NCBI RefSeq assembly: GCF_020781835.1
Contig: NZ_JAJGNJ010000001.1
Location: 124,001-188,000 of the forward strand
DNA length: 64,000 nt
Source: Microbacterium testaceum
GTDB taxonomy: Bacteria > Actinomycetota > Actinomycetes > Actinomycetales > Microbacteriaceae
Direction of reading: 5' to 3'
In this document: positions 1-64,000 of the stretch, piece by piece
Layout of the letters: every line of letters begins with the position of its first letter
Numbering within the stretch: the stretch's first letter is position 1
Translations under genes and position numbers: made by a program
Notes under the pieces: model-generated
The model's database searches: none
Seen by the model: only the letters and a program-made list of their open reading frames with translations
Told to the model about the DNA's origin: nothing

Positions 1-492
1 CTCGGCGGGGATGTCGTCGGGCACGGGCACGACGCTGCGCTCGTGGACGACGACCCGCTCGGCGAAGCTCGACGCCCCGAGCAGGTGGTGCACGGGGCCG
101 TCGGTGTCGCGCATGCGCGTCGTGCCGTCGAGCAGACCGCCGGACTGCGCCTGGATCGCACCCATCTCGCACATGATCGGGGCGCCGACGATGCATTGAC
201 GGCATCGCCCGCAGTTCGGGCGCCAGAGCAGCGCGACCCGGTCACCGACGCGGATCGCGCCGCTCGTCCGCTCACCGACCGCCCGCACGCGTCCCGCACC
301 CTCGTGCCCCGGCACCACAGGGAGGGGGCACCGTAGCTCTCCTCGGAGATAGTGCAGGTCGGAGTGACACACTCCGGCGGCCTCGATCTCGACGAGGATC
401 TCCTCCGGACCGGGGCCGGCGAGCTCGATCTGCTCGATCCGCGGCGCTTCGCCGACCTCCCGGAGGACGGCGGCATGGATCAGGGATGACAT
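1..492 (-). CDS. Zinc-dependent alcohol dehydrogenase, N-terminal part (runs off left edge)
   Basis: Medium-chain dehydrogenase/reductase that oxidises an alcohol or reduces an aldehyde with NAD(P). About 164 residues are visible. They show the catalytic zinc ligand in GVCHSDLH (Cys42), the PGHEGAG segment with His63, and the four-cysteine structural zinc loop (Cys94, 97, 100, 108). The nucleotide-binding half lies outside the window. The ATG at 492 follows an AAGGAG-type ribosome site and sits 16 nt after the dehydratase stop, so this is a distal gene of the pentose operon. Substrate not determined; it may reduce an aldehyde intermediate. Confidence 0.88.
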   Translation of the reverse strand, partial: MSSLIHAAVLREVGEAPRIEQIELAGPGPEEILVEIEAAGVCHSDLHYLRGELRCPLPVVPGHEGAGRVRAVGERTSGAIRVGDRVALLWRPNCGRCRQCIVGAPIMCEMGAIQAQSGGLLDGTTRMRDTDGPVHHLLGASSFAERVVVHERSVVPVPDDIPAE

Positions 493-508
493 CGGGGCTC
501 CTTCGGGG

Positions 509-2236
509 TCAGTGGGACTCGCGCATGACGGCCGGTCCGGTCGCCCCGACGAGGAAGTCGAGGTCGGCCCCGGTGTCGGCCTGACCGACGTGCGCGACGT
601 ACAGCTGCTCCCACCCGCGCCGCGGGGCGGCATAGGCCTCAGACGCCCCCGCCGCGGGTTCGCGGGCGCCCAGTTCCTCGTCCGAGACCAGCATCCGAAG
701 GCTTCGGGCCGCCACGTCGAGCTCGATCACGTCACCGTCACGCACGAGCGCGAGGGGACCCCCGGCCGCGGCTTCGGGGGCCACGTGCAGCACGACGGTG
801 CCGTACGCGGTCCCGCTCATGCGTCCGTCGCAGATGCGGACCATGTCGCGCACCCCGCGCTCGAGGAGCTTCCGCGGAAGCGGCATGTTCGCCACCTCGG
901 GCATGCCGGGGTAGCCCCGCGGCCCGCACCCGCGCAGCACGAGCACGGAGTTCTCGTCGACGACGAGATCGGGGTCGTCGATGCGTGCACGCATGTCCTC
1001 GACGGAGTCGAACACGACGGCGGGACCGCGGTGACGCAGCAGGGCGGGGGTGGCCGCGGCGGGCTTGATGATCGCGCCCGATGGCGCGAGGTTCCCGCGC
1101 AGCACGACGATCCCGGCATCCGGGAGAAGGGGTGCGTCCGCGGTGCGGATGACGCTGCGGTCCCAGACCTCGTGCGCGTCGAGCTCGTCGACGAACGGGC
1201 GGCCGGCGACGGTGATCGCGGTGGGGTCGAGCCGATCCCGCACCTCCCGCAGGACCGCGAGGTAGCCGCCGGCGCGGAACAGGTCCTCCATGAGGTACGT
1301 GCCCGCGGGCTGCAGGTTCACCAAGAGGGGCACACCCTCACCGATCGCGTCGAAGTCGTCGAGGGTCAGGTCGACGCCGAGGCGCCCGGCGATGGCGAGC
1401 AGGTGGACGACGGCGTTGGTCGACCCGCCGATCGCGGCGAGCGCGACGATCGCGTTGTGGAACGAGGCCTTCGTCATGACATCCGCGGGGGTCAGTCCCT
1501 CGCGCGCGAGCTCGACGATGCGCCGACCGGTCGCGTGCGCGTACTCCAGCAGGCGACTGTCGGGCGCCGGGATGCCGGCGATCCCGGGCAGCGTCATGCC
1601 GAGGGCCTCGGCCATGAACGCCATCGTCGAGGCGGTGCCCATCGTGTTGCAGTGACCGCGGCTGCGGATCATCGACGACTCCGTCGAGCGGAAGACGTCG
1701 CCCGCCAGACCGCCCGCGCGCACCTCCTCGCTGAGCTTCCACACGTCGGTGCCGCAGCCGAGGGGCGCACCTCGGAACGTGCCGTTGAGCATCGGTCCGC
1801 CGGGGACGACGATCGCCGGGATGCCGACCGACGAGGCCGCCATGAGGAGCGCGGGGATCGTCTTGTCGCACCCGCCGAGGAGGACCACCGCGTCGACGGG
1901 GTTGGCGCGGAGGAGCTCCTCGGCGGCCATCGCGGCCATGTTGCGCCACAGCATCGCGGTCGTGCGGACGGTCGTCTCGCCGATCGACACCATCGGCAGG
2001 TTGTAGGGGATGCCGCCGGCCTCGTACACGCCGTTCTTGACGCTCTGCGCGACCTCGTCGAGGTGAGCGTTGCACGGCGTCAACTCCGACGCGGTGTTGG
2101 CGATCGCGATGTTCGGACGTCCGTCGAAGGCGTGGTCCGGCACCCCGCGCCGCATCCATGCGCGGTGGAGATAGGCGTTGCGGTCATCGCCGCCGTAGAA
2201 CTGGGCGCTGCGCATGCCGCCCTCGGGGTCGGTCAT
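509..2236 (-). CDS. IlvD/Edd-family sugar-acid dehydratase
   Basis: Iron-sulfur dehydratase of 575 aa. The three cysteines expected to hold the cluster are at Cys55 (TPCNAH), Cys123 (GGCDKTIPA) and Cys196 (RGHCNTMG), and the C-terminal GRMSGTAYG segment is intact. Family members act on dihydroxy-acids, including branched-chain precursors (IlvD) and aldonates such as xylonate or arabinonate. Its place after an aldehyde dehydrogenase and a xylanase favours a pentonate dehydratase giving a 2-keto-3-deoxy acid. The start overlaps the preceding stop by 4 nt (ATGA), showing translational coupling. Substrate is inferred from context. Confidence 0.9.
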   Translation of the reverse strand: MTDPEGGMRSAQFYGGDDRNAYLHRAWMRRGVPDHAFDGRPNIAIANTASELTPCNAHLDEVAQSVKNGVYEAGGIPYNLPMVSIGETTVRTTAMLWRNMAAMAAEELLRANPVDAVVLLGGCDKTIPALLMAASSVGIPAIVVPGGPMLNGTFRGAPLGCGTDVWKLSEEVRAGGLAGDVFRSTESSMIRSRGHCNTMGTASTMAFMAEALGMTLPGIAGIPAPDSRLLEYAHATGRRIVELAREGLTPADVMTKASFHNAIVALAAIGGSTNAVVHLLAIAGRLGVDLTLDDFDAIGEGVPLLVNLQPAGTYLMEDLFRAGGYLAVLREVRDRLDPTAITVAGRPFVDELDAHEVWDRSVIRTADAPLLPDAGIVVLRGNLAPSGAIIKPAAATPALLRHRGPAVVFDSVEDMRARIDDPDLVVDENSVLVLRGCGPRGYPGMPEVANMPLPRKLLERGVRDMVRICDGRMSGTAYGTVVLHVAPEAAAGGPLALVRDGDVIELDVAARSLRMLVSDEELGAREPAAGASEAYAAPRRGWEQLYVAHVGQADTGADLDFLVGATGPAVMRESH

Positions 2237-3720
2237 GTCGTTCCTCTCTTCGGCGACGGCAGCACGAGCTCGCCGTCGCGGCGGTGCGGGATACCCGCGA
2301 GAGCCTCATCGCGCAGGTCGGCGGGAAGTGCCTCCTCCGGTGCCTGCTGGTACGCCACGGGACGCAGGAACCGGCGGATCGAGGTGGCGCCCACCGAGGT
2401 GAACGCGCTCGTGGTCGCGGGCCACGGGCCCCCGTGGTGCTGGCTCCAGGTGACCGCGACGCCCGTGGGCCAGCCGTCGAACACGACGCGCCCGACTCGC
2501 TCCTCCAGGGCCGCGACGACCGCGCCGATCGCCTCGCCCGGCTGTGCGTGCAGCGAGCCGGTGAGAGATCCGCCGACCAGCGCGAGAGCGGCGACGACCT
2601 CGTCGATCGTGTCGTACTCCACGAGTACCGTGACGGGGCCGAAGCATTCCTCCAGGAGCGCGTCGGACCGCTCGCGGAACGTGCCGATGTCGGTCGCGAC
2701 GACGACCGCGCTCACCGGAGTGGACTGTTCCGACGTGCGTCCCGCGACGACACGCGCAGCGCCCTCCTCGCGGAGGCGTTCCACGCCGGGCACGAACGCC
2801 TCGGCGATGCGATCGGTCAACAGGGTGAAGGCGGGCCGCTCAGCGACGCGCTCACGCAGGCGCGGGTCGTCCGCGGTTCCCCGTGGCACGAAGACCAGTC
2901 CCGGCTTGGTGCAGAACTGTCCGCCGCCGAGGGTGAAGGAGGCGACGAGCCCGTCGATGATCGCGTCGCCCCGCGCCGCGATGGCGCCGGGGGTGACGAC
3001 GACCGGGTTGGTGCTCCCGAGCTCGCCGTAGAACGGGATCGGGTCGGGACGCCGGGCGATCTCGTCCATCAGGCCTTGCGCTCCCGCGAGCGACCCGGTG
3101 AAGGCCGCGGCGCGGACGACCGGTGCCCGCACGAGATCCAGGCCCGCCTGGCGACCCTCGACGAGACCGAAAGCTCCCGCCGGCGCGTCCGCGGCGGCGA
3201 GCGCGTCGGTCACGATCCGCGCGGTCGCGCGCGACAGCTCCGGGTGCCCGGAGTGGGCCTTCACCACGACGGGACATCCCGCCGCCAGGGCGGCGGCGGT
3301 GTCGCCGCCGGCGACCGAGAACGCGAAGGGGAAATTCGACGCCGAGAAGACGGCGACAGTGCCGAGCGGTCGCAGCAGGCGACGCAACTCCGGACGCGGC
3401 GGAAGGGCGGCGAGGTCGGCGGCATCGACGATGGCCTCGAGGTACGAGCCCTCCTCGATCACTCCGGCGAACAGGCGCAGCTGCCCGGTCGTGCGGGCGA
3501 CCTCTCCGCGCAAGCGCTCAGCACCCAGGTGCGTCTCGTGGTCGGCGATCTCGACGAGCGCGTCGGCGTCGGCATCCATCTCGTCCGCGATGGCGCGCAG
3601 CCACCCGGCCCGGACCTCGCGGCTCGCCGCGCGCAAGGCCGGGGCCGCGTCGGCGGCGAGGGCGACGATGTCGCTCACCCCGCCGCCGACGCGTGCGAGT
3701 TCGGCCGCCTCACCGCGCAT
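2233..3720 (-). CDS. Aldehyde dehydrogenase, alpha-ketoglutaric semialdehyde type
   Basis: NAD(P)-dependent aldehyde dehydrogenase of 495 aa from the chosen ATG. Visible catalytic residues are Asn129 (SASNFPF), Lys154 (VVVKAHSG), Glu233 (GELGSTNP) and the nucleophile Cys270 (GGGQFCTKPG). The GGGQFCTKPG and ELGSTNP wording is typical of 2,5-dioxopentanoate (ketoglutarate semialdehyde) dehydrogenases, the last step of oxidative pentose or hexarate breakdown. The ATG at 3720 overlaps the xylanase stop by 11 nt; an ATG at 3753 would add 11 residues. The N-terminus is slightly short for the family, so the start is uncertain. Confidence 0.88.
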   Translation of the reverse strand: MRGEAAELARVGGGVSDIVALAADAAPALRAASREVRAGWLRAIADEMDADADALVEIADHETHLGAERLRGEVARTTGQLRLFAGVIEEGSYLEAIVDAADLAALPPRPELRRLLRPLGTVAVFSASNFPFAFSVAGGDTAAALAAGCPVVVKAHSGHPELSRATARIVTDALAAADAPAGAFGLVEGRQAGLDLVRAPVVRAAAFTGSLAGAQGLMDEIARRPDPIPFYGELGSTNPVVVTPGAIAARGDAIIDGLVASFTLGGGQFCTKPGLVFVPRGTADDPRLRERVAERPAFTLLTDRIAEAFVPGVERLREEGAARVVAGRTSEQSTPVSAVVVATDIGTFRERSDALLEECFGPVTVLVEYDTIDEVVAALALVGGSLTGSLHAQPGEAIGAVVAALEERVGRVVFDGWPTGVAVTWSQHHGGPWPATTSAFTSVGATSIRRFLRPVAYQQAPEEALPADLRDEALAGIPHRRDGELVLPSPKRGTT

Positions 3721-4981
3721 CGGGGTCCACCACGATCTCGACCGGGGTGGCATTCGTCAGCTCGACGACAGCGGATGCCGCGCCGCTGTCGACGCGATAC
3801 CGGCCCGCGAACCCGTCGATCGCGACGATGCCGTCGGCGTCGGCGGTCAGGTCGGTCGGACCCACCCACCACTCGCCGCGGATGAGCGAATGCAGCGCGT
3901 CGTACGCGGGCTTGCGGGTGCCGTCGGCGCGGAGCAGCCCGGCCGGTGCACCCAGCCATGCCCCGTGATCGGTGATACCCCAGTACGTGAGCGACTCGAC
4001 CGCCGGGTGCGCGAGCACCGTGCGGTAGTGGCGCACGATCTCGTCGGCCTGCCGCGCCTCCCCCTCGGGGGTGCTCGGCCACTCGTCGACGAAGTAGTCG
4101 TTGAGGTCGACGATCTCCGGGGGCATGATCTCGCCCGAGAGCAGCGTGGTCTCGGTCATCTGCAGCGGCAGGCCGAAGGCCGCGAAGCGCTCCAGGATCT
4201 GTGCGATCTGGTCCTCGCCGCGGAAACCCTGGTGCATGTGGGTCTGCACCCCGAGCGCATCGATCTGGATGCCGGCATCCAGGCAGTCCGCGATGAGGCG
4301 CTCGTAGTCCGCCGACAGATCGAAGTCGTTGAGCACGAGGCGGGCATCGGGGTTCGCCTCACGGGCGGACTCGAACGCCAGCTTCACCATCTCGACGCGT
4401 CCCTTGGACTGCGCCAGGCGCGTCACGGCGTTCTCCTCGGCAGTGAACACGGGCAGGATCACCGCTTCGTTGATGGCATCCCACAGGTCGATCACCCCGG
4501 CGAAGTCCGCCACCGTGGTGCGCACGCGATCGCGCAGGACGTCCTCGACCTCGGTGTCGCTGAGATCGAGCAGCCACGACGGCGTGAGGGTGTGCCAGAC
4601 CAGGGGGTGGCCCTTGATCTGAACGTCGCGCGCGGCGAACCACTCGGCGGTCCGCTTCAGGCGGACCTCGTCGGTCTGACCGCGGCGGGGCTCATAGCCG
4701 CGCCAGTAGAAGGGCAGCGTGACCGCGTTGAAGAGCTCGAGGTAGTCGGCGGCGAGCCGCTCGGGATCGAGGGCGAGGGCACCGCCGAAGTGCTCGAGCT
4801 CGCGCGCGCCCTCGATGTCGGGCGCACCGGCGATCCACTCGATGAAGTCGAACCCGATGTTGCCGAACCCGAACGCGTGCGCGGTCTGCTCGATCCGGGC
4901 GGACACCCCCGCCAGGGGGCGGCCCGCCGGATCGACCAGCCGCACGCGTCCGCCCACACGGCGTTGAGCCAGATCAGACAT
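3710..4981 (-). CDS. GH10 endo-1,4-beta-xylanase, no signal peptide
   Basis: Glycoside hydrolase family 10 enzyme, 423 aa. The acid/base Glu172 lies in WDAINE and the nucleophile Glu277 in QMTETT; KGHPLVWH and LNDFD are also family signatures. About 40 residues precede the barrel, and roughly the last 35 residues (after residue 390) form a small beta-rich tail. There is no signal peptide, so it probably cleaves imported xylo-oligosaccharides in the cytoplasm, matching the ABC importer upstream. The ATG at 4981 has GAGGGGAG upstream and overlaps the tautomerase stop by 8 nt; a GTG at 5005 is the alternative start. Confidence 0.92.
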   Translation of the reverse strand: MSDLAQRRVGGRVRLVDPAGRPLAGVSARIEQTAHAFGFGNIGFDFIEWIAGAPDIEGARELEHFGGALALDPERLAADYLELFNAVTLPFYWRGYEPRRGQTDEVRLKRTAEWFAARDVQIKGHPLVWHTLTPSWLLDLSDTEVEDVLRDRVRTTVADFAGVIDLWDAINEAVILPVFTAEENAVTRLAQSKGRVEMVKLAFESAREANPDARLVLNDFDLSADYERLIADCLDAGIQIDALGVQTHMHQGFRGEDQIAQILERFAAFGLPLQMTETTLLSGEIMPPEIVDLNDYFVDEWPSTPEGEARQADEIVRHYRTVLAHPAVESLTYWGITDHGAWLGAPAGLLRADGTRKPAYDALHSLIRGEWWVGPTDLTADADGIVAIDGFAGRYRVDSGAASAVVELTNATPVEIVVDPDAR

Positions 4982-5354
4982 CGGCGGTCGACTCCCCTCG
5001 CGCACCCGGGTACCAGTCCTGGATGGTGTTCTCGGTCACGGCGATGAAGACGTCGTCGGGGCGCACGCCCTCCGCCTCGAGGCGCCGCGCGACGGCACGG
5101 AAAGCGCGCGCCTTGGTCTCGTCGTCGTACATGCGCACCATCAGGATGCGGACGTACAGCACGTCGCGACGCTCACCACCCAGATAGTGCGGATCGGCGA
5201 TGATGTGGTCGGCCGGGAGCGGGTGAATGACCTGGAAACGGTCCTCGATGTCCATGCCCAGACCCTCGGCGAGACCCTGGTGCACCGCCTCGGCATAGGC
5301 CAGGCGCTGCGCGACGGGGACGGTCTCGGCGACTTCGATCGTGATGAGGGGCAT
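4974..5354 (-). CDS. Tautomerase-superfamily protein (MSAD-like)
   Basis: Small protein of 126 aa beginning Met-Pro-Leu. After Met removal, Pro1 would be the catalytic N-terminal proline of the tautomerase superfamily. Length and layout (PLITIEV strand, DRFQVIHPLP, later VAVTEN-type segment) resemble malonate-semialdehyde-decarboxylase/Tautomerase_2 proteins rather than the 62-residue 4-oxalocrotonate type. The start is fixed by a TGATG overlap with the oxidoreductase upstream, which also preserves Pro1. In this operon it may act on an oxo-acid or semialdehyde intermediate or do a lactone/enol step; this is inference. Confidence 0.82.
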   Translation of the reverse strand: MPLITIEVAETVPVAQRLAYAEAVHQGLAEGLGMDIEDRFQVIHPLPADHIIADPHYLGGERRDVLYVRILMVRMYDDETKARAFRAVARRLEAEGVRPDDVFIAVTENTIQDWYPGARGESTADV

Positions 5355-6427
5355 CAGGCCCATACCTCCTTGGTGACGCGCACGTCGGCGCGGTTGCGGG
5401 CGGACTCCTCGATGGCGAGTCCGAGCAGATGGTCCTGGCACGCGTCGGCCAGGGAGTAGGGGCCCTCGGCCTCGTCGCGCGCCCAGCGCCCGGTGAGTTC
5501 GAGGAATGAGGCGACGGCGATGTCGTCCTCCGACAGGCGTGTGCCCGCCCAGGGGTTCCGATAGACGATGCGCCCCTCGAAGGCGGCCGAGACGACCTCG
5601 TTGCCCTCCAGGTTCATGTCCACCCCGGTGCGGCGATACGTGATGGGGGAGGTCAGCACACCCTCGCCCGACAGGCGCGTGACGGCGTCGTCGACGATCT
5701 CGCCGAGCGACCCGCGCACCACGAGGCGACGGGCGAGCAGGGGGTTCCACCACTGGTTGTCGACGAAGTCGTACAGGCCCATGCGGCCGTCGCCGAAGTC
5801 GATCGTGCCGATCGTCGTGGTGCGCGGCTGCGGCTGCGGGTTCTCCACCCAGCCGTCGAAGGTCAGCGGGTCCACGAGCGGCGCCGTGAACGTCCGCGCC
5901 GAGACGACGGCATCCGCCATTCCCGCGCCGAGGTAGGACCGCATGATCGACGTCGCGTGGTACAGGTGCGTCGAGGCCACCTCGACCGCCGTCGGCTGGC
6001 CGATGGCCCCCGACCGCACGACCTCGAGCCGCGCCGCGTGACCCGGCATGAGCATGTACTGCTCGGCGACCTGGACGCGTCCGGAGGCACCGACCGCCGA
6101 CCACAGCTCGCGCAGGCCGTCGGCCGTCGGGGCCGGCGGGGTCTCGGCCAGAACTTTCACCCCGTGCTCGACGAGCTCGGTCACGACACCGGGCATCGAG
6201 GGCCACGACACCGAGGCGATGACGAAGTCGGGTTTCAGCGCGACGACCTCCTCGATCGTGCGGACGACGGGGATCCCCCAACGCTGGGCCATGCGCTCGG
6301 CGGCCTCGTCACTGCGGGCGAGGACGCCGACGGCCTCCAGCCGGTCGGGTGCGGCCGCGGCCATGCGGATGTGGAAGTCGGATCGCCAGCCGGTACCGAC
6401 GACGGCGAAGGTCAAAGGAGTGCTCAA
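5354..6427 (-). CDS. Gfo/Idh/MocA-family oxidoreductase with atypical active-site motif
   Basis: NAD(P)-dependent sugar or cyclitol dehydrogenase family, 357 aa. The N-terminal Rossmann fold has the glycine motif VVGTGWRSDFH at residues 9-19, followed by the mixed alpha/beta C-terminal domain. The family's usual Glu-Lys-Pro near residue 115 reads ETP here (VKVLAETPPAP), so the normally conserved lysine is missing. It could be a divergent dehydrogenase or have another chemistry. It lies between the SDR gene and the tautomerase in the same operon and ends in a TGATG overlap with the tautomerase. Candidate sugar 1-dehydrogenase of the pathway. Confidence 0.85.
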   Translation of the reverse strand: MSTPLTFAVVGTGWRSDFHIRMAAAAPDRLEAVGVLARSDEAAERMAQRWGIPVVRTIEEVVALKPDFVIASVSWPSMPGVVTELVEHGVKVLAETPPAPTADGLRELWSAVGASGRVQVAEQYMLMPGHAARLEVVRSGAIGQPTAVEVASTHLYHATSIMRSYLGAGMADAVVSARTFTAPLVDPLTFDGWVENPQPQPRTTTIGTIDFGDGRMGLYDFVDNQWWNPLLARRLVVRGSLGEIVDDAVTRLSGEGVLTSPITYRRTGVDMNLEGNEVVSAAFEGRIVYRNPWAGTRLSEDDIAVASFLELTGRWARDEAEGPYSLADACQDHLLGLAIEESARNRADVRVTKEVWA

Positions 6428-6476
6428 GAGAGGGTCTTTCTTCTCGGGGGATGGAGGGGAAGGCCGGGGGCCACGG

Positions 6477-7226
6477 TCAGACCTGGCTCATGCCGCCGTC
6501 GACGACGAGATCGACGCCGGCCACGAAACTGGATTCGGCGCTGGACAGGAACGCCACCGCGGCGGCGACCTCCTCGGGCCGACCGATCCGGCGCAGCGGG
6601 ACCATGTCGGCCACCGCTGCAGCCACCGCCTCCGAGCCACCGGTGAACTGGTCGAAGCCCGCCGTCGCCGTCGGGCCGGGACTGACCGCGTTGGCCCGGA
6701 TGCCGCGCTCGCCCAGCTCTGCCGTCAGCGTGCGGGCGAGCGAGCGGACCGCGGCCTTGGTGGCGTTGTAGACCGCGTGACCCGGGCCGCCGTTGGACCC
6801 GGCGATCGAGGAGACCAGCACGATCCGGCCGTGGTCGTTGAGCAGGGGCACGAACCGTTGCACCGTGAAGAACGTCCCGCGGAAATTCAGATCGCTCACG
6901 TGATCGAAGGCCTCGGCATCCGTCTCCGCAACGGGGGTCGACGCGACATCGCGGCCCGCGTTGGCGACGAGCACGTCGACCCCGCGGCCCACCGCGCGCA
7001 CTTCGGCCGCGAGTTCGTCGAGCCCGTCGAGGCTGGCGGCATCCGCCTGCAGGACGCGAACCCGGTCGCCCCACGCCGCACGTGCGTCGGCGATACGGGC
7101 GGCGGTCAGGCCCGTCGTTAGCACATCCGCCCCCTCCTCGAGGAAACGTTCCACGACGGCGCGCCCGATGCCCGAGGTGCCGGCCGTGACGACGGCGAAC
7201 TGTCCGGCGAGCAGACTGCGGGTCAC
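6477..7226 (-). CDS. SDR-family oxidoreductase
   Basis: Short-chain dehydrogenase, 249 aa. The cofactor motif is TAGTSGIG near residue 14. NAG appears as VANAGRD, the catalytic serine is in VSSIAGS, and the YNATK pair provides Tyr and Lys. The C-terminal VDGGMSQV is a typical SDR ending. The GTG start at 7226 overlaps the permease stop as GTGA. As the first catabolic gene after the importer, it could oxidise a pentose or oligosaccharide-derived sugar at C1; substrate unknown. Confidence 0.9.
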   Translation of the reverse strand: MTRSLLAGQFAVVTAGTSGIGRAVVERFLEEGADVLTTGLTAARIADARAAWGDRVRVLQADAASLDGLDELAAEVRAVGRGVDVLVANAGRDVASTPVAETDAEAFDHVSDLNFRGTFFTVQRFVPLLNDHGRIVLVSSIAGSNGGPGHAVYNATKAAVRSLARTLTAELGERGIRANAVSPGPTATAGFDQFTGGSEAVAAAVADMVPLRRIGRPEEVAAAVAFLSSAESSFVAGVDLVVDGGMSQV

Positions 7227-8011
7227 TTCAGCGCTCCCGCCGCGAGGCCGCGCTCGAACGAGCGCTGCAGGAGAAGGTAGGCCGCGATCACCGGCACGGC
7301 CGTGATCACCGCCGCTGCGAGCACACCGGTCTGGTCGTTGGTGTACTGGCTCATGAAGAACGTGGGCAACAGCGTCACCACCTGCTTGCTCGGATCGTTG
7401 AGCATGAGCAGAGGCAGCAGGTAGGCGTTCCAGCTGTTGATGAGGGTCAGCACCACGATGGCACCGGCGATCGGACGGGTGAGCGGGAGCACGATGTGCC
7501 AGAACACGCGGACGACGTTGGCCCCGTCGATGCGCCCCGCCTCCATGAGCTCGTTCGGGATGCCGTTGAAGAAGCTCCGGGCCAGAAGCACGGTGAAGGG
7601 CACCTGCAGGGCCGCCAGCGGCAGGATCACCGCGATGAGTTCGTTGTACATGTCGAAGGTCGACGCCGTGACGAACAACGGTGTCAGCAGCACCGCCTCG
7701 GGCATCGTCAGCGCAACCAGCAGCAGCCAGAACCAGATCTCCTTGCCCGCGATGCGCAGCTTGGCGAAACCGAAGGCCGCCAGCATCGTGCACACGTAGA
7801 CCAGCGCGATCGTGGAGGCCGCGATGATGATGCTGTTCGCGAAGTACGTGTGGACGATTCCGGTGGCGAACACCTTGGCGTAGTTGCCCAGGCCCTGCCC
7901 GGCGAGCGAGCCCTGCACCATCGCGATCAGAGGGAACAGATACGGCAGGACGATGAGCGTCGCCAGGATTTGCAGGCCCCACCGTGAGGCGCGGGAACGG
8001 ACGTCGAACAC
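7223..8011 (-). CDS. Sugar ABC transporter permease (MalG type)
   Basis: Inner-membrane permease, 262 aa, with about six hydrophobic segments. The ATPase-contact loop is recognisable as ELMEAGRIDGANVVRVFWHI near residue 170, typical of the second permease of CUT1 sugar importers. The GTG start at 8011 lies 2 nt after the stop of the partner permease, with GAGGAG of that gene serving as the ribosome site. No ATPase gene is visible; CUT1 systems in actinobacteria often share one MsiK-like ATPase encoded elsewhere. Confidence 0.9.
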   Translation of the reverse strand: MFDVRSRASRWGLQILATLIVLPYLFPLIAMVQGSLAGQGLGNYAKVFATGIVHTYFANSIIIAASTIALVYVCTMLAAFGFAKLRIAGKEIWFWLLLVALTMPEAVLLTPLFVTASTFDMYNELIAVILPLAALQVPFTVLLARSFFNGIPNELMEAGRIDGANVVRVFWHIVLPLTRPIAGAIVVLTLINSWNAYLLPLLMLNDPSKQVVTLLPTFFMSQYTNDQTGVLAAAVITAVPVIAAYLLLQRSFERGLAAGALK

Positions 8012-8013
8012 GG

Positions 8014-8964
8014 TCAGCTCCTCTCGGACTGTCGATTGATCCGGTTCATCAGCAGTCCCGCCCCGATCGCCAGCACGAGCAGGGCGACCGAGATCGCGGC
8101 GGCGTAGCCGAAGTGCTTCTCCTGGACCATGGTTTGGAAGATGTAGGTGCCGAGGAACTCGGTGGCGTGGTTGGGTCCGGCCCGCGTCACGAGGTACGGC
8201 ACGTCGAAGGTCTTCAGCGCGCCGATCACACCGAGCACGGCGAGGGCGACAGCGGTGCCGCGGCACATCGGCCAGACGATCGACCAGAGGGTGCGGACGT
8301 TCCCCGAACCGTCGACGCGCGCCGCCTCGAGGATCTCGGGCTCGATCTGGCTCATCGCGGCGTAGAAGAGGATGAACGTCAGCCCCGTCCACTGCCAGAT
8401 GGTCACGAGCATGACCACGACCATCGCCGTGACGTTGCCGGCCAACCACGGCTGCGTGAGCGACCCCAGTCCGATCGTCGACAGGATGCCGTTGAACGAG
8501 CCGTTCGCGTCGAAGATCAGGCGGAAGACCGGGGCCATCGTCGCCGGAGCCAGGACGGTGGGGATGAAGATGATGACCTTGTACACCGGCGCGAGGTGGA
8601 TGCGCGAGTGCATGATCGCCGCGAAGACGAAGCCGATCACCGTCTGGGCGGTGAACGTGACGACGAAGAAGATCGCGGTGTGCCCGATGGCCCGCCAGAA
8701 GATCGGGTCGGCGAACATCGCGACGTAGTTGTCCCCGCCGACGGCTTCCGACGGGCTGAGGATGAAGCCGTTCCAGTCGAGCGTCGAGACGTAGCCGGTG
8801 TACCCGATGGAGAAGTAGATCATTCCGACGACCAGCGCGAGCGCCGGCAGGATCCAGGCGAGGCCGCCGGGGTACGGGGACCTCTGCCCGGCGCGGCGCG
8901 GAACGCGCCCCGGGCTGCGTCGTGACCGCCCCGCGGTCACGACGGTTTCGGTGAGAGTGCTCAT
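8014..8964 (-). CDS. Sugar ABC transporter permease (MalF type)
   Basis: Membrane permease of 316 aa. An N-terminal cytoplasmic arm rich in Arg and Ser (about 35 residues) is followed by six predicted helices. The EAA loop reads EILEAARVDGSGNVRTLW near residue 220. It forms a heterodimer with the downstream permease to import a carbohydrate. The ATG at 8964 has AAGGAAGAG upstream. It follows the binding-protein gene, from which it is separated by a stable hairpin that probably lowers permease expression relative to the binding protein. Confidence 0.91.
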   Translation of the reverse strand: MSTLTETVVTAGRSRRSPGRVPRRAGQRSPYPGGLAWILPALALVVGMIYFSIGYTGYVSTLDWNGFILSPSEAVGGDNYVAMFADPIFWRAIGHTAIFFVVTFTAQTVIGFVFAAIMHSRIHLAPVYKVIIFIPTVLAPATMAPVFRLIFDANGSFNGILSTIGLGSLTQPWLAGNVTAMVVVMLVTIWQWTGLTFILFYAAMSQIEPEILEAARVDGSGNVRTLWSIVWPMCRGTAVALAVLGVIGALKTFDVPYLVTRAGPNHATEFLGTYIFQTMVQEKHFGYAAAISVALLVLAIGAGLLMNRINRQSERS

Positions 8965-8990
8965 GTGCTCTTCCTTGAGTCGGGCAGGGT

Positions 8991-9024
8991 CCTTCGTGGG
9001 CGGGACAGGTCCCGCCCACGAAGG
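8991..9024 (-). promoter_or_regulatory. Stem-loop between binding-protein and permease genes
   Basis: Perfect 15-bp inverted repeat with a 4-nt loop, lying 15 nt after the binding-protein stop and 27 nt before the permease start. It has no U-tract. Such hairpins commonly protect the binding-protein mRNA or partly terminate transcription, so that binding protein exceeds permease. Confidence 0.7.
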
Positions 9025-9038
9025 GATGCGGCGCTGGG

Positions 9039-10403
9039 CTACTGCGCGTCCACGACGGACTGCAGGCCCGCCAGGGCGTCGTCGATGGTGACGTCGCCGG
9101 TGGCGACGCCGATGAGGGCGTCGCGGAAGGCGCTGTTGAGATCGGCGGACACCGTGGCGAACCGCGGCTGCGTCGACGAGGCCGCGACCTCGGTGTACTG
9201 CTGCAGCGCTTCGAGCTGGACCTCCGGGTTCACCAGGTCGATCTCGTCCCACTGCGGCTGGATGCCCAGCAGCGACGGGATGTCGTTGAGCGTGTTGGCG
9301 ACCGTCTGCTGGCCCGCCTCGGTTGTGGTGAGCCACGTGACAAAGGTCTTGGCCGCGGCCTGCTGGTCGGACTGAGCGCTGATCGCCAGGCCGTAGTCGG
9401 CATCCCCGAACATGTTGTCGGTCTCCCCGGTGCCGGCGACGTCGGGAAACGGGATCGGGATCATCGTGAACGGCTCGGGGTTGGAGACGCCGGCCGCCTC
9501 CATCGCGCCGATCATCGTGTCACGGACGGTGTACTGCGTGTACCAGGTGCCCATCATGACCATCGCGTACTGGCCGGACATGAACGCATTGCTGGCGTCG
9601 GGATACTGCTGAAGCCCGACGGCGCCGTCCTGCATGATTCCGTCGTCGAACAGCGACTTCCAGATCTCCATGCCCTCGACGAACGCCGGATCGGTGTAGG
9701 AGCGCTCGCCGAGCGAGGCCTCGACGTAGGCGCCGGGCTCGACGTTCTCCATGATCGCCTCGAAGGTGTCCATGTCGAACGCCCACTGTCCCGCGCCCTG
9801 CACGAAGCAGCCCTGGCCCGCGGCCTGGAATGCGGCGCAGACCTGCTTCCACTCCTCCAGGGTCGTCGGGGGCGTCAGGCCCTGGGCGTCGAACATGTCC
9901 TTGTTGATCCAGAGGCTGCCCGAGTAGACCGAGCCCGCCGAGAGCCCGACGACCTTGTCGTCGACGACGAGGCCTTCGACCCCGGATGCCGACAGCTTGT
10001 CGCGCCAATCGGCACCGAGCGCCTCCTCGACGACGGGGGCCAGGTCAATCGCTCCGGCCTGGAAGGTCACGACGCCGCCATTGGCCGAGCCCGGGGCCAC
10101 GTTGAAGATGTCGGGCCCGTCCGCGGAAGTGATGGCGGGTCCCATCACAGAGTCGTAGTTGTCGATCGGCTTCGAGACGAACTCGACCGTGATGTCGGGG
10201 TACTCCTCGTTGAACGCGGCGATCAGCTGGTCGGCGACGGGCTTGTCCGGCGTCCACCCCCACCACACGAGGTCACCCTCGGTTGCGGAGCCGGAGTCGT
10301 CGCCTCCCGATCCGCCTCCCGAGCAGGCGACGAGCGACAGCAGGGTGACTCCTGCGACCGCCGTCGCGCCGAGGCGGCGCCAGGACGATGTCTTCTTTGA
10401 CAT
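9039..10403 (-). CDS. ABC transporter sugar-binding lipoprotein
   Basis: Family 1 extracellular solute-binding protein of 454 aa. The N-terminus is a lipoprotein signal: basic MSKKTSSWRR, a hydrophobic stretch, then the lipobox LVAC with Cys27 and a Gly/Ser/Asp-rich linker. The mature part has the WWGWTPDK and FVSKPIDNYD segments typical of CUT1 binding proteins. First gene of the operon; together with GH10 and the sugar-acid genes it likely captures xylo-oligosaccharides. Expression is probably controlled by the divergent LacI repressor. Confidence 0.92.
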   Translation of the reverse strand: MSKKTSSWRRLGATAVAGVTLLSLVACSGGGSGGDDSGSATEGDLVWWGWTPDKPVADQLIAAFNEEYPDITVEFVSKPIDNYDSVMGPAITSADGPDIFNVAPGSANGGVVTFQAGAIDLAPVVEEALGADWRDKLSASGVEGLVVDDKVVGLSAGSVYSGSLWINKDMFDAQGLTPPTTLEEWKQVCAAFQAAGQGCFVQGAGQWAFDMDTFEAIMENVEPGAYVEASLGERSYTDPAFVEGMEIWKSLFDDGIMQDGAVGLQQYPDASNAFMSGQYAMVMMGTWYTQYTVRDTMIGAMEAAGVSNPEPFTMIPIPFPDVAGTGETDNMFGDADYGLAISAQSDQQAAAKTFVTWLTTTEAGQQTVANTLNDIPSLLGIQPQWDEIDLVNPEVQLEALQQYTEVAASSTQPRFATVSADLNSAFRDALIGVATGDVTIDDALAGLQSVVDAQ

Positions 10404-10578
10404 GGATTTTCTCCTCTTGTGCTGCAGGGAAGCTCGATCGAGTCGGCCGATCGCGCGTTTTGCATCGCAAGTTTTAGCGAGACTGAAAACAACTTGTTAC
10501 GCAACTTGCGTATTGGTTATAGTAGATCCGCCGCCGTCCGCGGTCAAGAGGTCCGGCAGTCGGCAAAGGAGGAGGCCC
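10404..10578. promoter_or_regulatory. Divergent promoter with LacI-type operators
   Basis: A 175-nt region between the importer operon and its regulator. For the regulator (+) a -35 TTGTTA (10494-10499) and -10 TATAGT (10518-10523) are 18 nt apart. A perfect 7-bp-arm palindrome, TACGCAACTTGCGTA (10498-10512), lies between them. A second, shorter palindrome TTGCATCGCAA is at 10460-10470, with further CAAGTT/AACTTG words between. Two operator sites flanking a divergent promoter fit looping repression and autoregulation by the LacI protein. The leftward promoter could not be assigned. Confidence 0.7.
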
Positions 10579-11586
10579 ATGTCGCAGCGCACCGCCACGC
10601 TCGCGGAGATCGCCCGCGTCGCCGGCGTATCCGTGCCGACGGTCTCCCGCGTTCTCAATGGACGCCCGGGGATCTCCGCGCCGAAGCGCGAGGAGATCGA
10701 GAGACTTCTGGAGGAACGCGGGTACGAGCGACGCAAGGCGCGTCGCGAAACTTCTCTGCTCGATTTCGTGATCGTGAGCCTGGAGACGCAGTGGGCGACG
10801 GAGCTTCTGCGGGGAGCGCAAGCCGAGGCCGCACGCGCCGGGGCCGACCTCGTCGTCACCGCCACCGAGGGGTCACCGGCGGGCTCACCCGAGTGGCTGC
10901 AGCGGGTCGCGGGGCGCGGAACCGACGGGATCGTCATCGTCGTCTCCGAGATCGACCCCGTGGGTCGTGACGAGCTCGCCCGACTGAACGTGCCGGTGGT
11001 GCTGGTGGACCCCGTGGGTACCGACACCGAGTCGTTCGTGACGGTGTCGGCCGCCGACTGGTCGGGAGCACGGGATGCCACCGACCACCTGCTCGATCTC
11101 GGACACACCCGGATCGGTTTCGTCACCGGGCCGTTGAACCTCGAATGCCACCAGGATCGACTCGACGGCTACATGTCCGCGCTCGGACGCCGTGGCATCA
11201 CCCCCGATCCGTCCCTCGTGCAGGTCGGCGACTCGCTCATCTCCGGCGGCATCACGTTCGGCGGAAAGCTCCTCGACGCCGCTGAGCGGCCCACCGCGAT
11301 CATCAGCGGCTCGGACGAGCAGGCCTACGGCATTTACCTGGCGGCGCGCGAACGGGGGCTGAGTGTGCCCGAGGATCTTTCCGTCGTCGGCTTCGACGAC
11401 GTCGACCTGTGCCGCTGGGTGAACCCGCAGCTCACCACCGTCCATCAGCCGCTGGCCGGCATGGCATCCGAAGCGGCCCGCCTGGCTCTGGCCATGTCGC
11501 GCGGTGAGACGATCGCCCACCGACGCGTGCAGCTGTCGGCCGAGCTCGTCGTCCGCGAGTCGACGGCGCCGCCGCGGGCCGTGTAG
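10579..11586 (+). CDS. LacI-family transcriptional regulator of the pentose/xylan operon
   Basis: 335 aa. The N-terminal helix-turn-helix (TLAEIARVAGVSVPTVSRVL, residues 6-25) with the hinge helix is followed by a periplasmic-binding-protein-like sensor domain ending in VVRESTAPP. Start ATG at 10579, behind AAAGGAGG. Divergent from the importer operon; palindromes in the shared promoter make it the likely repressor, relieved by a sugar or sugar acid. Upstream in-frame codons (from 10159) have no start signal and belong to the opposite gene's shadow. Confidence 0.92.
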   Translation: MSQRTATLAEIARVAGVSVPTVSRVLNGRPGISAPKREEIERLLEERGYERRKARRETSLLDFVIVSLETQWATELLRGAQAEAARAGADLVVTATEGSPAGSPEWLQRVAGRGTDGIVIVVSEIDPVGRDELARLNVPVVLVDPVGTDTESFVTVSAADWSGARDATDHLLDLGHTRIGFVTGPLNLECHQDRLDGYMSALGRRGITPDPSLVQVGDSLISGGITFGGKLLDAAERPTAIISGSDEQAYGIYLAARERGLSVPEDLSVVGFDDVDLCRWVNPQLTTVHQPLAGMASEAARLALAMSRGETIAHRRVQLSAELVVRESTAPPRAV

Positions 11587-11612
11587 CCGCCGCCGGCTCA
11601 CGACAAACGACG

Positions 11613-11637
11613 AAAGCCCCGGCGAACCGGGGCTTTT
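11613..11637 (+). terminator. Intrinsic terminator after lacI
   Basis: GC-rich hairpin AGCCCCGG-cgaa-CCGGGGCT followed by TTT, 26 nt after the regulator's stop and directly before the left attachment repeat. Confidence 0.85.
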
Positions 11638-11668
11638 CGTGGCGGAGACGGAGGGATTTGAACCCTCG
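11638..11668. repeat. Left attachment repeat (att, duplicated tRNA-Ser 3' end)
   Basis: 31 nt identical to 21554-21584. It matches only the 3' part of tRNA-Ser(GCT): CCA end, acceptor strand and T-arm. No 5' half follows (sequence diverges at 11669), so it is an insertion scar, not a tRNA gene. Confidence 0.93.
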
Positions 11669-11819
11669 CTTGGATCGTTGACTGCCGCGCGTTCAGGTCA
11701 GAAGCCCCGTGATTACGTGGGTCGTGAATCAGGAAGACCGCTCCCCAATTTGGGTTGTGGGCAAAATTTGTTGCTGGTTTGTTGTCACGGACGTAATCCG
11801 TCACCAAATGCCGGCAATA

Positions 11820-11836
11820 CCCCCCCCCCCCCCCCC
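11820..11836. repeat. Run of 17 consecutive cytosines
   Basis: Homopolymer directly downstream of the excisionase-like gene (its stop ends at 11851), followed by GGCCCGGGGGCGG. The rest of the 182-nt stretch 11669-11850 holds no gene. It contains the inner arm of the attachment site, with short inverted words (AATTTG/CAAAATTT, CACGGA/TCCGT) that could be integrase arm sites. Length is prone to slippage in vivo and to assembly error. Confidence 0.85.
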
Positions 11837-11850
11837 GGCCCGGGGGCGGC

Positions 11851-12090
11851 TCAGTCCGTGATGCGCTTTGCCTGGCGCGACCGTTGTGATTGCGCAAACG
11901 GCTCTGGCGGTCGAGTTAGGTGGTCGAGGACAGCGGAGGTGAGGAACCGCCACTCGCCCCCTACCTTGAAGCCGGGAATGTCGCCGGCTCGCGCGAGACG
12001 GTAGATGGTGTCCGGCGACTTTCGCAGCAGTCTCGCGATGTCGGCAACAGTCACCGCGGTCTCATCTATGCAGTTCTGTGTCCTGGTCAT
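11851..12090 (-). CDS. Excisionase-like helix-turn-helix protein
   Basis: 79 aa, HTH_17/MerR-like DNA-binding fold: VTVADIARLLRKSPDTIYRL (residues 12-31) as helix-turn-helix, then the wing GFKVGGEWRFLTSAVLDHL. Proteins of this size and type next to an att site commonly serve as recombination directionality factors (Xis). The ATG at 12090 gives a normal length; upstream in-frame codons run into the divergent promoter. A GAAAGT box 6 nt upstream suggests a leaderless start. Role inferred from family and position at the left end. Confidence 0.78.
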   Translation of the reverse strand: MTRTQNCIDETAVTVADIARLLRKSPDTIYRLARAGDIPGFKVGGEWRFLTSAVLDHLTRPPEPFAQSQRSRQAKRITD

Positions 12091-12238
12091 CCGGCTACTT
12101 TCGCGCGTGCCCGGGCGTGGATCAAGGGCCATGCGGTCTAGCACCTGATCTGCATCGATCACGCACAACATGATCCGCGGTGATAACGCTTCTGATCTGG
12201 TTTTTTCGTGCGTGCCCGGGCGTGCTAGCTTGCCGGGC
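12091..12238. promoter_or_regulatory. Divergent promoter with two identical, symmetric operator sites
   Basis: The 15-mer GCGTGCCCGGGCGTG occurs twice, at 12105-12119 and 12210-12224. Each copy is centred 22 nt upstream of one of the two divergent start codons (12090 and 12239). The core GCCCGGGC is palindromic. On the right, TAGCTT (12226-12231) sits 7 nt before the ATG, so the operator falls in the -10/-35 spacer of a leaderless promoter. TGATC words (TGATCTGCATCGATCA) lie between. This looks like coordinate repression of both genes by one regulator, possibly one of the two gene products. Confidence 0.65.
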
Positions 12239-12439
12239 ATGACTGGAGAAGTGGAAGACCCTTACAAGTGGAAGCGCGGGTTCAGCCGCGAGCAAGCGGC
12301 GGACTACTGCGGGGTGAACTTCTATAAGGTCGCCAACGCGGTGCGAAAGAACGTCCTCCCGGCCGTTCGTAACGGCAGGGACATCATCATCTTCCGCGAG
12401 GATCTGGACGCGTGGATGGAGAGCTGGGAACCGGTCTAG
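12239..12439 (+). CDS. Small helix-turn-helix DNA-binding protein
   Basis: 66 aa: KRGFSREQAADYCGVNFYKV (residues 12-31) forms the helix-turn-helix, followed by a wing with GRDIIIFREDLDAWMESW at the end. This is the AlpA/excisionase-type winged fold. The ATG at 12239 follows TAGCTT and 7 nt, indicating a leaderless transcript. Divergent from the other HTH gene across the symmetric operator pair. It may be the repressor of that region or a second recombination factor. Confidence 0.78.
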   Translation: MTGEVEDPYKWKRGFSREQAADYCGVNFYKVANAVRKNVLPAVRNGRDIIIFREDLDAWMESWEPV

Positions 12440-12667
12440 ACCGGCGCAATGTCTTAGCCGGATCGAACGTTCTGTGGGGCTGTCAACACCCTTGTCCAGC
12501 TCTTCGGGTGGTTCGCTGTGGGTAGAGGGCGATGCCCGAGGGTGTCCTTGGTCGACGAGTTCGCGGCGCGCGAGTGGATATTGGTCGGCGACCGTGCTGG
12601 GCACGCCCACAGGCGCCCACAAAGATCGCACGAACAGTCGGGGGCAGGCTGCGGCTATCCTCGCGTT

Positions 12668-13468
12668 ATGGATCTGGTGGACGACGAAGCGCACCGGGCG
12701 CTCGCCTACATCGATGCCGTCACCAGGTTTGGCTCTCGCTTGAGCGTCCCCGAGCTGCATCGATATCTCGACGGGCCAAATCGACGACGGGGCGGAACCC
12801 CGATCGCGATGCGGCAGATTCTCGCCACGTTGCTGGAGTCGATCCGTGACGTTCATTTGGAGACCACTCCCGGCGAAAGCGCTGCTGACTTCCTAAAGCG
12901 GGTCGGATGGGTGTCGGTATCGGACGGAGAGGCAGTCACGTTGACTGGGCTCGGACGCGCCATGCTCGCGCACGCTGAGCGGCCCCCTTCGGTGACGGCA
13001 AGCGACAATCCCATGGTCGTGCAAATCGATCCAGAAGATCCTGTTGCCTACGTTCGCGTGTTCGAACTGATGTCTACCCATGGCCCGGGCATGCTCATCG
13101 ACCCATACTTGGATTTCGAGCGCCTGGCCGACCTAGCGGAAATCTCCGAAGTAACGCGCGTGTTGACTTCAGACCGGACAGAACGCAAACGGCTCGAGCA
13201 CCTTCGTCGCATCCTTCCTGAGGTTCCCAGCATTGCCATTCGCGTCGCGGGGAAGTCCGCCCTTCACGACCGCTTTTTCATGCCTGACCAGGGCCCAGTT
13301 TTTGTGTTGGGCTCGAGCCTGAACTCAATATCGAAGCGCCCGGGGGTGATCACTCCGGTAGCCGACGCTCTCGCTTCAGGTGCAATGCGCAATGAGTACG
13401 AAGAGCTTTGGAAGCAGGCCGAACCGCTTGAGCCGCAAGGACCTACCGGAGAAAAGCCTGAGCCCTGA
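12668..13468 (+). CDS. Winged-helix / phospholipase-D-like domain protein, putative defence protein
   Basis: 266 aa, with visibly lower G+C than the flanks. Residues about 10-110 look like a winged-helix module. Residues about 145-240 carry PLD-like signs: MLIDPYLDFERL, then ALHDRFFM (HDR in place of HxK) and VLGSSLNSISK. Such HDR-type PLD-like domains occur in nuclease or sensor proteins of anti-phage systems; activity here is inferred. The start at 12668 is chosen because TATCCT (12656-12661) stands exactly 6 nt before the ATG (leaderless). It converges with the unknown gene that precedes the Abi_2 gene. Confidence 0.7.
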   Translation: MDLVDDEAHRALAYIDAVTRFGSRLSVPELHRYLDGPNRRRGGTPIAMRQILATLLESIRDVHLETTPGESAADFLKRVGWVSVSDGEAVTLTGLGRAMLAHAERPPSVTASDNPMVVQIDPEDPVAYVRVFELMSTHGPGMLIDPYLDFERLADLAEISEVTRVLTSDRTERKRLEHLRRILPEVPSIAIRVAGKSALHDRFFMPDQGPVFVLGSSLNSISKRPGVITPVADALASGAMRNEYEELWKQAEPLEPQGPTGEKPEP

Positions 13469-13718
13469 AACCCGCGTCAACCCGGACCGGGACGTTACCG
13501 AACCGAACCCACGCCCTCACCTTGCGCGGTAGCCACGGGCCGATGGTTAGCGGCACCTCGTCGAGCCGCAGTTCAGCCTTCGTGAGGAACAGCAATTCGC
13601 CACCCCGCGCGATCGTCTCGAGCGCCCGATCGTTCATGCGCCGATCTACGGCGTCGGCATAACGCCTGTTCGTTCCCACCCTGGCCGGGTATCCCTTCTC
13701 CGGCAATGCTGGCGACAC
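13443..13718 (-). CDS. Conserved-looking hypothetical protein, possibly truncated
   Basis: 91 aa. It has the pattern NRRYADAVDRRMNDRALE, LTKAELRLDEVPLTIGPW, then VRAWVRFGNVPVRVDA. To my reading this resembles a small hypothetical family common in actinobacterial phages and genomic islands, whose members usually continue past the last beta strand. Here the frame ends soon after, and its last 26 nt overlap the PLD-like gene tail to tail, suggesting a 3' truncation by insertion. It sits just downstream of Abi_2 (18 nt gap). Function unknown. Confidence 0.55.
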   Translation of the reverse strand: MSPALPEKGYPARVGTNRRYADAVDRRMNDRALETIARGGELLFLTKAELRLDEVPLTIGPWLPRKVRAWVRFGNVPVRVDAGFRAQAFLR

Positions 13719-13736
13719 GGCGCGGGGGCGCGAGAA

Positions 13737-14702
13737 TCAGGCGACGGCCGCAGAGAGCAGGGGACGCTTGACTCCTCGCTCGTAGAGCGGATCACGACTC
13801 AGCAGGGCGTCCAGATCAGCCAGGAGATGCTTATCTCCTCCGGCTGGGCGCAGAAAAGCAGCCAGGGCTAGCCACGCCACATACATCGACTTCGGCTCGG
13901 CATCGGATGAGACGTTCCTATAGATTTTCGGACGCTTTGGAGATGAGGCGGTCGGTCGCATCCACAACCGGGAATGATGAGCGACGAGATTTCTTGTGAC
14001 GATCACGGAGGTCAGCTGGGTATGAAAGAGGGCATTCGCTACGCCAAAGGCCGAGGCGACCTCCTTCCAAAGCCACCGGTCCGTAGTGCCGTCGTGAACG
14101 GGCGCGGTTTCGGTGATGATGCGCTCGAGGGCACCGAGAGTCCAGCCGTCCACGGCCGCCCAGATGGGCAAGGTTTCCATCGCTGCTAATTGATCAGCTT
14201 TATCCATGTTCTCTGGACTGTCCTGCCAAACCCGCCCGTGAGCGAGTTCGAAAGCCTCGAAGGTCCCACGCACGAACGGTTCACGTGATCTCAGAATCTG
14301 CTCTCGAACAACTTGATGAATTGGACGGGCCTTCGGGTTCATGACCCGGTAGTGCTCAGAGTGGAGGAAGCAGGCGCGTGGCTCATACAGGTCGCAATGA
14401 CGATCAACAAGAGTCGCACGCAGCCGCCACTCCAATGTCCTCAGTGCGGTGAACAATCGAGTCGAGACCTCATGATCGATCTCGACCATCTTGATGACCC
14501 GATCAATCCGGTCGTCGCCATCGATCAGACCTTCACGACGCAACTTGCGGAAGTTTCTCGCGTACCCCAGAAAATAGTGAAAATTCGTCTGGGCGAGAAA
14601 TGACTCGGCCTCACCGCTGAGGGTTTCGTCCTCAATGTAGCCACGGCGGACCAAGTACTCGACCCGCTGTCGTGGGGTCAAGTACGGACGCGCTTCTACC
14701 AT
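13737..14702 (-). CDS. Abi_2-family (AbiD/AbiF-like) abortive infection protein with HEPN motif
   Basis: 321 aa. The N-terminus (YLTPRQRVEYLVRRGYIEDE...ANFHYFLGYARNFR-like) and the central IDRVIKMVEIDHEVSTRLF segment are typical of Abi_2 proteins. The C-terminal RNLVAHHSRLW (about residues 240-250) gives the R-x4-H HEPN ribonuclease motif. In this family it blocks phage growth, presumably by RNA cleavage. G+C is lower than the genome average, consistent with recent transfer. Cargo of the integrative element; faces the PLD-like gene tail to tail with one small gene between. Confidence 0.86.
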   Translation of the reverse strand: MVEARPYLTPRQRVEYLVRRGYIEDETLSGEAESFLAQTNFHYFLGYARNFRKLRREGLIDGDDRIDRVIKMVEIDHEVSTRLFTALRTLEWRLRATLVDRHCDLYEPRACFLHSEHYRVMNPKARPIHQVVREQILRSREPFVRGTFEAFELAHGRVWQDSPENMDKADQLAAMETLPIWAAVDGWTLGALERIITETAPVHDGTTDRWLWKEVASAFGVANALFHTQLTSVIVTRNLVAHHSRLWMRPTASSPKRPKIYRNVSSDAEPKSMYVAWLALAAFLRPAGGDKHLLADLDALLSRDPLYERGVKRPLLSAAVA

Positions 14703-14952
14703 CGAAGTACCTGCCCGGAAATGAAAGGGCCCCCGCAGGGCGCTTCAGTGAGAGGCGGCGGGGGGACTGGTGAAAGTAGTCTACAGGAGACGTCGGACAC
14801 TGGCAAAACCGGCCATCGCACGCGCGTTAGAAATTGCGCCGCCTGGCTACACACGCCTCCCCATGCCCGAATTCTCGTTCCCTCGGCGTTGCGCCTTCCA
14901 CGCACGGAGATCACCAGGCCGCGGGACAGGGGACATACATCTGGCGGGCCGC

Positions 14953-15339
14953 TCAGCTCATCGGATCATTGAGCCGGCTGTGGAACGCGTCGCGGTACTC
15001 CTGGTCTCGCCACGGCCACAGCACCGCCTCCCCGATCGCGACGCGGGCGACGTAGCCGTCCTCGCGGACTATTAGCGTCCACCCATCGGATGAGTCGCTC
15101 TCCTCGGGCGTGAGGTTCCCGTGCAGGTGCGGGGCAGTCGGATCAGTCTCGCTGACGCACCGATACGGGCGGGCCTCAGCCGGCGCCCCCTCGGGGCGGG
15201 TGATCTCGAGTCTCCATGTCGGCCACGATCCCTCGATTACACGGAGATTCGGGGCCTCCCCGGTGGTCGGCACACTGTCGACGTCGACCTCCGCCGCGAA
15301 CGTCGCGCCGCGATACTCGAATTCGTAGCGCTCGGTCAC
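14953..15339 (-). CDS. Hypothetical protein, paralogue of the gene upstream
   Basis: 128 aa from a GTG that overlaps the preceding stop (GTGA). It begins VTERYEFEYRGATFAAEVDV and aligns by eye with the upstream gene (MTDLYRFEYGGAPFSVNIEP). Both then share PNLRVIEG.W.TWRL and a GNLT..ES segment, and both end in a DEE/DQEYRD-type acidic helix. A tandem duplication followed by divergence. No known domain recognised; no signal peptide or membrane segment. The 250 nt from 14703 to 14952 holds no convincing gene, only the Abi_2 upstream region. Confidence 0.72.
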   Translation of the reverse strand: MTERYEFEYRGATFAAEVDVDSVPTTGEAPNLRVIEGSWPTWRLEITRPEGAPAEARPYRCVSETDPTAPHLHGNLTPEESDSSDGWTLIVREDGYVARVAIGEAVLWPWRDQEYRDAFHSRLNDPMS

Positions 15340-15788
15340 GCCGCACCCCCCTGCGATCGGAGCCACGCTTCCCACGTTGCGGTGAGCTGCGTCCACTCCT
15401 CATCGGTGTAGAAGCGGGACACGATGCCCCATCCGCCGCTGATCCGGTACACCTCTCCGCCGTTCACGAAGCCAACACCCGGAATCTCTGCGCCGCCACC
15501 AGGGGCGGGCGCAGCGACCATCATCATGGTCGGGCTGCCAGCGCTCTCGGCCGACGTCAGGTTCCCCGCCGGGTGCTCACCGCCGTCAGCAGCGACCGAG
15601 CGCACCAGGCGGATGCCGGCAAGCCCGGGAACCGATCCGTCCGGGACGCTCAGGTGCCACGTCTTCCACGGGCCCTCCACAACACGCACATTCGGCGGGT
15701 CGGTCGTGGTCGTGTCAGTCGGGCTGGGCGGCTCGATATTCACCGAGAACGGCGCGCCACCGTACTCGAAACGGTAGAGGTCGGTCAC
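15336..15788 (-). CDS. Hypothetical protein, tandem paralogue
   Basis: 150 aa from a GTG at 15788, coupled by overlap to the small gene upstream (stop at 15785) and to its paralogue downstream. Opens with YRFEYGGAPF, followed by a Thr/Pro-rich insertion (residues 22-32), VRVVEGPWKTWHL, a Gly-rich stretch and a C-terminal DEEWTQLTATWEAWL helix. Probably soluble. Function unknown; the repeated coupling suggests that the three products act together. Confidence 0.72.
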   Translation of the reverse strand: MTDLYRFEYGGAPFSVNIEPPSPTDTTTTDPPNVRVVEGPWKTWHLSVPDGSVPGLAGIRLVRSVAADGGEHPAGNLTSAESAGSPTMMMVAAPAPGGGAEIPGVGFVNGGEVYRISGGWGIVSRFYTDEEWTQLTATWEAWLRSQGGAA

Positions 15789-15937
15789 AGCGGGGCCGGT
15801 CCGGGGAGACGTGTGGCGTGGAGGTTGCCGCTGCTGTCCACGTAAAGGCGGTACCCCCCGTTGTTACACAGTGACTTCCAGATAGCTCGGATGTCTGCGT
15901 CCGTGTCGTGGTAGGTGATCTCGGGTGTTTCAGGCAT
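15785..15937 (-). CDS. Small hypothetical protein (50 aa)
   Basis: Encodes MPETPEITYHDTDADIRAIW then a short basic and Gly-rich tail ending LPGPAPL. An ATG at 15946 would add three residues, but AAGGA then lies too close, so 15937 is preferred (about 9 nt spacing). The stop overlaps the GTG start of the next gene (GTGA), strong evidence that it is translated. No family recognised. Confidence 0.68.
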   Translation of the reverse strand: MPETPEITYHDTDADIRAIWKSLCNNGGYRLYVDSSGNLHATRLPGPAPL

Positions 15938-15946
15938 GATGCTCAT

Positions 15947-16132
15947 TCCTTCCGGGTACTGCGAAACGTTTTGAACCTGACTGAGGTCTTTTTCACCTCT
16001 CCGGCGACTCTTTGGAGGAAAAGACGCGTGGGGGTGCCCCCGGGGTCCGGAAAAAAAAGACCGGGGAGGGATATCGGCAATACCCGGAGACCTGGCCTGA
16101 CTCGTGTTGGGGTGACCCCTCCCACCCGCGGA
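15947..16132. other. Hairpin-rich intergenic stretch without a gene
   Basis: 186 nt between two leftward genes. Contains GGGG-TCA-CCCC soon after the stop of the 16133 gene, a run of eight T on the minus strand inside CCGGTC...CCGG, GGGGG/CCCCC and CTCC/GGAG pairings. Likely a terminator or processing region plus leader for the 15.9-kb gene group; no single structure is clearly best. A 65-codon minus-strand frame here has no ribosome site and poor composition. Confidence 0.45.
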
Positions 16133-16903
16133 TCAGCCACGGGATACGACCGAGTACTTGCCGCGAGCGCGATCGTCGATCTCGCGCTGCATGTTCTCTC
16201 GCTCTTCGCGCTCCTGTTCGAGGCGGTCCTTGATGGTTTCAGCGTTTGCGGCGAGATTGATGGTTACGCCCTTGACGATGAGGTCGCTTGGCTTGCGAGC
16301 GTAAGTGGTCTTCTCGTAGGTGTTGAGATCCATGTCGCCCATGCGCAGTCGCCAGGGGATGTCGGGGAGTACGCGGGCGAGGCGCTGCATGGCGATCCAT
16401 CCCTGGTCGATGACGCGAAGTATGCGGTTGCTCTCGATCATGTTGTCGCGTGCGTCGACCGCGACAGCTCCCATGCCGGCGATGCGGGAGAGGTCGTTGA
16501 TGTCTGCGGTTCCGATGATCTTGTGCGCTTCGGTGAGCGTGGCCCCGGCTTCGTCGGCGGCAGCCTTGAAGGCGGCGAGGATGCCGTTGTGATACTTGGG
16601 CAGTAGGTGAATGAGCTTGTTCTCGTGCGCTGTGCTTGCGGCCGAGTCGATGTCCCCTTGGTTGAGGACATTGGCGATTAGGACTCGCAGGATGTCGGGG
16701 TCTTCGATGGGGTCTCGGTCCTCGAGGATTGACGTTGCCCACGAGGCCGCGAGTGCCTGGTAGTTGGTGCTTGTCGCGCGCACTTCGAGGACGGCTTGAT
16801 GGATCTTGTCGGCGTCGTCATTGTGTTTCTGGATTTCGGCGGGGAGCTTGTATCCAGAGGTCTTGATCGCCTCGAAAATTGCGCGCAGGTCGTGGTTTCG
16901 CAT
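16133..16903 (-). CDS. Hypothetical protein with C-terminal coiled coil
   Basis: 256 aa from ATG 16903, preceded by AGGAGA at good spacing. Mostly helical: residues 1-60 and 90-150 are Ala/Lys-rich helices, residues 185-215 include a WRLRMGDMDLNTYEKTTYARKP segment, and the end (about 225-250) is a strongly charged coiled coil (DRLEQEREERENMQREIDD). No signal peptide or membrane span. Not recognised; the shape suits a structural or DNA-associated helper of the element rather than an enzyme. Confidence 0.75.
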   Translation of the reverse strand: MRNHDLRAIFEAIKTSGYKLPAEIQKHNDDADKIHQAVLEVRATSTNYQALAASWATSILEDRDPIEDPDILRVLIANVLNQGDIDSAASTAHENKLIHLLPKYHNGILAAFKAAADEAGATLTEAHKIIGTADINDLSRIAGMGAVAVDARDNMIESNRILRVIDQGWIAMQRLARVLPDIPWRLRMGDMDLNTYEKTTYARKPSDLIVKGVTINLAANAETIKDRLEQEREERENMQREIDDRARGKYSVVSRG

Positions 16904-16919
16904 GGGGGTTGTTCTCCTG

Positions 16920-17069
16920 TCAGTTGCTGGGGCTGTTGAGGGCGCGGAGCCATTCGCGCTTGTCGAGCGGAGTGGTTTCGTCACCTGTGATCGTGTCTTG
17001 GCTGTTGCTGGCGGTGAGGGCTTCGAGAATGGATCTCGAGAACGTGGGCCGACGGCTGTCATCGGTCAT
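16920..17069 (-). CDS. Small hypothetical protein (49 aa)
   Basis: Starts MTDDSRRPTFSRSILEALTA and ends KREWLRALNSPSN. ATG at 17069 behind AAGGAAGA, overlapping the upstream gene's stop (ATGA), with the next gene 16 nt downstream. Acidic/polar, probably soluble; function unknown. Confidence 0.66.
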   Translation of the reverse strand: MTDDSRRPTFSRSILEALTASNSQDTITGDETTPLDKREWLRALNSPSN

Positions 17070-17323
17070 TGGTCTTCCTTTCGTTGGATGCGGATAATTA
17101 CGTGGTCGTGGCGGGCATGAAGTCTGACGTCCCATCCGTCGACTAGCAGCCATGCGATGTCTTGCACGCCCCGATCGGTGAGGTGGCTGGTCTGGTAGTT
17201 CCACTTAGGGCCGTCGTCGGCGATGACGAGGTGCTCGTTTCTGGCCCACGGCGGCGTGGGGAATCCCTTGGACGTGAGGTGCTTGATCGGGGATAGGTTG
17301 CTGATCGCATGCGGATCGGCCAT
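17066..17323 (-). CDS. Hypothetical protein (85 aa)
   Basis: Begins MADPHAISNLSPIKHLTSKG and ends in a strand-rich stretch WDVRLHARHDHVIIRIQRK. ATG at 17323 has GGAGAGGAGG upstream. First protein gene after the tRNA-Arg, 33 nt from it. Resembles a small alpha/beta phage-type accessory protein, but no family is recognised. Confidence 0.72.
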   Translation of the reverse strand: MADPHAISNLSPIKHLTSKGFPTPPWARNEHLVIADDGPKWNYQTSHLTDRGVQDIAWLLVDGWDVRLHARHDHVIIRIQRKEDQ

Positions 17324-17356
17324 GCTGTGTCCTCCTCTCCTGGTAGGGGTGTTGCG

Positions 17357-17429
17357 TCCCCCCGGCAGGACTTGAACCTGCGCGGCGCCGGGTAGAAACC
17401 GGGTGCTCTGTCCACTGAGCTACGGGGGG
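17357..17429 (-). tRNA. tRNA-Arg (anticodon TCT), element-borne
   Basis: 73-nt cloverleaf. Acceptor CCCCCCG/CGGGGGG with A discriminator, D-arm GCTC/GAGC, anticodon loop TTTCTAC, T-arm GCAGG-TTCAAGT-CCTGC. The first anticodon-stem pair is a C-C mismatch (27-43); the other four pairs hold. CCA is not encoded. It reads AGA, a very rare codon in G+C-rich hosts, and lies inside a leftward gene cluster of the element, as in phages. Confidence 0.88.
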
Positions 17430-17436
17430 TCGTTGG

Positions 17437-17703
17437 TTAGGCGGTCGCTTTCTCGCGGGTCTGGCGTGGCGGGTAGGTGCGTCCTCCCCACACGCCGGCC
17501 GGTGGTCTGGCGGTGTCCGCGTAGGCGACACAGGCGGGCTTGATGGGGCAGCGGGAGCAGAACGTGGCCGCGAGCTGTAGCGGTTCGTCCCGTTCAAGGT
17601 CGATCAGGTCCGCGGTGAACCGGTCGTTTCCGCTGCAGGGTGGCTGGGGGTGGTCGAGCAGGGCTGCGGCGAGTTCCCTGTAGCGGTCGTCTGTGCGGGT
17701 CAT
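17437..17703 (-). CDS. WhiB-family iron-sulfur transcription factor
   Basis: 88 aa. The four cluster cysteines are Cys23, Cys49, Cys52 and Cys58 (C...CSRCPIKPAC), followed by the GVWGG turn at residues 70-74 and a basic tail. WhiB-like proteins bind a 4Fe-4S cluster and act with the primary sigma factor; phage versions can down-regulate host WhiB genes. The start overlaps the upstream stop (ATGA). Carried by the element, so likely an element regulator or a modifier of host transcription. Confidence 0.92.
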   Translation of the reverse strand: MTRTDDRYRELAAALLDHPQPPCSGNDRFTADLIDLERDEPLQLAATFCSRCPIKPACVAYADTARPPAGVWGGRTYPPRQTREKATA

Positions 17704-17864
17704 CCGGTCAACTCGTGTTCGTGGATGGGGAGGGTGATGTCGCGCACCTCAGGCCGGAGCGAGTCGAAATAGGCCAGGCGTTCGCGGGCGAATGCGTGGG
17801 GGTCGTTCCAGGCTCGGGAGAGCGCGTCGAAGTTCGCGGGCTTGGGAGCGGGAATCTTGTTCAT
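17700..17864 (-). CDS. Small hypothetical protein (54 aa)
   Basis: Starts MNKIPAPKPANFDALSRAWN and ends DITLPIHEHELTG. The ATG at 17864 overlaps the replication gene's stop, and its own stop overlaps the WhiB start: a chain of ATGA couplings. Function unknown; translation well supported by the couplings. Confidence 0.7.
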   Translation of the reverse strand: MNKIPAPKPANFDALSRAWNDPHAFARERLAYFDSLRPEVRDITLPIHEHELTG

Positions 17865-18529
17865 GAGGCCACGTCCTTTAGTCGCTTGCGGAGTACGGCT
17901 TTCGGGTTCTGTGCGTTCGAGATCGGCTGAGCTGTAACGGCCTTGATCTGCAGGTAGCCGTCCCACGGGTCACCCCGTCCGATGCGATATGCCTCGGGGA
18001 GCAATTCATCTGGGGAGAGGGGTAGGCGTCGTTCTCGGCAGAGGGTGGCCAGGGCGTTGATCGCGTTTGGCTCGTGGATGTGCGCTAGCAAGTTCCCTTC
18101 CCTTCCATTCGTCGCGGGATATCCCGCGAGGTTGCCCGCGAGGTTGCCCGCGAGGTTGCCCGCGAGGTTGGAAGAGTTATCCACAGGGGAGGTCGCGGGA
18201 TATCCCGCGAAGTGGCTATCTCCATTCCCCGCGGGATATCCCGCGAGGTCGGAGACCATGAGTCGCCACCTTGTGACACGTCCGGGCCTGGGCGGTGACT
18301 GCGGTTCGATGAGTCGCTGATCCTGCAACGCGCCCAGAGCATTACGCACGTCGCGCTCTGTCATCCCGCCGACCATGCCCGCGAGAGTCGACACAGAGGG
18401 CCAGGCCACGGCATCCGCGTTCGCGAAAGTGGAGAGCGCCACCAACGCGCGGCCGATCGCGTGCCCACCAATCTGCTTCGTCCCATTCGGGTGTCGGCTG
18501 AGCGCCCACGTCACGAGGTCATCGCGCAT
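17861..18529 (-). CDS. Replication-initiator-like winged-helix protein with the origin inside its gene
   Basis: 222 aa. Residues 1-85 form a helix-turn-helix domain (AWPSVSTLAGMVGGMTERDVRNALGALQ...GRVTRWRL) of the kind seen in phage O-type and plasmid initiators. Residues about 95-140 are low-complexity repeats (LAGYPA, LAGN) that exist because the DNA carries palindromes, 12-bp iterons and a DnaA box. The C-terminal part is helical and basic, and may recruit host replication proteins. ATG at 18529 behind AAAGGGGG. Initiator role is inferred from domain type plus embedded origin. Confidence 0.72.
   Translation of the reverse strand: MRDDLVTWALSRHPNGTKQIGGHAIGRALVALSTFANADAVAWPSVSTLAGMVGGMTERDVRNALGALQDQRLIEPQSPPRPGRVTRWRLMVSDLAGYPAGNGDSHFAGYPATSPVDNSSNLAGNLAGNLAGNLAGYPATNGREGNLLAHIHEPNAINALATLCRERRLPLSPDELLPEAYRIGRGDPWDGYLQIKAVTAQPISNAQNPKAVLRKRLKDVAS
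18113..18245. other. Putative replication origin (palindromes, iterons, DnaA box)
   Basis: Three copies of the perfect 16-bp palindrome CGCGGGATATCCCGCG (18113-18128, 18194-18209, 18230-18245); four perfect tandem copies of CCCGCGAGGTTG (18123-18170); and a consensus DnaA box TTATCCACA (18177-18185) between them. All lie within the coding sequence of the winged-helix protein, as the phage lambda origin lies within gene O. No long A+T-rich unwinding stretch is obvious. Confidence 0.72.
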
Positions 18530-18552
18530 AGGCCACCCCCTTTCGGGCAGGG

Positions 18553-18589
18553 CAGCACCCCGGGAGAACCCGCGACTCCCGGGGTGCTG
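18553..18589 (-). terminator. Strong hairpin upstream of the initiator gene
   Basis: Perfect 14-bp stem (CAGCACCCCGGGAG / CTCCCGGGGTGCTG) with a 9-nt loop, between the 18605 gene and the initiator. No U-tract. It could terminate or attenuate leftward transcription so that initiator synthesis is limited. Confidence 0.6.
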
Positions 18590-18604
18590 GTTATGTGCGC
18601 GGCC

Positions 18605-19096
18605 TCAGTCATCGAGTCCGCGAAGTTCGTCATCCACCCCTGCGCGGCGGCGGATCGGCTTCTCTTCGAGTGCGACGAACGTCGCCGTCTGTCTGTCGTC
18701 CACGCCGACGAGAACCCACTTACCGAGGAACGTCAGCCACGACCGGTTCGGTTCGCGGGAGTACCGGACTCGCACACGCTCGCCGACCCGCTGCGCGCAC
18801 CAGATTGAGCGGCCGCACTTGCCCACGGGGTGCGCGTAGTCGTTCCCGTCGATCGCCCCACGATGTGCCGCTTCGTATCGTCCGACGTGATAGATCGTGC
18901 CGAGGGCCGCAGTCAGGACGCCGGACGCGCAGTAGTCGGGAAGTCGCAGCACCGAGCCGCCCATGAATTCGGCGTCGGACGCGATGTGGGATGCGACCTC
19001 TTCGGCGCGGGCGGTCATCGTGTCGATCTGTTCCCGGAGGGACAGCAACTCGCCGACACCAGAGACGATCGTGCGAGGGTCCAGGGTGAGCGTCAC
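18605..19096 (-). CDS. Hypothetical protein
   Basis: 163 aa starting MTLTLDPRTIVSGVGELLSL. An N-terminal helical region (residues 10-45) precedes a beta-rich part (GKCGRSIWCAQRVGERVRVR, WLTFLGKWVLVGVDDRQTATFV). No signal peptide. ATG overlaps the upstream stop (ATGA). Seen only as part of the element's leftward operon; no family recognised. Confidence 0.72.
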   Translation of the reverse strand: MTLTLDPRTIVSGVGELLSLREQIDTMTARAEEVASHIASDAEFMGGSVLRLPDYCASGVLTAALGTIYHVGRYEAAHRGAIDGNDYAHPVGKCGRSIWCAQRVGERVRVRYSREPNRSWLTFLGKWVLVGVDDRQTATFVALEEKPIRRRAGVDDELRGLDD

Positions 19097-19446
19097 AGCG
19101 TCACCCCCATGTCGGTTGTGGCGGTGCGGATCGCGTCGAGCACGTCACCGAGGTGTCGCGTTTCGATCCAGAATTCTTCGTCGGCGTGGGCTACTCGGAC
19201 GGACTCCATAGTGGGGCGAACGGTGCCGTCTGCGTGGACGTCGGTCTCCCACACCATGCCGACACGTACGGTGTGCGTCTCTGCGATGGTCGCCTTGTCG
19301 TAGATCGAGTAGCCGTCGTCGGGGTTGTCGTAGATGACGCGCTCGTATCCGGGGCGGTCGGACCAGTGCGGAGCCGGCACCAGGGCTTCGGCCTGTTCGC
19401 GCGTGACGGGCGCCTGCTCCTGCGATACGATTTCGGTAGCGTTCAT
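19093..19446 (-). CDS. Hypothetical protein
   Basis: 117 aa from ATG 19446 (an ATG at 19462 would add about six residues). Contains WSDRPGYERVIYDNPDDGYS and VGMVWETDVHADGTVRPT, then an HADEEFWIETRHLGDVLDAI segment at the C-terminal half: an acidic, strand-rich soluble protein. Coupled to the next gene by overlap. Function unknown. Confidence 0.7.
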   Translation of the reverse strand: MNATEIVSQEQAPVTREQAEALVPAPHWSDRPGYERVIYDNPDDGYSIYDKATIAETHTVRVGMVWETDVHADGTVRPTMESVRVAHADEEFWIETRHLGDVLDAIRTATTDMGVTL

Positions 19447-19471
19447 CTGGAATCTCTCTCTCATGGGTTCC

Positions 19472-19502
19472 TTGGCCCCGCACTGTTGGCGCAGTGTCGG
19501 GG
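19472..19502. terminator. Hairpin between the AlpA-like gene and the next gene
   Basis: GGCCCCG-CACTG paired with CAGTG-t-CGGGGCC around a short loop. On the plus strand it is followed by GTTTTC, so it would work best as a terminator for rightward transcripts; for the leftward operon it may act as a partial attenuator. Confidence 0.5.
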
Positions 19503-19538
19503 CCGTTTTCGTTGGTGGATTGGATCGTTCGCGGGCGG

Positions 19539-19736
19539 TCAGCTCGCGACCGCCGTGCTGGTGCGCTCCGAGGCCTCGAGCCACGCGATGCAGTCGCTCT
19601 CGCGGTAGACGACCGTGCGCGGCGTCGGCTTGAGGAACTTCGGGCCACGGCCGGTGAATCTGAGCTGGGCCAGGTTGGAAACCGTCATGCCCGGAATTAG
19701 CGCCGCAACCTCTTTCGGACTGAGGTACTTCTCCAT
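19539..19736 (-). CDS. AlpA/excisionase-like DNA-binding protein
   Basis: 65 aa: EKYLSPKEVAALIPGMTVSN as helix-turn-helix, then LRFTGRGPKFLKPTPRTVVY and a DCIAWLEASE helix, the classic AlpA/excisionase wing pattern. ATG at 19736 preceded by AAGGGAGA. First gene of the leftward lytic-like operon, divergent from the XRE repressor. Likely an activator or recombination directionality factor. Confidence 0.8.
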   Translation of the reverse strand: MEKYLSPKEVAALIPGMTVSNLAQLRFTGRGPKFLKPTPRTVVYRESDCIAWLEASERTSTAVAS

Positions 19737-19838
19737 CCCGTTCTCCCTTGTGAGTCTCACACCGTTCTGGTGTTGTTGAGAACACTATAAGCGGGTTTAG
19801 TGTGGTCACGCAACCCCGTTCTGGATTAGACTGCAGGC
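19737..19838. promoter_or_regulatory. Divergent promoter/operator of the element's control switch
   Basis: Leftward: -35 TTGCGT (plus strand 19808-19813) and -10 TATAGT (19784-19789), 18 nt apart. Rightward: -10 TAGACT (19827-19832) 6 nt before the repressor ATG. The word CCGTTCTGG occurs twice (19762-19770 and 19816-19824), and GTGTT/AACAC forms an inverted pair, making candidate repressor sites. Arrangement resembles a phage immunity region. Confidence 0.68.
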
Positions 19839-20387
19839 ATGGCCGTACATGACGAAGAGATCGCGCGCAGACTGCGAACCACGCGAGAGAGCCTGGGGCT
19901 TTCACAGGAAGCTCTGGCCGAGCTGATGAGCGTTCGGGGATTTGACTTCCGACAGCAGACGGTCAACAAGATCGAGAACAACCAGCGGCGCCTACTGGCA
20001 TCCGAGCTAGTGGCATTCGCCGACTCGCTCGGCGTGGGGGTCACCGATCTTCTCGGCCTCGGGTCAGACCGCGGACCGATCGTCGTATCAGGCGCTCGCC
20101 TTGAGGAAGCAACGCGCAATCTTCAGCACGCATCTCTGGCGCATGCGCGCGCGATGCTCGGGTTCGCCCTAGCGGCGGATGCCGCAGAAGATCTCCACGC
20201 GAACGACGCGTACTACGCAGACGGACCTCTCATTCAGCAGACTCCCGGGTGGGTCGCGACAGCCGATGTCGTGGGCACTCTGGAAGCGACGATGAAAGCG
20301 AACCGAAGAGAGATCATGGGAGAACGCGCCCAAAGCGTCATGCGCGCACTCAAGGCAGAGCACGAGCACTTCCACTCGGCGGACTAG
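19839..20387 (+). CDS. XRE-family repressor
   Basis: 182 aa. N-terminal Cro/C1 helix-turn-helix (IARRLRTTRESLGLSQEALA, then QQTVNKIENNQRRL; residues 8-55), and a helical C-terminal part with no protease motif. Start supported by TAGACT-6 nt-ATG (leaderless). Divergent from the AlpA-like operon, with the integrase starting immediately after its TAG stop, so repressor and integrase are co-transcribed. Likely keeps the leftward operon silent while the element is integrated. Confidence 0.88.
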   Translation: MAVHDEEIARRLRTTRESLGLSQEALAELMSVRGFDFRQQTVNKIENNQRRLLASELVAFADSLGVGVTDLLGLGSDRGPIVVSGARLEEATRNLQHASLAHARAMLGFALAADAAEDLHANDAYYADGPLIQQTPGWVATADVVGTLEATMKANRREIMGERAQSVMRALKAEHEHFHSAD

Positions 20388-21497
20388 ATGGGCAGCGTCT
20401 ACGCGTACCAGAACGCCGCGGGCAAGAGACTCTGGCGTGCGGTGTGGCGTGACCCGCTGAACCAACAGACCTCTAAACGCGGGTTCAAGACGAAGAGCGA
20501 GGCTGAGGAATACATCGCGCGTCAGACCGTCGCCAAAGCAGACGGAACGTATGTTGCGAGATCCGCTGCTTCTGCGACCGTTGCGGAGCTGAGCGTGGGG
20601 TGGCTGGCGAACAAGCGCGCCCTGCTCAAACCGTCTTCTTACGCGCCCTTGCAAGCGTCCTGGAAGAACTACGTCGAACCGACATGGGGACGCCGCAAGG
20701 TCTCGAGCATCCGATACAGCGAGATCGAAACGTGGGTGGCCGGCATCGGCAAAAGTCCGACTGTCGTCGCTCGGGCATACGGCATCCTCGCTGGGATTCT
20801 CGACGTCGCGGAGAAAGACCGTCGCATCCTGGCGAACCCGGCGCGCGGCGTTCGACTCCCCCGCAAGGTGTCGAGCCGAGCACGGCGATACCTCACCCAC
20901 GATGAGCTGTGGGCTGTTGCCGAGACGTCTGGTCGTCCTGCTCTCGTGCTCACCCTCGGTTACTGCGGTCTCCGGTGGGGCGAGTTGGTAGCGCTGCGCG
21001 TGTCTGACGTGAACTTCCTACGGGGCCGGATCTCGGTCACGCGAAACGTCGTGGAGGTGCACGGCAAGTTTCACCCTGGAACCCCGAAGACCCACGAATC
21101 TCGACAGGTGCCCGTCCCCGCCGCGGTCCTCGCGCACCTGTCCGCCGCGGTCGCGGGAAAGGCTCCCGACGCGCTGATATTCGATGACGGCCACGGCGGC
21201 TATATGCGACGCACGCGGGCGTCCTCGGGATCGCGGTCCTGGTGGGTGTCTGCTCTCGCCACAGCGGGCGTGGAACCTCTCGTGCTGCACGATCTACGGC
21301 ACACCGCGGCGTCACTCGCCGTGTCGGCAGGGGCGAACGTGAAGGCGATTCAGCGGATGCTAGGGCACGCCTCCGCGGCGATGACGTTGGACGTCTACGC
21401 CGATCTGTTCGATGACGACCTAGAGGCACTTTCGGCGCGGCTCGATGAGGCTATTGGGGCGCGGGTTGTTGCTGTTTCGTTGCCAGGCGGGGACTGA
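20388..21497 (+). CDS. int: Tyrosine recombinase (integrase)
   Basis: 369 aa. An N-terminal arm-type DNA-binding domain (RGFKTKSEAEEYIARQ), a SAM-like core-binding domain (residues 60-150), then the catalytic domain. Catalytic residues are seen in GLRWGE (Arg), HDLRHT (His-x-x-Arg), LGHAS (His) and the nucleophile Tyr in MTLDVYADLF. Directs insertion into the adjacent tRNA-Ser(GCT). The ATG directly follows the repressor stop with no gap. Confidence 0.95.
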   Translation: MGSVYAYQNAAGKRLWRAVWRDPLNQQTSKRGFKTKSEAEEYIARQTVAKADGTYVARSAASATVAELSVGWLANKRALLKPSSYAPLQASWKNYVEPTWGRRKVSSIRYSEIETWVAGIGKSPTVVARAYGILAGILDVAEKDRRILANPARGVRLPRKVSSRARRYLTHDELWAVAETSGRPALVLTLGYCGLRWGELVALRVSDVNFLRGRISVTRNVVEVHGKFHPGTPKTHESRQVPVPAAVLAHLSAAVAGKAPDALIFDDGHGGYMRRTRASSGSRSWWVSALATAGVEPLVLHDLRHTAASLAVSAGANVKAIQRMLGHASAAMTLDVYADLFDDDLEALSARLDEAIGARVVAVSLPGGD

Positions 21498-21508
21498 GGG
21501 CAAAGAGA

Positions 21509-21550
21509 AACGCCCCCGCTACCGCATGATTCTGCGGTTTCAGGGGCGTT
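21509..21550 (+). terminator. Terminator after the integrase
   Basis: AACGCCCC...GGGGCGTT outer stem with an inner CCGCA/TGCGG stem, 12 nt after the integrase stop and just before the right attachment repeat. Confidence 0.75.
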
Positions 21551-21553
21551 GAA

Positions 21554-21584
21554 CGTGGCGGAGACGGAGGGATTTGAACCCTCG
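21554..21584. repeat. Right attachment repeat (within tRNA-Ser 3' end)
   Basis: 31 nt identical to 11638-11668, covering the CCA end, acceptor strand and T-arm of tRNA-Ser(GCT). Marks the right element boundary. Confidence 0.93.
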
Positions 21585-21647
21585 GTCCCCTTACGGGGAC
21601 TCCACCTTAGCAGGGTGGTGCACTAGGCCTGACTATGCGACGTCTCC
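21556..21647 (-). tRNA. tRNA-Ser (anticodon GCT), insertion target
   Basis: 92 nt including encoded CCA. Acceptor GGAGACG/CGTCTCC, anticodon arm CCACC-CTGCTAA-GGTGG, long variable arm GTCCCC-GTAA-GGGGAC typical of serine tRNAs, T-arm GAGGG-TTCAAAT-CCCTC. The gene stays intact because the element supplies the 3' end. Confidence 0.97.
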
Positions 21648-21690
21648 AGGTGATCGACGCCGAAGCGCGAGCACACCGGTCCATAGTAGC

Positions 21691-21740
21691 CGCTCGGGGC
21701 GTGGCATCCGAATCCGGGATCGGATGCCACGCCCCGAGCG
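21691..21740 (-). terminator. Long hairpin terminator after the LCP gene
   Basis: Perfect 21-bp stem (21691-21711 with 21720-21740) and an 8-nt loop, directly abutting the stop codon of the LCP gene. Contains the GGATGCC/GGCATCC word in its arms. Confidence 0.85.
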
Positions 21741-23009
21741 TCAGCGGACGTTTCCGTTCGAGCAGGTGGCCTGCGCGGCGGTCTGACCGGCGATCTCGGA
21801 CGGCAGCGTGATGACGTTCGACGACGGCTCCGGGCTGGGCGTCGTGCCGTCGGTGGGGGCCGGCGCCTCGGTCTCGGTCGGAGCAGGCGTGACGCTCTCG
21901 TCGACGATGACACCGTCGCCGTCGCTGAGCTCGCCCGACAGCTGGATGGGCTGGTTGGCGGCGAGCGCCGCCCACAGGGCATCCGCCGCCTCCTCGTCGG
22001 GAACGACGCGGTTGGGGTCGTCCGGGTCGGTGTAGGTGGGGTACTGGACGAACACGATCTCGTCGAAGGGCACGTCCTTGACCGCCATCGCGATCTGCAC
22101 GAGCGTCAGCGGGTTGGTGAGCGAGGTCGACGGGTCCACGTTGCGCAGGGCCGTCGAGGCGAGCTTGTACAGCGTGGCGGGGTTGGACAGCACCTCCTCG
22201 CTGCGCAGCTTCGACGTCAGGCGCGACATGTACTGCTGCTGGTTCGAGATGCGGCCGAGGTCGCCACCGTCGCCGACGCCGTGACGGGTGCGGAGGAACT
22301 GCAGAGCGTCGAGCCCCTTGATGGTCCGCATACCCGCGGGCCAGTCGATGCCCGTGTAGGGGTCTTCGATGCCGTTGGCGATACAGACGTCCACGCCACC
22401 GATGGCATCCGTGATGTTGATGACTCCGCCGAAGCTGACCTTCGCGGCGAAGGGGATCTGCTGCCCGCTGAGCTCGGAGATCGTCGACACCACGCAGGAG
22501 AGCCCGCCGTACATGAAGGCGCTGTTGATCTGCTGCTTCCACATCGCCGAGGTCTCGTTGCCGTCGGAGTCTGTGCACGACGGGATCGGCACCATCAGGT
22601 CACGCGGGAACGAGATCACGGTCACCCGGCGCGGGGCGTCCGAGATGTGCACCAGCATGTTGACGTCGTTGAGGTTGCCCTCGGCATCCGGTCCGCTGCA
22701 GCGATCGCCGAAGTACTGCGCGAACTCGGGCTCGCACTCGTCGGTGCCGACCATCAGCAGGTTGACCCCACCCTTGAGCTCGCCGAGGTCGGGCGGCACG
22801 GCGGGCTGCCCCTGCAGATCGACCGCGTCGGCGGTGAAGCTCGACGACAGGTCGTAGACGGCGTACGCGGTGACCGCAGCGCCGGCCACGAGCACGACAG
22901 CCAGGGCGACGGCGAGTCCACGGAAGAGCTGTCTCACGGGGCCGATCGAACGCAGGCGTCCGTGACGCGCGATGGTCCTGCGCCCGCGCGGGGTCGTGGT
23001 CTTGCTCAC
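21741..23009 (-). CDS. LytR-CpsA-Psr (LCP) family cell-wall glycopolymer ligase
   Basis: 422 aa. A basic cytoplasmic start, one membrane helix (about residues 31-50), then an extracellular LCP domain with ISFPRDLMVPIP, GGVINITDAIGGVDVCI and the RTRHGVGDGGDLGRIS Arg/Asp motif. It ends in a Thr/Pro-rich tail. LCP enzymes attach teichoic acids or arabinogalactan-type polymers to peptidoglycan. The GTG at 23009 has AAAGGA upstream; more upstream codons lack a start signal. Confidence 0.92.
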   Translation of the reverse strand: MSKTTTPRGRRTIARHGRLRSIGPVRQLFRGLAVALAVVLVAGAAVTAYAVYDLSSSFTADAVDLQGQPAVPPDLGELKGGVNLLMVGTDECEPEFAQYFGDRCSGPDAEGNLNDVNMLVHISDAPRRVTVISFPRDLMVPIPSCTDSDGNETSAMWKQQINSAFMYGGLSCVVSTISELSGQQIPFAAKVSFGGVINITDAIGGVDVCIANGIEDPYTGIDWPAGMRTIKGLDALQFLRTRHGVGDGGDLGRISNQQQYMSRLTSKLRSEEVLSNPATLYKLASTALRNVDPSTSLTNPLTLVQIAMAVKDVPFDEIVFVQYPTYTDPDDPNRVVPDEEAADALWAALAANQPIQLSGELSDGDGVIVDESVTPAPTETEAPAPTDGTTPSPEPSSNVITLPSEIAGQTAAQATCSNGNVR

Positions 23010-23221
23010 TGGGGTCCTTTCGGGAGGACGGATGCCGCGAGGCGGCGCAGCACGACCTCGACGAAGCGCAGGTCGGACACATTTTAGGGACGAGGTCCTG
23101 TGAACTGCGTGAAGGGCGGCGCGGCGTGTGGACGGGTGTCGTCGACGGCGCGCCACCCGGAACCACGCAGCCTGAGGACACGGAACCCGAGCGAGGTGCG
23201 ACCCCGCTCAGCCGGTCGACG

Positions 23222-23254
23222 ACGAAAGCGGACCCTTGCGGAGCCCGCTTTCGT
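23222..23254 (-). terminator. Terminator after tRNA-Ser(TGA)
   Basis: Ten-bp stem ACGAAAGCGG / CCGCTTTCGT around a GC-rich loop, 2 nt downstream of the tRNA 3' end. Confidence 0.75.
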
Positions 23255-23256
23255 GG

Positions 23257-23344
23257 TGGCGGAGGGTGTGGGATTCGAACCCACGGGACATTTCTGCCCA
23301 CTGGTTTTCAAGACCAGGTCCATCGGCCGCTCGGACAACCCTCC
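23257..23344 (-). tRNA. tRNA-Ser (anticodon TGA)
   Basis: 88 nt with encoded CCA. Acceptor GGAGGGT/ACCCTCC, anticodon arm CTGGT-CTTGAAA-ACCAG, long variable arm, T-arm GTGGG-TTCGAAT-CCCAC. Only 2.2 kb from seryl-tRNA synthetase's partner gene and 1.6 kb from the other serine tRNA. Confidence 0.97.
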
Positions 23345-23504
23345 CGACCGCCCGAGTCTACCCAGCCGCGCGCCCGCCCACCGCGAGTGCGCACGATTCG
23401 GCCGAGCGCGCGCGGCCTTAATGCCCGAGCGTGGGCGTTCGACCGGGGCGGGAACGTTCGGCAACCCCGCGTCCCCGCGACCGTGGTGCGGATAGCGTCG
23501 GGGC

Positions 23505-24758
23505 ATGGCACGCACGAACCGCGGAGCGCTGGCATCCTTCTTTCTCCGTCTCGGGAGGCAGGTGTGGGTGCGCGCGGCCCTCTTCACGATCATCGGCGTG
23601 GCGATCGCTCTGCTCGCCGGTTTCGTCGGGCCGCTGCTGCCGTTCAGCGTCGCGATCGACCTGGGGCAGAACGCGGTGGACTCGCTGCTGCAGATCATCG
23701 CCACGGCGATGCTCACCGTCAGCACCTTCTCGGTGACGGCGATGGTGACGGCGTTCTCGTCGGCGACGACGACGGCGACGCCCCGGTCCACTCCCCTGCT
23801 CATCGCCGATACGACATCGCAGAACGCCGTGTCGACCTTCGTCGGCGCGTTCACGTACTCGCTCGTCGGCATCGTCGCCCTCTCCACGGGCTATTACACC
23901 GAGCAGGGGCGGACGATCCTGTTCATCGGGACGCTCGTGGTCATCGCCATCGTCGTGTTCACGCTGTTGCGATGGATCGCGCATCTGTCGACGTTCGGGC
24001 GTATGGCCGATGTCATCGACCGCGTCGAGAAGGCCGCGACCACCGCGGTCGAGCAGTATGCGACGTCGCCCACCCTCGGCGCCCGCGCACTGGCGGTCGT
24101 GCCGCCCCGGGCCCGTGCGGTGCACGCCGACGAGGTCGGCTATGTGACCCACCTCGACGTCGCTGCGCTCGACCGCCTCGCCGACGCCCACGATCTGCAC
24201 GTGTACGTCGCGGCCGCGCCGGGACGCATCGCCGATGCCCGCACGCCCCTGGCCCACGTGGTCGGCCGCCTCGACGACGACACCGCGGGCGCCGTCCGCG
24301 CGGCGTTCCGCCTCGAACACCACCGCACCTACGAGCAGGATCCGCGTTTCGGCGTCATCGCCCTCGCCGAGATCGGCAGCCGCGCCCTCTCGCCCGCGAC
24401 GAACGATCCCGGCACGGCCATCGAGGTGATCGCCGCCCTGCAGCGCGTGCTCACCCGGGCGCTCGCCATCGAGCCCGACCCCGAAGTGCGGTTCCCCCGG
24501 GTGTCCGTGGCCCCGACCCCCCTCCGCGATCTCATCGCGGACGCCTTCCGTCCCCTCGCCCGCGACGGCGCGGCGGACGTCGAGGTGCAGGTCCGCCTGC
24601 AGAAGTGCCTCGCGTCGTTGGCGGCATCCGCACCCCACCGCGCGGAGGAGTTCCGAGACGCCGGCCGCGCCGCGCTCGCGCGTAGTCGCCGCGTGCTGGA
24701 CCGTGCGGACGCGCGCACGCTGAAGGCAGCGATGCGCGAGGCGTGGGCCGCTGTCTAG
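23505..24758 (+). CDS. DUF2254 membrane protein
   Basis: 417 aa. Four hydrophobic segments in the first 160 residues (around 22-45, 62-85, 112-130, 138-160), then a soluble C-terminal region of about 250 residues with LDVAALDRLAD, DPRFGVIALAEIGSRALSPA and TNDPGTA. This matches the DUF2254 layout; function unknown, possibly transport or osmotic sensing. ATG at 23505 is 6 nt after TAGCGT (leaderless). Its stop overlaps tail to tail with the HAD gene. Confidence 0.88.
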   Translation: MARTNRGALASFFLRLGRQVWVRAALFTIIGVAIALLAGFVGPLLPFSVAIDLGQNAVDSLLQIIATAMLTVSTFSVTAMVTAFSSATTTATPRSTPLLIADTTSQNAVSTFVGAFTYSLVGIVALSTGYYTEQGRTILFIGTLVVIAIVVFTLLRWIAHLSTFGRMADVIDRVEKAATTAVEQYATSPTLGARALAVVPPRARAVHADEVGYVTHLDVAALDRLADAHDLHVYVAAAPGRIADARTPLAHVVGRLDDDTAGAVRAAFRLEHHRTYEQDPRFGVIALAEIGSRALSPATNDPGTAIEVIAALQRVLTRALAIEPDPEVRFPRVSVAPTPLRDLIADAFRPLARDGAADVEVQVRLQKCLASLAASAPHRAEEFRDAGRAALARSRRVLDRADARTLKAAMREAWAAV

Positions 24759-25654
24759 AGAGCCCGCAGGATCGCCGCGACGCCGCCCTCGGTGACGGAG
24801 AGCCCCACCTCGCCGGCGGCCTCGTGCACCTCAGGCGGACCCTGCTGCATCGCGATCGCGCGGCCGCCGTGCGAGACCGCCCACTGCATCATCTCGATGT
24901 CGTTTCGGCCGTCGCCCATGACCAGCACGTTCTCGGGAGCGATGTCGAGCCGCTCGCGCACGAGCTCGAGGGCGGTGGACTTGTTCACACCCTGCGGCGC
25001 GATGTCGAGCCACGCCGTCCACCCGATGGCGTACGACACCTGGCTGAGGCCGATGCGCTCCACGAGCTGGAGGAAGTCCTGGTCGGTCTTCTCGGGAGCC
25101 ACGACGACCACGCGGCACACAGGCTGATGCGAGAGCTCGGCGAAGGCGACCTTGTTGGCGCCCTGCAGGTTCCAGTCGTCGAGGTAGTCGGTGAACAGGC
25201 GCTGACCGTCGGGCAGCTCCACGAGGAAGTGCGCGTCTCCCAGGTGCTCGCCCAGCAGCGTCAGCACTTCCGTCGGATCGAACGTCTCGACGTGCGCGCG
25301 CTCGTAGTCGGTGGCATCCGCCCCGCCGATCCGGCGCATCACGATGGCTCCGTTCGAGCACACGGCGAACTCGGGATGGATGCCGAGCCTCTCCATCACC
25401 GTGCGGGTGCTGTCCCAGCTGCGCCCGGTGGCGAGCATGACCTCGTGCCCGGCGTCCTGCGCCTCGCGCACGGCATCCACGACTCCGGGGCTGAACGATT
25501 CGTCCTCGAGCAGCACGGTGCCGTCGATGTCGAGCGCGATGAGCATGCGCCCGAGCGGCGCGTCCTCGGCGATCTCGGCGACGACCTCGGCCGCCTCCTG
25601 TGGCGGCGACGCGTCGACGTCTCCGATGCGGGGCAGGGCGGCCTCGTCGGTCAC
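24755..25654 (-). CDS. HAD-superfamily Cof-type phosphatase
   Basis: 299 aa. The nucleophile motif ALDIDGTVL is near residue 42, motif II in ATGRSWDS, a cap domain in the middle, and motif [13 protein letters not shown] near the end. Cof-type hydrolases dephosphorylate sugar phosphates or cofactors. The GTG start overlaps the serS stop (GTGA); starting at the internal Met before LIALDIDGT would drop the first 36 residues. Translationally coupled to serS. Confidence 0.9.
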
Positions 25655-26919
25655 GCGATCGGCTCCATGATCTCGAGTCCGCCGAGGTAGGGACGCAGCA
25701 CCTCGGGCACCGTCACCGACCCGTCGGCACGCTGGTGGGTCTCCAGCAGCGCCACGATCCAGCGCGTCGTGGCGAGCGTGCCGTTGAGGGTCGCCACCGG
25801 CTGCGTCTTCCCGCCGTCGGCCGGACGGAACCGGGTGTCGAGGCGACGCGCCTGGTACGTCGTGCAGTTCGAGGTGCTCGTGAGCTCGCGGTAGGCGTCC
25901 TGGGTCGGAACCCAGGCCTCGATGTCGAACTTCCGCGCGGCGCTGGAGCCCAGGTCGCCCGCGGCGACGTCGATCACGCGGTAGGCCAGACCGAGGTCTT
26001 GCAGCATGCCCTCCTGCATCGCGACGAGGCGGTCGTGCTCGGCCTCGGCATCCGCGGGGTCGGTGTAGACGAACATCTCCAGCTTGTTGAACTGGTGCAC
26101 CCGGATGATGCCGCGGGTGTCCTTGCCGTACGAACCGGCCTCGCTGCGGTAGCAGGTGGACCACCCGGCGTAGCGCTTCGCGCCGCGCTCGAGGTCGAGG
26201 ATCTCGTCCATGTGGTAGCCGGCGAGAGGCACCTCACTGGTTCCGACGAGGTACAGGTCTTCCTTGTCGAGGTGGTAGACCTCGTCGGCGTGCTGGCCGA
26301 GGAAGCCCGTGCCGCGCATGACCTCGGGCCGCACGAGCGTCGGCGGGATCATCGGGGTGAACCCGGCCTGGAGCGCGCGGTCGAGCGCGAGCGTCATGAG
26401 CGCGAGTTCGAGCCGCGCTCCGATCCCGGTGAGGAAGTAGAAGCGGCTCCCCGACACCTTCGTGCCGCGCTCCATGTCGATCGCGCCGAGCTTCTCGCCG
26501 AGGGCGAGGTGGTCCAGCGGCTCGAAGTCGAACGTCGGGATGTCTCCGTGGGTGCGCAGCGTGACGAAGTCGTCCTCACCACCGGCGGGGACACCCTCGA
26601 GCACAATGTTCTCGATTCTGGCGAGGGCCTCTTCGGCCGCCTCTTCGGCGACCGTGACCGCGTGCTGCGCGGCCTTGACCTTCTCGCTGAGCTCCTTGGC
26701 CTGGGCCACGAGCGTCGGCTTGTCTTCCTTCGCGGCCTGCGCGACCTTCTTGCCGTGAGCGTTCTGGGCGGCGCGCAACTCTTCGAACTCGGTGATGCGC
26801 GCCCGGCGCTGCCGATCGGCGGCGACCGCCGCGTCGACCGAGTCGGGCGATTCGCCGCGCGCGATCTGGGAGCGCTTCACCAGTTCGGGATCTTCACGCA
26901 GCACAGTCAGGTCGATCAC
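25651..26919 (-). CDS. serS: Seryl-tRNA synthetase
   Basis: 422 aa. The N-terminal coiled-coil tRNA-binding arm (residues about 30-105) is followed by the class II catalytic core: [12 protein letters not shown], motif 2 [36 protein letters not shown] and motif 3 [18 protein letters not shown]. Charges tRNA-Ser, two genes for which lie nearby. The GTG start is backed by TAGGAT 6 nt upstream (leaderless). Confidence 0.97.
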
Positions 26920-27036
26920 GTGTCCATCCTACGGTCGCCCCTTGCCGCTTCCGACGCCGTGGCGCTCGCGACGACGCCCGTCAACCCCGCGGAAACGCCG
27001 GGGCCGAGAAGGGGTTCCGGTCCTATGGTGGACACC

Positions 27037-28323
27037 ATGGCCGACCCCGAAGAACCGCGCGACGACGCGGACGCCCCCGAGCAGGACTCCGCCGTCTCCG
27101 GAGAGGCCGCAAAGGACAGGGCGGCCTCGGAAGGGTCGGAGGAGGACTTCCACGACGCGACCCTGAAGGGCGAGGACGACGGCGACACCGTCTCGGACAA
27201 CCCCGACCCCAAGAGCGCGGCCGAGCCCGACGACGTCATCCGGGAGCCGGAAGACGTCGAACCCGACACGTCGGAGACCGAGTCCGGAGAGGCCAAGCGC
27301 GTCTCGCCCGAGGGCGACGACGCCCCCATGGACGCCGAGCCGACGACGAAGAAGCGCGCCGCCCTGGTCTACAACCCGACGAAGGTCGACCCCGAGGTGC
27401 TACGTCCCCGTGTGAGCGAGCTCGCCGCCGAGGCCGGTTGGGCGGAGCCGCTGTTCTACGAGACCACCGTCGACGACCTCGGCGACGACGCCACCCGCGC
27501 GGCCCTGGAGGAGGACGTGGATGCCGTGCTCGTCGCCGGCGGAGACGGGACCGTCCGCGCCGTGGCCGAGGCGCTGACCTCCACCGGCGTCCCGCTGACG
27601 ATCGTGCCCAGCGGCACGGGGAATCTGCTCGCGCGCAACCTCAACCTGCCCCTCGATGACGCCGACACGATGATCCGGGCGACCTTCGACGGCAAGGTGC
27701 ATCCGACGGACACGGGGATCGCCCGCATCCGTCGCGCGGACGGAACCGTCGAGGAGCACGGATTCGTCGTGATGGCGGGGATGGGGCTGGACGCCGCGAT
27801 GATCCAGAACACCCGTCCCGAGCTGAAGAAGACGGTCGGCTGGGTGGCCTATGTCGACGGCGCCGCGCGCTCGCTCGTGAACGCCAAGCCCTTCCGCGTG
27901 ATGTACCAGCTGGACGGTCACCGGCTGCACTCCGCGAGGGTGCAGAGCGTGCTGTTCGCCAACTGCGGCGCGCTGCCCGGCGGAGTCGCCCTGATCCCGG
28001 ATGCCTCGATCGCCGACGGCGTCCTCGACGTCGCCGTCATCCAGCCCACGGGTCCGCTCGGCTGGCTCGGCGTGTGGCGCAAGATCTGGTGGGACAACTC
28101 CGTGCTGCGCCGGTTCCGGGCCGGACGTCGGGTGCTCGAACGTCGCCGTGACTCGTCCGTGCGCTACCTGCGGGGCACCGGCATCGAGCTGGCGACCGCG
28201 CCGGCGCAGCCGATCGAGCTCGACGGCGACGAGTTCGGCGAGGCGACCCGCATTTACACGCGCATCATCGAAGGCGGTCTGGCCGTCGCCCTGCCCGCCG
28301 ACCACGACACCTCCGCGCTGTAA
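27037..28323 (+). CDS. Diacylglycerol/lipid kinase family protein with long acidic N-terminus
   Basis: 428 aa. Residues 1-100 are disordered and rich in Asp, Glu and Ser. The DAGK catalytic domain follows: KKRAALVYNPTKV, the GGDGT nucleotide motif (VLVAGGDGTVRAVAEAL), PSGTGNLLARNLNLP, and the C-terminal VDGVLDVAV-type segment (ADGVLDVAVIQP). Phosphorylates diacylglycerol or a related lipid. TATGGT stands 7 nt before ATG 27037 (leaderless); the alternative ATG at 27025 has AGAAGGGG 10 nt upstream. Confidence 0.88.
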   Translation: MADPEEPRDDADAPEQDSAVSGEAAKDRAASEGSEEDFHDATLKGEDDGDTVSDNPDPKSAAEPDDVIREPEDVEPDTSETESGEAKRVSPEGDDAPMDAEPTTKKRAALVYNPTKVDPEVLRPRVSELAAEAGWAEPLFYETTVDDLGDDATRAALEEDVDAVLVAGGDGTVRAVAEALTSTGVPLTIVPSGTGNLLARNLNLPLDDADTMIRATFDGKVHPTDTGIARIRRADGTVEEHGFVVMAGMGLDAAMIQNTRPELKKTVGWVAYVDGAARSLVNAKPFRVMYQLDGHRLHSARVQSVLFANCGALPGGVALIPDASIADGVLDVAVIQPTGPLGWLGVWRKIWWDNSVLRRFRAGRRVLERRRDSSVRYLRGTGIELATAPAQPIELDGDEFGEATRIYTRIIEGGLAVALPADHDTSAL

Positions 28324-28511
28324 CCGCCGCACGCCCGCCGGTGCTTCGCACCTCGAGCGCACACGATCCGGTCGAACGCACACGATCGGGGCGTGCGGAA
28401 CGTGTGCGTTCGGCCCGAACGTGTGATCTCGGCGGGGCACACGACGGCGGGCGATGCGACGCGGTGTGTCAAGCCCGGCGGCGCGCCTCAGCGGCTGGAT
28501 AGCGTCGGGGC

Positions 28512-29882
28512 ATGGGTTCTCCGTCTCTCGTGTGGTTCCGCGACGATCTGCGGTTGACCGATCACCCCGCGCTGCGCGCCGCGCTCGACCGCGGTGAGCC
28601 GATCGTCGGCCTCTACGTCCTCGACGACGAGTCCGACGGGGTGCGTCCCATCGGCGGGGCAGCGAGGTGGTGGTTGCACCACTCGCTGGCATCCCTCGCC
28701 GAACGCCTCGGCGACCGCGGCTCGACGCTCGTGCTGCGCCGGGGACGCGCTGCCGAAGTCGTTCCCGCGGTGGTCGCCGAGACCGGAGCGGGGGCGGTCT
28801 TCTGGAACCGCAGATACGGCGGTGCGGAGCGCGAGATCGACCGGGGCCTCAAGGAGAAGCTTCGCGGTGACGACGTGACGGTGGCGTCGTTCGCGGCGAA
28901 CCTGCTGTTCGAACCCTGGACCGTCCGCACGGGCGCCGACAGCCCGTACGGCGTGTACTCGCCGTACCGCCGCGCGGTGGAGAAGATGCCGGCGCCCCGC
29001 GCGCCGTTGCCGGAGGCGCGAAGGATCCCGGGGCCCTCGAGCGCGCCGGAGTCCGACGACCTCGACACGTGGGCGCTGCTGCCCACGAAGCCGGATTGGG
29101 CGGGGGGCCTGCGGGAGACGTGGGAGCCCGGCGAACCGGCGGCCCTGTCGCGGCTGCGCGAGTTCCTCGACGACGACCTCGGCGACTACGCCTTCTCGCG
29201 GGACGCGTTCGCCGGCGGCGCGACATCGAACCTGTCGCCGCGGCTGCGCTGGGGTGAGGTCAGCCCCTATCAGGTCTGGCACGCCACGCTCGAACATCGC
29301 GGATCGGGTGCGCACGCCGAGTCGGCGACCGGCTTCCTGTCCGAGATCATCTGGCGCGAGTTCGCCTGGCACGTGCTGTTCCACTCCCCCGACCTCGCCA
29401 CCGTCAACTGGCGTCGCCAGTACGACGACTTCCCCTGGCCGCGCCTGAATCGCTCGCACCTGGAGAAGTGGCAGCGTGGCGAAACCGGTATCGCGGTCGT
29501 GGATGCCGGGATGAAGCAGCTCTGGCACACCGGGGTCATGCACAACCGCGTGCGGATGGTGACGGCATCCTTCCTCACCAAGAACCTGCTGATCGACTGG
29601 CGCCTCGGCGAGCAGTGGTTCTGGGACTGCCTGGTGGATGCGGATGCCGCGAACAACCCGTTCAACTGGCAGTGGGTCGCGGGATCGGGGGCGGATGCCG
29701 CCCCCTACTTCCGCGTGTTCAACCCGGAGACCCAGCGCGAGAAGTTCGACCCCCACGACGAGTACATCCGACGATGGGCACCCGAGCATCTCGACGGCGG
29801 GGCGCCCGAGCCCATGGTGGACCTCAAGCAGACACGCCAACGTGCGCTGGACGCGTACGACCGGGTGCGACACGGCGACTGA
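28512..29882 (+). CDS. phr: Deoxyribodipyrimidine photo-lyase
   Basis: 456 aa, class I photolyase. The N-terminal photolyase domain opens with SLVWFRDDLRLTDHPAL. The FAD-binding C-terminal domain has LSPRLRWGEVSP, WREFAWHVLF, WHTGVMHNRVRM, FLTKNLLIDWRLGE and WQWVAGSGADAAPYFRVFNP. Repairs UV dimers with light. ATG at 28512 is 6 nt after TAGCGT; the 18-mer GGATAGCGTCGGGGCATG is shared with the DUF2254 gene start. Confidence 0.95.
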   Translation: MGSPSLVWFRDDLRLTDHPALRAALDRGEPIVGLYVLDDESDGVRPIGGAARWWLHHSLASLAERLGDRGSTLVLRRGRAAEVVPAVVAETGAGAVFWNRRYGGAEREIDRGLKEKLRGDDVTVASFAANLLFEPWTVRTGADSPYGVYSPYRRAVEKMPAPRAPLPEARRIPGPSSAPESDDLDTWALLPTKPDWAGGLRETWEPGEPAALSRLREFLDDDLGDYAFSRDAFAGGATSNLSPRLRWGEVSPYQVWHATLEHRGSGAHAESATGFLSEIIWREFAWHVLFHSPDLATVNWRRQYDDFPWPRLNRSHLEKWQRGETGIAVVDAGMKQLWHTGVMHNRVRMVTASFLTKNLLIDWRLGEQWFWDCLVDADAANNPFNWQWVAGSGADAAPYFRVFNPETQREKFDPHDEYIRRWAPEHLDGGAPEPMVDLKQTRQRALDAYDRVRHGD

Positions 29883-29891
29883 GCGGCACGC

Positions 29892-29927
29892 GGAAAGGGG
29901 TGCCGCCCGAAGGCCGCACCCCGTTCC
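29892..29927. terminator. Bidirectional hairpin between phr and the Gls24 gene
   Basis: GGAAAGGGGTGC paired with GCACCCCGTTCC around a short loop, placed between two convergent genes. Confidence 0.75.
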
Positions 29928-29937
29928 GGGAGTGCCG

Positions 29938-30366
29938 TCAGCTCACGCGGGAGTCGGTGGCCTCGTCCTCGTCGTCGTCGCCGGGGATGAACACGTCCAC
30001 GACGGTGACGTTGATCTCGGCGACCTTCATGCCCACGAGCTCGGTGATGGCCTGGTGCACGGCGGCGCGGACGTTCGAGGCCACCCGCTGCAACTGCTCG
30101 GGGTAGTCGACCTGGATCGCGATGTCGGCGGCCACCTCGGTCTCGCCGACCTCGACGGACACTCCCTGCGCGTAGTCCTTCGACCCCACCGCCTGGCGGA
30201 TGTTGCCGATCACGCGGGCCGCTCCGCCGCCGAGAGCGTGCACGCCGGGAACCTCGGCCGCGGCGATACCGGCGACCTTGGCGACGACGGCATCCACGAT
30301 GACCGTCGACCCGCCGCCCTTCGTGGCCGTGACGGGGGTGGTGGTGACGGTGGTGTTCTCAGCCAT
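29938..30366 (-). CDS. Asp23/Gls24-family envelope stress protein
   Basis: 142 aa from ATG 30366 (GGAAGGAAG upstream). The Gls24 fold is seen in VDAVVAKVAGIAAAEVPGVH, VSVEVGETEVAADIAIQVDY and VRAAVHQAITELVGMKVAEI, with an acidic tail. Soluble; members of this family associate with the membrane through a partner and respond to alkaline or envelope stress. Such genes usually cluster; here it is alone beside an unknown 92-aa gene. Confidence 0.9.
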   Translation of the reverse strand: MAENTTVTTTPVTATKGGGSTVIVDAVVAKVAGIAAAEVPGVHALGGGAARVIGNIRQAVGSKDYAQGVSVEVGETEVAADIAIQVDYPEQLQRVASNVRAAVHQAITELVGMKVAEINVTVVDVFIPGDDDEDEATDSRVS

Positions 30367-30488
30367 TGCGCTTCCTTCCGTGATCTGCGGAACCGGGTGT
30401 TCCGCGAAGTCACAGTGAAGACGCACCGCCCCGGCCGTTCGTCACGCGATGTCGACTGGGAGATTCCTGAGCGTCGCCCGTCGCGCGC

Positions 30489-30767
30489 TCACTCGTCGAA
30501 GAATCCGCCGTAGGGCATGTCGGCGTCTCCGTCGTCGCGATCGTCGTAGAGGACGGTCTCGACCGAGAAGGTGACGCTCGTGCGCGGCGAGAACAGAACG
30601 CTCACCTCGCGATTCCCCACGACGACGAACGAGACGAACCGCCCCCCGAGGTCCACGGCGTTCTCGATCCTCCTCTTCAGGTCGTCGAGGTCCTGCCCCT
30701 GGGCCAGCAAGAAGACGGCGTCGCTGACGGCCATCTGGGTCCGAACCATGGTGTGTGCCCCACTCAT
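30489..30767 (-). CDS. Hypothetical protein (92 aa)
   Basis: MSGAHTMVRTQMAVSDAVFL, then a helix, strands with GRFVSFVVVGNREVSVLFSP and an acidic tail DDRDDGDADMPYGGFFDE. The start is chosen because TAGCGT lies 7 nt before ATG 30767 (leaderless). Looks like a small alpha/beta protein; no family recognised. Confidence 0.72.
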   Translation of the reverse strand: MSGAHTMVRTQMAVSDAVFLLAQGQDLDDLKRRIENAVDLGGRFVSFVVVGNREVSVLFSPRTSVTFSVETVLYDDRDDGDADMPYGGFFDE

Positions 30768-30875
30768 GGGGCCGACGCTAGGTCGATACGGAAAGGGCCG
30801 GTGAGGGGGTTGCGCGGGATACTCGATCGGAATACCCATCGCATCGCGTGGGTTGACCCGGGGGTGAACGCCGCG

Positions 30876-31922
30876 ATGCCCTCCCTGTCCGTTCTCGACC
30901 TCGTCCCCGTGCGCTCCGGCCAGAGCAGTGCGCAGGCGGTGGCCGCCTCGCTCGATCTCGTCGGGCGCGCCGACCGGCTCGGATACCGCCGCTACTGGTT
31001 CGCGGAGCACCACAACATGCCCGCCGTCGCCTCCACCGCTCCGCCGGTGCTGATCGCCGCGGCAGCGGCTCGCACCGCGCACATCCGCGTCGGCTCGGGC
31101 GGCGTGATGCTTCCGAACCATTCGCCGCTCATCGTGGCCGAGCAGTTCGCTGCGCTCGAGGCCCTGGCTCCGGGTCGTATCGATCTCGGCATCGGACGCG
31201 CCCCGGGCAGCGACCCCGTCATCACACAGCTCCTGCACCGCTCGGGGACGACCAGCGACGTCTCGCGCTTCCCCGACCACGTGACCGACATCCTCGCTCT
31301 GACGTCACCCGAGGGAGCGACGGTGCGCTTCACCTCCGGCACCGAGTACCAGGTGAAGGCGACACCCCTGGCATCCGGGATGCCGCAGGTCTGGCTCCTC
31401 GGGTCGAGCGACTACTCAGCGCAGCTCGCTGCGAGCTTCGGGCTCCCGTACGTCTTCGCCAACCACTTCGCGGGCGAGGGCCTCGAGCACGCTTTGCGGC
31501 TGTACCGCGACCAGTTCCAGGCGAACGAGTCGGGCGAGGGACCGCGCACCTTCGTCACCGCCAATGTCGTCGCCGCTCCGACCACCGAGGAGGCGGAGGA
31601 GCGCGCTCTCCCGCAGCTGCGCATGATGGCACGGCTGCGCACGAACCGCCCGCTGGTGCCGCTCGAGACGGTCGAACAGGCCAAGGCCGACCCGTTCGAC
31701 GCGATGGCGGAGTCGATCATGTCCTCCACGCGTGCGAAGTGGTTCATCGGTACCGGCGACGAGGTCCGCGCCCAGCTCACCGCTTTCGCGGAGCGCCATG
31801 AGGTCGACGAGATCATGCTCTCGCCCGTCGCCGGGGCGTACGACGGTGAGTCGCTCGAGACGTCGGAGGCTCGGGCGCAGACCCTCGAGCTCGTCGCGGC
31901 TCCGGCCGCTGTCGCGGCCTGA
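30876..31922 (+). CDS. LLM-class flavin-dependent oxidoreductase (luciferase-like)
   Basis: 348 aa TIM-barrel flavoprotein: LSVLDLVPVRSG at the start, YRRYWFAEHHNMPAVAST, VGSGGVMLPNHSPLIVAEQF and GRIDLGIGRAPGSDP are typical of the subfamily that opens with an alkanal-monooxygenase-like fold. Substrate unknown. ATG 30876 has GGGGGTGA 8 nt upstream; an in-frame GTG at 30864 is the alternative. Confidence 0.9.
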   Translation: MPSLSVLDLVPVRSGQSSAQAVAASLDLVGRADRLGYRRYWFAEHHNMPAVASTAPPVLIAAAAARTAHIRVGSGGVMLPNHSPLIVAEQFAALEALAPGRIDLGIGRAPGSDPVITQLLHRSGTTSDVSRFPDHVTDILALTSPEGATVRFTSGTEYQVKATPLASGMPQVWLLGSSDYSAQLAASFGLPYVFANHFAGEGLEHALRLYRDQFQANESGEGPRTFVTANVVAAPTTEEAEERALPQLRMMARLRTNRPLVPLETVEQAKADPFDAMAESIMSSTRAKWFIGTGDEVRAQLTAFAERHEVDEIMLSPVAGAYDGESLETSEARAQTLELVAAPAAVAA

Positions 31923-32055
31923 GTCCCCGGGGCGGCGGACCGTCGCATCGGACGGCGACCCGTCTCGCGGAGCTCACACCCGACATGCCGAAGAACGTCG
32001 CGAACGTGCGGTGTGTCGCCCTCGGACTCCGCGGGACGGCGACGGCGCGACGCGG

Positions 32056-33018
32056 TCAGGACTCGGGTTCGCCGCTGAGCAGGCCGCGCAGCCAGTCCCG
32101 CGCCTCGACGAAGACGTCGTCGGAATACCGCTGCGGGTAGCGCACGATCGCACGGTCGGCGCGAGCGTACGACCCGAGGAAGATCACCTTCGGGCTGAAC
32201 CGGCGAAGCCCCAGCAGGGCGTCAGCCATGCGTTCGTCGTGCACGTGCCCGTCGGCGTCGATGACGAAGCGGTAGCGACCCAGCGCGTCGCCGATGGGGC
32301 GGGATGCCAGCAGGCTCAGGTTGATGCCCCGGGTGGCGAACTGCTCGAGCAGTTCCAGCAGTGCACCGGGGTGGTCTTCGGGCAGCTCGACGATGAGCGA
32401 GGTCTTGTCCGCCCCCGTCGGCGGCGCCGGGGCCACGGTGCGACTGACGAGCACGAAGCGCGTCACGGCGTTGGGGTTGTCGCCGATCTCCTCGGCGAGC
32501 ACCTCGAGATCGTGATGCGCGACGATGCCGGGCGCGGCGATCGCGGCATCCGCCCCGCTCGTGCCGTCGAGGACGCCGAGGGCGCTCGCGACGTTGCTGG
32601 CCGCCGGCAGGTGTGCGTGGGCGGGGAGGTGATCGCGGAGCCAGCCGAGGCACTGACCGTAGGCCACGGGGTGCGCCGCCACCAGTGAGACGTCGCCGAG
32701 GGTCATCCCCGGCCGGCCGACGAGCACGAAGTTCACCGGCACGAGGTACTCGCCGACGATGCGGAGGCCCGGGACGGTGGCCAGGGCATCCTGCGCCGTC
32801 GAGACCCCGCCGTCGACGGAGTTCTCGATCGCGATCATCGCGGCGTCCGAGCGCCCCTCGACCACGTCGGCGAGCGCCTCGCCGACGTTGCGGACGGGGC
32901 GCCAGATCTGGTCCCGCGCCTCGGGCACCTGAGCCAGCGCCGCCTCGGTGAACGTTCCGGCCGGGCCCAGGTAGCTGTACGTACGGCGGGCGGACGCGGT
33001 GTCGGTGTCGGGCAGCAC
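32056..33018 (-). CDS. pheA: Prephenate dehydratase
   Basis: 320 aa. The PDT domain (residues about 14-195) begins TYSYLGPAGTFTEAAL and contains NSVDGGV and the catalytic TRF in NAVTRFVLVSR. An ACT regulatory domain follows (KTSLIVELPEDHPGALLELL, LSLLASRP). Converts prephenate to phenylpyruvate for phenylalanine synthesis. GTG start supported by TAGGCT 6 nt upstream (leaderless). Confidence 0.95.
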   Translation of the reverse strand: MLPDTDTASARRTYSYLGPAGTFTEAALAQVPEARDQIWRPVRNVGEALADVVEGRSDAAMIAIENSVDGGVSTAQDALATVPGLRIVGEYLVPVNFVLVGRPGMTLGDVSLVAAHPVAYGQCLGWLRDHLPAHAHLPAASNVASALGVLDGTSGADAAIAAPGIVAHHDLEVLAEEIGDNPNAVTRFVLVSRTVAPAPPTGADKTSLIVELPEDHPGALLELLEQFATRGINLSLLASRPIGDALGRYRFVIDADGHVHDERMADALLGLRRFSPKVIFLGSYARADRAIVRYPQRYSDDVFVEARDWLRGLLSGEPES

Positions 33019-33227
33019 CGGCTCAGCCTAGTCCTCCCGTCGAAGCAGATGAGATCGGCATCCAAAGAGGGCCAATCGCAGGGTGGAAAGAACCACCGGA
33101 ATAGGGGGTCGACGCGGCCCCGCGCGCTGCCGCGGTCTTGACACCATGAACCGTGCCCGCCTGCCCCAGGCGGGCACGCCCACCGCCGCGCGCTTCAGCA
33201 CCGCGCGAGCTAGGAGCCCGATCACCG

Positions 33228-35411
33228 ATGGAACGCGCACGCCCGAGAACTCCGCGTCGACGTCGCCGGCGAGGCCCGCTCGACCCCACGCCCGGCGCCC
33301 TGCACCCTCGACCATCGCCGGCCAGCATCGTCCGGTCGCGCGTGGCCCTGGTCGGCACCGTCGGGCTGTGGCTGCTGTACATGACCTCGGTCGTGGTCAC
33401 CCTCTCGCACGGCGGCGCGCTCACGGATGCCGGCTACCTGATCGGCACCGTCGTCTTCCTCGTCTCGGTGGCCGCGCTGACCTTCTCATCGAGCATGTAC
33501 CTGCTGGCGCGCGTCGGCGCCTTGCCGCGACTGGCGGCACATCGCCGCGCGCGTCGCGCAGACATCGACGAGCGCTTCGACCGTGACGACCTCAGCGTCC
33601 TCGCCCTCCTGCCCTCGTACGGCGAGGATCCTGCCTACGTCCGGATGGCGCTGTGGTCGGTCTCCCTGCAGGAGGTCCCGGGTCTTCGGGTCGTCCTGTT
33701 GCTGGACGACCCGCCCAGCGACGCCCCGGAGATCGTCGATCGGCTCGCCCGCACGCGCGCGATCATCGACGAGATCCGTCTCGAGCTGTCCGGGCCTTTG
33801 GAGCTCGCACGGGACGCCCTCGATCGCACCGGCACGGATTCCGCCGCCGAAGCGCGCGGCGCCGTCGCCGCGGCGTATCACACGGCGGCGCGATGGATCC
33901 GGAGCAGGGCGGACGTCGAGCCGAGGGACGGCCACGTCGAGGAGTTCTTCGTCGAGAGAGTCCTGGGGGCGCTCGCCGACGAGTTGGCCGCGGTCGCGGC
34001 CGCTCTCGACGAGGCGGACCATGACGGCGACGAGGCTCTGCCCCCCGCCCGGGTCCGTTCGCTGGCGCACCGCCTCGTGCGGATCTTCAGCGCCGAGGTC
34101 GCGGTGTTCGAGCGCAAGCACTTCCGAGAGCCGTCGCACGAGCCGACGAAGGCGGCGAACCTCAACGCCTATCTGGCGCTCGTCGGCGGCGTGCGCGAGC
34201 TGCACGACCTCGACGGTGTCCCGCACATCGTCGACGTCCCCGCCTGTGACGTCGTGATCACTCTCGACGCCGACTCGATGCTGTTGCCGGAGTACGCCGC
34301 TCGCCTGGTCTATGCCCTGGAGCAGCCGGCCCACGAGCGGGTGGGGGTGATCCAGACCCCGTACTCGGCCTACCGCGGTCGACGAAGCAGCCTCGAACGA
34401 CTCGCCGGCGCGACGACCGACGTCCAGCACCTCGTGCACCAGGGTCTGACGGCCTTCGACGCCACGTTCTGGGTCGGGGCGAACGCGGTCATCCGCTGGG
34501 CCCTGCTCGAAGACCTCCGCGCCGTCGAGACGGTGGACGGTCGCGAGGTGGTCCGATTCATCCGCGGACGCACGGTCATCGAGGACACCGAGTCCAGCAT
34601 CGACGTCATCGCCAACGGGTGGTCGCTGCTGAACTACCCCGAGCGGTTGAGCTACAGCTCGACCCCGCCCGACTTCGGCACGCTGGCGGTTCAGCGACGT
34701 CGGTGGGCGAACGGCGGCCTGCTCGTGCTCCCCGCCCTGTGGCGCACGGCGGCGTCACGGCGCGCATCGGGGCATCCGATGCGGGGTTCCGAGCTCCTGT
34801 TGCGCGCCAACTATCTGGGTTCGATCGCCTGGGTGACCACCGCGCTGATCGTGCTGCTGACGGTCGTCCCCCTCAACGGCGAGCTGGTCAGCTTCACGCT
34901 GATGCTGATGGCCCTGCCGTACTTCATCGAGATGGCCCACGACCTGCGGGTCCTCGGGTATCGCCGTCGCGACATCTTCGGCGTGTACGGGTTGAACCTG
35001 CTCCTCGTCGCCGTGAACATCGCGGGAACGCTGGGATCGATCGCCCAGGCGTTCACGGGTCAGCGCGTCGCGTTCGTCCGCACACCCAAACAGGGCGAGC
35101 GGACGCCGGCGGGGGCCCTGCTGATCGTGGCACCGCTCATCATCGCCGGAGGAGCCATGGTGGTGGCCATCCGCTCGATCCAGGGGGGATTGTGGATTCC
35201 GGCGGCGTTCGCCGTGTTCACCGCGCTCTGCGTGGGGGCGGCCGTGATCCGGCTCATCGGAATCCGCGCCGCCGTGTCCGATCTGTGGAACGGCTGGCTG
35301 GAGTGGATCTGGGTTCCGGTCGAGCGCCGCGCCGTCACCATGACCGAGGCGACGACGCCCGCCTGGCGCCGCGTCCTCGACGACGGTGTGATCGAGCCGG
35401 TCCGGGCATGA
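33228..35411 (+). CDS. Membrane glycosyltransferase family 2 (processive polysaccharide synthase type)
   Basis: 727 aa. A basic, Arg-rich N-terminus and two membrane helices (about residues 45-65 and 72-95) precede the GT-A domain, which shows LLPSYGEDP, the ITLDADSMLL metal motif, the TVIEDTESS acid/base region and QRRRW (V-QRRRWANGG). At least four C-terminal helices follow. These D, DxD, ED, QxxRW signs belong to cellulose-, chitin- or hyaluronan-type synthases. An insertion of about 100 residues after the first motif is unusual. ATG 33228 has TAGGAG upstream; the gene overlaps the GH18 gene (ATGA). Confidence 0.88.
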   Translation: MERARPRTPRRRRRRGPLDPTPGALHPRPSPASIVRSRVALVGTVGLWLLYMTSVVVTLSHGGALTDAGYLIGTVVFLVSVAALTFSSSMYLLARVGALPRLAAHRRARRADIDERFDRDDLSVLALLPSYGEDPAYVRMALWSVSLQEVPGLRVVLLLDDPPSDAPEIVDRLARTRAIIDEIRLELSGPLELARDALDRTGTDSAAEARGAVAAAYHTAARWIRSRADVEPRDGHVEEFFVERVLGALADELAAVAAALDEADHDGDEALPPARVRSLAHRLVRIFSAEVAVFERKHFREPSHEPTKAANLNAYLALVGGVRELHDLDGVPHIVDVPACDVVITLDADSMLLPEYAARLVYALEQPAHERVGVIQTPYSAYRGRRSSLERLAGATTDVQHLVHQGLTAFDATFWVGANAVIRWALLEDLRAVETVDGREVVRFIRGRTVIEDTESSIDVIANGWSLLNYPERLSYSSTPPDFGTLAVQRRRWANGGLLVLPALWRTAASRRASGHPMRGSELLLRANYLGSIAWVTTALIVLLTVVPLNGELVSFTLMLMALPYFIEMAHDLRVLGYRRRDIFGVYGLNLLLVAVNIAGTLGSIAQAFTGQRVAFVRTPKQGERTPAGALLIVAPLIIAGGAMVVAIRSIQGGLWIPAAFAVFTALCVGAAVIRLIGIRAAVSDLWNGWLEWIWVPVERRAVTMTEATTPAWRRVLDDGVIEPVRA

Positions 35412-36976
35412 ACGCGCGGCCACGGGGGCGTTTCCGCGGGCGGCGTGTGTCGTGGCTCCGGGTCGCGGCGAGCACCCTCGCGGCGTTGGCGCTCGTCGCG
35501 GCCGGCGTCGCAGCCGTCGCTCCGCCGATCTCGCTCCCGCCGGTGGGAACGCCGGTGGACCAGCGGTGGTACGCCGGTTACTACGACGTGACGCTGGACC
35601 AGGGCACGGAACTCGCCGACGACGAACTCGCCACGGCGCCCGGTGGGGCGGTCCTCGCCTTCGTCGTCGCCGCCGACGACACCGACTGCACCCCCACCTG
35701 GGGGAAGGCCTACACGCTCGACGACGCGGCGACGCGATTCGATCTGGATCGCCGGGTCGAACGGATGCGTCGCGAAGGCCACCCGGTGATGATCTCGTTC
35801 GGCGGGGCGATCAATACCGATCTGGCGGTGGCGTGCGCCACATCCGTCGAGACCGCGAAGGCGTACGGCTCGGTCATCGACCGCTACGGGGTCGACACGA
35901 TCGATCTCGACATCGAGGCCACGACCCTCGCCGATCGCTCGTCGTGGGATCGGCGCGCCCGCGCGATCGCACGGCTGCAGCAGGCGCGGCCCGCGGACGA
36001 CCCCCTGAACGTCTGGCTGACGCTTCCCGTCGGACCCGACGGCCTGACCCGCCACGGCATCGACCTCGTCGCGGGCATGCTCCGCGCCGGCGTCCAGGTG
36101 GCCGGCGTCAACGCCATGACCATGAACTACGGCATCCGAGAACCGAACAACCTCGTCGAGATCTCGGAACGTGCTCTGGATGCCACGGCCTCCCAGCTCC
36201 GGGACGTCTGGAAGGACGCCGACCTGGACCTGCCGCCCGGCGGGGTGACCGAGCTGATGGGCGCGACACCCATGATCGGGCTCAACGACGTCCCGTCGGA
36301 GGTCTTCACCCTCGACGACGCACGTGCACTCACGGCGTTCGCGAGCGATCGGGGGCTCGCCCGACTCTCGATGTGGTCGATCAACCGCGATCACACCTGC
36401 GGGCCGAACCACCCGTTCACGGGGACGGTGTCCACGCAGTGCAGCGGCGTGGATCAGGGCGACGAATCGTTCGCGGATGTGCTGTCGAACGGGTACCTGG
36501 GGCGCGCGGAGGATGCGGTCCCGGAGGCCGACTCGCCCGTCATCGAGGACGATCCGAAGACGAGCCCCTACCCGATCTGGAACTCGACCGCGTTCTACTC
36601 GCGGGGTGTCAAGGTCGTGTGGCACGGCTCGGTCTACGTGGCGAAGTGGTGGAATCAAGGGGGGACACCGCCCGACGACCCGATGCTCGACACCTCCGCG
36701 TCGGCGTGGAGCTACATCGGTCCGGTGCTGGCATCCGATCAGCCCTTCCGGCTGCCCCAACTGCCCGCGGGCACGTATCCGGAGTGGGATGCCGCCACGC
36801 TCTACAACCAAGGCGATCGCGTGATGCTCGATGGCACCGGCTACGAGGCCAAGTGGTGGTCACGCGGGCAGAGGCCGGACCGATCGATCCTCGACCACGA
36901 CTACTCGCCGTGGACGCCGATCGAGGGCACCGCCGGCGAGGATGTCGCCGGCGTGGGAGCCTCCGCCTCCGGGTAG
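35408..36976 (+). CDS. Secreted GH18-family hydrolase with two chitin-binding modules
   Basis: 522 aa. Signal peptide or anchor in residues 1-40 (basic start, hydrophobic run ending VAAVAPP). GH18 barrel about 50-340 with VDTIDLDIEA holding the D-x-D-x-E catalytic pattern. Two CBM5/12-type modules begin near residues 385 (YPIWNSTAFYSRG) and 457 (YPEWDAATLYNQG), each with a K-WW aromatic patch. Cleaves chitin or a related beta-GlcNAc polymer. Coupled by ATGA to the polysaccharide synthase, so it may trim its product. The 3' end overlaps the kinase gene by 76 nt tail to tail. Confidence 0.88.
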   Translation: MNARPRGRFRGRRVSWLRVAASTLAALALVAAGVAAVAPPISLPPVGTPVDQRWYAGYYDVTLDQGTELADDELATAPGGAVLAFVVAADDTDCTPTWGKAYTLDDAATRFDLDRRVERMRREGHPVMISFGGAINTDLAVACATSVETAKAYGSVIDRYGVDTIDLDIEATTLADRSSWDRRARAIARLQQARPADDPLNVWLTLPVGPDGLTRHGIDLVAGMLRAGVQVAGVNAMTMNYGIREPNNLVEISERALDATASQLRDVWKDADLDLPPGGVTELMGATPMIGLNDVPSEVFTLDDARALTAFASDRGLARLSMWSINRDHTCGPNHPFTGTVSTQCSGVDQGDESFADVLSNGYLGRAEDAVPEADSPVIEDDPKTSPYPIWNSTAFYSRGVKVVWHGSVYVAKWWNQGGTPPDDPMLDTSASAWSYIGPVLASDQPFRLPQLPAGTYPEWDAATLYNQGDRVMLDGTGYEAKWWSRGQRPDRSILDHDYSPWTPIEGTAGEDVAGVGASASG

Positions 36977-39090
36977 ATCGTCAGTCGCCCGTCGGCGACG
37001 ACGTGGGCGAAGGCGAAACGCCCGGGCGGAAGGATGCGGACGACGACGCGGCGCTGCGCCGTTTCCAGCCGCTCGCGGACGAGCGCCGCGAAATCCGGAG
37101 CCCACGTCTCGCCCGGTCCCGGTGCGCCGCCGTCGTCGAGGAGGACGACGTCGACACCGCGCAGACGCGCCTGCATCGCGGCATCCGCGATCCCCCGGCC
37201 GTGCAGCCGGCCGGCGCGGTAGCCGTCGCGCAGACGCCCTTCGACGGCCCGCGCCTGTCGGCGGTCCTCGTCGGTGACCGCGCCGACGCGGACGACCCGC
37301 TCCAGGAGAGGGCGGGCGTACTCCTCGACCTGCGTGAGGTGTGTCACGAGCTCGGCGTGAGCGGTGGCATCCCAGGCCGTGCGGCGGGCGGCTTCCACGC
37401 GCCGCTCTGCTTGGACTTCGGCGGAGCGTCGCAGCCGTCGGAGCATCGCGACGAACACGACGCTGAGGCCCACCATCGTCGCCACGCGGGTGCCGATCCC
37501 GAGCATCTGCGGCAGGTCGGCGCGACGTTCGAGCGCATCCAACGCCAGCAGCGCGAGCAGGATGCCGCCTCCGATGAGCGCGATCCCGCCGCGGTCGCGC
37601 AGAGCCAGCGTCACCGCGACGAAGGCCGCCGCCGTGACGAACCACGCCGAGCCGTAGCTGATCGGAGCCGGGATGGTGGAGATGCCCAGGGCGACGCAAC
37701 CGCTCAACAGCATCACGACCGCCAGGGCGCGGAGGCGTGACACCCCCGCGTGCGCCCGCCCCACGACGGCCGTGAGGAGGAAGATGACCGCGAGCATGAC
37801 CAGCGACACCGCCCCCGCGCCGCCGACCCCTGCCTGGAGCGCTGCGGCCAGCCCGACAGCCGTCTGGGTGACGACGAAGAGGGAACCCACGATGCGCTCG
37901 CGCGTGAGCACGGTCCATCCGTCGGGCGCGGACGGAGAGGGGGCGGGTTCGTCGACGGTCCAGTGCAGCCGCACCCGCGTCCCCGCACCGACGGCGCTGT
38001 CGACCTCCGCCCGCATCCCCGGAGTCTCGGCCGGCACGCCGAGCACCGTCATGGCCAGCCCGAGACGGTTCGTCTGCACGTGTTCAGGAGCGAAGCCCGG
38101 GCCGTCGTCGGCGATCTCGATGCGTCCACCGGTCTCGTCCACGTCGATGCGCACGCGCACGTCGGCACCGGGGGCGTGGCGCTGGGCGTTCTGGAGCGCC
38201 TGAGCGGTCGCGGCGACGAGAGCGTCGGTGACCTCCGGCGACCATGCCGGCGCCCCCGGTCGGCGCTCCGCCTCGAGCGTCGCCCCCGCCTCCGCGGCGA
38301 GAGCGGTGACGCGCGCCACGAGATCGGACGACGGCGGATGAGCGCGCACCGAGGCGGTCGCGCGCGCCGCCTGGCCGAGCACGGCATCCAGTGTGCCGGG
38401 GCTTGCGTCGGCGATTCCGCGCAGTGCCGCCAGCACCTCGTCGTGAACGAAGGCGGCTGCGCGCGATCGGGCCGACAGACGAGCGCGTTCCCCCGCTGCA
38501 GCGGCCGCAGCCGCCGCCGCCCGAGCGGCCGCACGATCGACGTGCACGGCGGTGCGCAGGGCGACATCGGCGACCGCGCACGTGGTCACCGCCGAGAGAA
38601 GAGCCTGGGTGTCGTTGGCGAGACCGGTGAGCGAGTAGCCGCCGAGGACCGTGCGGGAGAGCACCACCACGACCGTCCAGACGCTGAGGAAGGCCGCCGT
38701 CCACCGCCATCCGCCCACGATCAGGATCGCCAACGACGGCGCGGACACCGCGGTGAGAAGCCACGGGATCGTGCCGGGCCTTCCGGGATCCATGACGGCG
38801 AAGCCCGCGAAAGGATAGATCAGCACGGCGCCGACGAACGCGACGGCGGCCACCCTGGCGATCCGTCGACCCGCGACGGCCCCCAGGACCGTACCGACGC
38901 TGCCGGCCAGGGTCAGTGCGCCGAAAGCCCCGATCATCCACGCCGACCACCATCCGGGGGCGGTCGCCTCGTTGACCGTCGATGCCACGAGCACGGCGAC
39001 GGTGGCGGAGGCGACGATCGACACCGCGACCGCGAACAGCAGCGCCCGCCTCGTCGCCTCGAGGGCTGCGTCGCCGGCGGGCTCACTCAC
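36901..39090 (-). CDS. Sensor histidine kinase with two membrane modules around the kinase core
   Basis: 729 aa. N-terminal group of membrane helices (about residues 15-180), an Ala-rich linker, then the dimerisation helix with FVHDEVLAAL (phosphorylated His). The HATPase domain follows: ALQNAQRHA N-box, IADDGPGFAP G1, RLGLAM G2, ending near residue 375. A second set of membrane helices (about 385-560) and a cytoplasmic C-terminal domain of about 170 residues are unusual. Partner of the LuxR-type regulator upstream, with which it overlaps by 8 nt. Confidence 0.87.
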   Translation of the reverse strand: MSEPAGDAALEATRRALLFAVAVSIVASATVAVLVASTVNEATAPGWWSAWMIGAFGALTLAGSVGTVLGAVAGRRIARVAAVAFVGAVLIYPFAGFAVMDPGRPGTIPWLLTAVSAPSLAILIVGGWRWTAAFLSVWTVVVVLSRTVLGGYSLTGLANDTQALLSAVTTCAVADVALRTAVHVDRAAARAAAAAAAAAGERARLSARSRAAAFVHDEVLAALRGIADASPGTLDAVLGQAARATASVRAHPPSSDLVARVTALAAEAGATLEAERRPGAPAWSPEVTDALVAATAQALQNAQRHAPGADVRVRIDVDETGGRIEIADDGPGFAPEHVQTNRLGLAMTVLGVPAETPGMRAEVDSAVGAGTRVRLHWTVDEPAPSPSAPDGWTVLTRERIVGSLFVVTQTAVGLAAALQAGVGGAGAVSLVMLAVIFLLTAVVGRAHAGVSRLRALAVVMLLSGCVALGISTIPAPISYGSAWFVTAAAFVAVTLALRDRGGIALIGGGILLALLALDALERRADLPQMLGIGTRVATMVGLSVVFVAMLRRLRRSAEVQAERRVEAARRTAWDATAHAELVTHLTQVEEYARPLLERVVRVGAVTDEDRRQARAVEGRLRDGYRAGRLHGRGIADAAMQARLRGVDVVLLDDGGAPGPGETWAPDFAALVRERLETAQRRVVVRILPPGRFAFAHVVADGRLTIYPEAEAPTPATSSPAVPSIGVHGE

Positions 39091-39721
39091 GGCGGGGCAC
39101 CGGGAGGAAACCGTCTTCGATGCCGCGACGGTACAGATCGACCTTGCTCGGGGCGGGGCGGCCGAGGCGCTGGTAGACGCCCTTGATCCGGCGGAGGTGG
39201 TCGTTCACGGTGTTCTCGCTCACCCAGAGAGCGGCCGCGACCTCGCGCGCCCCCATCCCGGACGCGTACAGCGACAGCACCTCACGCTCGCGTTCGGTCA
39301 GAGGCGCGGCGGTGAGGCCCGGGTCGGAGTCGAGCGCGGACGCCCACTCGGTCGTCGGAACATGGTGCCCCTCGGCGGCGTCGAGGATCGCGGCGAGCAG
39401 CTCGTCGCCGGGCAATGACTTGCGGGCGATACCGAGGGCGCTTGTGCGGGACGCCTCTCGGACGAGGTACGGGTTCTCAGCCGAGGTGAGCACGAGCACG
39501 TGCACTCCCCACCGCCGCAGCGCCTCGACGTTCTCTTGCGGCGTGCTGCCGTCACGCAGACTCAGGTCGAGCAGGACCAGGTCGGCGTCGCGGGCGTGCC
39601 GGGTCATCGCGGAGACGGTCTGCTCGTGGCGGGCGAAGGAGAGGTCGGGCGAACCGTCGACCAGGTTGCGCAGAGCCAGGCCGACCAGATCGTGGTCATC
39701 GACGACTCCGATGCGTCTCAC
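39083..39721 (-). CDS. NarL/LuxR-family response regulator
   Basis: 212 aa. Receiver domain: RRIGVVDDHDLV acidic pocket, LVLLDLSLRDG with the phospho-acceptor Asp, LTSAEN, and KSLPGDELL with the conserved Lys. The LuxR-type helix-turn-helix (LTEREREVLSLYASGMGARE, then SENTVNDHLRRI) follows. Phosphorylated by the kinase encoded next. GTG at 39721 with GGGAGGGG upstream. Targets unknown; the nearby polysaccharide genes are candidates. Confidence 0.93.
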   Translation of the reverse strand: MRRIGVVDDHDLVGLALRNLVDGSPDLSFARHEQTVSAMTRHARDADLVLLDLSLRDGSTPQENVEALRRWGVHVLVLTSAENPYLVREASRTSALGIARKSLPGDELLAAILDAAEGHHVPTTEWASALDSDPGLTAAPLTEREREVLSLYASGMGAREVAAALWVSENTVNDHLRRIKGVYQRLGRPAPSKVDLYRRGIEDGFLPVPRRE

Positions 39722-39740
39722 TGCCCCTCCCGTTCAGACC

Positions 39741-40646
39741 CTACCCATCCCGCGCATCCGCGGGGGACAGATGACGCAATCGGACACCGACGGTCGTCAC
39801 CAGGACACCCGCGACCAGCAGCCCGCCGCCGATCGCCTCGGCCGGCGCGGGAACCTGCCCCAGGAGCACGGCCGCGGCGAGCATCGCCACGACGGGAGCG
39901 AGCAGCACCCACGGCACGACGGCGGCCGAGGGATTGCGCGCGAGCAGGCCGTTGAAGATCGCGTAGCCGACGAGAGTGCACAGACCGGCGGTGTACAGCG
40001 TCGAGAGCGCGGCCGACCACCCGAAAGCGGCGAGACCGGAGGCGATCGCGGTCGGTCCCTCGACGACGAACGCCAGACCCAGCGCGGGCACCGGCACGAC
40101 GAGCGCCGACCAGACGGTGAGCGACAGCGCACCGAGTCGCCCGCGCCCGGCGACGACCCCCGCGCGGCGGGAGATGACGTTGCCGACGGCCCACGACAGG
40201 GCCGCGGCCAGCGCCAGCACCACAGCGAGCGCGGGGGCGTCGCCGCCTCGTCCCAGCGCGACCGCCGCGAGTCCCACGAGCGCGATCGTGACGCCGACCG
40301 CCTGCGCGAGCGTGGGGCGCTCCCGCAGGACACCGGCGGCGATCACGACGGTGAACACCGCCTGCGCCTGCAGCAGGAGCGCGGCCAAACCCGGCTGGAG
40401 CCCCAGGGCCAGCGAGGTGTAGAGCAGGCCGAACTGTCCGAGGCTCATGAACAGTCCGACGCCGACGATGGTGGCCCAGGATGCGAGCGGGCGCGGCACG
40501 ACCACGGCGAACGCGGCGACGAGGGCGAATCGGATCGCCACGAACAGCAGCGGCGGGATACCCGGCATGCCCCAGTCGATGACGAGGAAGTTGAATCCCC
40601 AGGCGGAGGCCACCCCGGCGGCCAGGATCATGTCGCGTCGACTCAC
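39741..40646 (-). CDS. EamA-family (DMT) transporter
   Basis: 301 aa, ten predicted helices in two EamA repeats: SAWGFNFLVIDWGMPGIPPL and LSWAVGNVISRRAG mark each half. Drug/metabolite exporters of this group export amino acids or small metabolites. Start uncertain: GTG 40646 gives the usual SRRDM opening; a GTG at 40679 has GGAAGA upstream. Divergent from a LysR regulator. Confidence 0.9.
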   Translation of the reverse strand: MSRRDMILAAGVASAWGFNFLVIDWGMPGIPPLLFVAIRFALVAAFAVVVPRPLASWATIVGVGLFMSLGQFGLLYTSLALGLQPGLAALLLQAQAVFTVVIAAGVLRERPTLAQAVGVTIALVGLAAVALGRGGDAPALAVVLALAAALSWAVGNVISRRAGVVAGRGRLGALSLTVWSALVVPVPALGLAFVVEGPTAIASGLAAFGWSAALSTLYTAGLCTLVGYAIFNGLLARNPSAAVVPWVLLAPVVAMLAAAVLLGQVPAPAEAIGGGLLVAGVLVTTVGVRLRHLSPADARDG

Positions 40647-40718
40647 GTCGACAGTCCACCGGCGCAGTCGATGAAGCACCAGCGAATGTTTCTTCCGAGA
40701 AAGCGGTAGCGTCGCTTC

Positions 40719-41636
40719 ATGATCGATCTGGATGCCGTGCGATCCTTGCGCACGGTGGCCCACGAGGGCACCGTGTCGGCGGCGGCGGCCGTGCTGGGCT
40801 TCACCCCCTCGGCGGTCTCGCAGCAGATCAAGCGACTCGAACGCGAGACAGGGGTCGCATTGCTCGAACGCGTCGGGCGCGGGGTGGCCCTCACCGACGC
40901 CGGGACGCAGCTGGTGGCCGGGTCGGCGCCGATCCTCGCCGACCTCGAGCGACTGCGGGCAGACCTGCAGGCCAGCGCTCCCGGCGACGGAAGGATCAGC
41001 GGCGAGGTGCGCATCGCCGCGTTCTCGACCGTCGTACGGGGACTGCTCGCGCCCCTGCTGGTCGACCTCGCACGGACGCACCCCGACCTGCGGCTGCTCG
41101 TGCGCGAGAGCGAACCGTGGGAGACGGTCGCCCTCATCGCCTCGGGTCAGCGCGACCTCGGGATCGCCCACCAGTGGGGCGGGGTGGCACTCGCGATCCC
41201 CGACAACGTCGTGGTCACCCCCTTGTTCACCGACGTCGCCGACGTCATCGTGCACCGCGATCATCCGCTCGCGGCGCGCGATGTCCTGCACCCGCGCGAC
41301 CTCGCCGACGAGGCCTGGGTCGCCACATTCGAGACGACCATCTGCCGCCAGTGGCTGCGACGCCTGTTCGACGGAGTGCGCAACGCGCCGCGGGTCGTCT
41401 ACGAGTCGATGGAGTTCGAGAACCACCTCGCGCTCGCCCGCACGGGGGCGGTGGTCGCGCTCGTCCCTCGCCTGGGACGCGCGCCCCTCGGCCCCGACCT
41501 CGTCGCCGTCCCGACGATCGAGCCGGCATCCACCCGGGATGTGGTCGCGGTGCATCGCCGTTCACAGGCCGACTCCCCGGCGCTGCGTGCGACGCTGTCC
41601 GCTCTCCGCGAGCGCGGCGCACTGCTCGAGCGGTGA
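40719..41636 (+). CDS. LysR-family transcriptional regulator
   Basis: 305 aa. N-terminal helix-turn-helix (LRTVAHEGTVSAAAAVLGFT, PSAVSQQIKRLERETG) and a periplasmic-binding-like effector domain. ATG 40719 is 6 nt after TAGCGT (leaderless). Divergent from the EamA transporter, which it most likely controls in response to the exported metabolite. Confidence 0.93.
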   Translation: MIDLDAVRSLRTVAHEGTVSAAAAVLGFTPSAVSQQIKRLERETGVALLERVGRGVALTDAGTQLVAGSAPILADLERLRADLQASAPGDGRISGEVRIAAFSTVVRGLLAPLLVDLARTHPDLRLLVRESEPWETVALIASGQRDLGIAHQWGGVALAIPDNVVVTPLFTDVADVIVHRDHPLAARDVLHPRDLADEAWVATFETTICRQWLRRLFDGVRNAPRVVYESMEFENHLALARTGAVVALVPRLGRAPLGPDLVAVPTIEPASTRDVVAVHRRSQADSPALRATLSALRERGALLER

Positions 41637-41764
41637 CCGCGGCCGCAGCACGACGCCGGCGGAGCACCCGGCCGGGCACGGTCTGGGCACATTCGCGGGA
41701 GGTTCTGCGCTGCCAATAGGCCCTGGCGTGTGCGCGCGCGCCGTGCAGCGGGCAGACTGTGGGC

Positions 41765-43411
41765 ATGAGCAGTCGCGCAGGACAGCCCGCCGAGGCATCC
41801 GATCTCATCGACATCGACGAACTGATCGCCGCCTATTACGACCGCAAACCGGATGCCGCGGTGCCAGAGCAGCGCGTCGCCTTCGGCACGAGCGGCCACC
41901 GGGGTTCGTCGCTGAGCACGAGTTTCAACGAGGACCACATCCTCGCCACCACGCAGGCGATCGTCGACTACCGCGCGGCGCAGGGCATCACCGGCCCGCT
42001 CTTCCTCGGGCGCGACACCCACGGCCTGTCGCTGCCGGCCGAGCGCAGCGCCATCGAGGTGCTCGTGGCCAACGGCGTCGACGTCCGCGTCGACGCCCGC
42101 GACTCGTGGGTGCCGACCCCCGCCCTCAGTCACGCGATCCTCACCTACAACCGCGGACGCGCGACCGACGACCCGGGCCGCGCCGACGGCATCGTCGTCA
42201 CCCCGTCGCACAACCCGCCCCGCGACGGCGGCTTCAAGTACAACCCGCCGCACGGCGGCCCCGCCGACACCGACGCCACGGGATGGATCGCCGACCGCGC
42301 GAACGAGCTCATCGCCGCGGGCCTCACGGGGGTGCAGCGCACGCCCCACGCCGACATCGACCTCGACACCCTCGGCCAGTACGACTTCCGCGACGCGTAC
42401 GTGCGGGATCTGGCATCCATCATCGACGTCGACGCGATCCGCAGCGCCGGCGTCCGCATCGGCGCCGACCCGCTCGGTGGCGCGTCGGTGGAGTACTGGG
42501 CGCTCATCGCCGAGGTGTACGGCCTCGACCTCACCGTCGTGAACCCCGAGGTCGACCCGACCTGGAAGTTCATGACGCTGGACTGGGACGAGAAGATCCG
42601 CATGGACCCCTCGTCACCGTCGGCCATGGCCTCGCTCGTCGCCGCACGCGCCGACTACGACATCCTCACGGGCAACGACGCCGACGCCGATCGCCACGGT
42701 ATCGTCACGCCCGACGCGGGGCTCATGAACCCCAACCACTACCTCGCCGTCGCGATCGACTACCTCTTCTCGCACCGCGAGGGATGGCCGACGGATGCCG
42801 CGGTAGGGAAGACCCTCGTGTCGTCGATGATCATCGACAGGGTGGCATCCGCGCTCGGCAAGACGCTGCTGGAGGTCCCGGTCGGGTTCAAGTGGTTCGT
42901 TCCCGGCCTCCTCGACGGATCCGTCGCCTTCGGTGGCGAGGAGTCGGCGGGGGCGTCGTTCCTGCGCAAGGACGGCACCGTGTGGACCACCGACAAGGAC
43001 GGCATCCTGCTCTGTCTTCTCGCCGCGGAGATCCTCGCCGTGACCGGCAAGACGCCCTCGCAGCGATACGCCGAGCTCGAGGCGGAGTTCGGTGCTTCGG
43101 CGTACCAGCGCGTCGACGCCCCGGCGACGCCCGCGCAGAAGTCGACGCTGTCGAAGCTGTCGCCGGAGGCCGTGACCGCCACCGAGCTGGCCGGGGAGCC
43201 CATCACCGCCAAGCTTTCGCACGCGCCGGGCAACGGCGCCGCGATCGGCGGCCTCAAGGTGCAGACCGAGTCCGCGTGGTTCGCCGCGCGGCCGTCGGGC
43301 ACCGAGGACGTCTACAAGCTGTACGCCGAGTCGCTCCGCGGCGAGGAGCACCTGCGCGCGGTGCAGGAGGAGGCTCGGGCGGTGGTATCGGCCGCCCTCG
43401 GCCAGGCCTGA
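41765..43411 (+). CDS. pgm: Phosphoglucomutase (alpha-D-glucose phosphate-specific)
   Basis: 548 aa. The catalytic phosphoserine loop is [11 protein letters not shown], the metal loop [10 protein letters not shown], the sugar-binding loop [10 protein letters not shown], and the phosphate-binding loop [15 protein letters not shown]. Interconverts glucose-1-phosphate and glucose-6-phosphate, completing the Leloir route that begins with galK/galT further right. ATG 41765 is preferred (CAGACT 6 nt upstream); a GTG at 41759 is possible. Confidence 0.96.
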
Positions 43412-43420
43412 CGCATCCCT

Positions 43421-43458
43421 CGAAGCGGCGCCGTTCCCCCGGGAGCGGCGCCGCTTCG
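43421..43458 (+). terminator. Terminator after pgm
   Basis: Perfect 13-bp stem CGAAGCGGCGCCG / CGGCGCCGCTTCG with a 12-nt loop, 10 nt after the stop. Confidence 0.75.
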
Positions 43459-43921
43459 GTGCGCGGCGGTCCGGGGCGCGCGGCGGTCCGGGGCGGGCGG
43501 CGTCCGGGGCGGGCCGGTCCGGGGCGGGCCGGTCCGGTGCGCGCGGCGGTCCGGGGCGCGCCGGCCCCCGGGAGCGGTGCCGCCGCGGCCCTGCGGCGGG
43601 GCATAAACGCGATCCGCGCACAGAAACACGGTGACAGCGCGTTTACGCACGGAGATCGCGTTTATGCGTGTCGGGCGGGCGGATGCTGCGGCCCTGCGCC
43701 GCGATCACGATGTGCCCGCATGACGCGGTCACCGCGGCCGGGCGGGGCGAGCACCGCCGTCGGGCGGGGCGGTCACCGCGGCCCTGCGGGGCGGTCACCG
43801 CGGCCGGGCGGGGCGAGCACCGCCGCCCTGCGGCGACGCATAAACGCGATTCGCGCGCAGAAACACGGTGACAGCGCGTTTATGCGCGCGGATCGCGTTT
43901 ATGCGTGAGTTGCGGGCGACG
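43459..43921. repeat. Intergenic repeat block with two CATAAACGC palindromes
   Basis: No gene in this stretch. It holds G+C-rich tandem words (GGTCCGGGGCG at 43469-43560; GGGCGGGGCG.CACCGC at 43735-43830) and two copies of an imperfect palindromic unit of about 68 nt: 43601-43668 and 43838-43905. Each begins GCATAAACGCGAT and ends GATCGCGTTTATGCG, sharing the inner AGAAACACGGTGACAGCGCG. Related units lie at 57574-57824. Candidate REP-like family. Confidence 0.78.
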
Positions 43922-43969
43922 GGATGCCACGGCCCCGGCGCTCCGGAGAACGTCGGGGCCGTGGCATCC
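43922..43969 (-). terminator. Terminator after the alcohol dehydrogenase gene
   Basis: Perfect 16-bp stem GGATGCCACGGCCCCG / CGGGGCCGTGGCATCC with a 16-nt loop, just downstream of the stop at 43974. Confidence 0.82.
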
Positions 43970-43973
43970 GGAG

Positions 43974-45014
43974 TCAGGCGAGGGTCGCGGCGTCGATGAC
44001 GAAGCGATAGCGCACGTCGCTGGCGAGCACGCGCTCGTACGCCTCGTTGATCTGCTCGGCCGAGATGAGCTCGACCTCGGGCGCGATGCCTTTCTCGGCG
44101 CAGAAGTCGAGCATCTCCTGCGTCTCACGGATGCCGCCGATCGACGACCCCGCGAACGATCGCCGGTTCGAGAAGAGCGTGAAGACCTGGATCGGCAGCG
44201 GCTCGGGCGGGGCTCCGACGTTCACCATCGTGCCGTCGAGCGTCAGGGTGCCGAGGTACTGCTTGAGGTCGAGCGGTGCACTGACGGTGTTGACGATGAG
44301 ATCGAACGTGTTCTTCAGCTTGTCGAACGTCTCGGGGTCGCTCGTGGCGTAGTAGTGGTCGGCGCCCATGGCGAGGCCGTCGTCCTTCTTGCTGAGCGTC
44401 TGCGAGAGCACCGTGACCTCGGCGCCCATGGCGTGCGCGATCTTCACGGCCATGTGTCCGAGACCGCCCAGTCCGACGATCGCCACCTTCTTGCCGGGAC
44501 CGGCGTTCCAGTGGTTCAGCGGCGAGTACGTGGTGATACCGGCGCAGAGCAGCGGCGCGGCCTTCTCGTACGGGATCGACTCGGGCACGCACAGCACGAA
44601 GTCCTGGTCCACGACGATCTTCTGCGAGTAGCCGCCCTGCGTGACGGTGCCGTCACGGTCGAGGGCACCGTACGTGCCGACGTTGCCGTTGAGGCAGTAC
44701 TGCTCCTCACCGGCGCGGCAGTTCTCGCATTCGCGGCAGGAGTTGACCATGCAGCCGACGCCGACGCGGTCGCCGACGGAGTACTTCGTCACGTCTGCGC
44801 CGACCTCGGCGACCGTGCCGACGATCTCGTGACCCACGGTCAGCGGATAGGGCACCTCGCCCCATTCGCCGCGGATGGTGTGGATGTCGGAGTGGCAGAT
44901 GCCGGCATAGGCGATGTCGATCAGGACGTCGGCCGGGCCGACCGCGCGCCGCTCGATCGTCGTCGGTTCGAGAGGCGAAGTGGCCGATGACGCGGCGTAG
45001 GCGTTGACGTGCAT
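43974..45014 (-). CDS. NAD(P)-dependent zinc alcohol dehydrogenase (YahK/CAD-like)
   Basis: 346 aa. Catalytic zinc ligands in GICHSDIH (Cys40) and GHEIVG (His62); structural zinc cysteines at 93, 96, 99 and 107; nucleotide motif [17 protein letters not shown] around residue 175. Closest in style to the cinnamyl-alcohol/YahK group, which reduces broad-range aldehydes with NADPH. ATG 45014 preceded by GAGGAG. Monocistronic between terminator and the LacI gene. Confidence 0.92.
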
Positions 45015-45112
45015 GAAGCTCCTCGGGGAGGTAGTGGGGACCACTCCATCATCCCGCCCGTGACACCGCGCGGGGCGGGGTTGCACGGACGTGCGCGGTG
45101 ATCCGAACGCGC

Positions 45113-46189
45113 TCAGACCCGCGGCCCCGTGCTCTCCCGCACGACCAGCGACGTCGGAACGAGGGTGCGGGCGTGCTCGCCGCCGGAACCTTCGATGTCG
45201 GCGATGAGGGCGCTCATCGCCTCCTCGCCGACGCGTTCGAAGCGCTGGCGCACGGTCGTCAGCGGCGGCCAGAAGTTCGCCGACTCGGGCATGTCGTCGA
45301 AGCCGACCACGCTCACCTGGGCGGGGATCCCGCGCCCCGCCTCGTGCAGCGCGCGGATGACGCCGAGGGCCATCTGGTCGTTCGCCGCGAACACCGCGGT
45401 CACCTCCGGATCCTGCGCGAGCGCAGCGCCGATGCGGTGCCCCGACTCGGCGGTCCAGTCGCCGATCTGGACCGGAGGGACCTGGCATCCCCGCCCCTCC
45501 AGCGCCTTGCGCCACGCGTCGCGGCGGCGTTCCGCGGCGAAGGACTCGGGCGGGCCCGACACGTGCCACACCGTCTCGTGGCCGAGGTCGAGCAGGTGCT
45601 GGGTCGCCAGCCGTGCGCCCTGCGCCTGGTCGTTGTCCACCACCGCGTAGGGGTAGTCGGCGCTGGAGTCCACGACGACGACCGGCAGACCGGACGGGAT
45701 CGACAGCTCGTTCTCGCCGAGCCGGTGCTTCTCGATCAGGATCACGATGCCGTCGACGGCGTGCTCGCGCAGACGCAGGAAGGCGCCGGAGACGTCGGTC
45801 TGCGAGGCCGTCTGGACCGTGATGAGAGTGATGGAGTACCCGGATGCCGCGGCCACCGACGCGAGCGCGTCGAGGGTGCGCGTGTTGCCGTACGAGCTCA
45901 GCGAGAACATGATCACGCCGATGCTCCGGAATCGGCCCGAGCGGAGGGCCCGCGCGGCACTGTTGGGGCGGTAGCCGAGGGAGGCCATGGCATCCAGCAC
46001 GCGCTGGCGAGTCTCAGGATCGACGTTGGCCCGGTCGTTCGCGACCCGGGAGACGGTCTGGCCCGACACCCCGGCCGCGGCGGCCACATCGGCCATCGAG
46101 ACCTCGCGGCGCCGCCCGCGACCTCGCACCACGGTCGACGCCGTCGCCGTATCGCTCACGTCTGCCCCCTCGGATGTTGACGTTGACAT
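45113..46189 (-). CDS. LacI-family regulator of the arabinogalactan locus
   Basis: 358 aa. A 28-residue leader precedes the helix-turn-helix ([20 protein letters not shown]) and hinge, then the sugar-sensing domain ending [11 protein letters not shown]. Divergent from the importer operon. One operator palindrome overlaps its own ATG (46174-46189), another lies in front of the operon (46208-46223), so it should repress both itself and the operon. The internal Met of VSMADV is an alternative start. Confidence 0.92.
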
Positions 46190-46223
46190 GCTAGCGGGGT
46201 CCCGGTTATGTTTACGTCAACAT
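46174..46223. promoter_or_regulatory. Paired LacI operators between regulator and importer
   Basis: ATGTTGACGTTGACAT (46174-46189) and ATGTTTACGTCAACAT (46208-46223): two 16-mers matching the consensus palindrome ATGTTGACGTCAACAT, with the central CG typical of LacI operators, 34 nt centre to centre (about three helical turns). The first covers the regulator's start codon. Confidence 0.78.
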
Positions 46224-46270
46224 CGCGGTGACTCGACCGGGATGCGCACCGACGAAGAGGCAATCGGACG

Positions 46271-47194
46271 ATGACGACCACCGCGGCACCCCCGCCCGCC
46301 CTGCGCTCCCCGCGGCGACGGCGACGCTCCCGAATCGACGACCGCGGCTGGCTGTTCGTCGCCCCGTTCGCGATCGTCTTCGCGCTCGTGTTCCTCGCGC
46401 CGCTCGCGTACTCGCTGTACCTGAGCCTCTTCCGCGACCAGCTCGTGGGCGGCAACGCGTTCGTCGGTCTCGCGAACTACATCGCCGCGGTCAACGACCC
46501 CAAGTTCTGGGACGGCTTCGGCCGCGTCTCGCTGTTCCTCGTCGTGCAGGTGCCGATCATGCTCGTGCTGGCGCTCGCCGCCGCGCTCGCGATCGACAGC
46601 GCACGTCTGCACGCGGCCGGCTTCTACCGCATGGTGATCTTCCTGCCCTACGCCGTCCCAGCCGTCGTGGCCGTGCTCATGTGGGGCTACATCTACGGCG
46701 ACCAGTTCGGCCTCACGCGCAATCTCAACGACCTGCTCGGCGGCCAGGTCATCCAACCCTTCGTCCCCGAATGGATGCTGGTGTCGATCGGCAACATCGT
46801 CACGTGGCAGTTCGTCGGCTACAACATGCTGATCTTCTACTCGTCGCTGAAGACGATCCCCGGCGAGCTCTACGAAGCGGCATCCATCGACGGCGCCGGA
46901 GCGTGGCGCACGATCTTCTCGATCAAGATCCCCGCCGTCCGCGGCGCGGTCGTGATCGCGACGATCTTCTCGATCATCGGCAGCTTCCAGCTCTTCAACG
47001 AGCCCAACATCCTGAAGCCGCTGGCACCGAACACGATCACGACGTTCTTCACGCCGAACATGTACGCCTACAACCTCTCGTTCGCGGGCCAGCAGTACAA
47101 CTACGCGGCCACGGTCGCCATCATCATGGGCGTCATCACCGCCGTCATCGCCTACGTCGTGCAGCTGCGCGGCTCTCGTCAGGAGGCGCGATGA
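46271..47194 (+). CDS. Sugar ABC transporter permease (MalF type)
   Basis: 307 aa, six helices after a basic N-terminal arm. EAA loop: GELYEAASIDGAGAWRTIFS near residue 200. First gene of the arabinogalactan importer operon under LacI control; couples by overlap (ATGA) to the second permease. Presumed to use a shared ATPase encoded elsewhere. Confidence 0.93.
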   Translation: MTTTAAPPPALRSPRRRRRSRIDDRGWLFVAPFAIVFALVFLAPLAYSLYLSLFRDQLVGGNAFVGLANYIAAVNDPKFWDGFGRVSLFLVVQVPIMLVLALAAALAIDSARLHAAGFYRMVIFLPYAVPAVVAVLMWGYIYGDQFGLTRNLNDLLGGQVIQPFVPEWMLVSIGNIVTWQFVGYNMLIFYSSLKTIPGELYEAASIDGAGAWRTIFSIKIPAVRGAVVIATIFSIIGSFQLFNEPNILKPLAPNTITTFFTPNMYAYNLSFAGQQYNYAATVAIIMGVITAVIAYVVQLRGSRQEAR

Positions 47195-48126
47195 CCACCG
47201 CGACCGCACCCCGCACCGACACCGTGGCCGTGACCACGTCCCGCTCCCGCCCGCGCCGCGGCTTCGCCCGCACCTCGCCGACCCAGGGCAGGAGATCGGT
47301 GGTGCTCAGCATCGTCATGGGCCTGTACCTGCTGTACACGCTCGTGCCGCTGTTCTGGCTCGTGATCAACGCGACCAAGACCCAGCCCGACCTGTTCACC
47401 ACGTTCGGACTCGGCCCGGGCAACAGCTTCGCGCTCTTCGACAACATCGCGCAGACGCTCACCTACCGCGACGGCATCTTCCTGCGCTGGCTCGGCAACA
47501 CGCTGCTCTACGTCGTCGTCGGCGCGGGCGGCGCCACGCTCCTGGCTACCCTCGCCGGTTACGGCCTGGCCAAGTACAACTTCCGCGGACGCAAGGCCGT
47601 GTTCGCCGTCGTGCTCGGCGCGATCGCCGTGCCCGGCACCGCGCTCGCGGTCCCCACATTCCTGCTCTTCAGCCAGCTCGGCCTCACGAACACCCCGTGG
47701 GCGATCGTCATCCCGTCGCTCATCAGCCCGTTCGGCCTCTACCTCATCTGGGTGTACGCGACGGATGCCATCCCGACCGAGCTCCTCGAAGCCGCACGCA
47801 TGGACGGCGCGGGCGAGTTCCGCACGTTCTTCACCATCTCGATCCGGCTGCTCACCCCCGGCATCGTCACGGTGCTCCTGTTCGCGGTCGTCGCGACGTG
47901 GAACAACTACTTCCTGCCCCTCATCATGCTCAGCGACCCGGCCTGGTACCCGCTCACCGTCGGCCTGAACCAGTGGAACGCGCAGGCCGTCGACGTCGGC
48001 GCGCAGCCGATCTACAACCTCGTGATCACGGGCGCCCTGCTCTCGATCATCCCGATCGTCGCCGCGTTCCTCGTCCTGCAGCGCTTCTGGCAGTCCGGCC
48101 TCAGCGCCGGAAGTGTCAAGCAGTGA
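47191..48126 (+). CDS. Sugar ABC transporter permease (MalG type)
   Basis: 311 aa with six helices; EAA loop TELLEAARMDGAGEFRTFFT near residue 200. ATG 47191 overlaps the previous stop and has AGGAGG in front. Partner of the MalF-type permease for uptake of galacto- or arabino-oligosaccharides. Confidence 0.93.
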   Translation: MTTATAPRTDTVAVTTSRSRPRRGFARTSPTQGRRSVVLSIVMGLYLLYTLVPLFWLVINATKTQPDLFTTFGLGPGNSFALFDNIAQTLTYRDGIFLRWLGNTLLYVVVGAGGATLLATLAGYGLAKYNFRGRKAVFAVVLGAIAVPGTALAVPTFLLFSQLGLTNTPWAIVIPSLISPFGLYLIWVYATDAIPTELLEAARMDGAGEFRTFFTISIRLLTPGIVTVLLFAVVATWNNYFLPLIMLSDPAWYPLTVGLNQWNAQAVDVGAQPIYNLVITGALLSIIPIVAAFLVLQRFWQSGLSAGSVKQ

Positions 48127-48207
48127 CCCCCGAACTCCTCCCACACCCGGAGCGTCCTGCCCCGGAAACCGCCACACCCATCCACAACAACGAAGTGAAG
48201 GAACCCC

Positions 48208-49560
48208 ATGACATTCATGCGCAAGGGCATCGCTGCCCGGCGGGCCGTGTTCGCCGTGGCCGCGACGGCGCTCACCGTCGGAGCGCTCACCGCCTGCTCC
48301 GGCGGCAGCGCCGGCGGAGGCAGCAACGGCGGCAGCCCCGACGACATCGAGAAGGCGCTCCAGGAGGGCGGCGAGATCACGTACTGGTCGTGGACGCCGT
48401 CCGCCGAGGCGCAGGTCGCGGCTTTCCAGGCGAAGTACCCCAACGTGAAGGTGAACCTCGTCAACGCGGGCACCAACACCGAGGAGTACACCAAGCTGCA
48501 GAACGCCATCAAGGCCGGCTCCGGCGCGCCGGACGTCGTGCAGATCGAGTACTACGCCTTCCCGCAGTTCGCCCTGTCCGACTCGCTGCTCGACCTCGCG
48601 CCGTACGGCTTCGGCGACCTCGAGAGCGCCTACAGCGCGGGCCCCTGGGGCTCGGTCGACTTCGACGGCAAGATTTACGGCCTCCCGCAGGACTCGGGTC
48701 CGATGGCGCTGTTCTACAACAAGTCGGTCTTCGACCAGTACGGCATCGCCGTCCCCACGACGTGGGACGAGTACTACGCGGCAGCGCAGAAGCTGCACGC
48801 GGCCGACCCGACGAAGTACATCACCGCCGACACCGGCGACTCGGGCTTCACGACCAGCATGATCTGGCAGGCCGGCGGCACCCCGTTCACGGCCGACGGC
48901 ACGAACGTCACGATCGACCTGCAGGACGCCGGATCGAAGAAGTTCGCCGACAACTGGAACCGCCTCATCGACGGCGGCCTCCTCTCCGACACCCCCAGCT
49001 GGAGCGACGAGTGGTTCAAGGGCCTCGGTGACGGCTCGATCGCGTCGCTCGTGATCGGCGCCTGGATGCCGGGCGTGCTGGAGTCCTCGGTTCCCGACGG
49101 CGCGGGCAAGTGGGCCGTCGCCCCGATCCCCACGTACGACGGAAAGGCCGCGACGGCCGAGAACGGCGGCGGCGGTCAGGCCGTGACCAAGCAGAGCAAG
49201 AACCCGGCGCTAGCCGCGGGCTTCCTCAAGTGGCTGAACAACGACGAGGAGAGCCTGCAGATCTTCGCCGAGTCGGGCGGTTTCCCCTCGACCACCGCGC
49301 AGCTGAGCGACCCCGCTTTCGTCGACAAGGCCTCGGACTATTTCGGCGGCCAGCAGATCAACCAGGTCCTCACGCAGGCCTCGAGCGAGGTCGTGAAGGG
49401 CTGGAGCTACCTGCCGTTCCAGGTCTACGCCAACAGCATCTACGGCGACACCGTGGGTCAGGCGTACGCCACCAAGGGCGACCTGAACGAGGGGCTGTCG
49501 ACCTGGCAGGACCAGCTCGTCCAGTACGGCAACGACCAGGGCTTCACCGTCAACAAGTAA
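48208..49560 (+). CDS. ABC transporter sugar-binding lipoprotein
   Basis: 450 aa solute-binding protein. Lipoprotein signal with basic MTFMRKGIAARR, a hydrophobic core and lipobox LTAC (Cys30), then a Gly/Ser linker. ITYWSWTPSAEAQVAAFQ and DVVQIEYYAFPQF are family 1 signatures. Supplies substrate to the two permeases; the downstream GH51 and GH35 enzymes suggest arabinogalactan fragments. Followed by a hairpin. Confidence 0.93.
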   Translation: MTFMRKGIAARRAVFAVAATALTVGALTACSGGSAGGGSNGGSPDDIEKALQEGGEITYWSWTPSAEAQVAAFQAKYPNVKVNLVNAGTNTEEYTKLQNAIKAGSGAPDVVQIEYYAFPQFALSDSLLDLAPYGFGDLESAYSAGPWGSVDFDGKIYGLPQDSGPMALFYNKSVFDQYGIAVPTTWDEYYAAAQKLHAADPTKYITADTGDSGFTTSMIWQAGGTPFTADGTNVTIDLQDAGSKKFADNWNRLIDGGLLSDTPSWSDEWFKGLGDGSIASLVIGAWMPGVLESSVPDGAGKWAVAPIPTYDGKAATAENGGGGQAVTKQSKNPALAAGFLKWLNNDEESLQIFAESGGFPSTTAQLSDPAFVDKASDYFGGQQINQVLTQASSEVVKGWSYLPFQVYANSIYGDTVGQAYATKGDLNEGLSTWQDQLVQYGNDQGFTVNK

Positions 49561-49570
49561 GCCGATGATC

Positions 49571-49605
49571 GGGGCGGGCCGCGGCGCGAGCACGCGGTCC
49601 GCCCC
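49571..49605 (+). promoter_or_regulatory. Stem-loop after the binding-protein gene
   Basis: 13-bp stem GGGGCGGGCCGCG / CGCGGTCCGCCCC (one G-U pair) with a 9-nt loop, 10 nt after the stop and 27 nt before GH51. Same placement logic as the hairpin at 8991: likely sets a higher level for the binding protein than for later genes. Confidence 0.65.
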
Positions 49606-49632
49606 TCCCGTTCCCCGCCAGGAGAGACCCGC

Positions 49633-51150
49633 ATGACCTCCCCCACCCGCATCACGCTCGACCCGCGCCGACCCGGACCCGAGGTGCCGCGCCGTCTGTT
49701 CGGCACGTTCGTCGAGCACATGGGACGTTGCGTATACGACGGCATCCATTCGCCCGAGCACGCCACCGCCGACGCGGCCGGTTTCCGCACCGATGTGCTC
49801 GACCTGGTGCGCGAGCTCGGGGCGACGGTGGTGCGCTACCCCGGCGGCAACTTCGTCTCGGGCTACCGGTGGGAGGACGGCGTGGGTCCGCGCGCCGAGC
49901 GTCCCGTGCGCCTGGATGCCGCGTGGCACAGCACCGAGACCAACCAGGTGGGTCTGCACGAGTTCGCGGAGTGGGCGGAGGCCGCGGGCCTCGAGGTCAT
50001 GGAGGCGGTCAACCTCGGTACGCGCGGCGTCGCCGAGGCCGCCGACCTGCTGGAGTACGCCAACCACCCCGCTGGCACCGCGCTGAGCGAGCGGCGCCGC
50101 GCGAACGGCCGCGATGAGCCCTTCGGCATCCGGCTGTGGTGCCTCGGCAACGAGATGGACGGTCCGTGGCAGATCGGCCACAAGACCGCTGACGAGTACG
50201 GGCGCCTCGCCGCCGAGACCGCGCGCATGATGCGCTTCATCGACCCGACCGTCGAGCTCGTTGCCGCCGGCAGCTCCAACCACGAGATGCCCACATTCGG
50301 CGGCTGGGAGCGCACGGTGCTGCGGCACACGGCGGGCCTCGTGGACCACATCTCGGTGCACGCCTACTACGAGGAAGACCCGACAGACCCGGGAAGCTTC
50401 CTCGCCAGCGGCGCGGCCCTCGACCGGTACATCGGCGAGGTCGCCGACATCATCGACGAGGTCGACGCGCGGACCCCGGGCGGCGACCCCATCGGCATCA
50501 GCGTCGACGAGTGGAACGTCTGGAACCAGACGCGCTGGAACGAGGTTGACAAGCCCCGCGTCTTCACGGGCGACTGGCCGGTCGCCCCACGCCTCATCGA
50601 GGACGACTACACCGTCACCGACGCCGTCGTGGTCGGCTCGCTTTTGATCACCCTGCTGCGCCGCGCGGACCGCGTCTCGATGGCGAACCTCGCGCAGCTG
50701 GTGAACGTCATCGCCCCCATCCGCACGGAGCCCGGCGGCGGACCGGCGTGGCGTCAGACGACGTTCCACCCCTTCCGGCTCACGGCCGAGGCCGCGACCG
50801 GGCGAGTCGTCCCGGTCCGGGTTGACGGCGACCGCATCCCGACAGCTCGCCACGGCGACATCGACGCGGTCGACGCGATTGCCACGGTCGACGGCGACGT
50901 CGCCCACGTCTTCCTGGCCCACCGTTCGCTGGACGCGGAGGCCGAGGTCGAGCTGTATCTCGGTCCCGCGGCATCCGCCGAGGCCGTCGTCGTCACGATC
51001 CCCGAGGGCGGCGACCGGAACACCACCAACTCCGCCGCCGCCGAACCGGTGGCCCCCGCGGGCCTCGCGGTCGAGGTGGCCGATGGCATCCTGCGCTTCA
51101 CCCTCCCCCCGCTCGCCTGGGCGCGCGTGCGCGTCCAGCTGGCCTCCTGA
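49633..51150 (+). CDS. GH51 alpha-L-arabinofuranosidase
   Basis: 505 aa, intracellular (no signal peptide). Acid/base Glu174 in CLGNEMDGPWQ and nucleophile Glu293 in SVDEWNVWN; VRYPGGNFVSGYRWEDG and SVHAYY are further family signatures. C-terminal beta-sandwich from about residue 380. Removes terminal arabinofuranosyl units from imported oligosaccharides. Spaced 13 nt from the next gene. Confidence 0.95.
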   Translation: MTSPTRITLDPRRPGPEVPRRLFGTFVEHMGRCVYDGIHSPEHATADAAGFRTDVLDLVRELGATVVRYPGGNFVSGYRWEDGVGPRAERPVRLDAAWHSTETNQVGLHEFAEWAEAAGLEVMEAVNLGTRGVAEAADLLEYANHPAGTALSERRRANGRDEPFGIRLWCLGNEMDGPWQIGHKTADEYGRLAAETARMMRFIDPTVELVAAGSSNHEMPTFGGWERTVLRHTAGLVDHISVHAYYEEDPTDPGSFLASGAALDRYIGEVADIIDEVDARTPGGDPIGISVDEWNVWNQTRWNEVDKPRVFTGDWPVAPRLIEDDYTVTDAVVVGSLLITLLRRADRVSMANLAQLVNVIAPIRTEPGGGPAWRQTTFHPFRLTAEAATGRVVPVRVDGDRIPTARHGDIDAVDAIATVDGDVAHVFLAHRSLDAEAEVELYLGPAASAEAVVVTIPEGGDRNTTNSAAAEPVAPAGLAVEVADGILRFTLPPLAWARVRVQLAS

Positions 51151-51163
51151 CCCGAGAGAGAAC

Positions 51164-52885
51164 GTGACCACCTTCACCATCGGCGAGACCGACTTCCTGC
51201 TGGACGGCGAACCCTTCCAGGTGATCTCCGGGACGCTGCACTACTTCCGTATCCATCCCGACCACTGGGCCGACCGCATCCGCACGGCCAAGGCCATGGG
51301 GCTGAACACCATCGAGACCTACGTCGCGTGGAACGCGCACGAGCCCGTGCGCGGCGAATGGGATGCCACGGGCTGGAACGACCTCGGACGCTTCCTCGAC
51401 CTCGTCGCCACCGAAGGACTGCACGCGATCGTGCGCCCCGGCCCCTACATCTGCGCGGAGTGGCACAACGGCGGACTGCCCGTCTGGTTGACGTCGATGC
51501 CCGGTATCGGCCTGCGCCGCTCCGAACCGCAGTACCTCGCTGCCGTCACGGAGTACCTCGAGCGTGTGTATGAGATCGTTGTGCCGCGGCAGATCGACCG
51601 GGGCGGCAACGTCGTCCTCGTCCAGATCGAGAACGAGTACGGCGCCTACGGCTCCGACAAGGACTACCTGCGCGAGCTCGTCCGGATCACCCGCGATGCC
51701 GGGATCACCGTGCCCCTCACGACGGTGGACCAGCCGATGCCGTGGATGCTCGAGAACGGCAGCCTCCCCGAGCTGCACGTCACCGGCTCGTTCGGCTCGC
51801 GCTCGGCCGAGCGGCTCGCAACCCTGCGCGAACATCAGCCCACCGGTCCGCTCATGTGCTCGGAGTTCTGGGACGGGTGGTTCGACTGGTGGGGCAGCAT
51901 CCACCACACGACCGACCCCGCCGCCTCGGCCCACGACCTCGACGTGCTACTCGCGGCGGGAGCGTCCGTGAACATCTACATGGTGCACGGCGGCACGAAC
52001 TTCGGCACGACCAACGGCGCGAACGACAAGGGCCGCTTCGACCCGATCGTCACGTCGTACGACTACGACGCCCCGATCGATGAGGCCGGACGCCCGACCG
52101 CGAAATTCCATGCGTTCCGCGACGTCATCGCGAAGTACACGTCGGTCCCTGAGCTGGTTCCCACGCCGCGGCCCGCCGCGCCGGCGTTCGAGGTGCCCCT
52201 GTCGGGAGAGGGCGACTGGATGCCGGGCATCGACGCGATCGCCATCGCCGACGACCCGCCGAGCTTCGAGCAGCTCGCGCACCTCGGCCCCCTCGTGCGG
52301 TACGACGTCGAGCTGCCCGCGTTCTCGGGTCCGGCGGCCCTCGTGTTCGGAGAGGTGCGCGACCTGGCCTGGGTGCACGTCGACGGCACGCCCGTCGGTC
52401 GGCTTTCCCGAACGCTGCACGAGCGAGCGTTGACGATCCCCGCGGGTGCGCACCTGACCGTCCTCGTCGAGGATCAGGGCCGCGTGAACTACGCCGACCG
52501 CCTCGGCGAAGCGAAGGGACTCATCGGCACCGTCACCCTGAACGGCGCACCCCTCACCGGGTGGACAGCGACCCCCGTCGCCCTCGAGGCCGCGTCCGGT
52601 GCGGGGACCGGCTCGGTGGGCCGGGCGCTGCTACGCGGCTCGTTCGAGCTCGACGCCGCCGTCGACCTGTTCCTCGACACCGCCGCGTGGGGCAAGGGCT
52701 ACGCCTTCGTCAACGGATTCTTCCTCGGCCGGTACTGGAACAACGTGCCGCAGAACACGCTGTACGTGCCCGCTCCGGCCACGCGCGCCGGAGCGAACGA
52801 GATCGTGGTGCTCGAGCTGGAGCACGCCGTCGAGGCGGCCGCCCGCTTCGTCGCCGCTCCGTCGCTGGGGCAGCTGGAGGAGTAG
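51164..52885 (+). CDS. GH35 beta-galactosidase
   Basis: 573 aa. N-terminal barrel with FRIHPDHWADR, NTIETYVAWNAHEP, RPGPYICAEWHNGGLPVWL, acid/base Glu158 (QIENEYGAYG) and nucleophile Glu234 (CSEFWDGWFDWWG). Beta-sandwich domains after residue 350 end with GKGYAFVNGFFLGRYW. No signal peptide. Starts with GTG 51164 after GAGAGAAC. Frees galactose, which galK/galT at 55-57 kb can use. Confidence 0.95.
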   Translation: MTTFTIGETDFLLDGEPFQVISGTLHYFRIHPDHWADRIRTAKAMGLNTIETYVAWNAHEPVRGEWDATGWNDLGRFLDLVATEGLHAIVRPGPYICAEWHNGGLPVWLTSMPGIGLRRSEPQYLAAVTEYLERVYEIVVPRQIDRGGNVVLVQIENEYGAYGSDKDYLRELVRITRDAGITVPLTTVDQPMPWMLENGSLPELHVTGSFGSRSAERLATLREHQPTGPLMCSEFWDGWFDWWGSIHHTTDPAASAHDLDVLLAAGASVNIYMVHGGTNFGTTNGANDKGRFDPIVTSYDYDAPIDEAGRPTAKFHAFRDVIAKYTSVPELVPTPRPAAPAFEVPLSGEGDWMPGIDAIAIADDPPSFEQLAHLGPLVRYDVELPAFSGPAALVFGEVRDLAWVHVDGTPVGRLSRTLHERALTIPAGAHLTVLVEDQGRVNYADRLGEAKGLIGTVTLNGAPLTGWTATPVALEAASGAGTGSVGRALLRGSFELDAAVDLFLDTAAWGKGYAFVNGFFLGRYWNNVPQNTLYVPAPATRAGANEIVVLELEHAVEAAARFVAAPSLGQLEE

Positions 52886-52916
52886 TCCGCCGGCGCACCC
52901 GGCGCGAGCGCCCGGA

Positions 52917-52943
52917 ACAGGCCGATTCCCCGGATCGGCCTGT
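52917..52943 (+). terminator. Terminator after the GH35 gene
   Basis: 10-bp perfect stem ACAGGCCGAT / ATCGGCCTGT with 7-nt loop, followed by CCTCATT. Ends the arabinogalactan operon. Confidence 0.78.
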
Positions 52944-53038
52944 CCTCATTACGAGGCTGTGTTCGCGTGGCGTCACCGATGATCACCTCCCCGCGCCCTC
53001 TGGGGTGCGCGCCGGGTGAGGAGGGGCAGGATGGGGGC

Positions 53039-53743
53039 ATGACGATGGCTGCGTGGCTCCGGTCCATCCCCTCCCTCACGGGGACCGCGCCCGGACCGGA
53101 TGCCGATCCCCTCCCAACCGAGCCGGAAGAGTTGTTCGCGCGGTGGATTCGTCAGGCCGTGGACGCGGGCGTCCCGGAGGCGCACGGCGCCACTCTCGCG
53201 ACGGTCGATGCCGACGGCATCCCGGACGCTCGAACGTTGATCCTCAAGGACCTGACTCCGGACGGATGGGCCTTCGCCGGCCCCCGCACCTCCGCCAAGG
53301 CCGCTCAGCTCGGAGCACAGGCCGCTGCGGCGCTGAACTTCTGGTGGCCGGCGGTGCTGCGGGCCGTTCGCGTGCGCGGGCGGGTGGTCGAAGCCCCGGC
53401 GGAGGAATCGGCGGCCGATCTCGCCGCGCGCTCCCCCGCCGCGCGAGACGGCATCGCGCCCGGCGAGTGGGTGCTCTGGCGCCTCGTCGCCGACCGGGTG
53501 GAGTTCTGGCAGGGGTCCCCCGATCGTAAGCACCTCCGAACGATCTATCGGCGCGAGGGACCGCACTGGCGCCGTTCGGGTGCTCAGGACGACGAGAGGA
53601 CGGGCGAACGAGCGATTACGAGGTCACCGAGATCGGCGGGCTGGACGATTGGCGCAGCCACTTCGGCGGGTTCGCCCCCTCCCGTTCACGAGACGGGCGC
53701 CGCGTCGTCGACCAGGAGCTCACGATGCAGCACATCGGCATGA
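53039..53743 (+). CDS. Pyridoxamine-5'-phosphate-oxidase-family protein, read through by loss of stop (?)
   Basis: Frame of 234 aa. Residues 1-185 match PNPOx-type FMN proteins: ARWIRQAVDAGVPEAHGATL, DARTLILKDL, WRLVADRVEFWQGSPDRKH, IYRREGPHWRR. The remaining 44 residues (after TGE at 190) look like out-of-frame sequence of the next gene. A T instead of C at 53609 would give a TGA stop there and an overlapping ATG for the cupin gene. CAGGAT lies 6 nt before ATG 53039. Probably an FMN-dependent oxidoreductase related to PdxH, not proven to be PdxH. Confidence 0.8.
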   Translation: MTMAAWLRSIPSLTGTAPGPDADPLPTEPEELFARWIRQAVDAGVPEAHGATLATVDADGIPDARTLILKDLTPDGWAFAGPRTSAKAAQLGAQAAAALNFWWPAVLRAVRVRGRVVEAPAEESAADLAARSPAARDGIAPGEWVLWRLVADRVEFWQGSPDRKHLRTIYRREGPHWRRSGAQDDERTGERAITRSPRSAGWTIGAATSAGSPPPVHETGAASSTRSSRCSTSA

Positions 53744-54036
53744 CGGCGAACGCGCTGCGGCCCGGCGAGGAGGCCGGATACTGGCACACGCACACTCGGA
53801 TCGAGGAGCTGTACGTCGTCCTCGAGGGTCGCGGCCAGATGGGGCTGGACGACGACGTGATCGACGTCGGCCCCGGAAGCGTCGTCCGCGTGGGACAGAA
53901 CGTCTGGCGCACATGGCGGGCGATGCCCGACGGTGACGGCGAGCTGCGCTGGCTCTGCATTCGCGCGGGAGGAGAGGCGCTTCCGCCCCTTCCCGACGAC
54001 AGCTCGCGCGACCCCGAACGGCCCATGCCCTGGTAA
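53608..54036 (+). CDS. Cupin-domain protein with non-standard ACG start (or truncated)
   Basis: From the ACG at 53608 the frame reads (M)SDYEVTEIGGLDDWRSHF and continues unbroken into a cupin barrel (HTHTRIEELYVVLEGRGQMGLD...GSVVRVGQNVWRTWRA): 142 aa, a usual single-cupin size. The ribosome site GAGAGGA ends 7 nt before the ACG. The first ATG in frame (53725) would remove about 39 residues, including the first strand. So the true start was probably ATG, now ACG. The two His and Glu of the cupin metal motif are visible (HTHxxxEE). Substrate unknown. Confidence 0.7.
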   Translation, partial: TSDYEVTEIGGLDDWRSHFGGFAPSRSRDGRRVVDQELTMQHIGMTANALRPGEEAGYWHTHTRIEELYVVLEGRGQMGLDDDVIDVGPGSVVRVGQNVWRTWRAMPDGDGELRWLCIRAGGEALPPLPDDSSRDPERPMPW

Positions 54037-54124
54037 GCACGGGTTGGGGGCGCGATCGGCGCACCGGGGCGCGAAACGGCCGCCCCGAAGCACGAAAGCC
54101 GCCCCGAACCGCGATCCGGAGGGC

Positions 54125-55090
54125 TCAACCGCCCGAACTGCTCGCGCGCACCACGAGCACGGCGGGCACCGTCGCGGCGCGGGCGGTACCACGCTCGATA
54201 GCCGACACCAGCGCCTCGACGACACCGCGGCCGAGGGCGTCGAAGTCCTGGCGCACGGTCGTCAGCGGCGGGCGGAACTCCGCGGCATCCACGATGTCGT
54301 CGAAGCCGACGACGGCGACGTCATCGGGCACGCGGCGACCGGCGTCGGCGAGGGCACGGAGCACGCCGAGCGCCATCTGGTCATTGGCGACGAACACCGC
54401 GGTCGCGGCGGCGAGCGCGGCCGCGGAGCGATGACCGGATGCCGAGGTCCAGTCGCCCCGGGCCGGCTCGGGCACCGGGGCCCCGACGTCGACGAGCGCC
54501 TCACGCCACCCGCGTTCGCGTTCCGCCGCGGCGAACGAACCCGCGGGCCCGGCCAGGTGATGCACGGTCGCATGTCCGAGCCCAAGGAGGTGCTCGGTCG
54601 CGGCCCGGGCGCCGCCCGCGTGATCGGTCTGGACGATCGAGAACCGCTCGTCAGGCGGGGAGTCGACGACGACGAGGTGCAGGTCGGCGGGCGGGTCGAC
54701 GACGCGCGCCAGGTCGGTGGCCTCGTTCAGGACGACGGCACCGTCGACGCCCTGCGATCGCAGGCGGGCGAAGGCGTCGCGGATGCCGCGCTCCCCGACC
54801 GTCACCACCGCGAGGGCGTAGTCGCGGGCGGCGGCAGCCTCGGAGATCGCCTGCAGCATGCGGGAGTTGCCGACCGAAGCGAGGGTCGACACGACGAGGC
54901 CGATCGTCGATGTCTGCCCGGTACGCAGGGCGCGCGCGGCGCGATGCATGCGGTAGCCGAGATCGGCCATGGCCTTCTCGACGCGGGCCCGGGTGGCCGG
55001 GTCGACCCGAGGGCTGCCGTTGGCGACGCGCGACACGGTCTGCGCCGAGACACCGGCCGCGGCAGCCACATCGGCCATCGATACGCGCAT
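54125..55090 (-). CDS. LacI-family regulator of galTK
   Basis: 321 aa. Helix-turn-helix [20 protein letters not shown] at residues 4-23, hinge, sugar-binding sensor domain. Similar throughout to the regulator at 45113 ([24 protein letters not shown]), so the two probably arose by duplication and read related sugars. Divergent from galT; operator palindromes lie in the 50-nt gap. GAGGGGGC precedes ATG 55090. Confidence 0.92.
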   Translation of the reverse strand: MRVSMADVAAAAGVSAQTVSRVANGSPRVDPATRARVEKAMADLGYRMHRAARALRTGQTSTIGLVVSTLASVGNSRMLQAISEAAAARDYALAVVTVGERGIRDAFARLRSQGVDGAVVLNEATDLARVVDPPADLHLVVVDSPPDERFSIVQTDHAGGARAATEHLLGLGHATVHHLAGPAGSFAAAERERGWREALVDVGAPVPEPARGDWTSASGHRSAAALAAATAVFVANDQMALGVLRALADAGRRVPDDVAVVGFDDIVDAAEFRPPLTTVRQDFDALGRGVVEALVSAIERGTARAATVPAVLVVRASSSGG

Positions 55091-55102
55091 GTCAGCCCCC
55101 TC

Positions 55103-55148
55103 GTGTTGACGATACCACGCCCGATATGTAGCGTGTTATCGTGAACAC
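55103..55148. promoter_or_regulatory. LacI operators over the leaderless galT start
   Basis: GTGTTGACGATACCAC (55103-55118) and GTGTTATCGTGAACAC (55133-55148), 30 nt apart, each close to a palindrome with central CG. The second covers both the end of the -10 box (TAGCGT, 55129-55134) and the GTG start codon of galT. Binding there would block transcription start directly. Confidence 0.75.
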
Positions 55149-56312
55149 GGACAGCTCCACCGCGGTGACCCTCGGCGCCGGAGTCGTCAAGCGCCCCACG
55201 CGCCTGGCCGACGGCCGCGACCTGATCTACTTCGACGACGCCGACAGCAGGCTCGGGTCGGAGCGCTCCGTGGATGCCCGCACCCTCGATCCTCGGCCGA
55301 GCACGGCGACGATGCGACAGGACGTGCTCACCGGCGACTGGATCACCGTGGCATCCAATCGCCAGAACCGGGCGTTCCTGCCCCCCGCCCACCTCGACCC
55401 GCTGGCACCGCAGACGCCGACGAACCCGTCCGAGATCCCCTCGCTCTACGACGTCGCCGTCTTCGAGAACAAGTCGCCCTCGTTCGGCCCCGCGCTCGAC
55501 GTCGCCACCGCGGACGCGCCCGCGGCGATCGATCCGCCGCGCGGCGACGACGACCTCGAGCATCTCGGCCTCGGCCGCACGCGCACCTCCGTCGGGCGCT
55601 GTGAGGTCGTCTGCTTCAGCCCCGAGCACGAGGGGTCGTTCGGCACACTCTCCCGCACCCGCGCGCGCACCGTCATCGAGGCGTGGGCCGACCGCACGGC
55701 CGCGCTGTCGGCGCTCCCCGGCATCCGGCAGGTGTTCCCGTTCGAGAACCGCGGGCAGGAGATCGGCGTCACCCTCCCCCACCCCCACGGGCAGATCTAT
55801 GCCTACCCCTACATCACCCCGCGGACGCACCGTCTCCTCGACACCGTCTCGCGCACCTCCCCCGACCTGTTCGCGCGCATCCTCGAGTTCGAGGCATCCG
55901 GTCCCCGCGTGGTGCTGCGCGGCGAGCACTGGACGGCCTTCGTCCCGTTCGCGGCGCGCTGGCCGATCGAGGTGCACGTGCTGCCGCACCGCCATGTCGC
56001 CGACCTCGCCGAGACGACGGATGCCGAGCGCGACGAGCTCGCGCCGTTCTACCTGCGGCTGCTGCGCGGCATCGACGCGCTGTACGACACGCCCACGCCG
56101 TACATCGCCGCGTGGCATCAGGCGCCGGTCGGACGCGCGCGCGACAGCGTGCGGCTGAACCTGCAGATCACGTCTCCGCGCCGCGCCGCCGACAAGCTCA
56201 AGTACCTCGCCGGTTCCGAAGCCGCCATGGGCGCCTGGATCGGCGACATCGCGCCCGAGTCGCAGGCCGAACGCCTGCGTATCGCCCTCGACACCGTTCC
56301 GGAGGTGACGGC

Positions 56313-56316
<4 letters not shown>
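55141..56316 (+). CDS. galT: Galactose-1-phosphate uridylyltransferase
   Basis: 391 aa. The active-site HPH (LPHPHGQIYAYP) places the nucleophile His at residue 216; metal-site and second-half signatures (HVLPHRHVADL, YIAAWHQAPVG) are present. Exchanges UMP between UDP-glucose and galactose-1-phosphate. The GTG start has no ribosome site but follows TAGCGT by 6 nt (leaderless). The 3' end overlaps galK (ATGA). Confidence 0.96.
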
Positions 56317-57476
<1,160 letters not shown>

Positions 57477-57931
57477 GGCGCCGACTGCGCCGCCCGGCCG
57501 CGCGGTCGGCGCGCGGGGAGCGGTCCGCGGTGGTCGGTGCGCGGCGTCCGCCGCTCGACGTCGTTCCGGGCAGGCATAAACGCTCGCAGCGCGCATAAAC
57601 GCTCGCTCCACGTGTTTATGCGGGCTAGGAGCGTTTATGCGTGCGGCACCCGGCGGGCACGGCGCGGCATCCCGGGCGCGGCGGTCGGCAACCGACGCGT
57701 GGCGTCCGGTGCGTGGTCGGTGCGCGGCATCCGGCGCCCGGCGTCGTTCCGGGCAGGCATAAACGCTCGCAGCGCGCATAAACGCTCGCTCCACGTGTTT
57801 ATGCGGGCTAGGAGCGTTTATGCGTGCGGCACCCGGCGGGCACGGCGCGGGCGACGCAGCGGCAGGAGAGCACGCGGGGTTCGCACGGCACGCAACCGCC
57901 TTCACCCTGGCAAGACACCGGGACTCGGGCG
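57477..57931. repeat. Intergenic repeat block: exact 109-bp duplication with nested palindromes
   Basis: No gene here. 57559-57667 and 57742-57850 are identical (109 nt, offset 183). Each contains the palindromic unit (57574-57641, 57757-57824) with GCATAAACGCTC ... GAGCGTTTATGC as outer arms and a second GCATAAAC...GTGTTTATGC inside. They are cousins of the units at 43601 and 43838. Proposed REP-like or terminator-like family. Confidence 0.82.
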
Positions 57932-57943
57932 TACCCTGCCCGG

Positions 57944-58894
57944 ATGACCGACGGCACCGTCCTCGCCTGGCTGCTCGACAGTGACCCCGCGCTGCGCTGG
58001 AAGGTCGAGCGCGATCTGCTCCACGCCCCCGAGGAGCAGTGGCAGCAGACCCGCGCGCGCGTGGCCCGCGAGGGTTTCGGCGCGCAGCTCCTCGCGCTCC
58101 AGGACGAGGACGGCCGGTTCGCCGGGGGCGCGCACTTCCCCGCCGACTTCCGCCGCGACGAGCCCGGGCAGCCCTGGACCGCCACGTCGTGGTCGCTGAT
58201 GTCCCTGCGCGAATGGGGCGTGGATGCCAGCGCCCTCCGCCCCGACACCGCGGGGCTGCTCGAGCGCCACGCGCGCTGGGAGTACGAGGACCTTGCGTTC
58301 TGGGACGGCGAGGTGGATGCCTGCATCAACGCCTCCACGCTCGCGAACGGTGCGTGGCTCGGGGCCGACGTCCGTGGCATCCGGGACTGGTTCGTCGAGC
58401 ACCGCCTGCCCGACGGCGGGTGGAACTGCGAGTGGGTGGAGGGCTCGACGCGGTCGTCGTTCCACTCCACGCTGAACTCGATCATCGGGATCCTCGACGA
58501 CGAGTGGCGCACCGGCGGCACACCGGAATCGCACGACGCGCGCCGCGGCGCCGAGGAGTACCTGCTCGAGCGGCGGCTGCTGTACCGGCTGTCGACCGGC
58601 GAGACGCATTCCTGGGCGGATCGTCTGGGCTACCCGTTCCGCTGGCGGTACAGCGCGCTGCGCGCGCTCGACCACTTCCGCGCCGCCGCCCTGCACGACG
58701 GAACCTCCCCCGACCCGCGTCTCGCGGACGCGATCGAGCGCGTCCGGGCGGCGCGCGATCCCGACGGCACCTGGCACCAGGCGTACCCTCCCGAGGGCCG
58801 GGAGTGGTTCCCCGTCGACGTGCCCGCGGGCGAGCCGTCGCGGTGGCTGACGTTCTTCGCGCTGCGCGTACTGCGCTGGTGGGACGAGGCGTGA
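57944..58894 (+). CDS. Squalene-cyclase-fold protein of unknown function
   Basis: 316 aa, rich in Trp and aromatic repeats such as LPDGGWNCEWVEG, DPDGTWHQ and WTATSWSLMSLREWGVD, typical of the alpha/alpha toroid of prenyltransferases and squalene cyclases. The cyclase DxDD acid is not evident. TACCCT stands 6 nt before ATG 57944 (leaderless). The stop overlaps the esterase start (GTGA). Could be a sugar- or lipid-binding enzyme; no firm function. Confidence 0.78.
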   Translation: MTDGTVLAWLLDSDPALRWKVERDLLHAPEEQWQQTRARVAREGFGAQLLALQDEDGRFAGGAHFPADFRRDEPGQPWTATSWSLMSLREWGVDASALRPDTAGLLERHARWEYEDLAFWDGEVDACINASTLANGAWLGADVRGIRDWFVEHRLPDGGWNCEWVEGSTRSSFHSTLNSIIGILDDEWRTGGTPESHDARRGAEEYLLERRLLYRLSTGETHSWADRLGYPFRWRYSALRALDHFRAAALHDGTSPDPRLADAIERVRAARDPDGTWHQAYPPEGREWFPVDVPAGEPSRWLTFFALRVLRWWDEA

Positions 58895-60348
58895 CGGTCG
58901 CCCCCGTCATCGCCACCGCCCGGGGCCGCGTGCGCGGTTTCACCCGGGGAGGGACGGCGGTGTTCCTCGGCATCCCCTTCGCCCAGGCTCCCGTCGGCGC
59001 GCGGCGCTTCGCCGCTCCGCAGCCCGTCGAACCGTGGGACGGCGAGCTCGACGCGACGGAGTACGGCGCCACCGCCCAGCGCGGCGACACGGGCATCACG
59101 CTCATCCCCGAGCCGAGCATCCCGGGTGACGCCACCTTGAACGTCAACGTCTTCACGCCGGCGGACGCGACTCCGGATGCCGGGCTCCCGGTGCTCGTGT
59201 GGATCCACGGCGGGGGCTTCGTGTCGGGGTCGCCCGCGAGCCGGTGGTACGACGGCGACGCGTTCGCGCGCGACGGCGTCGTGACCGTCGTCCTCTCCTA
59301 TCGGCTCGGGTTCGACGGCTTCGGCGCGATCGAGGGCGCCCCCTCCAACCGTGGGCTGCGCGACCAGATCGCGGCGCTGGAGTGGGTGCGCGACGAGATC
59401 CGCGCCTTCGGCGGCGATCCCGCGCGCGTCACGATCGCCGGGCAGTCGGCGGGCGGCGGCTCGGTCCTGGCGCTCTTGGCCTGCCCCGCGGCATCCGGTC
59501 TCTTCGCCGGCGCGATGGCCCTCTCGCCCGCGCTGGGTGCGGTCTCGGCGGATGCCGCGCGCCGGTTCGCCGAGCGGGTCGCGACCCTCGCGGGCGTCCA
59601 CCCGGACCGCGCGGGCTTCGCCTCGCTGCCCGAGGAGAAGCTGCTCGAGCTGCAGCGGCTCGCGCAGAAACCGGAGCGGCGGGCGCGACTGTCGGGTCTT
59701 TCCGTGCTGCTGAACGACGGGCTGCCGCTCGGGCCCGTGGTCGACGGCGACCTGCTCCCGCGCTCCCCGCTCGAGGCGCTCGCGGACGGCGCATCCGCGA
59801 ACGTCCCCTTCGTCGTCGGGGCCACCGACGACGAGTTCACGATGATCACCGCCCGCGCGCGACGGGCGCTGGACCTCGTGCCCGTGCCGCTCGCCCTGGC
59901 GCTGCTCGGTCTCGGACGATCCCGGCGTCGCGCCTACCTCGCCCGGTCGCCGCGGCGCGGCGGGGCCGCCCGACTCGGCGGCTACGTCTCCGACCGTGTG
60001 ATCCGCTCCGTCGTGCTCCGCGCCGCGCGCGCCCGCGGCACCGCCTCGACCTGGCTGTACCGCTTCGCGTGGACCTCCCCCTCGATCGGGCACGCGTGCC
60101 ACTGCCTCGACGTGCCGTTCTGGTTCGACCACCTCGACGCCGACGGTGTCACCGCGATCGCGGGCGATGCACCGCCCGCCGAACTCGCCGACGCGATGCA
60201 CGCCGCCGCGGTCCGCTTCGTCCGTGACGGCGACCCGGGCTGGCCCGCGTGGGATGCCGAGACCCGCCGCGCGCGCGTGTTCGGGGGCTCGGCATCCGGT
60301 CCCGACGTCGAAACGGACGCCTACGCCGATGTGGCGCCGCTGGTCTGA
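58891..60348 (+). CDS. Type B carboxylesterase
   Basis: 485 aa alpha/beta hydrolase: GIPFAQAPVGARRF, oxyanion hole WIHGGGFVSG, LGFDGFG, nucleophile Ser in AGQSAGGGS. The acid is likely in the ATDDEFTM region (residue about 310), and His in GHACHCLDVPFWFDH. Hydrolyses carboxylic esters. GTG start overlaps the upstream stop, so it is co-translated with the cyclase-fold protein and may process the same compound. Cytoplasmic by sequence. Confidence 0.9.
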   Translation: MTVAPVIATARGRVRGFTRGGTAVFLGIPFAQAPVGARRFAAPQPVEPWDGELDATEYGATAQRGDTGITLIPEPSIPGDATLNVNVFTPADATPDAGLPVLVWIHGGGFVSGSPASRWYDGDAFARDGVVTVVLSYRLGFDGFGAIEGAPSNRGLRDQIAALEWVRDEIRAFGGDPARVTIAGQSAGGGSVLALLACPAASGLFAGAMALSPALGAVSADAARRFAERVATLAGVHPDRAGFASLPEEKLLELQRLAQKPERRARLSGLSVLLNDGLPLGPVVDGDLLPRSPLEALADGASANVPFVVGATDDEFTMITARARRALDLVPVPLALALLGLGRSRRRAYLARSPRRGGAARLGGYVSDRVIRSVVLRAARARGTASTWLYRFAWTSPSIGHACHCLDVPFWFDHLDADGVTAIAGDAPPAELADAMHAAAVRFVRDGDPGWPAWDAETRRARVFGGSASGPDVETDAYADVAPLV

Positions 60349-60479
60349 CGCACCAGGGCCCGCCGGGTGTGCCGTCCCGCGGAGTTTCGACACGACACGC
60401 CGTCATCCGGGGACGCCGTGCGGCGTGCCGGTGCCGATCTCCGCGCGACGGCCCGGCGGCCACCGGTCCGACGCGGGCC

Positions 60480-61463
60480 TCAGAGAGCCGGGACGACCTC
60501 GCGCTCGAACAGCGCGATCCCCGAGGTGTCGTACGCGGCTTCGGGGAAGTAGTGGATGGCGTAGCCGAGGCCGTGCTCGGCGCGAGTGCGCAGCCGCTCG
60601 ACGATCTGCTCGGGGGTGCCGAACGCGTCGGATGCACGGTAGTCGGCCTCGATGGCATCCGCCCGCTCGTCGCCCACGTGGGGCCGCAGGCGCGCCACGA
60701 CCGCAGCGAGACGTTCCTCGGCCTCGGCCTCGGTGGGCGCCACGATCGTGTTGAAGTTCGAGGAGCGCGTGATCTCGCCGAAGTCCCGGCCGAGGGCCTC
60801 GCAGTGGTCGCGCAGCACCGCGGACTTGTGGTCGAACTCGTCGAGCGAACCGGCGAAGTTCGTGTACGAGGCGTACTTCGCCGCGACCTTGAGCGTGACC
60901 TTCTCACCGCCGCCCGCGATCCAGAGGGGGATGCCGCCCGCCTGCAGCGGCTGCGGCTGCACGATCGCGCCGTCGACCTCGTAGTACTTCCCGGCGAGGG
61001 TCGCCGAACCCGTCGTCCAGGCCTGGTGCATGATCTCGACGCCCTCGCGCAGACGCCCGAGACGCTCGGCGATCGGCGGGAAGCCGTAGCCGTACGCGCG
61101 CCACTCGTGCTCGTACCAGCCGCCGCCGATGCCCATCTCGGCGCGGCCGCCCGAGATGAGGTCGACCGTGGCGGCGACCTTCGCGAGGTACGCCGGATTG
61201 CGGTAGCCCATGCACGTGCACATCTGCCCGAGGCGCACGCGGTCGGTCACGGCGGCGAACGCGGCCATGAGCGTCCAGGCCTCGTGGGTGGCCTCGGCGC
61301 TCGGCACCGGGGTGGTGTGGAAGTGGTCGTAGACCCAGATCGAGGACCACGGACCCTCGTCGGCGCTCTGCGCGAGCGCGCTCATCGCGCGCCACTGTTC
61401 GGCGGGGTCGATGCCCACCAGATCGAAACGCCAGCCCTGCGGGACGAAGATGCCGAATTCCAT
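60480..61463 (-). CDS. LLM-class oxidoreductase, F420-type
   Basis: 327 aa TIM barrel: MEFGIFVPQGWRFDL, SIWVYDHFHTTPVPS, LGQMCTCMGYRNPAYLAKV, GGRAEMGIGGGWYEHEWRAY and GFPPIAERLGRLREGVEIM are typical of F420-dependent luciferase-like enzymes. Substrate unknown. ATG 61463 is 7 nt after TAGGGT (61471-61476, minus strand), a leaderless start lying within the last codons of the upstream gene; an in-frame GTG at 61472 is possible. Confidence 0.9.
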   Translation of the reverse strand: MEFGIFVPQGWRFDLVGIDPAEQWRAMSALAQSADEGPWSSIWVYDHFHTTPVPSAEATHEAWTLMAAFAAVTDRVRLGQMCTCMGYRNPAYLAKVAATVDLISGGRAEMGIGGGWYEHEWRAYGYGFPPIAERLGRLREGVEIMHQAWTTGSATLAGKYYEVDGAIVQPQPLQAGGIPLWIAGGGEKVTLKVAAKYASYTNFAGSLDEFDHKSAVLRDHCEALGRDFGEITRSSNFNTIVAPTEAEAEERLAAVVARLRPHVGDERADAIEADYRASDAFGTPEQIVERLRTRAEHGLGYAIHYFPEAAYDTSGIALFEREVVPAL

Positions 61464-61468
61464 GGGCT

Positions 61469-62866
61469 TCACCCTATGACCGCGCCCCGACATCCGCGCG
61501 GGGTTGCGGCCGATCCGCGCCGCGCTGCGCCCGGGGCCCCGGCATCCCATCCGGTGTGCGGCCCCGCATGCGGCGGGCGTGCGGCCCCGCATGCGGCGGG
61601 CGTGCGGCCCCGAGCATCCGGCGCGGACCAGCGCGCGACCGGTGCGGTTACGGGACCGCGCCGCCGCTGCCACGGGAGGGCGCGCATCATGCTCAGGACC
61701 GCGACGATCCCGAGACTCAGCGCCGCAGCCGATCCGAGCAGCGGAGCGACGACCGCCGGCAGCCCCGCCCGCGCCGGCGGCCCGAGCGCCGCGGCCTGCG
61801 GCTGCGTCGTGAGCGGGGCGTTCGCGGCGAAGAACGCGCGAGCGGGTGTCGCCGGGTCCGCGGTCGCCGCCGGGAGCCGAAGGGGGTTGTTCGGCACACC
61901 CGCAGCGGCACCGCCGCCGACCGCCGGGGCGGGCGTGTCGACGGGCGCCGCCGCGTCGTAGCTCACGGTGATCGGCGTCGCCGGCTTCGCGGCATCCCGG
62001 ATGCCACCGGTCGTGAGCCAATACCCCTGCTGACCCGTGAGCCGGTGGAAATCCACGAAGGACTGCGGGAACGAACCCCAGAACGCCGCGTTGGCGTCCG
62101 AGCGCGCGACCTGCCCGGTCCCGGAGGTGCTGACCCCGAGATACTCGGGCGTCACGGTGAATCCCCGTGCCGCCGACGAGTCGGCCGAACGGATCTCGGC
62201 GAGCACGATCTCGCGCGGCGCGATCGCTGTCCACTGCGTCATGTCCTCCATCGAGGTGCCGTAGCCGCTGGCCGTGCCGGTCAGCCGCCCGTTCCCGGAC
62301 GCGTCCAGGCTCAGGTGCGGATCGGTCACGCTCCAGTAGGTCATGCCGCCGTAGTAGGCCACCGTGAACGACCCCGACCACCGGATCTCGATCGCGCCGT
62401 CGCGACGCTCCCCGACCCCGCCGTCGATGACGACCTGGTTGCCGGTGGTCGTCGTCGTGGATGCCACCGTCACCGTCGCCCCGTCCGGGGCCTGGCACTT
62501 CGACTCCCACGTCGCCACGGTCCACCCACCCGCGGCGGTGGGCTTCTCGATGCGGACGCTCCCGTCCTGCGCGCGATAGAGGCCGTCTGCCGCGGTCCAG
62601 GCGCGGGACGACCCGGCATCGCCCGCGCGTCCCGCGCTGAGGAAGTTGCATCCGCCCGCGAAGGCGCCCCCACCCGACTCGGCGTTCAGTCCCCACCGCA
62701 ACTGGGCGTTGGCGATGGCGCCGTCGCCCCCGGCGGGGGGCTCGGTGCTCGGCACGGTGACGATCACGTCGTCGGGTCCGGCGGCGGTCGCGGATGCCGT
62801 GCCGCCCGCCGCGACCAGCACGAGGGCGAGCGCGAGCGCCGCACGGATCATCGACGCCGCCCTCAT
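61469..62866 (-). CDS. HtaA-domain heme-binding surface protein
   Basis: 465 aa. Signal peptide (residues 1-29: RAASMIRAALALALVLVAAG..ASA). HtaA domain about 50-215 (LRWGLNAESGG...FAGGCNFLS, VAYYGGMTYWSVTDPHLSL, GTASGYG). Linker, then a membrane helix near residues 390-415 (ALSLGIVAVLSMM) and a basic stop-transfer. The last 60 residues are Pro/Ala/Arg-rich and come from tandem 23-bp repeats, so the true end may be earlier. HtaA proteins capture heme for HmuTUV. Overlaps the upstream gene (ATGA). Confidence 0.82.
   Translation of the reverse strand: MRAASMIRAALALALVLVAAGGTASATAAGPDDVIVTVPSTEPPAGGDGAIANAQLRWGLNAESGGGAFAGGCNFLSAGRAGDAGSSRAWTAADGLYRAQDGSVRIEKPTAAGGWTVATWESKCQAPDGATVTVASTTTTTGNQVVIDGGVGERRDGAIEIRWSGSFTVAYYGGMTYWSVTDPHLSLDASGNGRLTGTASGYGTSMEDMTQWTAIAPREIVLAEIRSADSSAARGFTVTPEYLGVSTSGTGQVARSDANAAFWGSFPQSFVDFHRLTGQQGYWLTTGGIRDAAKPATPITVSYDAAAPVDTPAPAVGGGAAAGVPNNPLRLPAATADPATPARAFFAANAPLTTQPQAAALGPPARAGLPAVVAPLLGSAAALSLGIVAVLSMMRALPWQRRRGPVTAPVARWSAPDARGRTPAACGAARPPHAGPHTGWDAGAPGAARRGSAATPRGCRGAVIG
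61556..61612. repeat. Tandem 23-bp repeat in the HtaA gene tail
   Basis: Two full copies (61556-61578, 61579-61601) and a partial third of a 23-bp unit beginning GTGCGGCCCC and ending GCGGCGGGC. Not a multiple of three, so each copy added or lost shifts the reading frame of the C-terminal tail. Confidence 0.8.
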
Positions 62867-64000
62867 CGGCTCGCCCCCACCGAGACGTCGGGGGCCGCCG
62901 CCGCGGGCGCGGAGCCGGGACCTGCCGCAGCACCGGAAGCGAGGTCGGAACCGGGGCCCGCCGCGGGGTCGGAGGCGCCCGCCACGACAGCCGCCGACGC
63001 GTCGCCGGCGACTGTCCTCGCACGTCGCGCGCGCCGCGCCCTGCGGGCGCGCACGATCGCGGTGACGATGCTCGCGACCACCAACGCGGCCGACAGCGCG
63101 ACGCAGGCCAGGAGCAGCACGATGGCCCACGTCGGCACCGCGGGCTCGGTGTCGGTCGCGACCTCCGCGACACCGCCGGTGACCGTCACCTCGGTCTCGG
63201 CGACGCCGCCGGAACCGGCACCGCGCAGCGTGACGAGGTGGGTACCGTCGCGGATGTCGCGCGGCACCGGCAGAGCCGCCGCGACCTCTCCCTGAGCGCC
63301 GGCGGTGAGGGGACCGACGGCCGTCAGACCGCCGTCGAGCGCGGCGACGACCTGTTCCCCGGGCGTGAAGCCCTGGCCGGTGAAGACGATCGACGAACCG
63401 GCCGTGACCGTGGCGGCCTCGACCCCGACCCGGACGGTGCCGGCGGGTGCGGCGGGGGCCGCGGCATCCGGCTCCGCCTCCGACGCGGCCGCGGCGGTGA
63501 ACGCCACCGGCGTGAAGGACTCGTTGTTGGCGTTCTTGACGCCGTGCGCCCCGATCGTGAGGATGCCGCACGTGACCCGGCGGCAGTCGACCGAGACGAC
63601 GTTGCCCGCGCGGTCCTGGCTCTCGAACACCGGACCGGGGATGACCATGGTCACCGACCACGAGCCGTCCGCGGCGAGCGTGCCGTTCGCCGCGCTCTCG
63701 GTCTCGCTGCCCGGGAACGCCAGGAACCGCTGATAGCCGTGGTTGTCGGCGGACTCCGCGTCAGGGACGTACCGGTAGTCCTCGCCCACGACACCACCGG
63801 CGCTGGGACGCCACGAACCGCCCGCGGCGTCGTCGACCCAGCCGAAGAGCACGTAGATCCCGCCGAACCCGTTCGGGATCGATTGGAATCCCGTGCCCGA
63901 CACGGTGATCTCGGTGGCGTGGTCCTCGGACGCGGTCGCCGTCCCGTCGGGGCCGGTGACCGTCACCGTCCCCGCGGCCCACGCGGGGGCGGCGACGGCC
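62863..64000 (-). CDS. Surface protein of the heme-uptake locus (runs off right edge)
   Basis: At least 378 residues visible. The window edge falls inside a signal peptide: AVAAPAWA then AGTVTVTGPDG fits a cleavage site. Two beta-sandwich parts follow: VTVSGTGF-type (EITVSGTGFQSIPNGFGGIY) and ATVTAGSSIVFTGQGFTPGEQVV, an Ig-like repeat. One membrane helix near the C-terminus (TWAIVLLLACVALSAALVVA) and a basic, then Ala/Pro/Ser-rich tail follow. Coupled to the HtaA gene, so it probably helps bind or relay heme at the cell surface. Confidence 0.82.
   Translation of the reverse strand, partial: AVAAPAWAAGTVTVTGPDGTATASEDHATEITVSGTGFQSIPNGFGGIYVLFGWVDDAAGGSWRPSAGGVVGEDYRYVPDAESADNHGYQRFLAFPGSETESAANGTLAADGSWSVTMVIPGPVFESQDRAGNVVSVDCRRVTCGILTIGAHGVKNANNESFTPVAFTAAAASEAEPDAAAPAAPAGTVRVGVEAATVTAGSSIVFTGQGFTPGEQVVAALDGGLTAVGPLTAGAQGEVAAALPVPRDIRDGTHLVTLRGAGSGGVAETEVTVTGGVAEVATDTEPAVPTWAIVLLLACVALSAALVVASIVTAIVRARRARRARRARTVAGDASAAVVAGASDPAAGPGSDLASGAAAGPGSAPAAAAPDVSVGASR

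Follow-up and report, generated by a model that had tools for sequence, protein, structure and literature searches.

An origin of replication that lies inside the gene of its own initiator is already known from lambda O (PMC7466680) and from pSK41 and pPR9 (PMC5703833). The first account describes how ori-lambda and its relatives in Stx phages place the initiator-binding repeats midway along the gene, with a tract that melts after them, and how the number of lambda-type iterons varies (4 or 6), which adds amino acids to the O protein (PMC7466680). The second account describes pSK41, a staphylococcal plasmid of the RepA_N type, in which the initiator has an N-terminal DNA-binding domain, a central linker-coding segment that contains the origin, and a C-terminal primase-interaction region. 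In the pPR9 chimera, a pfam13730 (HTH_36) N-terminal domain and a different origin segment are attached to the pSK41 C-terminal domain (PMC5703833). Among integrated elements, the candidate PICI satellites of Mycobacterium are defined by integration genes together with a major capsid gene, and the portion of the source drawn on here makes no mention of in-gene origins for them (PMC10654092).

The gene described here, rep, lies on a small integrated element in the window, by which we mean the whole 64-kb stretch of DNA that was analysed. The main features of the element are as follows.

11638..11668: att repeat at the left end (31-bp exact repeat, empty-site comparison)
13737..14702, minus strand: Abi_2 family gene, probable phage-defence cargo (Pfam Abi_2, 3e-19)
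17356..17429, minus strand: element-borne tRNA-Arg(tct)
17437..17703, minus strand: WhiB-like gene near rep (Pfam Whib, 3e-8)
17861..18529, minus strand: rep, initiator-like gene with an embedded putative origin, 222 amino acids (ORF, PHROG profiles)
19539..19760, minus strand: excisionase-like small protein (PHROG 66 excisionase, 2e-5)
19839..20387, plus strand: Cro/CI-type repressor-like gene (HTH_3, 1e-8)
20388..21497, plus strand: tyrosine integrase (Pfam Phage_integrase, 2e-18)
21554..21584: att repeat at the right end, with 29 of its 31 bases within tRNA-Ser(gct), covering the 3' end of the tRNA gene

As the original prediction had proposed, the element is integrated at a tRNA gene: 31-bp direct repeats at tRNA-Ser(gct) bound 9.9 kb of DNA that carry rep. 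For the empty-site comparison, a search with the right flank covered 119 genomes of the genus, which is probably Microbacterium to judge by the hosts of the matching phages, and 11 loci were compared with both flanks. Five of these (L089–L093) have an empty-site-like arrangement, in which the 24–33 bases that immediately precede the element on its left abut the tRNA and the right flank, the left match being short. In five loci the match to the left of the junction is limited to the tRNA part, and one locus (L084, genome G334) carries a sister element. The sister element at L035 (1606–13665) occupies the same tRNA-Ser(gct) in another genome. There the integrase and the initiator are direct neighbours, and each is missing its N-terminal part, which could reflect a deletion that joined them.

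Fourteen ORFs of the element were scanned with Pfam, PHROGs or both, and none was recognised as a gene for conjugation, capsid or terminase. A P-like helicase loader or a primase was likewise not recognised among them, with some neighbours matching no profile. Membership of the AICE class, which is defined by an FtsK-type Tra plus RepSA, RepAM or Prim-Pol (PMC3218068), was rejected because all of these are missing from the 10 ORFs scanned with Pfam. The element is PICI-like in being small and integrated at a tRNA gene and in having an integrase, a regulator and a predicted replication gene, rep. It resembles the Mycobacterium candidate PICIs, which are small, carry an integrase, often sit at tRNA genes and have few phage genes (PMC10654092), and it differs from them in that no major capsid gene was recognised.

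Several neighbours of rep have counterparts elsewhere. A tRNA-Arg(tct) is found close to the initiator gene in four loci (window 17356–17429, L035 3475, L036 10606 and L043 10650), and WhiB-like relatives lie near rep in L035, L038, L039 and L043. The plus-strand ORF at 12518–13468, a possible defence gene without a Pfam match above cut-off, is 48% identical to a protein of L035. Two adjacent, overlapping minus-strand ORFs (14953–15396 and 15336–15788) look alike by eye and have no PHROG match; the former has a 70% relative in L035.

The Rep protein consists of an N-terminal winged-helix type domain, a low-complexity linker and a helical C-terminal domain. Listed in coding order, the features of the gene are the following.

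18254..18529, minus strand: N-terminal winged-helix type domain, candidate DNA-binding, residues 1–92 (HTH_36 profile, alignment A1)
18230..18245, CDS 285–300: palindrome 1 in coding order, 16 bp, CGCGGGATATCCCGCG (palindrome scan)
18193..18210, CDS 320–337: palindrome 2, 18 bp, TCGCGGGATATCCCGCGA
18177..18185, plus strand, CDS 345–353: perfect DnaA box TTATCCACA (motif scan)
18123..18170, plus strand: four exact 12-bp tandem half-site repeats CCCGCGAGGTTG
18112..18129, CDS 401–418: palindrome 3, 18 bp, TCGCGGGATATCCCGCGA, overlapping the first 12-bp repeat
18088..18111, minus strand: GA-rich tract past the last palindrome, candidate unwinding region
17864..18088, minus strand: C-terminal four-helix domain, residues 148–222, candidate recruiter of host replication proteins (AlphaFold)

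Matches of the protein to PHROG profiles for replication initiation and O-like proteins are weak (E 2e-5 to 2e-3); those to PHROG 391 (8e-5) and PHROG 678 (0.002) cover the N-terminal part only. In the Pfam scan the sole matches were HTH_36, at 17.1 bits against a cut-off of 25, and RP-C, likewise below cut-off, and the RepA_N domain (PF06970) is absent. The relative at L042 matches initiator profiles far more strongly than the window protein does (E 1.5e-13), and HTH_36 is above cut-off in the relatives L041, L042, L046 and L037. The AlphaFold model of the whole protein is poor (mean pLDDT 53), and the N-terminal part averages below 60 in every block of ten, so the fold of this part was assigned from the profile matches. 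Viral structural matches of the whole-protein model are weak. When folded alone, the C-terminal domain gives a confident four-helix unit (pLDDT 87.6), for which the fold search returned no structural match. Sequence searches against solved structures gave no credible match, profile A2 finding designed repeat proteins over 13–14 residues.

The DNA signals on which the original prediction was built are all present. The three exact 16-bp palindromes CGCGGGATATCCCGCG start at 18113, 18194 and 18230, and two of the three extend to 18 bp as TCGCGGGATATCCCGCGA. They make up half of the six 16-bp perfect palindromes in the window, and CGCGGGATATCCCGCG has no exact copy elsewhere in the 3,609,452-base genome. 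The four exact 12-bp iterons CCCGCGAGGTTG lie at 18123, 18135, 18147 and 18159. Seen on the coding strand, this array consists of TCGCGGG half-sites at CDS 365, 377, 389 and 401, spaced by exactly 12 bp, of which the last is the left arm of palindrome 3. The right arm of the palindrome at 18113 shares bases with the first CCCGCGAGGTTG, and the 12-bp unit can accordingly be described as a palindrome half-site plus GTTG. An additional TCGCGGG is found at CDS 146, outside the linker. The DnaA box at 18177 is the sole perfect one in the window, and there are 10 in the 3.6-Mb genome. In the protein, the linker segment contains the predicted low-complexity repeats, in the order LAGYPA, FAGYPA, three times LAGN, and LAGYPA. 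The candidate unwinding tract has an AT content of 44%, compared with 36% for the rep gene, and its purine fraction of 0.75 over 24 nt is weak, being reached by 5.8% of background segments.

With the linker removed from the query protein, a search of 366 genomes from the genus gave matches in 18, the protein's own genome among them. Among the 17 others, 12 (L016–L027, with L026 resembling L025) are proteins with a linker or a linker remnant. The matches at L028, L029 and L031 are short HTH proteins that were set aside as comparable initiators because the linker is missing, and those at L030 and L032 contain stops and were left out of the analysis. Profile A1 found the six compared genes plus three weaker ones in the same 366 genomes, and three matches beyond its own genome (E 4e-10 to 7e-9) in 396 genomes of the order. 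Ten matches of the full-length protein outside its own genome, in 299 genomes of the family, were rejected as relatives because all fall within residues 68–148, which is mainly low-complexity linker. A search of genome contigs found no relative with the window protein or with a query of the N- and C-terminal domains.

The N-terminal domain is common to the window protein and five relatives (37–52% identity). In the linker of all six genes, inverted repeats occur together with an array of half-sites spaced by 12 bp. The half-site itself varies: TCGCGGG in the window, TGGCGGG in L019 and L022, GCGCGGGG in L018, GGCAGGG in L023 and TGGCGAG in L024. L019 and L022, the two genes with a common half-site, also encode the most similar pair of proteins (61–62%). 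A distance of 36 bp separates inverted repeats one and two in the window, L018 and L024. The five closest relatives have a purine fraction of 0.79–0.96 past the last repeat, a value reached by 2% to 0.04% of background segments; a purine-rich tract after the last repeat is absent in L017, L020 and L025. A perfect DnaA box is present in four of the six genes, each time just ahead of the 12-bp array, and is missing in L018 and L022. The check that had been suggested, whether homologues keep these signals, came out positive in all six genes for the inverted repeats and the array, with different half-sites, and in four of them for the DnaA box. In 314,014 bases covering the window, 12 loci and the Microbacterium phage Megan there are seven perfect DnaA boxes, five of which lie inside initiator linkers; 9 of the 14 initiator genes in these bases have none.

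The two ends of the protein occur in different combinations. The window-type C-terminal domain follows different N-terminal parts, distantly related at best, in L017, L020, L021, L025 and the remnant L016, and the window-type N-terminal domain stands before other C-terminal parts in L018, L019, L022 and L024. From these sequences we infer that the reader travels with its putative origin, and that the two are combined by exchange with one or another recruiter domain.

Such initiators occur in varied surroundings. L039 (att 6716–17278) and L046 (att 4195–13073) are small tRNA-integrated elements that carry one together with a tail tape-measure protein (851 and 815 amino acids, PHROG 58 E below 1e-65), and are possibly tail-altering satellites. 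In L042 the initiator lies beside terminase and major head genes, recognised by profile; the same holds for L036 and L040 by similarity to L042, and L038 has such an initiator with a Phage_capsid gene. These four loci resemble capsid-forming satellites or short prophages.

Two phage genes have a similar organisation. Gp53 of Microbacterium phage Megan (L052 5602–6285), annotated as hypothetical, and an HTH protein of Bifidobacterium phage PMBT6 (L079 2471–3427), annotated as HTH, both contain palindromic repeats in the linker that are read in two frames, and these repeats are likely to be unannotated origins. The tract has a purine fraction of 0.88 in Megan, as it has in L021. The PMBT6 protein matches the N-terminal domain of L042 (43.5%, E 1e-4) and Megan gp53 matches the C-terminal part of L022 (39%, E 6e-6); in the search of phage records neither matched the window protein itself. 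That search gave no match with the window protein, L017 or a C-terminal domain, and two, one and five matching records with L022, L021 and L042, respectively, including a Pseudomonas phage and an unannotated Bacteriophage sp. For BruhMoment gp80 no such repeats were seen by eye, the search match itself falling in gp79. ValentiniPuff gp90 is listed in the gene table with 87 amino acids. Among viral contigs, L042 found two loci, L073 (100% identical) and L074 (35%), and no relative was found with the window protein, L022 or alignment A1. In L074, ACCTGCAA repeats and an AT-rich stretch (8272–8450) lie inside a distant HTH initiator gene. Plasmids gave no match with L042.

Chance as the source of the rep repeats was assessed by permuting synonymous codons within the gene, which leaves the protein and the codon usage unchanged. 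The palindrome coverage of rep was matched by 1 of 1000 permutations and its repeat coverage by none, and chance was rejected on these grounds. The same treatment of 12 initiator genes gave the observed level of palindromes in no more than 32 of 1000 trials for 10 of them, L020 and L027 having no palindromes with 7-bp arms; for repeats the figure was no more than 46 of 1000 in every one of the 12. Under local codon usage, the spelling GCG GGA TAT CCC GCG has a probability of 0.0025 per copy, a value whose assumption of independent copies overstates the case if the copies are duplicates. We also ranked 302 ORFs by the DNA order that exceeds codon permutation (100 permutations each), drawn from the window element, 12 loci, phages Megan and PMBT6, and L074; the near-identical L044 and L045 were counted separately and the initiator of L043 was left out. 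The window rep ranks third. The 15 initiator genes occupy ranks 1–7, 10, 12, 13, 19, 27, 29, 69 and 82, and unrelated ORFs occupy ranks 8, 9 and 11.

It had further been claimed that selection acts on the DNA and not on the protein. The window gene alone cannot separate the two, because its palindromes and array all share one reading frame; the relatives can. In 16 inverted repeats from the six genes, the arms pair at 6.9 of 8 positions, compared with 5.4 when arms from different elements are combined. These repeats were chosen by eye as inverted repeats, so that pairing within them is high by selection and the comparison between genes alone is informative. At three of the eight arm positions exchanges have occurred on both sides, from G-C to C-G or A-T. 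When right arms are assigned to genes in all 720 ways, two assignments fit as well as observed: the correct one and, according to the pairing matrix, that in which L019 and L022, two genes with a common half-site, are exchanged. L024 has its second inverted repeat in one codon phase and its third inverted repeat and array in another, with the result that one and the same DNA specifies different peptides there. Such frame switches are found in 4 of 12 genes tested (L024, L017, L027 and Megan gp53) and in PMBT6, where GGGGTGACACCCATG yields RGDTHV in one frame and GVTPM in another. In the other eight, including that of the window, the repeats keep to one frame almost throughout. Different half-sites, matched changes in both arms and reading in two frames together argue that in the relatives it is the DNA that is kept.

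These results bear on an explanation in which the LAGYPA/LAGN peptide repeats are what is selected and the DNA repeats result from recent tandem duplication. The single frame shared by the window palindromes and array would agree with it, and slippage easily makes 12-bp tandem units. Duplication does not, however, make perfect dyad symmetry, synonymous permutation rarely yields the palindromes and their spelling is improbable, and in some relatives one DNA sequence is used in two frames and the peptides there are different; we consider this explanation barely credible. That the repeats are a pac- or cos-like packaging or helper-phage recognition signal of a phage satellite, lying by chance within rep, is hardly more convincing. 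Some related elements do carry terminase, capsid or tape-measure genes, but in the relatives examined the position of the site is tied to the initiator linker, the half-sites vary between elements, and a DnaA box would be unexpected in a packaging site.

A third possibility is that the repeats form an in-gene operator or partition site and that the protein is a transcriptional regulator or a segregation-type DNA binder. Perfect palindromes are typical of operators and the N-terminal part is of winged-helix type. We regard this idea as unlikely. An origin would better explain the central part of the gene, with its several spaced inverted repeats, 12-bp array and DnaA box; the profile matches are replication initiators, and most perfect DnaA boxes of the compared loci (5 of 7) sit in initiator linkers. 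The reading that we prefer, at a probability of roughly 0.85, is that rep contains an in-gene origin; the N-terminal winged helix of the protein would read it, and the C-terminal domain would recruit replication proteins of the host. The central part of the original prediction, a lambda O-like origin inside its own initiator gene, is well supported by comparison, namely by the inverted repeats and array in six of six genes, the co-changing arms and the frame switches.

Compared with lambda O, the window gene likewise has repeated dyad sites in its middle, to which protein binding is predicted. It differs in combining arrays of half-sites spaced by 12 bp with full palindromes and a DnaA box, in having no equally clear AT-rich tract and no recognised P-like loader, and in its weak similarity to O-like profiles. 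The anatomy of Rep, with a candidate DNA-binding domain, a linker that holds the candidate origin and a C-terminal domain, would fit that of the pSK41 initiator, whereas Rep has no RepA_N domain and belongs to an integrated tRNA element and not to a plasmid. Nor did any link between its C-terminal domain and these plasmids emerge. Module exchange as in pPR9 is also seen here, and HTH_36 fits several relatives, the window protein being below cut-off. The genes of PMBT6 and Megan share the palindromic linker repeats with rep and differ in the repeat sequences.

In-gene origins are reportedly listed in a review of phage replication modules that Weigel and Seitz published in 2006. Among the papers listed in our searches we found no description of the spread of this plan, with exchangeable modules, in actinobacterial satellite-like elements or phages, which is weak evidence of absence since subscription journals were thinly covered. 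The statement that no actinobacterial family with this arrangement had been described has to be qualified by the similar repeats in Megan gp53 and PMBT6, on which the annotation is silent, and by the general plan described for lambdoid phages and for pSK41 and pPR9.

The linker DNA holds inverted repeats, a 12-bp half-site array, a DnaA box in most close relatives, and a purine-rich tract that follows, and their order is kept. A working model based on this anatomy would have the N-terminal domain bind the half-sites: probably dimers would occupy the palindromes and units arranged head to tail the 12-bp array, while host DnaA would bind the DnaA box. The tract beyond the last palindrome would then melt, and the C-terminal domain would recruit the host helicase or primase. 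The integrase and the excisionase-like protein would release the element, which could then replicate, perhaps when a helper phage or damage relieves the repressor. Since a single gene holds both reader and read site, inheritance and exchange would affect the two together.

For phages, the comparison offers a rule for finding origins, which are unannotated in the records examined: to look in the linker of the HTH-type initiator. Compact one-gene replicons of this kind could serve as vectors where hosts have few tools, and the genes form a natural set of reader and site pairs for learning how winged-helix initiators choose DNA. It seems to us somewhat more likely than not that a large and so far unnamed pool of initiators is common to the satellites and phages of actinobacteria. 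In these initiators, a reader and its own origin would form one exchangeable cassette on at least two kinds of C-terminal recruiter. The DNA word would change by co-evolution inside one gene, with a host DnaA box kept in several, and this may give rise to many mutually compatible replicons.
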